From IMG/VR virus record IMGVR_UViG_3300008259_000096, positions 1 through 33,202 of that record: a DNA stretch of 33,202 bases, one strand, 5' to 3'. The position numbers were made by a program, and so were the translations under genes. Under the pieces are notes generated by a model. The model saw only the letters and a program-made list of their open reading frames with translations. It was not told where the DNA came from and made no database searches. Shown one piece after another: positions 1-33,202 of this stretch. This DNA is from a virus. The stretch's first letter is position 1; each line of letters begins with the position of its first letter.

Positions 1-3000
1 CTCTGTCGCCTAGTATTTCTAATGCATAGGCAGATTTATTAGAGTTCATTATCATTGCTAATATAATTTCATTAGCTTCTTCTACTGATTTACCAGTAGC
101 AACCATTCCCGCCTTTAAGTTAGTAGCCCTTTCTATGGCCTCTTCATTTGTGGCTTTATCAAACATTTTAATTTCATCTGGGAAATCTTTTGCAACCTGT
201 TTTTTAAGTTTTTCTAACTCTGGAACAGTTATGTTAATTCCTTTGCCTTCTGCCTTTGTTTGATTAAATCTATTTGCAGCAGCTTTAGCGAGCATCAAAT
301 CATATTTTTGTTGATAGGTATCTATTTCAGATCCAAGTTTTTTATATTGGAGTCCTAATTTTTTAGCAGACTCTTCGCTTATTCCAAAACCAGAGCTTAT
401 TATTCTTCTGTGTTCTTCAATCTTATCGTTTAGCCCTTTTATTGCAGCTCCTACTCCAACTACTACAGCTAAAAGTTTTAACGGTCCTGGCAGTCCAATA
501 AATGCTCTAAATGTTTTTGTTAAAAGACTTGTTTTTCCTGCAGCTCCGTTAGCTGCTGTTCCAATACCTGTTATTCCAGAAATTAATTTTGTTAATCCAC
601 TAGATACGGCTTGTGATGCCACAATTCCAGATATCATAGATATAATTTGGTTTCCGCCAGATAATTTACTTCCTAATGCACTTCCACCCATAAACCCTAA
701 AATATTTCCAGCTATACTTGCTGTACCCATGCCAAACTTTGCGCCCTTTGACATTTCTTGGGTCTGTGCTGTTTGAAGGGGAGGAAGTTCTCCTGTAGCC
801 CTCATTTGTGTAGCTAGTGTTGGTTGTGCAAGTGATTGTGCCCAACCTGGAGGAAGCTCTCCATAATTTATTTTTCCGCCCTTTACAATTCCTCCCAATG
901 CGTAGCTAGGTATTATTCCACCACTATTCTTTGGTACGAATAACTCTGGCCCTCTTTCTCCGACTACATAAGGCGTTCCTCCACTAACTGGTCCGCCATC
1001 GGGGAACATCTTTGAGGTAGGAGTTACTCTTCTTCCAAATAGTCTTGCTTCCATTAACAAAGAGGACATCGGTCCGCTTGAACTTCCAGGGGCGAAGAAA
1101 CTTGCTATAAGTCGATTAGCTGTAAATGACGCCCTTCTCATTATAAAGTCTTTACCTATTAATGCAGAAAAGTCTCCAGTTGCTCTAGCCCTTTCAATAG
1201 CTTCAACAATATGCTTTGGGAATGTGTCTGCTATAGACTGAGAAGTCATTCCTCTATATAGAGTACCTCTAAAAGGCCTAGCTACGGATCTAAATAAAGA
1301 TTGAATGCTTAGCGGATGAGTGTTCAGTCCTCTAGATTGTTCGTACTGCATTCTAGCCATGACAGCTTTATCACCTTGCATATATCTTTCAATTAGATAC
1401 CTAGGGTCATTAGAGAACATTGGTGAAATGCCTACTAATTGCTTTCCTTCTCGTCCTTGGACTACACGACCTGAAGGTATGCTGTATGAAAGGCTTCTGC
1501 GTACCCCATCTCCTCCAATATCTGCTTTACCAATAAATAGTGGACCATGTAGAGGATCTGTATTTGTCCAATCATGTTTTTGAACTGGTGGGGCAAAAAG
1601 TTCTGGCTTTCTCCATTTTGAAGTTAGCCTTGCTATAACAGCTGCAGATAATGCTGGTATTCCGTAATTACGTCTTCCTCTTAATACTCTGCCACCAAGC
1701 ATATAGCCTGGAATCATTCCTCCGCCAGAAAAAGGGGCTGCGGCTCTTGAAAGATCTTTAGCATTTTTAACTATTGCAAATTGTTCTGCTCTCTCAATTG
1801 CTTTAGCCCAAGATCTTTCGTCTATATTGCTAGAAGGAACAGATGATCTTAATCTAATTGCAGCATCTGCGGCTATCTTCCTTGCAATACTTGGTGGTAC
1901 ACCTCGTGCAGATAAAAAGTCCAAGAGGTTTGTCATTTGGAAACCTTGAACTCCAGCAAAGTCTGCTCTAGTTGCGGTTCCTGCGTTTATCTTAGTATTT
2001 AAAGCACCATCAATATGAACAACTGAGCCTGGAAGAATTTGTGCAATTCTTCCTTCGTCAACATATCTTTGAGCAGAAGATCTACGACTTCCAGTAAGAG
2101 TAGATGATCCAGTAAGGGGGAATCTAGAATACACATCTCCAAATGTGGTGGTAGGGTAAGAGCCCTGTGTAGTTCTAGATCCTATGACAGATATAAATTT
2201 TCTAGAAACTCCATGAGCTCCTATCATACCTGATAAAGCTGCTATTTCTTCTGCGGTAAGATATCCAGATTCTTGAAGCCTTGTAAAAGTTGTTCCGCCC
2301 CTAGATGCACTTCTTGACATACCTTCAAAATTAAGTCGTCCTGGTGTATAAGCTTGTCTTCCAGATCTTTTTCCAGCTTCTCTTAATCCAGAAATAGATA
2401 ATCTTCTTATTTGCAAATCTCTTAAAAGCGGTATGATGCCTGCGGCAAGAGGAACTCCGTAGTTAAGTTTTTTATTTGATACTCTTCCGCCTAGTATTCC
2501 TCCAGCATTTAATAATTTAACTACACTGCCAGAGTTTGCCTTTTCGAGAGTCGGCATTATTTCTTGTGCTATCTCTGGTGGGAAATATGTTTCTCCTGGA
2601 GTTAAAATGGCTGGAACAATTTTACCGCCTGCATTTTTTGAATTTTTAGCCAGTTTAACAAGATCTGGGTTTACTCTAGAAGAGCTTTGATTTAATATAA
2701 ATCCACCTTCACGTAAAACTGCTGGCGTATTATCATAATTGATTGAGGTGTCGCCTGGTACAACATTTCCATGAACTTCTGGGTTATATACTTTACCTCC
2801 CATATTTAATCTAATAGGTCTTGTTGTATGTGTTGAATATCCTGCTCCCCATGTTCTAACACCCATGAGTCTTGCAAGGTCATCTACGAATGATCTTGTT
2901 TTTCCTTTTTTAAATAATTCTCGCATATTCGACTTACCAGTTTTTGGATCTACTACTGGCTGATCTAATGTAGGAACTGCAGTAATAACCGCTGTTCTGC

Positions 3001-5569
3001 CAAGTGATGTTGCTGTTCCCATGGTTGCTTGAGCCATCAATTGTTCTACTTGAATATTTAATGCAATAATTCTTTGTCTTGCTGTTTGGACGGATATAGT
3101 TCCAGCTTTTGCTTCAGCAACAATAATAGCAGACTGCTGTGCGGCATTTTCTGCAATGGATGTCATCTGTGGTAAAAGTGAACCGAAGGCCTGAGTAAAT
3201 TCTGAGCTTACAGTACCAGTTGTACGTAGCTGTGTTCTCATTTGAGCAACTTCAGTCTTTGTCATCATTGATAGTGCTCCCACCATTGTGTGCCACTTAG
3301 CTGCTTCTGATGATACAACTCCAGTTGATACTGCACCAGACTTTCCTGTAATTGTTGTTAGTCCAGGTACTGCTGGTAAATCTCCTGATGCAAAAATTTG
3401 TGGGTTTGCGCCAACTGCTTGATTAACTGGTATTGGTGCTGGCAAGAAGCTATGAATTGTTTGTGATGCACGTTCTTCCTGAGTCATTCCAGATCTTGGA
3501 ACCATGTGTGCGCTTGCACGTGTTCCAGCTGGACCAACTAATGGATTTCTTGGATCTACTATTCTTGGTATTCCGCCACCACCGCCGCCTCCGCCTCCAT
3601 CATCATTTGGAGGCTTTATTACACTTCCAGCTACGGTTGAAAGAAGTGGTTGAACAGAAACAACTCCTTGATTCATCTTTGCCTGAATAGAAGTCATTCC
3701 CGCCGATAGAACTTGAAGTGCCTCAGCAAGGGCTAGGGCTGCTTTAGCATCGCTATAAAATGTTTTTTCTATTAAGCTTCCAGCTTGATTGGCTGCAAGT
3801 ATCTCTGGAGTAAGCATTCTCCAGCCTTCTCCACCTTTAAATAATGCTTTAAGATGAAATGCACCTTTTATTACATAGCCCAAGAAGTTTGCAAGAACAC
3901 CTGTAAGCATAATTAGTGGTCCAGTTACTGCTGTTAGACCTGCCAAAAATGTTAGTATTGTCTTTATTGGTCCTGGTAAATTATTTACAAACTTAACAAT
4001 TCCATCTACAAGATTTATAAAGAAAGTAGAAACCTTTAAAAATTCTTCTCCTATTCCAGCTAAATCTGCTTTTAATCCTTCTACTGCTCTTTTATATTTA
4101 CCAGAAGCAGATTCTGTAACCATACTTAATTCTCGACTTGCAATGGTTGCTAGTTCTTTTGAGCTTGCCTTCATAAGGTCCATTACCTGAAGTGTTTGGC
4201 TTCCTTGCTTTCCTAAGTTTTCAAACAATGCAGATAGTCTAGCAAATTGGAATTTACCAAAAAGCTGTTCGATTGCCTGTGATTTTTGTAGCGGGTTCAA
4301 ATTATCTAAAGCCGCTTGTAGGGCAAACAGAGTCTTTGTTACATCTCCAGCATTGTTATTTACAATGCCCATCAAGTCTATTCCGAATCCCTCAAACTTT
4401 TGAACTGCAACATCTGTAGGGTTAATTAATGATGCTAATGCAGATTTGAGTGCATTTGCACCTTCGGAAGCATTTATTCCACCTTCTCTCATTGCTGTAA
4501 GATAAAGTGCTAAATCTTGTACATCTCCGCCCAAGCCTTTAATGACTGGTCCAGCTTTTGGAATTGCTTCCACTAAATCGTTAAGGGTTGTAGACGTTTG
4601 GTTTTCTACTGCGTTAAGGAAGTTAATTGATTCTGCAAGCTCATCCGTGTCTTGTTTAAATGCTGACTGAATGGCAAGAGTTGCCTTCATAGCATCCTGT
4701 CTATCTACTTCACCAAGTACTGCAAGACGTGTTGTTTCTCTAATTGAACCAAGGAGCTCTGCTCCTTGTTTACCACTTGCTGCAATGTCTGCGGAAAGTG
4801 CTAGTGTTTCTTTAAAAGATGCTCCATAGCCTCTGGCTAACTCATTAGCAACTGCAGTAACATCTCTTCTTACTTTTTGAAGCTCTGCAGAAGATGTTGC
4901 GGCTAGTCCGCCATAAACCTTAGTTAATCTTGTTAGCTCTTGATCTGCTTCTCTAAATGCTTTTGCTGCAGCCGCTCCAAATGCTGCTATAGGAACGGTT
5001 AGTCCTACTGTTAACTGACGACCAGCCCACTGAGTATTCTTACCCCAGTTAATAAGCTGACCAGCGCCTTCCTGCATAACCTTATTAAGGATTTGCATTT
5101 CTTGTCTTGCAATGGCGCCTTTATTCTTTATTTCATCTAAGCCTTGTGGCACATGCACATTAAATTGCATGAGCCCTTGAGCATTTCTGCCCAAGGGTTG
5201 CAATATAGCATTTTGTAGTTGAACCTGCTGCCTAGCAAGGTCTCTTATAAGTCCGCCAGATGTTCTAGTATGTGTTTGAAGGGTAGAGAAATAATCTCTT
5301 AACTTAAGCTTACCACCGTCTAATCTTTTACCAAATACATCGACATCGTTTGCTAAAGAAACAAAGTGGGATGAGAATTGTCCAGTAGATCTTAAGGTTT
5401 CTCCGAAGCTTCTGTTAACAGCATTTATCTGTGCAGAAAGTACTTTATTAGAAGAACCAATTTGCTGCTGCATTGCAGCAAGAGAGGTGGTAACTTTTCG
5501 TACATTTGCGATAAGGTCAGAAAAATCAGCCCGAGCAACTATATTAGTTACGACTTGATCATCAGCCAT
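1..5569 (-). CDS. Tail tape measure protein (partial, runs off left edge)
   Basis: Open from an ATG at 5569 to the window edge with no stop, giving at least 1856 residues. Tape measures set tail length and pass down the tail tube during infection. Residues about 170-480 look like the TP901-type tape-measure core (an INWGKNTQW segment, then an alanine-rich hydrophobic stretch and conserved helices). A hydrophobic segment lies near 517-570, and further ones occur toward the visible end. A run of nine glycines sits at 658-666. The later half carries the usual phage motifs TPGE, and GERGPELFVP at 1537-1546. A motif LGGxV...NYG recurs at residues 1027, 1292 and 1559, separating two inserted regions of about 265 residues; the second resembles an ADP-ribosyltransferase fold (LYRGM at 1437-1441). 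It follows the chaperone pair directly, the standard position. The identity is secure; the inserted domains are not. Confidence 0.95.
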   Translation of the reverse strand, partial: MADDQVVTNIVARADFSDLIANVRKVTTSLAAMQQQIGSSNKVLSAQINAVNRSFGETLRSTGQFSSHFVSLANDVDVFGKRLDGGKLKLRDYFSTLQTHTRTSGGLIRDLARQQVQLQNAILQPLGRNAQGLMQFNVHVPQGLDEIKNKGAIARQEMQILNKVMQEGAGQLINWGKNTQWAGRQLTVGLTVPIAAFGAAAAKAFREADQELTRLTKVYGGLAATSSAELQKVRRDVTAVANELARGYGASFKETLALSADIAASGKQGAELLGSIRETTRLAVLGEVDRQDAMKATLAIQSAFKQDTDELAESINFLNAVENQTSTTLNDLVEAIPKAGPVIKGLGGDVQDLALYLTAMREGGINASEGANALKSALASLINPTDVAVQKFEGFGIDLMGIVNNNAGDVTKTLFALQAALDNLNPLQKSQAIEQLFGKFQFARLSALFENLGKQGSQTLQVMDLMKASSKELATIASRELSMVTESASGKYKRAVEGLKADLAGIGEEFLKVSTFFINLVDGIVKFVNNLPGPIKTILTFLAGLTAVTGPLIMLTGVLANFLGYVIKGAFHLKALFKGGEGWRMLTPEILAANQAGSLIEKTFYSDAKAALALAEALQVLSAGMTSIQAKMNQGVVSVQPLLSTVAGSVIKPPNDDGGGGGGGGGIPRIVDPRNPLVGPAGTRASAHMVPRSGMTQEERASQTIHSFLPAPIPVNQAVGANPQIFASGDLPAVPGLTTITGKSGAVSTGVVSSEAAKWHTMVGALSMMTKTEVAQMRTQLRTTGTVSSEFTQAFGSLLPQMTSIAENAAQQSAIIVAEAKAGTISVQTARQRIIALNIQVEQLMAQATMGTATSLGRTAVITAVPTLDQPVVDPKTGKSNMRELFKKGKTRSFVDDLARLMGVRTWGAGYSTHTTRPIRLNMGGKVYNPEVHGNVVPGDTSINYDNTPAVLREGGFILNQSSSRVNPDLVKLAKNSKNAGGKIVPAILTPGETYFPPEIAQEIMPTLEKANSGSVVKLLNAGGILGGRVSNKKLNYGVPLAAGIIPLLRDLQIRRLSISGLREAGKRSGRQAYTPGRLNFEGMSRSASRGGTTFTRLQESGYLTAEEIAALSGMIGAHGVSRKFISVIGSRTTQGSYPTTTFGDVYSRFPLTGSSTLTGSRRSSAQRYVDEGRIAQILPGSVVHIDGALNTKINAGTATRADFAGVQGFQMTNLLDFLSARGVPPSIARKIAADAAIRLRSSVPSSNIDERSWAKAIERAEQFAIVKNAKDLSRAAAPFSGGGMIPGYMLGGRVLRGRRNYGIPALSAAVIARLTSKWRKPELFAPPVQKHDWTNTDPLHGPLFIGKADIGGDGVRRSLSYSIPSGRVVQGREGKQLVGISPMFSNDPRYLIERYMQGDKAVMARMQYEQSRGLNTHPLSIQSLFRSVARPFRGTLYRGMTSQSIADTFPKHIVEAIERARATGDFSALIGKDFIMRRASFTANRLIASFFAPGSSSGPMSSLLMEARLFGRRVTPTSKMFPDGGPVSGGTPYVVGERGPELFVPKNSGGIIPSYALGGIVKGGKINYGELPPGWAQSLAQPTLATQMRATGELPPLQTAQTQEMSKGAKFGMGTASIAGNILGFMGGSALGSKLSGGNQIISMISGIVASQAVSSGLTKLISGITGIGTAANGAAGKTSLLTKTFRAFIGLPGPLKLLAVVVGVGAAIKGLNDKIEEHRRIISSGFGISEESAKKLGLQYKKLGSEIDTYQQKYDLMLAKAAANRFNQTKAEGKGINITVPELEKLKKQVAKDFPDEIKMFDKATNEEAIERATNLKAGMVATGKSVEEANEIILAMIMNSNKSAYALEILGDR

Positions 5570-5572
5570 TTA

Positions 5573-5935
5573 TCACTCCCTAAAGTATCCCAACCCTTCT
5601 CCAATACCAAAGCCAGCTTGCGCTGCAAAAGAACCTTGTAATGAAACTACATCATCTCCTGATGCATCTATTCCAAGTGCCTTTCTTTGTATATCATCGA
5701 AGGTGGTAACCTTTTCTTCTACTTCATCATTTAAGTCAATACCCTGTATCGAAGCCAAGAACTTTCTTCTTTCCGATTCAGTCTTTTGCATTGCCTTAAA
5801 AGTCTGGATTAATTCCGCCATTGAAAGATTTTCTTCTAGTTCTTCGTAATTTTTCCAATTACCTAAAAGAAAAACTTCCCCTTCTAATGACGCAAGATCT
5901 AGATCTGACCAGCCAGAGCCGCTTGCGCTAGAAGG
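5573..5935 (-). CDS. Tail assembly chaperone, T part of the G-T frameshift fusion
   Basis: This frame is open well upstream of its first ATG (5821) and reads through to the slippery site at 5935-5941. The sequence before the ATG is protein-like (GEVFLLGNWKNYEELEENLS) and typical of the T part of lambda G/GT-type chaperones, so the 82-residue ATG-initiated form is probably not the real product. A -1 shift joins it to gpG: about 99 residues of G plus 120 of this frame give a fusion of about 219 residues. GT proteins bind and coat the tape measure while the tube polymerises around it and are absent from the finished virion. The stop is 3 bases before the tape-measure start codon. Confidence is high because position, reading frame and heptamer all agree. 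Confidence 0.88.
   Translation of the reverse strand, partial: PSSASGSGWSDLDLASLEGEVFLLGNWKNYEELEENLSMAELIQTFKAMQKTESERRKFLASIQGIDLNDEVEEKVTTFDDIQRKALGIDASGDDVVSLQGSFAAQAGFGIGEGLGYFRE
5891..5927 (-). promoter_or_regulatory. Candidate frameshift-stimulating stem-loop
   Basis: Arms 5922-5927 and 5891-5896 pair perfectly (CGCAAG with CTTGCG). The stem spans the gpG stop codon. It starts seven bases downstream of the slippery heptamer. The stem is short, so its effect is inferred from position only. Confidence 0.4.
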
Positions 5936-6231
5936 TTTGGGTCGTCCATCTTAATTCCACCGCATACTTCAAGGATTCTATTTATGGTTGGAACATCTAA
6001 TACATCTTCGAATGCGTCGCGGTCTGCTACCAAATCTGGTAGCTGCTTCTCTAGTGCTACTGCACATGCATCAATTAAAAGGTCCAAAGTTTCATCTTCG
6101 GTTTTTACTTCAGCTGTCTTCTGAATTACTGCCATGAACTTGCGTAGTTCTTTAATTGTAAGTGGCTTCAACTTTACTGTTGCGCCATTTTGTAACTTAA
6201 TTTCTTCTACGTCGTATACTGTAGTTGCCAA
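5899..6231 (-). CDS. Tail assembly chaperone gpG-like
   Basis: 110 residues, acidic and mostly helical, with the opening pattern of phage tail chaperones (MATTVYDVEEIKLQNG, a short beta-rich start, then helices). The start codon is TTG at 6231, chosen because a strong AAGGAGG site (6237-6243) lies 5 bases upstream and no suitable ATG exists. A perfect TATAAT lies about 30 bases further upstream. The gene ends in a TAG at 5899-5901, just beyond the frameshift site, so most ribosomes would make this short form and a minority the GT fusion. It sits between the tail-tube gene and the tape measure, as in lambda-like phages. Confidence 0.88.
   Translation of the reverse strand: MATTVYDVEEIKLQNGATVKLKPLTIKELRKFMAVIQKTAEVKTEDETLDLLIDACAVALEKQLPDLVADRDAFEDVLDVPTINRILEVCGGIKMDDPNLLAQAALAGQI
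5935..5941 (-). other. Programmed -1 ribosomal frameshift site (CCCAAAC)
   Basis: On the minus strand the heptamer is phased C CCA AAC in the G frame, matching the X XXY YYZ rule exactly. Slipping back one base gives CCC AAA and continues into the open T frame, bypassing the TAG at 5899. A six-pair stem (CGCAAG/CTTGCG, 5922-5927 with 5891-5896) begins seven bases after the heptamer, a normal distance for a stimulatory structure; the 25-base loop also holds the palindrome AGATCTAGATCT. Confidence 0.85.
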
Positions 6232-6236
6232 TTTAT

Positions 6237-6243
6237 CCTCCTT
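6237..6243 (-). promoter_or_regulatory. Ribosome binding site deciding the TTG start of gpG
   Basis: AAGGAGG on the minus strand, five bases before the TTG at 6231. This near-perfect Shine-Dalgarno sequence is what supports a TTG start. Confidence 0.75.
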
Positions 6244-6259
6244 GGATAGTGTCTATATG

Positions 6260-6288
6260 ATTATAGCAAAAGGGTTTTAATAACACAA
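6260..6288 (-). promoter_or_regulatory. Promoter for the tail chaperone/tape-measure unit
   Basis: A perfect -10 box TATAAT lies at 6260-6265 (minus strand), with TTGTGT at 6283-6288 as a weak -35 box, 17 bases apart. The -35 lies just past the terminator hairpin that closes the tail-tube gene, so terminator and promoter are back to back. The leader would be about 20 bases and contain the strong ribosome binding site. Confidence 0.6.
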
Positions 6289-6291
6289 ACA

Positions 6292-6317
6292 GAGGGCCCC
6301 CATTTCTGGGAGCCCTC
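6292..6317 (-). terminator. Terminator after the tail-tube gene
   Basis: GC-rich hairpin: GAGGGC...GCCCTC extended by CCCA/TGGG across one mismatch, with a four-base loop (6303-6306). On the minus strand it is followed by TGTTTGTGTT, a moderately T-rich tract. It lies 21 bases after the tail-tube stop codon. Part of the stem also works in the other direction, but transcription here is leftward. Confidence 0.75.
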
Positions 6318-6337
6318 CGCAATTTAATTAAATTAAA

Positions 6338-7087
6338 TTAAGCTGTTAGTACACGGTCAATAATCTTACCGTATTCCTGTCCTGCATATGCGCTTAGTCC
6401 TGATGGGAGCAAACGGAATGTAACTGGGAATGTGGTTGGGTTATTACGTGCAAGTGAGAACTGTGACTGCTGTACTGAAAGTACACGACGTGCATAATAT
6501 ACACGCTCTGCTGCAGCAACGTCTGTTGTGCGGTATGTTGTTGGAGCCTGTCCAACTGCAATGAGCTGACGCTCTGTTGGAGCTACACCAAGTGCACCAG
6601 CTGCAATACCAAGAGTCTTCTTGTATGTATTGTTAACTGTTGAGCCTGATTCGATCATTGTGTTGTTCGCTGAAATCACATCTCCTGATGGATCTGATGA
6701 AGATGCTGCATCTCCCTGTCCAAATACAACGAGAACGTTCTCAAGTGTACCTTCTGACATTTCTGTTGCAATCATAACTTCCATTGACTCCTTGAACAGC
6801 TTAGCTGTATCAAGAAGCTGATCTACTGTTACTGAACCGTATGTTGGGTTGTAAGTAATTTGAAGACCGTTGTTTGTGTAACCTACGTTACGATATTTAG
6901 CTGTGCTAAGATCTACTTCATTAAGAGTGTCTGTAAAAGACTTTCCTGAAGTAAAAGTTTCTCCCGCTGAGCTTCCTGGCTCCATGTTTTCAACGTAACC
7001 TGTTACAGTTGAATCCTTGGTTGAAAGGAATAGTGGTGAAGCACCGACTAGAATATTCTTTGCATTACCTGTGGCTTGTGTTGCCAT
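6338..7087 (-). CDS. Major tail tube protein
   Basis: 249 residues, starting at an ATG preceded by a perfect AGGAGG (7096-7101). The protein is rich in Thr, Ser, Val and Gly, contains no membrane segment and has the beta-rich composition of tail-tube subunits. Hundreds of copies normally form the tube that conducts DNA. Identification rests mainly on position, between a tail-terminator-like gene and the G/GT chaperones, and on size. It has its own promoter-like sequence (7175-7202), a long leader of about 80 bases and a strong terminator just after it, so it looks like a separately expressed single-gene unit, fitting a very abundant protein. No sequence motif alone proves the function. Confidence 0.82.
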   Translation of the reverse strand: MATQATGNAKNILVGASPLFLSTKDSTVTGYVENMEPGSSAGETFTSGKSFTDTLNEVDLSTAKYRNVGYTNNGLQITYNPTYGSVTVDQLLDTAKLFKESMEVMIATEMSEGTLENVLVVFGQGDAASSSDPSGDVISANNTMIESGSTVNNTYKKTLGIAAGALGVAPTERQLIAVGQAPTTYRTTDVAAAERVYYARRVLSVQQSQFSLARNNPTTFPVTFRLLPSGLSAYAGQEYGKIIDRVLTA

Positions 7088-7095
7088 AGTTTAAA

Positions 7096-7101
7096 CCTCC
7101 T
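7096..7101 (-). promoter_or_regulatory. Strong ribosome binding site of the tail-tube gene
   Basis: AGGAGG on the minus strand, eight bases before the ATG at 7087. It is one of the few full consensus sites in the window and fits high expression. Confidence 0.75.
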
Positions 7102-7174
7102 GTGAAAATTTATTGTATTAAATTGTAAAATTGTTGGCTGGCTAGGCCCTTTCCTCTAAGGATAATGATACGGT

Positions 7175-7202
7175 ATTATACGCTATAAGGCAAATTAAGC
7201 AA
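7175..7202 (-). promoter_or_regulatory. Promoter for the tail-tube gene
   Basis: A perfect TATAAT lies at 7175-7180 with TTGCTT at 7197-7202, 16 bases apart. The -35 overlaps the end of the preceding tail-terminator gene. The predicted leader of about 80 bases holds a small CCTT/AAGG hairpin of unknown role. Confidence 0.55.
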
Positions 7203-7704
7203 ATCTGCCGTTTACGTCTAGTATTCGACTATATTTAATCTCTAATATTACGTCTGAAGACAGGAATCCCTGAAGCTCTTTTGAAGGAGTGGTTGGAGAT
7301 ATATCGGCAACGTATGTGTTATGAAATTTAAATTGAGGGCTAGATTGATCTGATAAATTAATGTCTTTAGCAGAATCATCCATTCTTCTAAATAGGTCTA
7401 CCATAAAGTTTGTTATCTCATTTATATCTGCCACGTCTATTGCGTAAATAGTAAATAGTATCTGTTCATTGCAAATCATCCAATTCTCCTCATATGAGAT
7501 ATTGATCTTATCATATACAATATGTTTTTTACCGCTTAAAAATTGGTTAAATTCGGCAGGCTGTTGAACTGGAATGATAGGATTTAATATATTGCCAGTG
7601 CCAGTAGTATCATAGTCATTTGGATCAAATATATCGGCATCCTGTAATTCTTGCCATAAGTATTTTCTTAAATCTAACATTGCGTCTAATTTATAATTTA
7701 CCAT
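7195..7704 (-). CDS. Tail terminator-like protein
   Basis: 169 residues. The start ATG at 7704 is two bases after the stop of the previous gene. Length, mixed alpha/beta composition and position directly before the tail-tube gene match tail terminator proteins (lambda gpU-like), which cap the tube when it reaches its final length and join it to the head. The C-terminal half ends in a strand-rich segment (LSSDVILEIKYSRILDVNGRFA in part). No catalytic motif is present. Assigned by synteny; a minor tail completion protein is the alternative. Confidence 0.6.
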   Translation of the reverse strand: MVNYKLDAMLDLRKYLWQELQDADIFDPNDYDTTGTGNILNPIIPVQQPAEFNQFLSGKKHIVYDKINISYEENWMICNEQILFTIYAIDVADINEITNFMVDLFRRMDDSAKDINLSDQSSPQFKFHNTYVADISPTTPSKELQGFLSSDVILEIKYSRILDVNGRFA

Positions 7705-7706
7705 TA

Positions 7707-8492
7707 TTATACTCCTCCAAATGCATTCTCTACTGCCTGCTTTGCTTCCGCCCTTAACATTCTACCAGAAAATACATATTTTACTTTCCTGACTTCTCTT
7801 GGTACTCTTAATATATCTTTCATCTTATATGTAAATATCTTCTGAAATCCAGATTTTTTAATAGATAGATTAACTAAATTACTTGTAAAAAATCTTTTGT
7901 AAGCTACTTCAAAGGACTGCTTTGCAGCCACTCCACCAGGCCTTGTAACGGTCACAGAGGCCCCTTTGGGCATGAAAACAGTATATCCTAAGCCTGAATC
8001 AAAAACTAGTCTCTCAGCAAAACGTGGGGATACTACAACGGGTATTCCCTTTTCCATTATTTCAGCTTTATTTTTAAATACATGCTTTCTTTTTGAATAT
8101 TTATTTGGGACTGCAGACCTAGATTCATTAAACTGATATGAGACTCTAAAGCCTAAGTCTTCGCTATCTAACTTTTTTAATTTAAATAGTCTTGCTTCTT
8201 CCATTCCAGTTTTTTGCCATTCGTAAACATGGTGAAGGGTTTTTGGTTTAATTCTAGATTGAGAGTCAACATAGCTTCCAAAATCTTCATTGATCTGATC
8301 AAATATGACTTTATTAAATTTAGCCTTAAATGATTTGCTTGTTGGCAGCTCTGCCATAACCATAGACTTATAATAAATAACGGCGGAAACCTGTGCAACC
8401 AAGGTTTCTTGAATTGGGTACTTTGAGCTTGGCTTAGATCCGACTGTTTCTAAAGCAGATGCTGTTGCAACCAATAACTCACTAGACGCCAA
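7707..8492 (-). CDS. Neck / tail-completion protein (HK97 gp10-like position)
   Basis: 261 basic residues, rich in Lys and Arg, with helices at both ends and a central region of strands. It overlaps the preceding head-closure gene by 11 bases, so the two are probably translationally coupled. In HK97-like phages this slot holds the gp10-type neck or tail-completion protein, which helps join tail to head. At 261 residues it is longer than the usual 120-180, so an added domain is likely. I recognise no motif, and the assignment is from order alone. Confidence 0.5.
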   Translation of the reverse strand: MASSELLVATASALETVGSKPSSKYPIQETLVAQVSAVIYYKSMVMAELPTSKSFKAKFNKVIFDQINEDFGSYVDSQSRIKPKTLHHVYEWQKTGMEEARLFKLKKLDSEDLGFRVSYQFNESRSAVPNKYSKRKHVFKNKAEIMEKGIPVVVSPRFAERLVFDSGLGYTVFMPKGASVTVTRPGGVAAKQSFEVAYKRFFTSNLVNLSIKKSGFQKIFTYKMKDILRVPREVRKVKYVFSGRMLRAEAKQAVENAFGGV

Positions 8493-8910
8493 TTACCTGG
8501 TTCTCCGATCTTTTAACAATTGTGCTAAATGCCAAAGTGTTTCCAAATGGGTCTGTCACGGGTGTGCTTCCAACCACTTCAAATACAGTCGGTGTATCTT
8601 CTGGGAAGTTGAGCTCTGTCCATATATAATTTCCACCAGCATCTCTAATGTTAGAAATCTTTTGCCTTAATGTTAACTTGTCGTGTGTTCTAATTTCAAG
8701 CATCTGAGTATTTTCATAGATATTCCCAAAGGTCTGTCTATCTCCAGTTCTTGAGGTTGAAGAGTTTGATATAAATGCTTTAGCATGGCAGTCTATAGTT
8801 TTTGTGTACTGCCAGCTTTTTTTAATTAATCCAGTATCTTCATCCTGAACATCTGACTGAGTATAAACATCTAAACTCATGCTAAATATAGCATCTACCA
8901 AATCAAACAT
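8482..8910 (-). CDS. Head closure / head-tail stopper protein
   Basis: 142 residues, mainly beta. The plan (short N-terminal helix, then strands carrying DVYTQSDVQDEDTG and a central ENTQMLEIRTHD segment) fits head-tail joining proteins of the SPP1 gp16/HK97 gp7-like type, which plug the connector after DNA packaging. Its first base is shared with the last base of the preceding connector stop (TAATG arrangement at 8910), and it overlaps the next gene by 11 bases, so the head-tail joining genes are stacked in one coupled block. Confidence 0.6.
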   Translation of the reverse strand: MFDLVDAIFSMSLDVYTQSDVQDEDTGLIKKSWQYTKTIDCHAKAFISNSSTSRTGDRQTFGNIYENTQMLEIRTHDKLTLRQKISNIRDAGGNYIWTELNFPEDTPTVFEVVGSTPVTDPFGNTLAFSTIVKRSENQVIGV

Positions 8911-9893
8911 TATATTACTACCATTTGCGTGACTACATAGGAAGAAAGGATTTGATCTACATATAGATTCCCTGTTCCACGGTAAGACTCGCTTGTATAT
9001 TCAAACTGCCAATCAAATGACTGCACATTCTGAATATACTTATTCCTCCATGCCCTATCTTTCGAGAAGTAATCTTTAATTAAGTGGATTGTTGCTTCTT
9101 CTATTTCGTCTGGTATAAAGTCCCAGCCATATCTTCCCTGAACTTTATAGACATAATCTTTTTTAAACGCTACCCCAAATGTATCATTATACGAAGGTGG
9201 AACTAGGCCGTTTGCAGAATAAACTGTGTTATCAAGTAAATTAGCACGATTAACTCTAATACCAAAACCGCTTTCAGATACTTGAGTATCATATATCCAA
9301 TTATTTACATTATTAATAGTGTCTATAATTAAAACATCATTTTCGTAAAGTTCGTGCAGTGCGTTTATCTTAAACTGAAGTCTTAAAGAATCTGCTCCGT
9401 CTCCATAAACTATATGGGTATCATCGTATAAATAAAATGTTTGTCCAGTATAATTTTCAATTATCTTTCTGGCCCATTTTTCTGCCATTTGTATTTCATG
9501 ATATGTTTTAGCGTTAATATCGCCTGGGTCTGTTCCATATCCTAGATCATCCATAATATCGAACATGCTGGCATACGGAGTGACCACATCAATGTATGAG
9601 AAATGTGATCCGCTAATTCCACTAATTAGATAGTTCCATTGAATCTTAAACTTTTTATTTCTACGAACTAATCCTAATGGCAGGATTATTTGATATGTTC
9701 CAGCATCAACTTCTGACTTTGTTGCTGTTTCAATATATACTGCTGTGTTTGGATTTACCAATGGGGCAGCTGTAGGATCTTCTGTTATATCATAAACAAT
9801 TGCTGTTACATTGCCATCAGCATCTATAATATTACCGCCCCAGAATATCTTAGTTTTAATTGGTGCTGTTTGATCTACATATATCTCTGCCAT
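8910..9893 (-). CDS. Head-tail connector (adaptor) protein, two-domain
   Basis: 327 residues. The C-terminal part from about residue 105 (SMFDIMDDLGYG, then MAEKWARKIIENYTGQTFY and later a helix-rich segment) has the pattern of phage head-tail connectors of the HK97 gp6/SPP1 gp15 kind, which form a ring under the portal. The first 105 residues are a beta-sandwich-like extension (DQTAPIKTKIFWGGNIIDAD...), not usual for the minimal connector, resembling domains seen in phage structural proteins. The ATG at 9893 is 14 bases after the previous stop. Confidence 0.65.
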   Translation of the reverse strand: MAEIYVDQTAPIKTKIFWGGNIIDADGNVTAIVYDITEDPTAAPLVNPNTAVYIETATKSEVDAGTYQIILPLGLVRRNKKFKIQWNYLISGISGSHFSYIDVVTPYASMFDIMDDLGYGTDPGDINAKTYHEIQMAEKWARKIIENYTGQTFYLYDDTHIVYGDGADSLRLQFKINALHELYENDVLIIDTINNVNNWIYDTQVSESGFGIRVNRANLLDNTVYSANGLVPPSYNDTFGVAFKKDYVYKVQGRYGWDFIPDEIEEATIHLIKDYFSKDRAWRNKYIQNVQSFDWQFEYTSESYRGTGNLYVDQILSSYVVTQMVVI

Positions 9894-9907
9894 TATTTTA
9901 GGCTTGT

Positions 9908-10309
9908 TTAGCTATAGAACTCTTGCGCTTCTCTTGGTGTCGCTAAACGAAAACCTTCCTCCACATCAAAAATTTTTTGAGCATCTTCTTCTTTCATTGC
10001 TATAAATGGATGTTCCTTTGTAAAGGTATAACCAATAATATCATATCGGAAGTTTTCTCTTGTCATTCTAACCAAAACATTGTCCTTTAGCTGATCCTTT
10101 TTTGGATCAAACTTGGGCAATACTTCTTGCGATTCTACATCAGATTCATCTTCAATAGCCTCGATTGTCTTAGCATAAACTGAATAGGTTACGCCTTCTT
10201 CTGCAAGTGCTGCAATTATATCTGCCTTATTCTTTAAGCCCTCTGTGTCGACTGCAAAATCTTCTGCAACCTTTTTAAGCTCTGCTACTTTTAATGTCTC
10301 AAATGACAT
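9908..10309 (-). CDS. Small head-associated protein with SAP/HeH-like N-terminus
   Basis: 133 acidic residues. Residues about 5-36 (LKVAELKKVAEDF...NKADIIAALAEEG) show the helix-extension-helix pattern of SAP/Rho-N-like modules often found in phage head proteins. The middle is a charged linker and the C-terminal part is a small mixed domain. It is the first gene after the terminator closing the major capsid gene, and a promoter-like sequence (10337-10365) lies directly upstream with an AAGGAG ribosome binding site. It may be a head decoration or fibre-base protein; the function is not established by sequence. Confidence 0.6.
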   Translation of the reverse strand: MSFETLKVAELKKVAEDFAVDTEGLKNKADIIAALAEEGVTYSVYAKTIEAIEDESDVESQEVLPKFDPKKDQLKDNVLVRMTRENFRYDIIGYTFTKEHPFIAMKEEDAQKIFDVEEGFRLATPREAQEFYS

Positions 10310-10336
10310 ATATTTCTCCTTAGTCTAGGTAAATCA

Positions 10337-10365
10337 ATTATATCATTACTAATTTACAATGAAAA
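10337..10365 (-). promoter_or_regulatory. Promoter for the connector/neck gene block
   Basis: A perfect TATAAT at 10337-10342 and TTTTCA at 10360-10365 (four of six consensus bases), 17 bases apart. The -35 is made from the T-tract of the terminator that ends the capsid gene. The short leader ends in AAGGAG before the ATG at 10309. Confidence 0.65.
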
Positions 10366-10389
10366 GCCCCCATATATAAATATGGGGGC
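10361..10389 (-). terminator. Terminator after the major capsid gene
   Basis: A perfect ten-pair hairpin (10366-10375 with 10380-10389, GCCCCCATAT/ATATGGGGGC, four-base loop) followed on the minus strand by TTTTCATTG. This is the clearest intrinsic terminator in the window. It starts 20 bases after the capsid stop codon. Confidence 0.88.
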
Positions 10390-10409
10390 CTTTAGGCTAA
10401 CCTAAATAA

Positions 10410-11456
10410 TTAGGAAGCAACCTTAACGTTCTTGACTACGACCCAAGCGTCTGCTTGTTCGATCTGGACGCCAACACGAGTATACATTGTGTACTCAATT
10501 GAGTCCTTACGTGGCCAGAAGAAGCGGTAAACAGTTACATCACGCTTGATACCAATAACAACGTTATTTGGGAATGTCAAGTGGACGTCTCCGTGTGAAC
10601 CTGTCTCTCCTGAGTAGTCACCGTCTTGTGTCTCTGGAAGAAGTGGAACTTCAACGATTGGAATACCAAATGCGTATGGAGCTACATATCCTGCTGGACC
10701 TGAAACTGGTGCAACCTCACCACGGATGATGCCAGAAGCAATATCCTGTGGGTTGACGTTCTGAATGTTTTGTGAAGTTGCATATAGGTAATCCTGGATC
10801 AAGTTTGATCCTGCAAGGAAGCGGAGGTCTGTGCGACGCTGCTTGTACTTACGTGGAAGTGCCTTAAGAGCTGAGTTGAATACAGCTCTTGTAATGTTTG
10901 CTCCACCAGCATCGACAACGTGACCGTATGTCTTTGCCTTCTTAACTACACCATTGAATGCCTTATAAAGTGCATCTGATGTAAGTGCTGTGTTACCATT
11001 TAGGATAACATCTTCAATGTCATTTCCAGCCTGTGTTGCAAGAAGTCTTGCAATGTGATCTTCTAGATCTGGACCTTCAATGTTGTCTTCTAGAGACTCT
11101 GTTGAGAGTTCCCAGTCAAGACGAAGCTTCTTTGTTGTCAAAGAAATCTTTGAGAATGTAACTGCTGAGTTTGATGCAGTATCTGAACCTTCGGTTGCTA
11201 GCTTCATAAGCTTCTCACCAACGCCAATACGGTCAATCTCAGTTGTGTCTGACTTCATACGGACTGTACGTGCGACTTTACCTATTACGGTTGCATCGAA
11301 CATATAATCAAGGAAGCGAGCAGACTGTTCTGGATTAAGCAGACCACCGTTACCATTTTCTGATGCGGTGTGGATACCTTCGAGACCTGATGTCGAAGCA
11401 AATGTACCTGTTGCTGTTGTTCCAGCTGCAATATCTTTTAATAATTCATTGCTCAT
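10410..11456 (-). CDS. Major capsid protein (HK97 fold)
   Basis: 348 residues. The segments around NPEQSARFLDYMFDATVIGKVARTVRM, the following E-loop-like stretch and the C-terminal DVTVYRFFWPRKDSIEYTMY region with a final beta segment are characteristic of HK97-fold shell proteins. It has no long N-terminal scaffold domain; the scaffold appears to be carried by the upstream protease gene. An AGGTG site lies before the ATG. It is followed by the strongest terminator in the window, consistent with very high expression of this unit. Codon choice here looks less AT-biased at third positions than in the fibre genes (frequent GTC, CGT, AAG), which would fit selection for expression, though I did not compute this. 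Confidence 0.9.
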   Translation of the reverse strand: MSNELLKDIAAGTTATGTFASTSGLEGIHTASENGNGGLLNPEQSARFLDYMFDATVIGKVARTVRMKSDTTEIDRIGVGEKLMKLATEGSDTASNSAVTFSKISLTTKKLRLDWELSTESLEDNIEGPDLEDHIARLLATQAGNDIEDVILNGNTALTSDALYKAFNGVVKKAKTYGHVVDAGGANITRAVFNSALKALPRKYKQRRTDLRFLAGSNLIQDYLYATSQNIQNVNPQDIASGIIRGEVAPVSGPAGYVAPYAFGIPIVEVPLLPETQDGDYSGETGSHGDVHLTFPNNVVIGIKRDVTVYRFFWPRKDSIEYTMYTRVGVQIEQADAWVVVKNVKVAS

Positions 11457-11474
11457 ATTTTATTTCACCTACCC

Positions 11475-12785
11475 TTATTTGATTAAATCTGATACGGAAC
11501 CGAGGAAAGAACCGTTCCATTTTGATTTTTTGATTGTTACTTCCTGAGATCCGCCAAGATCCGAGGACTTCTTAATTGCAGTCTCACCTTCGACTGCATC
11601 GACACGCTTTTCAACGCCGTCAATTGTGTTCTTTATGTCTTCTACAGCCTTGCTTAAAATAGCATGCTGTTCTGCCAACTCTGAAATTCTTACATCTACG
11701 CTCTTGCTGAATGACTCAACAGTATCTTGAATAGATGAAACTTGAGCTGCGTTTGTCTGTGCAGCTTTATTTAGAGTTTCTGAGAAAAAGCCCTTTAGGT
11801 CACCAAGCATCTTTGCAAAATCAGGTTCATCAACCATAACTTCTGATACGTCGGCTGCTTTCTCCAGAGATTCGGCAGGAGCGTCTGCAACTGCATCTTC
11901 TGCAGGAGCTTCTTCAGCTGCTGGTGTTTCTTCAACGGCAACTGTTTCTTCAACAGCGGTCTCTTCAACCACTGCGTTTTCTGTGTTTTCTGACACTTCA
12001 TTACCTCCTTCTGCGTTTGCCTGTTTTGCAATTGTTTGTGTATCAGGCAACGTAAATCTTGATTTCTTAAATGAATCAAGAATCTTCTGTACTTCGTTAG
12101 ACTTATTAATGTCTGACTTTTCTACCCATCCAATAATAGATGCTGGCTTACCAGTAATTGGTGAATCAAATGTTTTTTCTGTAGAAAGAAATACTGAATT
12201 GCTTTCTTCACAATAAAAAATGTTTTCTGTTACAATCTCTGCAGCCATTCCCTTAAAGACCATAGCCCCATTTGATTTCTCAATTGAAAAAATATTGCAT
12301 AGTTCATTAGCTGGAGAGTCTACAATAGATAGTTCAACTAGATCATAGTCTTTAATAAATCTTACTGTTTCTCCTGTAGACTTGTTAACTTCATTATCTG
12401 AATCTTTAATTTTTCCGCCGATTGAAAATCCAGTAAGAGTTCCATCGAGAACCTTTTCCCAAGTGTCCTGTGCGCCCTTTGAAATGTATGATGTTACATA
12501 AACTCCATTATAAAACTTTTGTGAATCTTGATCGTAGTATGTCTCTGGCTTAAAAGAAACAACCTTACCTACAGCAATTGGCTGATGCATTTCTCTAAGA
12601 TTACCTCTAAAGTTTTCAAACGCCTTTAGGCTTGCATCTGCTGTTACAACGTCTCCTGTTTGGTCAACATTATCTAGTGTCGCAAAACCAGACACTGTTC
12701 TTTTTTCTATGTTGACCTTTGTGAAAGGAACTGATAAATGAAGGTTCTCTCCACTTGATGACCAGTAAGATTTTTCGATATTCAT
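11475..12785 (-). CDS. Prohead protease fused to a scaffold-like C-terminal region
   Basis: 436 residues from the ATG at 12785; a TTG at 12821 in the same frame is less likely because the extra residues resemble nothing in the family. Residues 1-170 match the XkdF/HK97 prohead protease type, with the likely catalytic His67 in a MHQP segment, Ser121 in GTLTGFSIGG, and the conserved ELSIVDSPAN block. These proteases cleave scaffold and capsid during head maturation. Residues about 250-310 form a low-complexity Glu/Ala/Val stretch, and 310-410 are coiled-coil-like, as in a scaffolding protein. The next gene is the capsid, so protease and scaffold seem to be one polypeptide. There is no ribosome binding site; a -10-like box lies about 10 bases before the ATG (leaderless start). 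Confidence 0.85.
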   Translation of the reverse strand: MNIEKSYWSSSGENLHLSVPFTKVNIEKRTVSGFATLDNVDQTGDVVTADASLKAFENFRGNLREMHQPIAVGKVVSFKPETYYDQDSQKFYNGVYVTSYISKGAQDTWEKVLDGTLTGFSIGGKIKDSDNEVNKSTGETVRFIKDYDLVELSIVDSPANELCNIFSIEKSNGAMVFKGMAAEIVTENIFYCEESNSVFLSTEKTFDSPITGKPASIIGWVEKSDINKSNEVQKILDSFKKSRFTLPDTQTIAKQANAEGGNEVSENTENAVVEETAVEETVAVEETPAAEEAPAEDAVADAPAESLEKAADVSEVMVDEPDFAKMLGDLKGFFSETLNKAAQTNAAQVSSIQDTVESFSKSVDVRISELAEQHAILSKAVEDIKNTIDGVEKRVDAVEGETAIKKSSDLGGSQEVTIKKSKWNGSFLGSVSDLIK

Positions 12786-12794
12786 ATGCTTAAT

Positions 12795-12800
12795 TTTATA
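12795..12800 (-). promoter_or_regulatory. Candidate -10 box for a leaderless protease transcript
   Basis: TATAAA on the minus strand ends nine bases before the ATG at 12785, so transcription would begin within one to three bases of the start codon. There is no Shine-Dalgarno sequence. A TTGCCT-type -35 lies 15-16 bases upstream. Confidence 0.4.
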
Positions 12801-12837
12801 GGCATATATATAAAAAGGCAAATAACAGTCGAGTAGA

Positions 12838-14418
12838 TTATTCTACCTGACTTCCGTCACCTTTTGGATTCCTGGCTTCCCCAGAAATATCTGGAGAATT
12901 ATTTTGTCTTTCTTGATCCCTAGTTCTTGTCTGTCCAGCCTGAGCTCTAATTTCTGCCTGCTGCTGAGGCTTTAATTGAATAACTTCATCTCCGCCTTCA
13001 ATTGCAATTTTACCCATTCTTAGACGAACTTCATTAGGGGTAATAACCTGCATTCTTAAATATCTCTCATCAATCTTTGACTGAGTATCTTCATCTGTAA
13101 GGCTAAGTTCATTAAATTTAATTTGAACGGCATCTGTTTTTTCAGCAATAATTAAATTAATTTTTTTCTCTAATCTCATTTGTGCTGGGCGACAAACCTG
13201 CTCTTTAAATGTTTTATCCGCATCTCTTGCTGCAGCTAAATTAATTCCTTCTGGAATACCAATTTTAGAAATTGGAGTTCTGTGTGCTAAAAGAATTTCA
13301 TCTCTATTTGCTTTACGATAAACATTAAATGATGATTCCTGTGCTCCAGCCTCAATTGGATCCATTTTAAATTCAACCTTTGAGTCAGGCGTATCTGGTG
13401 GAAGAGGGACATAAAGAGACCTATGGTTTTTGCCCTTTAGTCCAACCTGGAAAAACTCAAGCAATTTTCTTTCTGACTCTGGTGAAAGTTTGGCACCCTT
13501 AACAGTAATAATATATCTTGGAACAGCCTTGTTCTGGAAATAGTCAAGGTTGTACTGACCAGAAAATTCATTTCCTGCAAGAGCTACTTGTGCAGCAATA
13601 ATATCTGGAATACCGTAGTAATTATCCATAGGAGTATATTTCTTTAAATGAATAATTTCGTTTGGTCTATCTAGTCCGCCAGCAATTGGATTCGGTGTAT
13701 CTTGATCGCCAAAGTTTCTGAAGAAAACAGCCTTTCCGTAAAGCAACTGAATAAAGCCATCACGTAATCTTCTTACACGCATTGTCTTTGCTGGAATATG
13801 TCCAATGTATCCAATATCTCCACGAGTTGTTCTGCCTATTTCAATAAAGCCATTACCAGTTGCTTCTAAATCTGTATACGCTTTAATAAGAGTTTCTGTA
13901 AATGTTTCTTCATCATTTACATCCTCTAGCCACTGCTCTAAATCTTGTCTTAATTTGCCAAGCTTTTTTCTGGCTCTCTGTAATTGTTTTTCATCTGTGA
14001 TTCCGTCAAGGGCATCGTTTGTTTTTCTTGTCTCATCGAATTGATATCCTAGACCTACAATGTTTGCAACTTTTGCATTTATTGCTGCGTAGTTATATGT
14101 TGAAACTTCATAAATTTTTGATAGATACTCTAAGTTATATATTGGCTGAACCAGATCAAACATGGCGTAACCAGTTATTGCCTGTGCTAGCAAGTTTTGC
14201 TGTGTTGATGTACTATCTATTCCAGTAAAGGCTTTAGAAAATTCTCTGCCTATTTTTCTGCGAAATGCTGGGCTTAATCCGTTTAGCTTTCTAATGTCAT
14301 CTAATTGAATATTAAATGGATCATCATGCTCTGTTTCTTTCTTAAAAGAAAACCAATCAGCAGCACTAGATAGCTGAATTTCTTCATTTACTTCTGGGGT
14401 TTCATCAACATGTTCCAT
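12838..14418 (-). CDS. Portal protein
   Basis: 526 residues, a usual length for HK97/SPP1-type portals, the twelve-fold ring through which DNA enters the head. Clear family features are the N-terminal helices leading to a NYAAINAKVANIVGLGY segment, ATGNGFIEIGRT, the IIHLKKYTPMDNYYGIPDI block, and the later AHRTPISKIGIPEG and LIIAEKTDAVQIKFNEL regions. The C-terminus is polar and probably flexible (QQQAEIRAQAG, then a Gln/Arg/Asn-rich tail). Its start is two bases after the small upstream gene, so the two are probably coupled. Normally a terminase gene lies just upstream; here a LamG protein and a small unknown gene do. Confidence 0.92.
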   Translation of the reverse strand: MEHVDETPEVNEEIQLSSAADWFSFKKETEHDDPFNIQLDDIRKLNGLSPAFRRKIGREFSKAFTGIDSTSTQQNLLAQAITGYAMFDLVQPIYNLEYLSKIYEVSTYNYAAINAKVANIVGLGYQFDETRKTNDALDGITDEKQLQRARKKLGKLRQDLEQWLEDVNDEETFTETLIKAYTDLEATGNGFIEIGRTTRGDIGYIGHIPAKTMRVRRLRDGFIQLLYGKAVFFRNFGDQDTPNPIAGGLDRPNEIIHLKKYTPMDNYYGIPDIIAAQVALAGNEFSGQYNLDYFQNKAVPRYIITVKGAKLSPESERKLLEFFQVGLKGKNHRSLYVPLPPDTPDSKVEFKMDPIEAGAQESSFNVYRKANRDEILLAHRTPISKIGIPEGINLAAARDADKTFKEQVCRPAQMRLEKKINLIIAEKTDAVQIKFNELSLTDEDTQSKIDERYLRMQVITPNEVRLRMGKIAIEGGDEVIQLKPQQQAEIRAQAGQTRTRDQERQNNSPDISGEARNPKGDGSQVE

Positions 14419-14420
14419 TT

Positions 14421-14762
14421 TTATCTCCCTGGCACAGTGAGCTTTTTCATCTCATCCTTATAGTTTCCTACATCTAGTGGGTCTGGCACTAAACCTAAAT
14501 TAAGTCTTGACTGCTGATACTGATATTCTTCATCATCAATCTTGCGTCTTCCCGACAAAAATAATGGCTGCCCTCTGTCTATACCATATCCAGAAACAGC
14601 TTTTCTCAAGGCTTCAATTCTTTCTTTGTTATCCTTCATTGATGTTATTGATAGGTAGTTTCCTTCGTCGTCTCCGACCCACTTTCCATCAATTTCCCAT
14701 ACGTAAATTCCGAGTGTTGTTTCCTCGTCTAAAACTTTGGTGCCGATCTTATTGAAGTCCAT
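14421..14762 (-). CDS. Small conserved-looking pre-portal protein, function unknown
   Basis: 113 residues from the ATG at 14762; a GTG two codons earlier (14768) is an alternative. The sequence is hydrophilic, with a beta-rich first third (GIYVWEIDGKWVGDDEGNYL) and a helical, charged remainder ending in DVGNYKDEMKKL. It has no membrane segment or cysteines. It is the first gene of the head block, separated from the LamG gene by a hairpin and a TATAAT box, and it ends two bases before the portal start. It could be a portal-associated or packaging accessory protein, but nothing in the sequence decides this. Confidence 0.65.
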   Translation of the reverse strand: MDFNKIGTKVLDEETTLGIYVWEIDGKWVGDDEGNYLSITSMKDNKERIEALRKAVSGYGIDRGQPLFLSGRRKIDDEEYQYQQSRLNLGLVPDPLDVGNYKDEMKKLTVPGR

Positions 14763-14778
14763 AGACACTCATTCTACC

Positions 14779-14784
14779 ATTATA
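14779..14784 (-). promoter_or_regulatory. -10 box heading the head-gene block
   Basis: A perfect TATAAT on the minus strand. Its end is 10 bases before the GTG at 14768 and 16 before the ATG at 14762, so the transcript would have almost no leader. GTGACA lies 20 bases upstream, which is long for a -35 spacing; ACAAAA is 17 bases upstream. Confidence 0.5.
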
Positions 14785-14801
14785 TTTTGTTTAAGTCCAG
14801 C

Positions 14802-14824
14802 TTTTGTCACGATTGATGACAAAA
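14802..14824 (-). terminator. Hairpin between the LamG gene and the head block
   Basis: An eight-pair perfect inverted repeat, TTTTGTCA with TGACAAAA (arms 14802-14809 and 14817-14824, seven-base loop), lies directly after the LamG stop codon. It is AT-rich with no strong T-tract on the minus strand, so it may be a weak terminator, a transcript-end stabiliser or an operator for the promoter just after it. Confidence 0.45.
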
Positions 14825-16732
14825 TTAAACGTTTTGGATCACAATCCAGTCATTATCGAATACTTCGGCTGTATTTTCTGTCAGGGAGAATGACGGTTCA
14901 GATATAACAGTAGGGTCTCCATTTATATAAATTTGATAATGATCAGTAACTGTTGCAGAATCTAGCTCATAGCCGTATGTAGATATATATTGATATGAAG
15001 ACTCTGAAGCCCCATCAAGGGAATATCCTAGCTTAACTGAGTTCATGATTTGATTATCAAAAACCAGGACTACGTGATAAATTTCACCAGCCTTAAAAAC
15101 ATTTGATATTGATGTTTGAGATGTTTTATCTACTCCGTTTATATATATCTTTTTTATATTATTTTTAGTTATTGTTCCAGATGATGCCCATGTATATTCT
15201 ACCCCTATGTCTGGACTTGCTGGCCCTGCGTCATAGGAGGCCGTATAAGAAGAATTATATAGCCCACCGTCTGCCACAGCCAATCCAGTGTATGAGGTGT
15301 TATATAGTCCTCCTAGGACCTCTATAAAAGTAATTTCTTCTCTGTATACAAGACCTCCGCCAGATAGATCTTTTGGAGTATAGAAAAACTCCATTGATGT
15401 GCAAAGTCTTCCTAGATTTAAATAGAATCCAGAGTTTTCTTTTACTCGTATTCCACTATGCATATTCCTTGATAAAGCTGAGTATCTTTTATTTCCCGCA
15501 TATGCTTTTGCAAAATAGTCGGGGTCATCTGTCATTTGTGATATGTAACTAGAAGAGTTTGTAGCATAAATAATCTGTGATTTATAAAACTTAATTGTAA
15601 GGCTTTCCATAAAAGGATTATTTGTTTTATCGTTTGCTGTCTCAAAAAGCACCTTTATATAAAGGCTATACGATGCATTAAAATCTTCTCCGCTAGTAGA
15701 ATTTCCATACTGTGGTATTTTAGAGCCATTCTCACATTCAACATAGGTTATTCCATCAACACTTGAGTATACGGATACTCCTTCTGTCGCAGACCATTCT
15801 ATCTTGGAAGCGTCTATTCCATATTGTGATGGTATATATAAAAACTCAGTAAAAAATGCAGACTGAGAAGTTCCAGATCCAACAGGAATTTGTATTCTAT
15901 TTTTTATAAAATCATACTCTAGTCCTGCTGTAGTTAAATCTTTCCAGGGTTTTCTTGCTGGGTAGGAATACTCAAACTTAGTTGATATATTTGTATCGTA
16001 TATGTCAAACAGCTCTCCAAGGTCTGGAAAGGTCGTATTAAATGCTGGTAGTGACTGAGCTAAATTATAATGATTTTGTATTTGAGATTCTGATAAAGAA
16101 TATCTATATATAGCTACAGAATCAACTAAAAACTTATTTGATGAATTAGAAGTGGGTCCGCATTTTAGTGACAAAGATGAATTTGTAAATTTAAAATCAT
16201 TTAATGTTTTTGAAGCTTGTTTTTCTCCATCTATGTATATTGATATTTCTGACACCGAATAAACACATACAACATGTACCACACGGCTAAAATTAGATAT
16301 GGCAAAATCTACTCTAGAATCAATATTAGATAAACCTTTTAGTGCAAATGCCACGCCATTATTGTTCACAAAAAGTCCGACTCCGTTTGATGCATCTGCA
16401 ACTACTGGTTCCATTGTTGATGTTAAAGCTTTTGGATAGATAAAAGACTCTATCGTAAATGGGTTAAAAGAATAGCTACTATTTGCTATTGGGGTACCTT
16501 TACTTATTCCATAATAGTTATATGTTAGTGGAAAAGTTATACTTTGTGAGCTAGTTATTTCTACAGAATTTATTCCGCCATATGTGAGTGGCAGAGGAAA
16601 AGTAGAAACAGATTGTAAATATACGCCATTATTTCCACAACCAGATATATCTATAGCAGTAGTTCCAGACTGTTCATCTAGAAACCAAAACCCAAGTGGA
16701 TTATCTTTTATGACTGAGTATTTATAAGACAT
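14825..16732 (-). CDS. Large LamG/concanavalin-like domain protein, probable tail tip or adhesin
   Basis: 635 residues from the ATG at 16732. A longer frame from 16780 would overlap the preceding dioxygenase gene, and its extra residues are not domain-like. Residues about 7-240 have the classic LamG_3 signature (NPLGFWFLDEQSGTTAIDISG, later IYIDGEKQASKTL). The middle (about 250-400) is another beta-rich region, and residues about 430-625 look like a second ConA-like sandwich (FKAGEIYHVVLVFDNQ, YQIYING). Such domains bind glycans or are passive parts of host-recognition structures. It is the last gene of the dioxygenase run and the gene before the head block. Tyr, Ser and Asn are very frequent. 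Role as an adhesin is inferred. Confidence 0.75.
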   Translation of the reverse strand: MSYKYSVIKDNPLGFWFLDEQSGTTAIDISGCGNNGVYLQSVSTFPLPLTYGGINSVEITSSQSITFPLTYNYYGISKGTPIANSSYSFNPFTIESFIYPKALTSTMEPVVADASNGVGLFVNNNGVAFALKGLSNIDSRVDFAISNFSRVVHVVCVYSVSEISIYIDGEKQASKTLNDFKFTNSSLSLKCGPTSNSSNKFLVDSVAIYRYSLSESQIQNHYNLAQSLPAFNTTFPDLGELFDIYDTNISTKFEYSYPARKPWKDLTTAGLEYDFIKNRIQIPVGSGTSQSAFFTEFLYIPSQYGIDASKIEWSATEGVSVYSSVDGITYVECENGSKIPQYGNSTSGEDFNASYSLYIKVLFETANDKTNNPFMESLTIKFYKSQIIYATNSSSYISQMTDDPDYFAKAYAGNKRYSALSRNMHSGIRVKENSGFYLNLGRLCTSMEFFYTPKDLSGGGLVYREEITFIEVLGGLYNTSYTGLAVADGGLYNSSYTASYDAGPASPDIGVEYTWASSGTITKNNIKKIYINGVDKTSQTSISNVFKAGEIYHVVLVFDNQIMNSVKLGYSLDGASESSYQYISTYGYELDSATVTDHYQIYINGDPTVISEPSFSLTENTAEVFDNDWIVIQNV

Positions 16733-16746
16733 AATAAGATTATACC

Positions 16747-17295
16747 TTAGAAAGGCTCCTTGAAACAAAATATAGGACACATATATTTAGTGCCTTTTGT
16801 TACTGGTTTTGGATCGTGGTAGTATGGTGGATATGAAGGAAATATAATCATACTCCCAGCCTTTGGTTTAATATCAAGTCCTTGTTCTGGAAAGCATATG
16901 TTTCCACCTTCGTAGTCTTCATTTAAATACAAAACTATAGATATAGTTGGTGATTTTAATGCTGTCTTATCTATTGAGTCTACATGTGGGCCCATATAAG
17001 CATTTGTAGAATATTTTTGAATTCTATAAAACTCTGGTATCCATCCAAAAGATAGGCCTGTATTTGCTGTGTAGTCTTTCAAGCATTTATATACTAAATC
17101 TTTAATTGGATTTAAAATATGATCTGATAACTTCGGGTTTCCTCCAATGGAGTGACCATAATGAATTAATCCATCGCTGGAGAACCAATCTTTCCAATCA
17201 AGCGAAGGGTCTTTTAATAAATCTATATACTCGTTTTTATTCTCAAAAAGTTCTGTATAATAATATATATTGTCCTCTAGCTTTTGAGTATTCAT
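16747..17295 (-). CDS. 2OG-Fe(II) dioxygenase, prolyl-4-hydroxylase-like (no. 6 of the array)
   Basis: 182 residues, a single compact oxygenase domain. The metal triad is visible as H104-x-D106 (MGPHVDS) and H160 (YYHDPKP), and K170 in KGTKY is placed to bind the 2-oxoglutarate carboxylate, the residue type used by collagen prolyl hydroxylases. The intervening LYLNEDYEGGNICFP and KPKAGSMIIFPS strands are family hallmarks. Such enzymes use O2 and 2-oxoglutarate to hydroxylate a substrate. It starts three bases after the previous oxygenase stop. It is shorter than its neighbours because it lacks much of the variable N-terminal part. Substrate unknown. Confidence 0.88.
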   Translation of the reverse strand: MNTQKLEDNIYYYTELFENKNEYIDLLKDPSLDWKDWFSSDGLIHYGHSIGGNPKLSDHILNPIKDLVYKCLKDYTANTGLSFGWIPEFYRIQKYSTNAYMGPHVDSIDKTALKSPTISIVLYLNEDYEGGNICFPEQGLDIKPKAGSMIIFPSYPPYYHDPKPVTKGTKYMCPIFCFKEPF

Positions 17296-17298
17296 TTG

Positions 17299-18006
17299 TT
17301 ATTCGTTTTTGCCTTTATAGTTTGGTCTTAGACCCTTTTCTTTATCTTCTGCCCATAATTTATATTCTTCGTCTTGAGCTTTTCTTACTTCTGCCAATTC
17401 GTCAGCCCATTTTTTTCTCTGCTCATCAGTATAAACTGAATCTGCATTATCCCAAAACGAGCCTATTGTATATCTTGTACCACTTTTAATTTGTGTAACT
17501 TCATGCTCATTTCCATGACCTCCCGCAAATACTGCAAGCATGCCTATCTCTGGCTTTATACTAATATCATAATTTTTAAAGTTTAATATTCCTCCAGTAA
17601 AATCATCATTTAAATACATAAATGCTGCATACTTGCTTCTTTCAAATGCTGTTGGATTGCCTTCATCGTCTGAGTTATCTGAGTGAAATGAGGCAAATGC
17701 TCCTTCTATCCACTTCTGTGCATGATAACTAACCTCAGAAAGATCTTTACCTAAAACCTTTTCGCACGCATCTTTTATTCTAGAATTAAGTCTAGCAAAA
17801 TAGTCTGGGGGCAAGTCAAACATCACCAGCTTTGGATCTGACTCCCAGAATCCCATTGCATATGAGTCATAAAAAGATATTTGATTCCATTTTAAAAGAT
17901 TTGACTCTGCTAAAAATTCTAAATATCTAATTATCTTATTAGCTTCTTCTTTGGTTACAACGTCTGACACATGGAAAACATCTTCTTTGTGCTTAGTAAT
18001 TTTCAT
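17299..18006 (-). CDS. 2OG-Fe(II) dioxygenase, prolyl-4-hydroxylase-like (no. 5)
   Basis: 235 residues. H108-x-D110 (FHSDNSDDEG), H168 (GNEHEV) and R178 (SGTRYTIG) form an apparently complete iron and 2-oxoglutarate site; YLNDDFTGGILNF is the conserved strand turn. The C-terminus ends in a charged helix (EQRKKWADELAEVRKAQDEE) beyond the catalytic core, absent from most of the paralogues. The start overlaps the previous gene by 14 bases, which suggests coupled translation. An acidic DNSDDEGNP insert right after the HxD motif may shape substrate access. Function beyond hydroxylation-type chemistry is not shown. Confidence 0.88.
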   Translation of the reverse strand: MKITKHKEDVFHVSDVVTKEEANKIIRYLEFLAESNLLKWNQISFYDSYAMGFWESDPKLVMFDLPPDYFARLNSRIKDACEKVLGKDLSEVSYHAQKWIEGAFASFHSDNSDDEGNPTAFERSKYAAFMYLNDDFTGGILNFKNYDISIKPEIGMLAVFAGGHGNEHEVTQIKSGTRYTIGSFWDNADSVYTDEQRKKWADELAEVRKAQDEEYKLWAEDKEKGLRPNYKGKNE

Positions 18007-18775
18007 GCTTTTCCTCCATCTTATGATATCTCATGTTTTTAGGGTTTTCTATTTCAAGTCTTTCTTCTTCCATTTTAGCCCAACGAACCGCACCATAATG
18101 CCTTTGATTCTTTAACCATTCTTCCGAGCCAGCATATGGATAAAAAACAAAGTTTCTTACAAAAAATTTTTCCCCTGATGTAATTGTTTTAACTCCATGG
18201 AAATAAGGTTCTCCTGATGGGAAAACCAAAATATCTCCAGAGTCTGGCTTATAAGGATACGTTTCCCCATCCAATAAAAACTCTATTTCTCCACCAGTAT
18301 AATCGTCATTAAGATAGGTTGTGCATGTTAAAAAGAACTTAGGCCCTGGCATATCTTTTTCTGAAATCACATAATCTGTGTGATATTGCATGGACATATT
18401 ATTATTCATTACATCAATATTCGTATCATATTTTGAAAATGATGATGTAAGAAGTGAGGCACCTTCGGGAAGATTTAAATTATGTCTTTTTACATAATCA
18501 AATATTGCTTTTGAATAAGCCGCATAAACAGAGTCAGACAAATACTTTTCGTCATCGTACATTTGACCGTGTTCTCTTGGTTCGTTTGGATCATGTTTTT
18601 GCTGAGTATAGGCTCCAAATATCGACCACTGGTCCCATTCTCTTAAATAATATTTACCTTTTGAAGATGCATAAGATTCTTTAACTATTTCTGCCATTTT
18701 TTTTGAATCTGGAAGTAGGTTTTTGTAAACATCAACCATCGGATAAATTTCAAAAAAATCAAATTCATTACTCAT
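17993..18775 (-). CDS. 2OG-Fe(II) dioxygenase, prolyl-4-hydroxylase-like (no. 4)
   Basis: 260 residues, the longest of the set. H132-x-D134 (YHTDYVI), H193 (PYFHGVK) and K203 (SGEKFFVRNF, with R207 close by) make the expected site, and TTYLNDDYTGGEIEF plus KPDSGDILVFPSG are family marks. About 110 residues precede the core and about 45 follow. It overlaps the upstream oxygenase by eight bases and the downstream one by 14, so three oxygenases are chained by overlaps. HTD, HGV and the FPSG segments resemble small cyanophage and plankton-virus oxygenases; that comparison is from memory of the family. Confidence 0.88.
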   Translation of the reverse strand: MSNEFDFFEIYPMVDVYKNLLPDSKKMAEIVKESYASSKGKYYLREWDQWSIFGAYTQQKHDPNEPREHGQMYDDEKYLSDSVYAAYSKAIFDYVKRHNLNLPEGASLLTSSFSKYDTNIDVMNNNMSMQYHTDYVISEKDMPGPKFFLTCTTYLNDDYTGGEIEFLLDGETYPYKPDSGDILVFPSGEPYFHGVKTITSGEKFFVRNFVFYPYAGSEEWLKNQRHYGAVRWAKMEEERLEIENPKNMRYHKMEEKHENY

Positions 18776-19478
18776 GCTTATCTCTTTCTAATTCCGTAAC
18801 TGTCCAAAAAAGCGGGAATGTATACCTACATCCTTCTTTAACAACATTAACTCCATGAATATAGTGCATGTCTCCAGGGAAAAAATATGCTCCCCTGGCC
18901 TTAGTTTTAAACACTATGCTCTGCTTAGGAAAATATAGTTCTCCTCCAACATAGTCATCATTAATATAGAATACTGTTCCTATGTCATACCAAGGAAATT
19001 CGTTTTCTGTTCCAGCGTCTGGACCTTCATGAAGTTCTTTATCTGCGTGTGGGAATTGCATGGTTCCAACTGGCCATCTTACTATGGCTGGTGCAGCTGG
19101 TTGAACTGTAACATTAAATTTTTCTTCGATAATAGGCTGCATTCTATTTGTTAAGTTCTCTAGTATTTCAATTACTTTTTCGTCAGCCTTTTTCAATGTT
19201 CCAACTGTTGCAACACGATTTTCCCAAACCCTGTGGTCGTATATGATGTTGCCATTTTCATTCCATTGTGACTCCGTTATATCCCACAATGTGTTATTTT
19301 TAGCAAAATTTAAAAGGTATTCTTGCTCTTCAATTGTCATAAAATTTTCTAATTCTACGATATTATCTGAAGAGTTTCCAAAATAACCTGATGGAGTAAT
19401 TGACTTCCTGGCGTACCTTACTCTCTCTTGAACCTTTTGATTAGCATCTTGTATCATTCGTATACCTTTCTTTGCCAT
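18768..19478 (-). CDS. 2OG-Fe(II) dioxygenase, prolyl-4-hydroxylase-like (no. 3)
   Basis: 236 residues with an approximately 45-residue basic N-terminal extension before the oxygenase fold. H144-x-D146 (FPHADKE), H208 (HYIHGVN) and R218 (EGCRYTFPLFW) form the active site; YINDDYVGGELYFP and KARGAYFFPG follow the family plan. The start overlaps the end of the upstream DUF6065-like gene by 25 bases. Of the six it is closest to a classical P4H layout with an Arg anchor. Target unknown. Confidence 0.9.
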   Translation of the reverse strand: MAKKGIRMIQDANQKVQERVRYARKSITPSGYFGNSSDNIVELENFMTIEEQEYLLNFAKNNTLWDITESQWNENGNIIYDHRVWENRVATVGTLKKADEKVIEILENLTNRMQPIIEEKFNVTVQPAAPAIVRWPVGTMQFPHADKELHEGPDAGTENEFPWYDIGTVFYINDDYVGGELYFPKQSIVFKTKARGAYFFPGDMHYIHGVNVVKEGCRYTFPLFWTVTELERDKHE

Positions 19479-20185
19479 AATTTCTTTTTATATTGTCCGT
19501 TTTCAGTTGTTCTCAAAATTTTTGAAGCTTTATTTTTTATTTCATTCATTTCTTGTTCTTCTTTATAATCTAATTCCATATTCCAATCTTCTCTTTTAAA
19601 TGGAAATATTTGAAGATATGGTGTTCCTGCTGGCAATAAACCAGAAAAATCTTTTCTTAAAAAAAATGGAGTAAGGCCTGGTATTTCTAACATATCGCTA
19701 TCTATTATACCAGCAGTAGTTATAAAAGGTAAATCATATCTATTCATTGGAGACATAAAAATTGCACTATAACCCTTTTCTAATTTAACTCCCCAATTTG
19801 GATACCAATGAAAATGTTGTGCTTCGTATCCATAAGGAACCTCAAACCCTTCCATTGGAACCCTAGACCCAATAAAGCTTTCATATCCTGGCTCAGTTTT
19901 AGCCAACAATAAATTGTTTTGTGTATCCTTATAAAACATAATGTCACAGGGTGTCGTTAAGTAGTATCCGCTTAAAAATATGTCTAGCAAGGCTGGGCAA
20001 GACTTAAACCCAAGTATTTCTGAGCCCCATTGGTGCCTTAAAACTTCTTCCTTTCCTTCTTCCTTCCAATACTTATTTGCAGAAGAAAACCATTTGGGAA
20101 CTTGTCTTTTTCCTGGCTTGGGGGAAAGGTCTGGGTTATCATTGTTGTATAATTGATGAGAAACAAATGTTATTTTTTTATTCAT
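19454..20185 (-). CDS. DUF6065-like phage protein (second of an adjacent pair)
   Basis: 243 residues from the ATG at 20185; an in-frame TTG at 20197 would overlap the previous gene. Features include KPGKRQVPKWF near the N-terminus, YYLTTPCDIMF, FHWYPNWGVKLEKGYSAIFMSPMN, FITTAGIIDSDM and a closing LPAGTPYLQIFPFKRE, followed by a Lys/Glu-rich helix. The PMN...FITTAGI...AGTPYLQIFPF order parallels PVPN...FTTLIS...ANTPISSIIPI in the neighbouring gene, so the two look like diverged members of one fold. I know such proteins from phage genomes as conserved but uncharacterised. Sitting between oxygenases 2 and 3, it may take part in the same process. Confidence 0.65.
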   Translation of the reverse strand: MNKKITFVSHQLYNNDNPDLSPKPGKRQVPKWFSSANKYWKEEGKEEVLRHQWGSEILGFKSCPALLDIFLSGYYLTTPCDIMFYKDTQNNLLLAKTEPGYESFIGSRVPMEGFEVPYGYEAQHFHWYPNWGVKLEKGYSAIFMSPMNRYDLPFITTAGIIDSDMLEIPGLTPFFLRKDFSGLLPAGTPYLQIFPFKREDWNMELDYKEEQEMNEIKNKASKILRTTENGQYKKKLWQRKVYE

Positions 20186-20186
20186 A

Positions 20187-20882
20187 TTATTTTTCAATCA
20201 CCTTTAATTTAATTGATTTTACTTCATGGTTACCTAATTTATTTCCTTCTGGGTCTATAGCGTCTCTGTAAAAGTTTGTCCATAGTCCCTTAGAAGTTTT
20301 TTCTTTTACTATATCTAAATGTTTTTCACCATATTCACTAGGCTTTAATATCTCTATTCCAGAATAAGAAACACAAGACCCTTGAATTTCTGATAAAGAT
20401 ATTGGAATTATAGATGAAATTGGAGTATTTGCTTTAATTGTTATTATTTGATTTGGCTTTAATATTCTTAAAGCGCAGGGAAGTTCTCCTTGAAAAAATG
20501 AGGTGCTTATAAGAGTTGTAAATGATTGATATTCATCTGTAAATAAATTAGGTACGGGCATTTGCAACAAAGTAGTGTTTTCATTAGTTCTAAAAACCAA
20601 ACCTGTCTTGAAGCTTATTGTTCCATTTGCTCTGCCTAAATTACAATATTTATGCCCCGAAAGAACCCTAACGTGATGACTAGACGTATCTGATATTCCA
20701 TCCCAGACAAAAGATATATCTTCTGGGTATGATATTCCCCATCCCAGCGAATTTGTAAGTGTAACTGGAAAACATTTATAGGCATGGGCATCTACAGTAT
20801 TATCCATCCAATCTCTTTTTACGGAAAGCTGAGATATATTAGCAGAATCTTCTGTATTTTTATAAACTAAAATATCATACAT
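20187..20882 (-). CDS. DUF6065-like phage protein (first of the pair)
   Basis: 231 residues. Recognisable blocks are RDWMDNTVDAHAYKCFP, LGWGISYPEDISFVWDG, GLVFRTNENTTLLQMPVPN and IKANTPISSIIPISL, which I associate with the uncharacterised phage family DUF6065. Late residues (KTSKGLWTNFYRDAIDPEGN) are typical of the same family. No catalytic residues are evident, and the beta-rich plan suggests a small-molecule or glycan-binding sandwich. The start overlaps the preceding oxygenase by eight bases. Assignment to the family is from memory and should be searched. Confidence 0.65.
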   Translation of the reverse strand: MYDILVYKNTEDSANISQLSVKRDWMDNTVDAHAYKCFPVTLTNSLGWGISYPEDISFVWDGISDTSSHHVRVLSGHKYCNLGRANGTISFKTGLVFRTNENTTLLQMPVPNLFTDEYQSFTTLISTSFFQGELPCALRILKPNQIITIKANTPISSIIPISLSEIQGSCVSYSGIEILKPSEYGEKHLDIVKEKTSKGLWTNFYRDAIDPEGNKLGNHEVKSIKLKVIEK

Positions 20883-21540
20883 AATTCTCTGTATATCTTT
20901 TTTCGATCTCTCTGTATTCTGGAGTATGTGGTGCTTCTAAATAATCAAGCATGGTAACTATAGAGTATTTAGTGCCAGAAGTTACTGGCATCGCAGCATG
21001 AGAATATATAAATGATGAGGGGAATAAATAAAGATCTCCCGCCCTGGGCTTTATTTTTAAATTAAATTTGTCAAAAAATAGCTCGCCTCCTTCGTAGTCG
21101 TCATTAATATATCCAACTGAAGAAAGTACGCATATATAAGAATATCCGTGATCTGAATGAATTTGAAAATGTTGATCTTGGCCATATTTAATAAAGTTAA
21201 ATGATTCCCAATAGTTTAGAGGAGCCAAGCCAAACATTTGTCTATAGTCTTCTACTGGAGCTAACTGTACCTTGTACGAATCTTCCCAAATTTTTTCTAA
21301 CTTTAGAGTAGACTCACTTTTACCAGCATCATCCCATGTATTTTTTTTAATTTTAAAATCTGAACAATCTCTATATCTTTTATCTACCAAGGCATATCCA
21401 GTTTTTGCAGTTTTCCATTGATTTACATCAGAGCTATCTGATAAAGTTTCTTCTAGTCTATTAATTAAATTCATTTCTGGCGTAAATACATTTCTATAGA
21501 CAACAATACCTGGACCTAGAAATTCAGCATTACTTAACAT
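20875..21540 (-). CDS. 2OG-Fe(II) dioxygenase, prolyl-4-hydroxylase-like (no. 2)
   Basis: 221 residues. H128-x-D130 (IHSDHGYS), H181 (YSHAAMP) and K191 (SGTKYSIV) make up the site; GYINDDYEGGELFF and KPRAGDLYLFPSS are the core strands. It shares an opening (FLGPGIVVYRNVF, near residues 7-19) and the IYxHAAxP turn with oxygenase 1, so these two are the closest paralogues in the array and probably arose by tandem duplication. TTGGAG before the ATG is the ribosome binding site. The Lys anchor is like collagen P4H. The substrate is not indicated. Confidence 0.9.
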   Translation of the reverse strand: MLSNAEFLGPGIVVYRNVFTPEMNLINRLEETLSDSSDVNQWKTAKTGYALVDKRYRDCSDFKIKKNTWDDAGKSESTLKLEKIWEDSYKVQLAPVEDYRQMFGLAPLNYWESFNFIKYGQDQHFQIHSDHGYSYICVLSSVGYINDDYEGGELFFDKFNLKIKPRAGDLYLFPSSFIYSHAAMPVTSGTKYSIVTMLDYLEAPHTPEYREIEKRYTENYV

Positions 21541-21552
21541 TTATACTCCAAT

Positions 21553-22161
21553 TTATTTATATTGGTCACTTCTGTGACCCTTTTGTGTTCTATCGGTCAT
21601 TAAGGCCAATACATATTTTGTTCCCGCTTTAATTGGATATGCTGCATGTGCATATATATAAGCAGATGGGAAAACTACTAAATCTCCAGACTCTGGCTGA
21701 TAGTTAATGTCAAAGAATTTAAAGTGGAGGTTTCCTCCATCGTATTCATCATTTAGATATCCTACACAGGAGACAGTGTATCTAACATCTGGTCCGTCAT
21801 CTGTATGATAATTAAAAAAATTATTTACAGAGTATTTAATAACATTTAATGCTTCAAAATATTCTACTTTAACTGGATAATCTTTTTCATAGTCTAACAA
21901 ACATTCTTTAATTTTTATCATTACTTCATCGTATAACTCTAACAACTCTTTTGAGTTTTTTGCCTCTTTATCTAAAGAAATGTTGCTATACACAAAAGAT
22001 TGACAAAATCTACCTTCACCTTGATATAGGGAACTTTCATTGGTTTTAGCTTTAGCCCAAGAATCTCCTATATTTTGCTCATATCTTTCTACTAAATTCA
22101 TAGATTTTAAAAAAATATTTTTATATACTACTATACCTGGACCAATTATATTTTTTATCAT
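21553..22161 (-). CDS. 2OG-Fe(II) dioxygenase, prolyl-4-hydroxylase-like (no. 1)
   Basis: 202 residues. H119-x-D121 (NYHTDDGPD), H172 (YAHAAYP) and K182 (AGTKYVLA) form the iron and cosubstrate site, with GYLNDEYDGGNLHF and QPESGDLVVFPSA between them. It begins IIGPGIVVYKNIF, closely matching oxygenase 2. The start is one base after the stop of the six-cysteine gene. It heads the set of six. Confidence 0.9.
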   Translation of the reverse strand: MIKNIIGPGIVVYKNIFLKSMNLVERYEQNIGDSWAKAKTNESSLYQGEGRFCQSFVYSNISLDKEAKNSKELLELYDEVMIKIKECLLDYEKDYPVKVEYFEALNVIKYSVNNFFNYHTDDGPDVRYTVSCVGYLNDEYDGGNLHFKFFDINYQPESGDLVVFPSAYIYAHAAYPIKAGTKYVLALMTDRTQKGHRSDQYK

Positions 22162-22162
22162 A

Positions 22163-22408
22163 TTATTCTTGATCTTCTCTATGCCATTTACCTATAGGAC
22201 ACTCAGCATTTGAAAGAGTTGTTTTTGCAGGCATATAGCATTTACATTTATCGCACTGTTTTGTCGGCAAAAAAAATTCACAGCCCATGCAAAGACTCAT
22301 TCTTTTATCTATAATTGACTGCTCACGTATTTTTTTATTTGGGTCAATTAAGTGCCATGGCCTAGAATCACCTAAACTTTCTTTCCATTCTTTCCATTTA
22401 GACATCAT
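22163..22408 (-). CDS. Small six-cysteine zinc-ribbon-like protein (DUF6171-like)
   Basis: 81 residues. Six cysteines (C40, C43, C52, C55, C57, C70) in the order CMGC...CDKCKC...ECP, followed by GKW, match a small phage and bacterial family I recall as DUF6171, expected to bind one or two zinc or similar ions. The first 38 residues are a charged helix region. Two consecutive ATGs (22408 and 22405) may both serve as start. Its place at the head of the oxygenase run, one base before oxygenase 1, suggests co-expression; whether it supplies metal or binds a partner is unknown. Confidence 0.7.
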   Translation of the reverse strand: MMSKWKEWKESLGDSRPWHLIDPNKKIREQSIIDKRMSLCMGCEFFLPTKQCDKCKCYMPAKTTLSNAECPIGKWHREDQE

Positions 22409-22420
22409 TTATTCTTTCTA

Positions 22421-22843
22421 CTATTTTAATATTAAATTTTTGCTAGAGTCCCAGATATCTCCAAATCCAACGGAATCTTCTTTGGAAACATCTACTATAA
22501 TCACATTGCCATCAAAAGCTGCTCTGTACTTTGCAGAATTGATACTATCTTTATCCATAGATATGATACCAAAAATTTTATTGTTTGACAAGAACACGTA
22601 AGCAATATCATTGGGATTAAACTCTCTAACACCTTCTTGATTATCAATCATAAATTTATTATCTACTAACGTGGCGCCTATCTTAATATTATTAAGGTCT
22701 GGGGCCATAATAGCCTTTGATCCCATAGCAATTGACTCCCTATACCGTTTATCTATATCTGTATCTTTTTCAAAATACAATATATCAAATATTTCGTATA
22801 GACCTTCTTCTATTTCTATGCACAAAGCATATTTGCTTGTCAT
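22421..22843 (-). CDS. Unknown protein between the repeat fibre and the oxygenase array
   Basis: 140 residues, with no recognised domain. Alternating hydrophobic strands (YALCIEIEEGLYEIFDIL, IGATLVDNKFMIDNQEG, GNVIIVDVSKED) suggest a small beta-rich or alpha/beta fold. It has no cysteine cluster, signal peptide or membrane helix. It starts 20 bases after a small hairpin that follows the FFGPP-repeat gene and is separated from the next gene by only 12 bases. It resembles small accessory proteins near phage fibres, but no role can be given. Confidence 0.6.
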   Translation of the reverse strand: MTSKYALCIEIEEGLYEIFDILYFEKDTDIDKRYRESIAMGSKAIMAPDLNNIKIGATLVDNKFMIDNQEGVREFNPNDIAYVFLSNNKIFGIISMDKDSINSAKYRAAFDGNVIIVDVSKEDSVGFGDIWDSSKNLILK

Positions 22844-22863
22844 ATTTTTTTCTTTCTACTATG

Positions 22864-22883
22864 CTTACACTATATTATGTAAG
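22864..22883 (-). terminator. Weak hairpin just after the FFGPP-repeat gene
   Basis: Six-pair stem CTTACA/TGTAAG with an eight-base AT loop, immediately after the stop codon. There is no T-tract, so termination is doubtful; an mRNA-end structure is equally possible. Confidence 0.3.
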
Positions 22884-23768
22884 TTAACCGATACATGAAT
22901 TGCCTTCACAGTATGTTCCATATGGACACTGGAAAGAACAGAATGAAGGAGGAGAAAAGAACCCTGGCGGACCGAAGAACCCTGGCGGACCGAAGAAAGT
23001 AGGTGGACCGAAGAAAGTAGGTGGACCAAAGAAGTTTGGCGGACCAAAGAAGTTTGGCGGACCAAAGAAGTTTGGCGGACCAAAGAAAGTAGGTGGACCA
23101 AAGAAAGTAGGTGGACCGAAGAAGCTCGGTGGAGAGAAGAATGTAGTAACTGGTCCAACTCTTTTTGCCACAGATGTACCGTTGGCATTAAGAGCATATA
23201 TATCATAGCTTTGTGCAGATCCACCAGTTTCATCAATATTCTTTGAAGTTACAAGAATTCCAGTATACGAAGGTCCATCTGTAGAAGTCACTGTATAACT
23301 TGCTATAGCTTTTCCTCCAGTTGCTGGAGCATCCCATGTAATATCATCTCTATTTGCAACTGTTGAAGTAACTGAAGCTGTCTGAATTGCTTGAGGAACA
23401 GTCGTTGCTGTTACTGAAGATGATGTTGTGGATGCAGAAGACCCTACTGCGCTATTTGCAACAATTGTAAATGTATATGCTGTATTAGAGGCAAGGCCTT
23501 GGAATGTATATGGGCTTGAAGAAGCTGTTACAGTATATGTGCTTGGAGTTGTTGTAATTGTAAATGAGGATGCTGATGCAGATCCAGAAGGAACTGCAAA
23601 TGTTAATGTGACAGCTCCACCAGTTCCAGCCGCATTTGCCTCAGAAGTTGTATTTGCTGTTGCTAGATATGGTCTTGATGTCCCAACATCTGTTGCGCTA
23701 GATATAACTACTGCTTCTGGCTGACTTATCTGACCTGAAACTTTACCTGTTCTTTTACCTGCTGCCAT
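22884..23768 (-). CDS. Fibronectin-type fibre protein with eleven FF[G/S]PPx repeats and a cysteine-rich tip
   Basis: 294 residues. Residues about 30-125 and 128-208 are two fibronectin type III-like domains (GLASNTAYTFTIVANSAVGS; DDITWDAPATGGKAIASYTV). Residues 210-275 are eleven perfect hexapeptides FF[G/S]PP[S/T/N/G], and the last 19 residues carry four cysteines (C277, C281, C287, C292) in a small knot-like tip. There is no membrane segment. The block order suggests a shaft-mounted binding protein: FN3 spacers, a stiff proline-aromatic stalk, then a disulfide or metal tip. It lies directly after the main fibres and before the oxygenase array. The GPP triplets resemble prolyl-hydroxylase substrates. 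AGGAGAT precedes the ATG. Confidence 0.8.
   Translation of the reverse strand: MAAGKRTGKVSGQISQPEAVVISSATDVGTSRPYLATANTTSEANAAGTGGAVTLTFAVPSGSASASSFTITTTPSTYTVTASSSPYTFQGLASNTAYTFTIVANSAVGSSASTTSSSVTATTVPQAIQTASVTSTVANRDDITWDAPATGGKAIASYTVTSTDGPSYTGILVTSKNIDETGGSAQSYDIYALNANGTSVAKRVGPVTTFFSPPSFFGPPTFFGPPTFFGPPNFFGPPNFFGPPNFFGPPTFFGPPTFFGPPGFFGPPGFFSPPSFCSFQCPYGTYCEGNSCIG
22944..23141 (-). repeat. Eleven in-frame 18-bp tandem repeats encoding FF[G/S]PPx
   Basis: 11 x 18 bp exactly. Sixth residues read S,T,T,N,N,N,T,T,G,G,S from the N-terminal side, and identical neighbours are near-identical in DNA too, so the array grew by local duplication of single units. Copy number is likely to vary between relatives. 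Confidence 0.95.
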
Positions 23769-23787
23769 TTTTATATCTCCTATTCTA

Positions 23788-25749
23788 TTATGCTGTTGCT
23801 AAATCGCCGATTAATACCCAAGTGTTTGCTGCACGTTTGAAAAGTGTTGCAGATGACCACTGGGCTCTTAAGAAAGCTCCTGGAGTCGCATTTACTGTAA
23901 CCCCACCTGCTCCAACAATTCTAACTCCTCCAGTATTTGTTCTAAGAACATCTATGGCAGTGCCAATTGGGAAGTTTAGTGTTGAATCTGCTGGGATTGT
24001 TATATCTACTGCAGATCCACCTGTGTGTGAAACTTCAATTAGATCGTCTCTTTCTGTTAGAGCTGAAAGAGTATATGCTGCGGTCTTTTGAATAATTGTA
24101 GTCTGTGATGGTACGCCTTCTTTTGTTTGTGTTCCATCTGTAAAGACAACTCCTGCTGCGGTTAAGTTATTTAGCTGAAGGTTATCAAGTGATCCTTCAG
24201 TAAAATCAACCGTAGTTGTAGGTTCTGTTGTTACACCTTTAAATATCTTCCAAATATCAGCAGAAACATCTCTTACAAAACCTGAGTGTTTAGCTGTTCC
24301 GTCATTGTATCCAACCACAATACCAAGGTCAACTGTGTTTGCTGGATTTTGATGAGCTAACTGTACAAGACTGTCTTCGATTACAATAGATGTTGATGAT
24401 GCGTTAAAGGATGTACCATTAACTGTTAAATTCCCATCAACAACTACGTTGCCGTCAACTTCCATATTTCCAGTAAATGTTTGATTTGCTGCATTTAAAT
24501 AAGCTAGTTGTGCTGTATCAGAGATTCCATGAATAGATGTGGTATCTGTTGCATGTGAGCTTAAATCAGAAGATAATGCTTTTGCATCTAGTTGAGTCTG
24601 AATTGCTGAGGTAACTCCGTCAACATAATTAAGCTCTGTGGCAGTTGCTGTTACTGCAACATCTTCATTAATCTTTGGGCTTGTTAAAGTCTTGTTTGTT
24701 AAAGTTTGTGTATTACTTGCTGTTGTTAAAACAGAAGTATCTGAAATTCCGTGAACGTTTGTAGTGTCATTCTCGTGATTTGTTACTGCTGTGCCAATTG
24801 CTGAAGCTGCTGCGATTCCTGCTGCTGTGATAGCATTTGTCTGAGCATCTGATGCTTTTCCATCTGCATAAGATTGTGTTGCTAATAAGGATGTATCTGC
24901 AATACCGTGAATTCCAGTTGTGTCCGAAGCGTGTGAGTCTAGATTAGCAGAAGAAGCTTTGGCATCTAACTGAGTTTGAATTGCAGAAGTTACGCCATTA
25001 AGATATCCAATTTCAGTATCTGAAACATTTGCAACAACTGATTGTTTGCCATCTATCTGAGTTTGAATATTTGATGTGATACCTTGTAGGCGACCAATGT
25101 CAGTATCTGAGACACCAGCAACAAGTGGTTGCTTTCCATTTAGTTGTGTTTGAATTGCTGAAGATACTCCATTAAGATATCCAATTTCAGTATCTGAAAC
25201 ATCTGTAACTTTATCTTGCTTATTACTACCCAATGAGTTTAATGCATTTGCAATTGTTACAGCATAATTTTGATCATCATTAATTGCTGCCGCTAATTCA
25301 TTTAATGTATCTAATGCGCCTGGAGCACCATCAATTATTGCTGTAATATCTGATGTTAAAGCTACTGTACCTGTAGCATCTGGGAATGTAATTGTTCTGT
25401 CAGCTGTTGGGTTTGTAACAGTAAGAGTAGTTTCAAATTCATTATTTGTAGAGCCCTCAACAATAATAGATGCTCCTGGAACTAGAAGGTTCTTGCTTGA
25501 ATCTAGTCCTGCTACACCAGACACCGCTCCAATATCTGTTAGCTCTACATAATTAACTAACTGGTTTGAGAGATCAAGGAATCCTGGGTCATTGGCATAA
25601 CCTAATGCTGACCAAGTTGCTGTTCCATCACCGAACTTAATATACTTTGTGTCTGTCTCAAGACCCATTTCTCCAGCTTCTAAAACTGGGTTGGCGGAAG
25701 TCCATTGAGCCGCTGTACCTCTTCTTACTTGAATTCTTACTGTTGACAT
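23788..25749 (-). CDS. Long tail fibre with Mtd-like N-terminal module
   Basis: 653 residues. The start (STVRIQVRRGTAAQWTSANPVLEAGEMG...TKYIKFGDG) matches the N-terminal module known from the Bordetella phage major tropism determinant and many phage fibres. The middle is built of repeats: four copies of a SDTEIGYLNGV-SAIQTQL type unit, three of DTT-IHGI, and TQTLTNKTLTSP. The last 200 residues contain a DGNVVVDGNLTVNGT beta-helix-like part and a C-terminal strand domain (FPIGTAIDVLRTNTGG). These features fit a trimeric host-recognition fibre. A -10 box and AGGAG precede the ATG. Confidence 0.85.
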   Translation of the reverse strand: MSTVRIQVRRGTAAQWTSANPVLEAGEMGLETDTKYIKFGDGTATWSALGYANDPGFLDLSNQLVNYVELTDIGAVSGVAGLDSSKNLLVPGASIIVEGSTNNEFETTLTVTNPTADRTITFPDATGTVALTSDITAIIDGAPGALDTLNELAAAINDDQNYAVTIANALNSLGSNKQDKVTDVSDTEIGYLNGVSSAIQTQLNGKQPLVAGVSDTDIGRLQGITSNIQTQIDGKQSVVANVSDTEIGYLNGVTSAIQTQLDAKASSANLDSHASDTTGIHGIADTSLLATQSYADGKASDAQTNAITAAGIAAASAIGTAVTNHENDTTNVHGISDTSVLTTASNTQTLTNKTLTSPKINEDVAVTATATELNYVDGVTSAIQTQLDAKALSSDLSSHATDTTSIHGISDTAQLAYLNAANQTFTGNMEVDGNVVVDGNLTVNGTSFNASSTSIVIEDSLVQLAHQNPANTVDLGIVVGYNDGTAKHSGFVRDVSADIWKIFKGVTTEPTTTVDFTEGSLDNLQLNNLTAAGVVFTDGTQTKEGVPSQTTIIQKTAAYTLSALTERDDLIEVSHTGGSAVDITIPADSTLNFPIGTAIDVLRTNTGGVRIVGAGGVTVNATPGAFLRAQWSSATLFKRAANTWVLIGDLATA

Positions 25750-25768
25750 TTTGTTTCTCCTATTTTAT

Positions 25769-25774
25769 ATTATA
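25769..25774 (-). promoter_or_regulatory. Candidate -10 box before the Mtd-like fibre
   Basis: TATAAT on the minus strand, 19 bases before the ATG at 25749, with AGGAG in between. The sequence 17 bases upstream is a poor -35 (TTCAGT). Confidence 0.4.
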
Positions 25775-25786
25775 GCATTTAATAAA

Positions 25787-26149
25787 TTATGACTGAAGTG
25801 CACCTGAATCAAATATATAGTCCACTGCTGAAGTTGTTGGTGACCCACCATCCATAAATTTAGATGTTGCAGAAGGTGTTACACCGTTACCCTGAATTAT
25901 ATATGTTGGCTCTCCATTATAATCAATAGAAAGGCCTACATCCATAAATGTAAGGGATTGTGTTAAATCTGGTATTTCAGAGTATAAAGCAATAGGCTGC
26001 CAAGCGTTATCAATATAAACCTTGAGCCTTTTAGTATTTGTATCAAAAGCAATAGGAGTTGTGCCAAGTACGATATCGGTATCAAATGTCGCTGTTCCAG
26101 CCACATTTAATCCGTTCTTGACCTTGAAATTCTTATTTGTTGTTGCCAT
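25787..26149 (-). CDS. Small fibre protein, N-terminal paralogue of the next long fibre
   Basis: 120 residues. It opens MATTNKNFKVKNGLNVAGTATF, very like MATVDKNFRIKNGLVVEGS of the 607-residue fibre upstream, but lacks the repeat region. Residues 30-60 carry TPIAFDTNTKRLKVYIDNAWQPIA, a common receptor-side or chaperone-side module of phage fibres. It probably attaches by the shared N-terminus to the same structure as the long fibre, as a short accessory fibre or capping piece. It is not a broken copy, since it has a proper start and stop and its own C-terminus. Confidence 0.7.
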   Translation of the reverse strand: MATTNKNFKVKNGLNVAGTATFDTDIVLGTTPIAFDTNTKRLKVYIDNAWQPIALYSEIPDLTQSLTFMDVGLSIDYNGEPTYIIQGNGVTPSATSKFMDGGSPTTSAVDYIFDSGALQS

Positions 26150-26178
26150 TTAAGTTCACATATCCCCTAATTGTTTTT

Positions 26179-26205
26179 GGTGGGGTTTTGAAAGGACCCC
26201 GTACC
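26179..26205. terminator. Hairpin between the two KNF-type fibre genes
   Basis: GGTGGGGT pairs with ACCCC-gt-ACC around a nine-base loop. The T-rich tract (CTTTTATTT) lies on the plus-strand side, opposite to the genes, so leftward termination is uncertain. Confidence 0.35.
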
Positions 26206-26215
26206 TTTTATTTAA

Positions 26216-28039
26216 TTATACTAACAGTGTACCAGTAATTAATACTTCGGTATTGTTATTTGCAGGTGTTACGCGGATTCTTACATCTGTTCCGCTTATA
26301 TCTGCTGTGATTGACTGAAGAGAAGTTCCGCTTGTTGATGACATTCCATACTCTGTTAGATAAACATTATCTGAAGAATCTAGAGTCAACATAATTTTTG
26401 TAACTTCTGTGTGTGTTGAAGTCTTTGACTTAACAAGGAACTCTGCGCTTCGGTATGAAGCCTTTGCCCATGAGTAAGCTGTAGTTGCTGCTGCGGTTAC
26501 AATATTTCCTGTTGTTGCGGCAACTTGCTTGGCAACTGAATTAACATTTATTGCTGTAAATGCTGTTGTAGCATCTAAAACATCGTCTAATGCGTTTTGT
26601 GCTGTAGTTGCTGCACCATATGGCTCATAAGTATTTTCTGTTACAGATATTGCACCTGTAGTATCATTATAAGAAAGTCCAGTTCCGACGTTATTACCAA
26701 TGGCGTCCTGCGCTCTTTCATTGGTAAAGTAGAGGTTACTTCCTTCAGAAATATTTGTTGTTGAAGCATCTGCTGAAGCAAACTTAGAATTTAACTGTGT
26801 TTGAATAGCAGAAGTAACACCATTTAAGTAGCCAATCTCTGTATCAGACACATCTGCTACACGAGTTTGTGTAATTGTTGTATCAATACTAAATACTGTA
26901 CCGTCAAGAGTTAATCCGTTGCCAGCAGTAAATGTGCCTGCACCTGAGAACTGTGTGAATGATATTGGGTCTGTTCCAATTGTTGCTGGTTTAAGTGTTT
27001 GCACCCAACCTGTATTTGCATAAGTACCAGAACTTACGAAGATAAAGTCTCCGCTATCTACTTCTGTTGCTGTATCAAAGTCTGTCGCACGAAGTGCTTG
27101 TCCTGAAGCCTGAACTACGTAAATACCATTTTCAGAGGCTGTGGACTGTCCATTGACAAGAACACGATCTCCTGTTGCAAGTGTTACTCCGCCAGCGGTA
27201 TCTCCATTTTCAAGGCCAGTGGCAATTGCAACATTTGTAAGTATTGCTATTCTTGCTGCTGGATGAATATGAAGTCCTTCAGAAACTGCATCCACGTAAG
27301 CTTTTGTAGCAGCATCTGCTGAATCTGTTGGTGTTCCAAGACCAGTGATCTTGTTTGCACCCATTGCAATTGCACCAGTCATAGTTCCGCCAGATAGTGC
27401 TAATTTAGCATCGAGGGCGGTTTGAGTTGCTGTAGAGACTGGCTTATTAGCATCTGATGTATTATCAACATTTGCAAGACCTACATCGGACTTTGTAATT
27501 CCAGTAGGAGTATTAATTACTGGTGATGTAAGAGTCTTATTTGTAAGTGTCTGAGTATTTGTTGTTCCAACTACAGCACCAGTTGCACCGTGTGCTTCTG
27601 TTGCGCCTGTGTGAGATGTAAGATCTGAAGAGGCTGCTTTTGCATCTAATTGAGTTTGAATTGCAGAAGTTACGCCATTAAGGTATCCGATTTCGGTATC
27701 TGATACATTTGCAACCTTTGCCTGTATAGCTGTTGTATCAACAGATATGGCACCAGTTGTATCGTTATATGAAAGACCAGTTCCTACTGCATTACCTACT
27801 GCATCCTGTGCCTGCTCATCAGTGTATGTAACTGCACCAACTAAATTTAATGTACCAGTTGAGTCATTATATGTGGCGGTTATGTTTGTATGAGTTCCGC
27901 CTGTAATTAATGCAGCGGCGGTATCTTGTATGAACTCTGTTGAATTCTCAGTAAGGATATTAGATCCATTTACTGTAGCTGTTGATCCTTCAACAACCAA
28001 CCCATTCTTAATTCTAAAATTCTTATCTACTGTTGCCAT
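26216..28039 (-). CDS. Long tail fibre protein with repeated shaft units
   Basis: 607 residues. The short N-terminal attachment segment (ATVDKNFRIKNGL) is followed by a shaft with two SDTEIGYLNGVTSAIQTQL units, two YNDTTGAIS units (GTGLSYNDTTGAISV), the TNKTLTSPVINTPTG block, and the MGANKITGLGTPTDSADAATKAYVD segment widely seen in phage fibres. The C-terminal 150 residues are a beta-rich domain of unknown specificity. It shares near-identical DNA with the Mtd-like fibre. A hairpin lies just upstream, and AAAGGGAT is the likely ribosome binding site. Confidence 0.85.
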   Translation of the reverse strand: MATVDKNFRIKNGLVVEGSTATVNGSNILTENSTEFIQDTAAALITGGTHTNITATYNDSTGTLNLVGAVTYTDEQAQDAVGNAVGTGLSYNDTTGAISVDTTAIQAKVANVSDTEIGYLNGVTSAIQTQLDAKAASSDLTSHTGATEAHGATGAVVGTTNTQTLTNKTLTSPVINTPTGITKSDVGLANVDNTSDANKPVSTATQTALDAKLALSGGTMTGAIAMGANKITGLGTPTDSADAATKAYVDAVSEGLHIHPAARIAILTNVAIATGLENGDTAGGVTLATGDRVLVNGQSTASENGIYVVQASGQALRATDFDTATEVDSGDFIFVSSGTYANTGWVQTLKPATIGTDPISFTQFSGAGTFTAGNGLTLDGTVFSIDTTITQTRVADVSDTEIGYLNGVTSAIQTQLNSKFASADASTTNISEGSNLYFTNERAQDAIGNNVGTGLSYNDTTGAISVTENTYEPYGAATTAQNALDDVLDATTAFTAINVNSVAKQVAATTGNIVTAAATTAYSWAKASYRSAEFLVKSKTSTHTEVTKIMLTLDSSDNVYLTEYGMSSTSGTSLQSITADISGTDVRIRVTPANNNTEVLITGTLLV

Positions 28040-28052
28040 TTTTTATCCCTTT

Positions 28053-28072
28053 CGCCTTAACTTTTTAAGGCG
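28053..28072 (-). other. Perfect hairpin overlapping a stop codon between fibre genes
   Basis: CGCCTTAA/TTAAGGCG, eight pairs and a four-base loop, covers the stop codon (28057-28059) of the 177-residue gene and ends shortly before the next ribosome binding site. It lacks a T-tract, so it may regulate translation or stabilise RNA rather than terminate transcription. Confidence 0.55.
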
Positions 28073-28590
28073 GTTCTATAATATCTAGCGGTTATAGATC
28101 CACTTGTTGGTGTTACTGACAAACTAATTATACCTGCATTTTCTTCTAATTGCACAGTATAAAGAGAATTATTTGTATTGGATGATATCTCATATCTATT
28201 TACATGTAGATCTGTTCCATCGTTAACTATGTCTAACTGATCGGATACAAAAAGACTGTCTTTTTTAATCTGAAGCGTATATCTTACTGTTGAATATAGG
28301 GACTTAGAAAAAGTATCAATTGCTGTTTTGTTTTCTATTCCGCTTATTGTTGAATCGTTGTTTCCAGCAAGTCCCAGTTCTGTTCCTACCTGTCCTCCTG
28401 CTTCAAGAGTGCTTACTCTGTAGTCAAGAGATGTGGTTACTGAAGAGCCAGTAACTCCAACTTTAGCCTCAAGAGCTTCGATTGCATCGTTAGCATTTGA
28501 ATGTTGTTGAGCGTGTGACGGAGAAGAAAGACTATCTGTTCCGCTTGGATTTGTTAAAGTATCCAGAGAGTTTGGATAATTGGTTGCCAT
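28057..28590 (-). CDS. Virion-associated fibre/baseplate protein with coiled region
   Basis: 177 residues. It opens ATNYPNSLDTLTNPSGTDSL...HAQQHSNANDAIEALEAKVG, a widespread phage structural opening followed by a short heptad-like coiled segment (NDAIEALEAKVG). The C-terminal half is beta-rich (YTLQIKKDSLFVSDQL, GIISLSVTPTSGSITARYY). These openings occur in short fibre or baseplate proteins of many tailed phages. AGAGGT precedes the ATG, and a perfect -10 box is 35 bases upstream. Role as a fibre trimerisation or adaptor piece is inferred. Confidence 0.7.
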   Translation of the reverse strand: MATNYPNSLDTLTNPSGTDSLSSPSHAQQHSNANDAIEALEAKVGVTGSSVTTSLDYRVSTLEAGGQVGTELGLAGNNDSTISGIENKTAIDTFSKSLYSTVRYTLQIKKDSLFVSDQLDIVNDGTDLHVNRYEISSNTNNSLYTVQLEENAGIISLSVTPTSGSITARYYRTALKS

Positions 28591-28625
28591 GATTACCTCT
28601 AAATTTAAAGCCTTTGTACATAATA

Positions 28626-28631
28626 ATTATA
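28626..28631 (-). promoter_or_regulatory. Candidate -10 box for the fibre genes
   Basis: TATAAT on the minus strand in a 63-base AT-rich gap, giving a leader of about 28 bases with AGAGGT. No convincing -35 is seen. Confidence 0.45.
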
Positions 28632-28653
28632 TCATGTATTTTTAATAATTTTA

Positions 28654-28929
28654 CTATCTAACAACATCTCCATCATAAGTATGTGTATGATCTGGTACTG
28701 TTGAAGGTACTAGGGAAAATGATGATGCCCCAGACCAAGTTGTATCTGAAAGTTTTGGGCCATAGAAAGTTTTACTAACATTATCTATATAAAAATCGTT
28801 TGTTATTCCAAGATTTGATGATGGAGCTCCGCTTCCATTAAGTATTGTGTTTCCACGAATACCTTGTGGTCCAGGAGAAGAAACTATAACATTGTTTATA
28901 GTTTCTGTAACTATTATTTTTTCATTCAT
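28654..28929 (-). CDS. Small collagen-like adaptor protein
   Basis: 91 residues. A beta hairpin-like start (EKIIVTETINNVIVSS) is followed by a short collagen-like stretch PGPQGIRGN (residues about 19-27), then a segment (NDFYIDNVSKTFYGPKLSDTTW) found near the N-termini of many phage fibres and collagen-like proteins. The end (VPDHTHTYDGDVVR) is polar and His-rich. Its start shares a base with the preceding stop (TAATG), so translation is coupled. It likely links a fibre to the baseplate. The few Gly-x-y triplets are too short for a full triple helix on their own. Confidence 0.65.
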   Translation of the reverse strand: MNEKIIVTETINNVIVSSPGPQGIRGNTILNGSGAPSSNLGITNDFYIDNVSKTFYGPKLSDTTWSGASSFSLVPSTVPDHTHTYDGDVVR

Positions 28930-29279
28930 TAAATAGTCACCGATCTTTTGAGAGCCATAAACCCTTCAAGGAGTTTAATTTTATTCCCAGCAGAATCGAT
29001 GACCATAATATCATAGGCAGATTTTGGGTAGAACAATTTATTTGTTTGTGTTGGAGTTAGTCTAATTGTTAAAGTTCCAGTTGCACCATTTATAGTGATA
29101 CCACCAGATGGTGATGTTAATGAAACTGCTAACTTAGATCCGCCTGGTGTATCTCGGATCTGCATCTTTGCTGATGCACCAACTAAAGAAATTGGTGTTA
29201 CTGCATCCTCTTCAGTGTATTGAACCTGAAAAGTAAATGTAGCATTTTGATCTACTTCGAAATTTTTTTGTACTGCCAT
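28929..29279 (-). CDS. Baseplate/fibre-base protein (BppU-like)
   Basis: 116 residues, all beta. AVQKNFEVDQNATFTFQVQYTEED..., then LVGASAKMQIRDTPGGSKLAVSLTSPSGGITI and a closing LLEGFMALKRSVTI are typical of the small phage Ig-like proteins that resemble the N-terminal domain of lactococcal phage upper-baseplate protein BppU. Such proteins sit at the base of fibres. The start lies next to a hairpin (29302-29335) in the upstream gap. The match to BppU is by pattern, not by search. Confidence 0.65.
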   Translation of the reverse strand: MAVQKNFEVDQNATFTFQVQYTEEDAVTPISLVGASAKMQIRDTPGGSKLAVSLTSPSGGITINGATGTLTIRLTPTQTNKLFYPKSAYDIMVIDSAGNKIKLLEGFMALKRSVTI

Positions 29280-29301
29280 TTGCCATAGTCTCCTAAATAG
29301 G

Positions 29302-29335
29302 AATACTCCTGTACCAATTTTAGCACAGGAGTATT
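29302..29335 (-). terminator. Hairpin downstream of the EF-hand membrane protein gene
   Basis: A perfect 11-pair stem, AATACTCCTGT/ACAGGAGTATT, with a 12-base loop, lies 14 bases after the stop codon and before the next gene. No long T-tract follows on either strand. It is probably a transcript-end structure; termination is plausible but not certain. Confidence 0.5.
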
Positions 29336-29348
29336 TCTAATCTACTGA

Positions 29349-29585
29349 TTATTTGTTCTGAAATCCAAAGCTTTTATCGTTTGGATTTAGCGCCTTAAGG
29401 ATAACTGGGGCAACTGCGGCTACGCCTGCTGCGATCAAATCCTTTGGATTTGTATTTCCAGTCATATATAGAGCCATAGCTGCTGCTAAGAATGCTCTTC
29501 CATATGTACCTAATGCGCTTAGAATTTGCTCTTGCATTGTAACTTTCCCATCTTTGTTTAAATCGGCTTTATCGAATTTAGCCAT
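29349..29585 (-). CDS. EF-hand plus membrane protein, possible holin
   Basis: 78 residues from the ATG at 29585, chosen because TTGGAG lies nine bases upstream; earlier TTG and ATG codons overlap that site. Residues 8-19 (DLNKDGKVTMQE) form a textbook EF-hand calcium loop with D8, N10, D12, G13, V15, T16 and E19. Two short hydrophobic segments follow (about 30-45 and 54-68), then a polar tail NPNDKSFGFQNK. Small proteins of this plan are common in actinophages and are often called membrane protein or holin. It lies between nrdJ and the fibre genes, not beside the lysin-like gene, so a lysis role is unproven. Confidence 0.65.
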   Translation of the reverse strand: MAKFDKADLNKDGKVTMQEQILSALGTYGRAFLAAAMALYMTGNTNPKDLIAAGVAAVAPVILKALNPNDKSFGFQNK

Positions 29586-29601
29586 ATTTATCATCTCCAA
29601 T

Positions 29602-29641
29602 CAGGGCAGGGTGCCCTGAGAATTTGGGTATTAACCCAAAT
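29602..29641 (-). other. Tandem hairpins between nrdJ and the EF-hand gene
   Basis: Two stems: 29602-29607 with 29613-29618 (CAGGGC/GCCCTG) and 29622-29629 with 29634-29641 (ATTTGGGT/ACCCAAAT). The second begins about 12 bases after the nrdJ stop. Neither is followed by a T-tract, so termination is a guess; they could stabilise the nrdJ message or control access to the next ribosome binding site. Confidence 0.45.
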
Positions 29642-29653
29642 ACTATTGTATCA

Positions 29654-31588
29654 CTAAGCTGATATATCTACTATCTCACAATTGCCATCTGATGTACAGG
29701 CAAGGGTCTGTGTTCCAGAAGTTCCGTCCTCTGTTTCGTAGAAAGACAAATCTTCCCAACGAATCGATTTTGGCATTTGTGCTAAAACTGCTTCGTATTC
29801 TTCTTTTGTAACTTCTTGGTATGGAGCCTGCTTATAAGTATGATCAGAGTGTGGCAAGAATGAGATTCCAGAAACTTCATCAAAATGCTTGTATACCCAA
29901 GCTCCTACTTCCATCCATTCATCTTCTTTTACAGATACAGTGATTGAAGGCTTGTGCTCACACCATGCACGTTGATAAACAAGCCAAGTATTTAAATGCT
30001 CTATTGCTGTTAAATCATTTCTAACAATCGCACCCTCTGGTGCCTTAACTGGAAATGAAAATACGTATGTATCGTTTGGCTTCATAACATCATCTTCTAC
30101 TGGAATTCCGACCTCCTTTAAAAATGTAGAGATTGGATCTCCTTTTGAGCCACGTACTGTACGAATATAATATGGTGAATGCCATGCATGCATTCCTGAA
30201 GACACCCCGACCAATTGGGAAACTGTTCCAGAAGGCTTTACACATGTGATAGCAGCAGACTCTTGAATCCCAATCTTCTGAGCCTCTTCTGAATTAATTG
30301 TTCTTGCGTATTCACGAAGTCCAACTAAAACTTCTTCTAATTTCTTGATATCTTGTTTACCTGAGAAGAATTTATGTCCGAATTGTCCAGTTAAAGAAAC
30401 TCCTAATAAACGCTCTTCTTCTGTGTTATCTTTCCAGATTTTACGAAGATACTTAAAGTCTGTTAGCGTTGATTGCCAAGTTCCAAGAATTGTTGCAAGA
30501 CGTACTTTATTTGAAATATCCTCAACTGTATCCTTTTCACGTAATACGACTTCTGAAAGATTACAAAACTGATAAGGACGGAGAATAATTTCGGAACACG
30601 GGTTTGTTCCATAATGGATTTCAGGGTCTCTACGGCCATACTTCGCTGCCTGCTTCTGCGCTGCCGCAACATTATAGATTCCACGTTCGCCAGACTTCGA
30701 GTCATAAAGAGATTTCCATTCTGCAATAAATTGCTCCATTTCTGGCTTACGTGAGTAAGCAACAGAGTTATTTGAAAGTGCACGTTGTGAATTGTTTTCC
30801 CACCAGTTCCCAGATTTTGCTTGAGCCATTTCAATGTCATTAATATTTGACAAAGAGATCATTGCTGATCTACGGACTCCTCCAACTACAACAATTTCTC
30901 CAATCTTACACATAATATCATGTGCTTCAATTGGTTTTAGCTGTCGTCCTGTTGCAGATTTAAACTTTGAAATAGTAAAGTCAAATAGGTTGATAAGTGG
31001 CTGTGGACCAGATGATCTTCCGCCCATTGTCTTAAGTCGAGCACCAGATGGGCGAAGTTTGCTTACATCAACAGAAGGAATATGTCCTGACCATAATAAT
31101 GCAAGTAGCTCACGATATGCTTTAGCCCAACCCTGCTTTGAATCTTCAACAGTAATTACAGTCGTAGACTTTTCTAAAGTTTCTGGAACGGGAGGAAGTT
31201 TATTAACATATTTATATTCAACAGAGAACCCTACGCCTGTTCCGCACATAAGAATATACATTGTTTCGTCAAATGAGCGTGGTGAATCTACTGGAACAAA
31301 CGAGCAATTATAACCCGCAACATGATCTCTATCTAATGCAGCACCTGCAGTCATTACTGATCTCATTGATGGCATTACATCTCTATTATAAACCGCCTCT
31401 TTCATTTCTTGAAGAAGTTTTGAATCTGGAATATAATCTTTAGTTTCTTTAAGATGTTTTGTCATAAAGTCAAAATAGCGATCTACTGTCTCACCCCATG
31501 TTTCACGACGATTTTCTTCTGGAATCCATCTTGCATATCTAGACAATGCAATAAAGTTTTCATATGGGTTTTCAATAGTTCTTGACAT
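29654..31588 (-). CDS. nrdJ: Adenosylcobalamin-dependent (class II) ribonucleotide reductase
   Basis: 644 residues. It reduces ribonucleotides to deoxyribonucleotides for phage DNA synthesis and needs no oxygen or separate radical subunit. The active-site block NPCSE (N329, C331, E333) and C342 eleven residues later match the spacing of the radical and redox cysteines in the monomeric Lactobacillus leichmannii enzyme; C95 (GYNCSF) is the redox partner. CVKPSGTVSQL at 449-459 is the phosphate-binding loop. The C-terminus carries C631 and C637, the pair that re-reduces the site. It is shorter than the 739-residue Lactobacillus enzyme. Substrate is probably the triphosphate. The host must supply or import B12. 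Confidence 0.95.
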   Translation of the reverse strand: MSRTIENPYENFIALSRYARWIPEENRRETWGETVDRYFDFMTKHLKETKDYIPDSKLLQEMKEAVYNRDVMPSMRSVMTAGAALDRDHVAGYNCSFVPVDSPRSFDETMYILMCGTGVGFSVEYKYVNKLPPVPETLEKSTTVITVEDSKQGWAKAYRELLALLWSGHIPSVDVSKLRPSGARLKTMGGRSSGPQPLINLFDFTISKFKSATGRQLKPIEAHDIMCKIGEIVVVGGVRRSAMISLSNINDIEMAQAKSGNWWENNSQRALSNNSVAYSRKPEMEQFIAEWKSLYDSKSGERGIYNVAAAQKQAAKYGRRDPEIHYGTNPCSEIILRPYQFCNLSEVVLREKDTVEDISNKVRLATILGTWQSTLTDFKYLRKIWKDNTEEERLLGVSLTGQFGHKFFSGKQDIKKLEEVLVGLREYARTINSEEAQKIGIQESAAITCVKPSGTVSQLVGVSSGMHAWHSPYYIRTVRGSKGDPISTFLKEVGIPVEDDVMKPNDTYVFSFPVKAPEGAIVRNDLTAIEHLNTWLVYQRAWCEHKPSITVSVKEDEWMEVGAWVYKHFDEVSGISFLPHSDHTYKQAPYQEVTKEEYEAVLAQMPKSIRWEDLSFYETEDGTSGTQTLACTSDGNCEIVDISA

Positions 31589-31675
31589 TTTAAGTGTGAC
31601 CTCTTCTTCCGCCTTACGGATTAATAAATTTTAATGAAACCTAAGTGTATCAAACTTTTTTTTAAGAGTCTAGGG

Positions 31676-32665
31676 CTAGCTAAATTTTTTGAATATGTGA
31701 TCAAAAGAGTTCTTAGTCAACTCTAACCAATTATATTCTTCATGTATTTTAGTTGACTGAGCATAGTAATATCCAGAATATGCATTAAAGTTAAAGACAA
31801 CATCTCTCATAAGCTCAACTAGGTGTTGACGGTTTGGCTCAAAAACTTTGCCTTCGTGTGGAAATGGCCATGGAGAATCCACTAACTTTGATTTTAATTT
31901 TAATGGCCCTAAGTATTTTTCATAATGTGCCCAACTTGCTGTACATATAGTTGGCATTCCAGTAGCAAGAGCTTGAAGCGGAATAAAACCAAATCCTTCT
32001 CCATAACTTGGATACACTAAAACATCATGATCATGATATAGTCTAACTAACTCTAGATCACTTAGTTCTTCTGTTATAACCTTTACATTATTATAAATAT
32101 TTTGCGGTAAACCTATTATCTCTTTATCTATGTAGTTATTATAAACTCTGGTTGTATTATGATGATACGCTTTTATTGTAAGAGAATACTTAGGGTTATT
32201 TCCATAAAGTTCTCCAAACACATCCACCACCATTTGGCCAGCTTTTCTTGGTGCTGGTTCTCCAATGTGAAGAAACTTAATCTTATCTGATTCTCTTCTT
32301 CTTTTTGGCTTCCATATGTCTTGTATTCCATGTGGATAAACCTTAATATTTTTATATCCATTATCTTCAAAAACATTAGCACACCAGTCTGATGTTGTCC
32401 AAATTTCATCGCAGTGATCTAGCATATTTTTCCATTTATCTGGAATTTTTGTAGATTCCCACGGAGTATATCCTATTTGATATTGACCTCTGTGCATTTT
32501 AAAATGTTCTGGCTGAGCAAAATTTAATTGTACTGGAGCTTTTGGATAAGAATATGGAACCTCATGGCCTAACTCTTTTAACGAAGTAGCTATATTTGAT
32601 CCAGCATAACCATATCCATTAGAGTTCTTGAAGTTAATTGTAGGTGTAAAAAATGATATTTGCAT
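31676..32665 (-). CDS. GT4-type glycosyltransferase
   Basis: 329 residues with two Rossmann-like halves: residues about 1-125 (SNIATSLKELGHEV, QIGYTPWESTKIPDKW, YPHGI) and the C-terminal GT4 donor-binding half (FLHIGEPAPRKAGQ, LVRLYHDHDVLVYPSYGEGFGF). GT-B retaining enzymes of this type transfer a sugar from a nucleotide donor. The usual EX7E motif reads E223...Q231 here, with Gln in place of the second Glu. No signal or membrane segment is seen, so it is likely cytosolic. The target could be phage DNA, a virion protein or a host surface glycan; nothing in the sequence decides. It is the first minus-strand gene from the divergent region. Confidence 0.88.
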   Translation of the reverse strand: MQISFFTPTINFKNSNGYGYAGSNIATSLKELGHEVPYSYPKAPVQLNFAQPEHFKMHRGQYQIGYTPWESTKIPDKWKNMLDHCDEIWTTSDWCANVFEDNGYKNIKVYPHGIQDIWKPKRRRESDKIKFLHIGEPAPRKAGQMVVDVFGELYGNNPKYSLTIKAYHHNTTRVYNNYIDKEIIGLPQNIYNNVKVITEELSDLELVRLYHDHDVLVYPSYGEGFGFIPLQALATGMPTICTASWAHYEKYLGPLKLKSKLVDSPWPFPHEGKVFEPNRQHLVELMRDVVFNFNAYSGYYYAQSTKIHEEYNWLELTKNSFDHIFKKFS

Positions 32666-32677
32666 ATAATCTTTCTG

Positions 32678-32708
32678 GTCAACTGACTTGACAGTAACTT
32701 ACTGACAA
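32678..32708. repeat. Overlapping inverted repeats in the divergent control region
   Basis: GTCAA-ctgac-TTGAC (32678-32692, perfect) and TTGaCAGT-aactt-ACTGaCAA (32688-32708, one mismatch) share the TTGAC that forms the -35 of the plus-strand promoter. A GTCA/TGAC core occurs four times. This is a plausible operator. Confidence 0.5.
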
Positions 32709-32717
32709 TGCTATTCT
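32688..32717 (+). promoter_or_regulatory. Promoter for the right-edge lysin-like gene
   Basis: Perfect -35 TTGACA at 32688-32693 and TATTCT at 32712-32717, 18 bases apart (four of six -10 bases). A leader of about 27 bases contains AAAGGAGG. It is the only strong plus-strand signal in the window. Confidence 0.65.
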
Positions 32718-32734
32718 TATAGTTCGTTATCTCT

Positions 32735-32742
32735 AAAGGAGG
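32735..32742 (+). promoter_or_regulatory. Ribosome binding site of the lysin-like gene
   Basis: AAAGGAGG, eight bases before the ATG at 32751. An in-frame ATG at 32745 is only two bases away and thus too close, so this site decides the start. Confidence 0.8.
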
Positions 32743-32750
32743 AAATGCCA

Positions 32751-33202
32751 ATGGAGAATATAAAACAAAAGCTTAGTGATGTTGCCCATCACTGGACCGC
32801 AATAGTAATGATAACATTATTCCTATTCGGAAACAACACGGTTGTTCCAGTAATGCCAGCATCTCAAGCTATTGGGGTGGAAACACCTAAATCGACAGTA
32901 CAAATAAAGAAAGAAACCTTAGAGAAGTACAGCACTACTGTATACAAGCCTTCTGAGATGCTAACAGACGGAGAACTAAAAGAACTCCTATCAGCTGTTG
33001 GCTTTGAAGGAAAAGCCCTTAAACAGGCTTGGGCTATTGCTAAGTCAGAATCCAATTCAAGGCCTATGGCTTACAATGGTGACAGGAAAACTGGAGACAG
33101 TTCCTACGGAATTTTTCAGATTAATATGTTGGGTGAACTCGGCATTGATCGTAAAGAAAAATTTGATCTAAAGTCAAACATTTTATTGTTTGACCCAGTA
33201 AT
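32751..33202 (+). CDS. Secreted transglycosylase/lysozyme-like protein (partial at right edge)
   Basis: At least 150 residues, open to the window edge. Residues about 16-40 (TAIVMITLFLFGNNTVVPVMPASQA) form a hydrophobic segment ending in a signal-peptidase-like ASQA, so the protein is probably exported or anchored. From about residue 90 on, KQAWAIAKSESNSRP...TGDSSYGIFQINM is the lysozyme/transglycosylase-type catalytic block, with the likely catalytic Glu in the SES segment and YGIFQIN as the conserved following motif. It would cut peptidoglycan. Its own promoter and opposite strand set it apart from the structural genes. It may be the endolysin, or a protein acting at entry or on the host wall; the missing end prevents a decision. 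Confidence 0.85.
   Translation, partial: MENIKQKLSDVAHHWTAIVMITLFLFGNNTVVPVMPASQAIGVETPKSTVQIKKETLEKYSTTVYKPSEMLTDGELKELLSAVGFEGKALKQAWAIAKSESNSRPMAYNGDRKTGDSSYGIFQINMLGELGIDRKEKFDLKSNILLFDPV

Follow-up and report, generated by a model that had tools for sequence, protein, structure and literature searches.

In the 33,202-nucleotide stretch of uncultured phage DNA analysed here (the window), six genes for 2OG-Fe(II) oxygenases form one run (16747-22161, all on the minus strand; Table 1) that follows a gene for a fibronectin-III (FN3) protein with an aromatic-proline repeat, FFxPPx, and the pairing of repeat and enzyme recurs in other phages. We lean, with only modest confidence, towards the possibility that the run is a cassette for the hydroxylation of tail proteins and that the aromatic-proline repeat is its main substrate. 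The recurrence of the pairing suggests that phage tail proteins are chemically decorated after their synthesis. The genes, their motifs and conservation, the predicted A7 fold, and the linkage and covariation with the repeat were observed here; the substrate, the reaction, the location in the virion and the benefit of the cassette are inferred. The host is probably an actinobacterium.

Table 1. Genes of the oxygenase run and its neighbourhood in the window
Feature	Positions	Strand	Remarks
LamG/concanavalin-like tail-region protein	14825..16732	-	Laminin_G_3 58.5 bits; directly downstream of oxygenase run
A1: 2OG-Fe(II) oxygenase, P4H-like	16747..17295	-	182 aa; PF13640 47.4 bits; HxD..H + K; orthologue clade
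A2: 2OG-Fe(II) oxygenase	17299..18006	-	235 aa; PF13640 34.9 bits; triad
A3: 2OG-Fe(II) oxygenase	17993..18775	-	260 aa; PF13640 37 bits; triad
A4: divergent 2OG-Fe(II) oxygenase	18768..19478	-	236 aa; PF13640 18.9 bits (below cut-off); phrog_61; triad
D5: phrog_7084 protein, distantly DUF6065-like	19454..20197	-	247 aa; phrog_7084 E 3.7e-33
D6: DUF6065 protein, predicted dUTPase-like fold	20187..20882	-	231 aa; PF19541 90 bits
A7: 2OG-Fe(II) oxygenase, predicted P4H fold	20875..21540	-	221 aa; PF13640 48.2 bits
A8: 2OG-Fe(II) oxygenase, distant A7 paralogue	21553..22161	-	202 aa; PF13640 40.5 bits
Small cysteine-rich protein	22163..22408	-	DUF6171 below cut-off; between repeat gene and oxygenases
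140-aa protein	22421..22843	-	no Pfam or PHROG match; between repeat gene and oxygenases
FN3 protein, 11 FFxPPx hexads, Cys-rich end: candidate substrate	22884..23768	-	fn3 37.3 bits
Tail-fibre-like protein, Mtd_N domain	23788..25749	-	PF18454 63 bits; PHROG tail families; directly upstream of repeat gene
Glycosyltransferase	31676-32665		within window

The six open reading frames lie where an earlier, sequence-only reading of this DNA had placed them, and its claim that all six are intact was borne out: in the alignment none of them lacks the HxD motif or the distal H, and ten residues past the latter each has a K or R. That reading was silent on the two non-oxygenase genes that interrupt the run (D5 and D6) and on the FFxPP-repeat neighbour. 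Five of the six proteins pass the curated cut-off of PF13640 (2OG-FeII_Oxy_3; 27 bits) with E-values from 3e-8 to 2e-12; A4 falls short of it (E 0.003) and matches the PHROG 2OG family at 2.7e-10. A profile built from all six found P3H1 (6.5e-12) and a B. anthracis P4H (1.2e-10). The structural comparison that had been proposed came out in favor of a P4H fold for A7, the one member that the prediction covers: its AlphaFold2 model (pLDDT 90.9) matched the P. putida P4H bound to EF-Tu (4iw3; Z 18.7, rmsd 2.9 over 184 residues), a Chlamydomonas P4H in complex with a (Ser-Pro)5 peptide (Z 18.2) and the viral P4H of PBCV-1 (5c5t; Z 16.3). With peptidyl prolyl hydroxylases as its best structural matches, A7 is predicted to have a peptidyl-prolyl-hydroxylase fold. 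The P4H fold also takes in oxygenases that act on other substrates, a caution for the cassette reading.

The EF-Tu complex is one of the two structures that A7 matches best, and a PDB title describes EF-Tu as modified by a prolyl 4-hydroxylase; both would also be in keeping with enzymes that act on host proteins, for example EF-Tu or ribosomal proteins, and so steer translation or stress responses. We consider such a role improbable given that the run lies inside the tail gene block and co-occurs with the repeat protein, that several divergent classes stand at one place and that the enzyme set changes with the repeat type.

The six oxygenases share 17-38% identity over all pairs. The suggestion that the first two members are a recent pair did not survive: A1 and A2 are 21% identical, the closest pair is A7/A8 (38% over about 200 aa) with a long branch between them in the tree, and on identities of at most 38% and that branch we reject a recent duplication of the first two. 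The view that the six are not redundant fared better. They fall into five orthologue classes, which a tree finds again in related phages, retained together and in similar order; dN/dS is below 0.3 for every gene (A1, 0.13-0.28; A2, 0.08-0.11; A3, 0.07-0.08); and HxD...H is kept in 399 of 400 distinct homologues scored (loci L006-L231; 60 more were unscorable), the iron triad being kept in 430 of 437 over all loci. Since many related contigs retain orthologues whose triads are intact, the reading frames are not there by chance, and since five classes are kept together under such constraint they are not redundant copies. The outcome that the sequence-only reading had named as counting against a concerted system, most copies lost or broken in relatives, was for the most part not seen: among 34 relatives chosen by their capsid protein, each with at least 7 kb upstream of the capsid gene, the run is absent in four and reduced to two oxygenases in three. 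Eight related records of 107-120 kb hold 8-15 2OG oxygenase genes each, and genomes of this phage group have further 2OG genes far from any FFxPP gene.

The repeat of the FN3 protein (DNA 22948-23141) consists of FFxPPx hexads, not of collagen-like Gly-X-Y triplets; the pattern matches nine times where none is expected. Its gene position would place the protein in the virion. An overlapping plus-strand GGPKK frame exists, and an antisense artefact in the window is nonetheless unlikely because the minus-strand frame holds an fn3 domain, runs in the direction of its neighbours and has a dN/dS of about 0.2. The repeat does not appear to be a general cellular property either: bacterial genomes gave 11 contigs with the DNA pattern, eight of them with the repeat in a reading frame (by eye, low-complexity or antisense frames), and none of the 11 stretches contained a 2OG gene. 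For an Intein/Hint domain at the end of the relatives' FN3 protein the evidence was a sub-threshold Pfam match in one of three checked, and we do not claim such a domain.

The linkage between repeat and enzyme was measured in an IMG/VR scan that used the FFxPP repeat alone as query, all counts being among the matches listed. Of 63 loci with room for one, 57 had a 2OG gene within 3 kb downstream of the repeat; upstream, over the same distance, there was none in the 47 loci with room. For two control tail motifs the corresponding downstream and upstream counts were 0/37 and 1/63 (DAATKAYVD fibres) and 5/53 and 2/55 (GPT repeats). Four of the six exceptions (L144, L178, L182 and L193) share a contig with another FFxPP gene that has an adjacent 2OG gene; the other two (L207 and L210) had no 2OG profile match within 3 kb. 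In a Pfam search all 28 FFxPP records picked by hand contained PF13640, 27 of them over the cut-off. The FFxPP loci are non-independent: of the 111 listed, 22 have backbone markers of this phage group and a further 56 have DUF6065-like markers only, while the 33 with neither type of marker, many of them short, have a 2OG gene in only 16; some contigs contribute two loci and one locus (L189) nearly duplicates the window.

Among 33 contigs selected by capsid protein, at least five PF13640 genes were present in 17/17 with FFxPP, and 8/8 with fewer than four such genes were FFxPP-negative (one-sided Fisher test, 0.0009, uncorrected for kinship or early contig ends). Two cassette-positive, FFxPP-negative contigs (G011 and G024) carry a variant repeat, FFPPYFP. 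In one sub-lineage (G020 and G021) a single-proline TPFGF repeat, with no PP, stands in the homologous FN3 protein, and two 2OG genes plus other genes take the place of the usual enzyme set; these 2OGs match A4 and A7 best within the window, at only 30-41% identity. Against the cassette reading, the module may travel as a block with the repeat as a hitchhiker, and six enzymes exceed the need of one repeat.

A8 is the first gene of the run and A1 the last, adjoining the LamG gene, whose reading frame opens at 16780, although several homologues start where a Met stands at 16732. A different possibility, to which we give a minor but real chance, is that the oxygenases modify mainly LamG or other fibre domains, or non-proline residues (Asp, Asn, Lys or aromatic), and that FFxPP is a co-travelling neighbour. 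Consistent with this idea, A1-A3 lie nearest LamG, LamG almost always comes after the oxygenases where a mapped cassette lies on a contig that reaches far enough, and G004, G020 and G021 have two 2OG genes near LamG (one gene away where read) although FFxPP was looked for in them and not found. Set against this, LamG homologues persist in the four relatives that lack the cassette, 2OG linkage is slight or absent for GPT collagen-like repeats and DAATKAYVD fibres, and in a second lineage the FFxPP gene directly adjoins a 2OG gene.

That second lineage comprises records of 105, 98, 205 and 162 kb with no match to the capsid protein of the window phage, and further records; at their loci a short FFxPP protein is accompanied by two 2OGs and, in most cases, a DUF6065-like protein. 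Of nine second-lineage oxygenases placed in the tree, six group with the A4 class (support 96) and the A7 class (support 90) and three lie elsewhere. A search for a T4-type portal in ten FFxPP records gave no match, and the control likewise gave none. Some relatives have sulfotransferase-like genes, and at locus L116 a sulfotransferase gene directly follows the FFxPP gene, which, with the glycosyltransferase in the window, might point to enzymes that modify sugars, lipids or small molecules such as building blocks of surface or fibre glycans. We rate this as a long shot: peptidyl hydroxylases head the fold and profile matches, and Streptomyces phage Sham has glycosyltransferases too, while the 33 kb read around its capsid gene yielded no 2OG gene, either by annotation or by profile.

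Of the two non-oxygenase genes in the run, D6 matches PF19541 (DUF6065) far above its cut-off of 26.6 bits; D5 has no Pfam match, has relatives in haloarchaeal tailed viruses and belongs to a PHROG family to which D6 is weakly related. The AlphaFold2 model of D6 (pLDDT 84) matches dUTPases (Z about 11.5; Foldseek E 5e-5), and its sequence matched no dUTPase Pfam model at E 1. The idea that DUF6065 is a degenerate 2OG enzyme is not supported, as the D6 model matches dUTPase folds. Searches of solved structures with D5 and of the phage collection with D6 gave no match, and our literature search found no paper holding 'DUF6065'.

Under the tail-protein cassette that we favor, the oxygenases would be peptidyl-prolyl-hydroxylase-type enzymes made together with the tail genes. 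An A7-type enzyme, probably with an A4-type enzyme, would hydroxylate the FFxPPx prolines of the adjacent FN3 tail-region protein; in many relatives the first oxygenase past the repeat gene is A7-like. A1-A3 and A8 may act elsewhere on the repeat, in successive steps, or on the LamG and fibre neighbours, and the DUF6065-like proteins, which are not oxygenases, may act as helpers or as binding partners. The likely product would be an adhesin region that is rich in hydroxyproline and stiffer or stickier, and that might serve as a platform for more decoration. An extended version of this model, in which several hydroxylases work as a line on each tail repeat to give a hydroxyproline-rich adhesin, a sulfotransferase adds a later step in some relatives, and enzyme set and repeat type coevolve as a swappable host-binding module, is more speculative and we put it forward tentatively.

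The P4Hs of Chlamydomonas and plants, which share the predicted fold of A7, act on proline-rich repeat proteins, the hydroxyproline-rich proteins of cell walls, to which the proposed tail adhesin would be comparable; they are cellular and eukaryotic, act on a different repeat and are not known to act on tail proteins. Collagen-like phage tail proteins also have proline-bearing repeats, but of the Gly-X-Y type. The PBCV-1 P4H, virus-encoded like A7, is a single enzyme in an algal virus, whereas the window phage has five orthologue classes in one run, next to the gene of a repeat protein. According to an entry in the reference list of PMC7019647, hydroxyproline went undetected in PBCV-1 particles.

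T4-like cyanophages carry several 2OG-Fe(II) oxygenase genes each, up to five in a table of PMC3037559, which proposes for them a part in 2-oxoglutarate drawdown or DNA repair. That the oxygenases of the window are likewise auxiliary metabolic genes, for 2-oxoglutarate drawdown or DNA repair, strikes us as very improbable, since it leaves the FFxPP linkage, the ordered classes and the tail position unexplained. Moreover, 2OG-FeII_Oxy_2, which we take to be an AlkB-like model, gave one weak match far below its cut-off (16.2 versus 31.2 bits). By tblastn, A7 matched 40 phage records among the matches listed, mostly cyanophages, all at 25-33% identity, and A4 matched one uncultured marine virus; judged by these two genes, the run does not appear to be orthologous to the cyanophage sets. 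In cyanophage S-SCSM1 some 2OG genes adjoin tail-fibre genes, and the 10 kb read there contained no Pro-Pro-rich reading frame. Stanwilliamsviridae such as Sham share the order of glycosyltransferase, RNR, portal and capsid genes with the window (major capsid protein 57-62% identical among the matches listed), and no Streptomyces phage is among the 199 records that match A7.

Viral prolyl hydroxylases and cyanophages with several 2OG genes are thus already known. The FFxPP-repeat protein adjoining the oxygenases is a new lead that supplies a concrete candidate substrate; our literature search turned up no publication about an FFxPP repeat in a phage and, by titles and abstract openings, none on such an oxygenase-repeat cassette. 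Phage 2OG oxygenases are recurrent, unexplained genes that are often filed as auxiliary metabolic genes, and the linkage of repeat and enzyme makes a specific, readily testable prediction of proline hydroxylation. If the cassette reading is true, a role for DUF6065 would be suggested and labels such as 'ferrochelatase' on genes that match A7 would be put in question; phage tails would bear enzyme-made hydroxyproline, and post-translational chemistry would tune their adhesion.

The window, a virus record of 33 kb, carries tailed-phage genes, and its version of the major capsid protein shares 57-62% identity with Streptomyces phage counterparts among the matches listed; Sham, the only matching Streptomyces phage whose taxonomy we examined, belongs to the Stanwilliamsviridae. 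The sequence-only reading had placed six 2OG-Fe(II) oxygenase (2OG) genes here, each with an intact HxD...H triad and a K or R anchor. The ORF map, profile matches and an alignment (six of six) confirmed these genes and their coordinates, all on the minus strand. The same reading took two of them for a recent pair; we saw no recent duplication within the run because pairwise identities are just 17-38%, with A7 and A8 nearest. Of the two DUF6065-like genes inside the run, D6 is weakly related to the family of D5.

Oxygenase cassette and neighbouring genes, in order of transcription, with one further small gene at the end (single numbers give the lower coordinate)
Gene	Coordinates	Strand	Remarks
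Mtd_N tail-fibre-like protein	23788-25749		N-terminus of major tropism determinant; with more fibre-like genes, precedes the FN3 repeat gene
FN3 (fibronectin-III) repeat protein	22884-23768		Eleven FFxPPx hexads; upstream of run, two small genes between
A8	21553	-	2OG, first of run
A7	20875	-	2OG, second
D6	20187	-	DUF6065, third
D5	19454-20197	-	phrog_7084, fourth
A4	18768	-	2OG, fifth
A3	17993	-	2OG, sixth
A2	17299	-	2OG, seventh
A1	16747	-	2OG, eighth, end of run
LamG protein	14825-16732		After A1; then a small protein, then the portal gene
Small protein	29349-29600		Adjoins tail genes; EF-hand match sub-threshold (21.3 vs cut-off 25.9 bits)

In a tree of 153 oxygenases, made by a quick method that leaves many deep forks weak, the window's six form five classes (A1, A2, A3, A4, and A7 with A8 close by), each with members from most sampled phages; some non-cassette genes lie inside or beside the A3, A2 and A1 classes. 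Judged from sequence, the cassette is a stable set of different enzymes. All six genes have dN/dS of 0.05-0.28 against three close relatives. The triad is kept in 399 of the 400 scorable among 460 distinct homologues (loci L006-L231), or in 430 of 437 counting all loci, and the anchor column holds K or R in all 668 rows with a letter (duplicates included), these shares being upper bounds because the profile that gathered the homologues favours such motifs. When window 14825-22161 is compared with L089 and L091, synonymous divergence is 0.4-1.5 in the cassette (0.44-1.54 for L089) but 0.04-0.13 in the small, LamG and portal genes, with capsid in the same low range for L089; L090 shows only a weak contrast (0.78 in portal, 1.09 in LamG). 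The jumps relative to L089 and L091 look as if the cassette had been exchanged as a block. PHROG families labelled 'ferrochelatase', 'DNA endonuclease' and 'DNA endonuclease V' match window oxygenases, and the first label, on cyanophage genes matching A7, is probably wrong.

IMG/VR relatives came from a capsid-based search (80 loci, the best 80 of 599) and a DUF6065-based search (28 loci). On contigs reaching far enough, the order FN3 repeat protein, A7 type(s), D6, D5, A4, A3/A2, A1, LamG, portal recurs and is roughly kept. Relatives' cassettes usually hold 4-9 oxygenases, with some losses and additions, and D5 is absent from some. Of the 34 capsid-selected loci whose upstream stretch is 7 kb or longer, 30 have oxygenases, three of them (L027, L037 and L041) having two only, and none was found in L018, L065, L073 and L074. 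The cassette slot of L018 (130-3947) holds, by eye, a radical-SAM-like gene and two oxygenase-looking proteins without a Pfam match, and that of L065 (1599-2612) a GPT collagen-like repeat protein. Among records with a matching capsid protein, eight of 107-120 kb carry 8-15 PF13640 genes each (G001, 8; G003, 11; G007, 12; G011, 10; G013, 10; G044, 13; G046, 8; G054, 15); the fifteen in G054 (106,679 bases) are the highest count in one phage record here. D5 has relatives in 50 phage records (23-26% identity among the matches listed), of which 48 bear the names of halophilic hosts, and the one examined sits near genes for thymidylate synthase and DNA polymerase B.

The FFxPPx hexads of the FN3 protein (FFxPP) offer a lead to a possible substrate of the cassette. 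We searched IMG/VR with the DNA of three hexads, blind to oxygenases, taking as loci the matches listed. A qualifying ORF was present in 111 of 116 new loci so listed, and 93 of these 111, which are not independent, held a 2OG. Among the matches listed, a 2OG lay within 3 kb downstream in 57 of 63 loci with 3 kb of room and within 3 kb upstream in 0 of 47, as scored with an oxygenase profile built from this phage group; by the same measures, the downstream and upstream counts were 0/37 and 1/63 for control DAATKAYVD tail fibres, and 5/53 and 2/55 for control GPT repeats. The exceptions are that: (i) L144 and L178 have a second FFxPP gene with an adjoining 2OG; (ii) L182 and L193 share their contigs with L123 and L227, where the FFxPP genes do have 2OGs; and (iii) in L207 and L210 the profile found no 2OG within 3 kb downstream, L207 having a weak PF13640 gene about 2 kb downstream (24.2 bits, below cut-off). 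With Pfam, PF13640 was found in all 28 hand-picked FFxPP records, 27 over cut-off. Of the 111 loci, 22 carry backbone markers of this phage group (capsid, portal, LamG, tape measure and the genes at 11475 and 14421), all with a 2OG; 56 have only DUF6065-like markers (D5, D6), 55 with a 2OG; and 33, many of them short, have none of these markers, 16 with a 2OG. L189 is almost the same sequence as the window.

A block of genes merely travelling together would likewise produce such linkage. Taken alone, however, it leaves two observations unexplained. The first is that the repeat changes with the enzyme set. Among 33 capsid-selected contigs, those with FFxPP had at least four PF13640 genes in 17 cases and fewer in 0, versus 8 and 8 for those without (Fisher 0.0009, uncorrected for kinship, several contigs being short fragments). 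Two of the latter eight with at least four (G011, G024) have a variant FFPPYFP repeat, and the contigs of the other six may end before the repeat gene, since the outermost oxygenase among the matches listed is less than 2 kb from the contig end. G020 and G021 encode an FN3 protein without any PP and with a TPFGF repeat; downstream of it in G021, D5-like genes, unknown proteins and a glycosyltransferase-like gene (below cut-off) replace the usual set, together with a short-chain dehydrogenase and two 2OGs that resemble A4 and A7 at just 30-41%. G012 and G026 have no oxygenases, and their FN3-related proteins also lack the repeat. A change of repeat type goes with a change of enzyme set, though in few sub-lineages. 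In many relatives (L092-L111, G001, G011, G021) the FN3 repeat protein is longer by a C-terminal domain that by eye has a Hint/intein-type self-processing look; Pfam Intein_splicing matched one of three checked (0.0012, below cut-off).

The second observation is a separate lineage of FFxPP phages: G034, G036, G039 and G042 (105, 98, 205 and 162 kb) gave no match to the window's capsid protein, and a head or tail-tube-like protein of G034 is related to Moorella and Bacillus phage proteins. In five loci of this kind (L142, L144, L171, L181 and L204) the gene for a short FFxPP protein has a convergent 2OG next in line and one more 2OG beyond it, with a DUF6065-like protein in four of the five (L171 is cut there). 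Three DUF6065-like proteins of this lineage gave alignments with D6 at 27-29%. The tree includes nine oxygenases from three of these five loci: three group with A4 (support 96), three with A7/A8 (support 90), and the remaining three lie elsewhere on long branches. A loose sequence signature of the lineage marks 11 of the 111 FFxPP loci, 10 with a 2OG. These loci and tree placements indicate that FFxPP, A7 type, A4 type and DUF6065 are the core common to both lineages. WhiB, an actinobacterial marker, turned up in 6 of the 15 relatives searched, namely G004 and all five of 112-120 kb, and in three of ten FFxPP records searched (G039, G044, G047), and was not found in G034, G036 and G042 among those ten. 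An actinobacterial host fits its presence in relatives; no Streptomyces phages were among the 199 phage records matching A7.

Peptidyl prolyl hydroxylases rank first among structural matches to the AF2 model of A7 (pLDDT 90.9): P. putida P4H (prolyl 4-hydroxylase) with EF-Tu and a HIF prolyl hydroxylase from an animal (Z 18.7 each), Chlamydomonas P4H in complex with (Ser-Pro)5 (18.2) and PBCV-1 P4H (16.3). The PKHD-type PiuC comes close behind at 16.2. A profile of the six oxygenases gave the same picture by sequence. D6 (pLDDT 84) is likely a dUTPase-like scaffold rather than an oxygenase, because its model matches dUTPase (Z 11.5) and a Pfam profile search gave no dUTPase sequence match.

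We favor the possibility that A7-type and A4-type enzymes hydroxylate FFxPP prolines during tail protein synthesis, both substrate and chemistry being what we infer as most likely. A1-A3 and A8 would modify additional positions or act on adjacent proteins such as LamG, and D5 and D6 would assist. Two observations count against FFxPP as the substrate: further 2OGs in the same genomes sit far from FFxPP genes, and in G004, G020 and G021 two 2OGs persist close to LamG, with FFxPP not found. With hydroxyproline, the repeat would become stiffer and present hydroxyl groups for more chemistry. Fitting the latter, L116 has a sulfotransferase gene (350-1060; Pfam Sulfotransfer_2) immediately after its FFxPP gene, a gene order that suggests hydroxylation then sulfation. 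L158 and L188 have a similar putative sulfotransferase, judged by similar first residues only, and possible sulfotransferase-like proteins beside other 2OGs (G007 near 9720, G013 near 13389) had no Pfam match.

There is precedent for such enzymes in viruses. Excerpts of PMC3037559 describe up to five 2OG oxygenases per cyanophage, proposed to modulate 2-oxoglutarate or repair DNA, and a title cited in PMC7019647 concerns a PBCV-1 P4H with peptide substrates. In the literature we searched, no paper dealt with DUF6065 or with FFxPP repeats of phages. Virus-encoded prolyl-hydroxylase-type enzymes are a known kind; what is new in the window is that they form an ordered cassette of several classes linked to a repeat in a tail protein.
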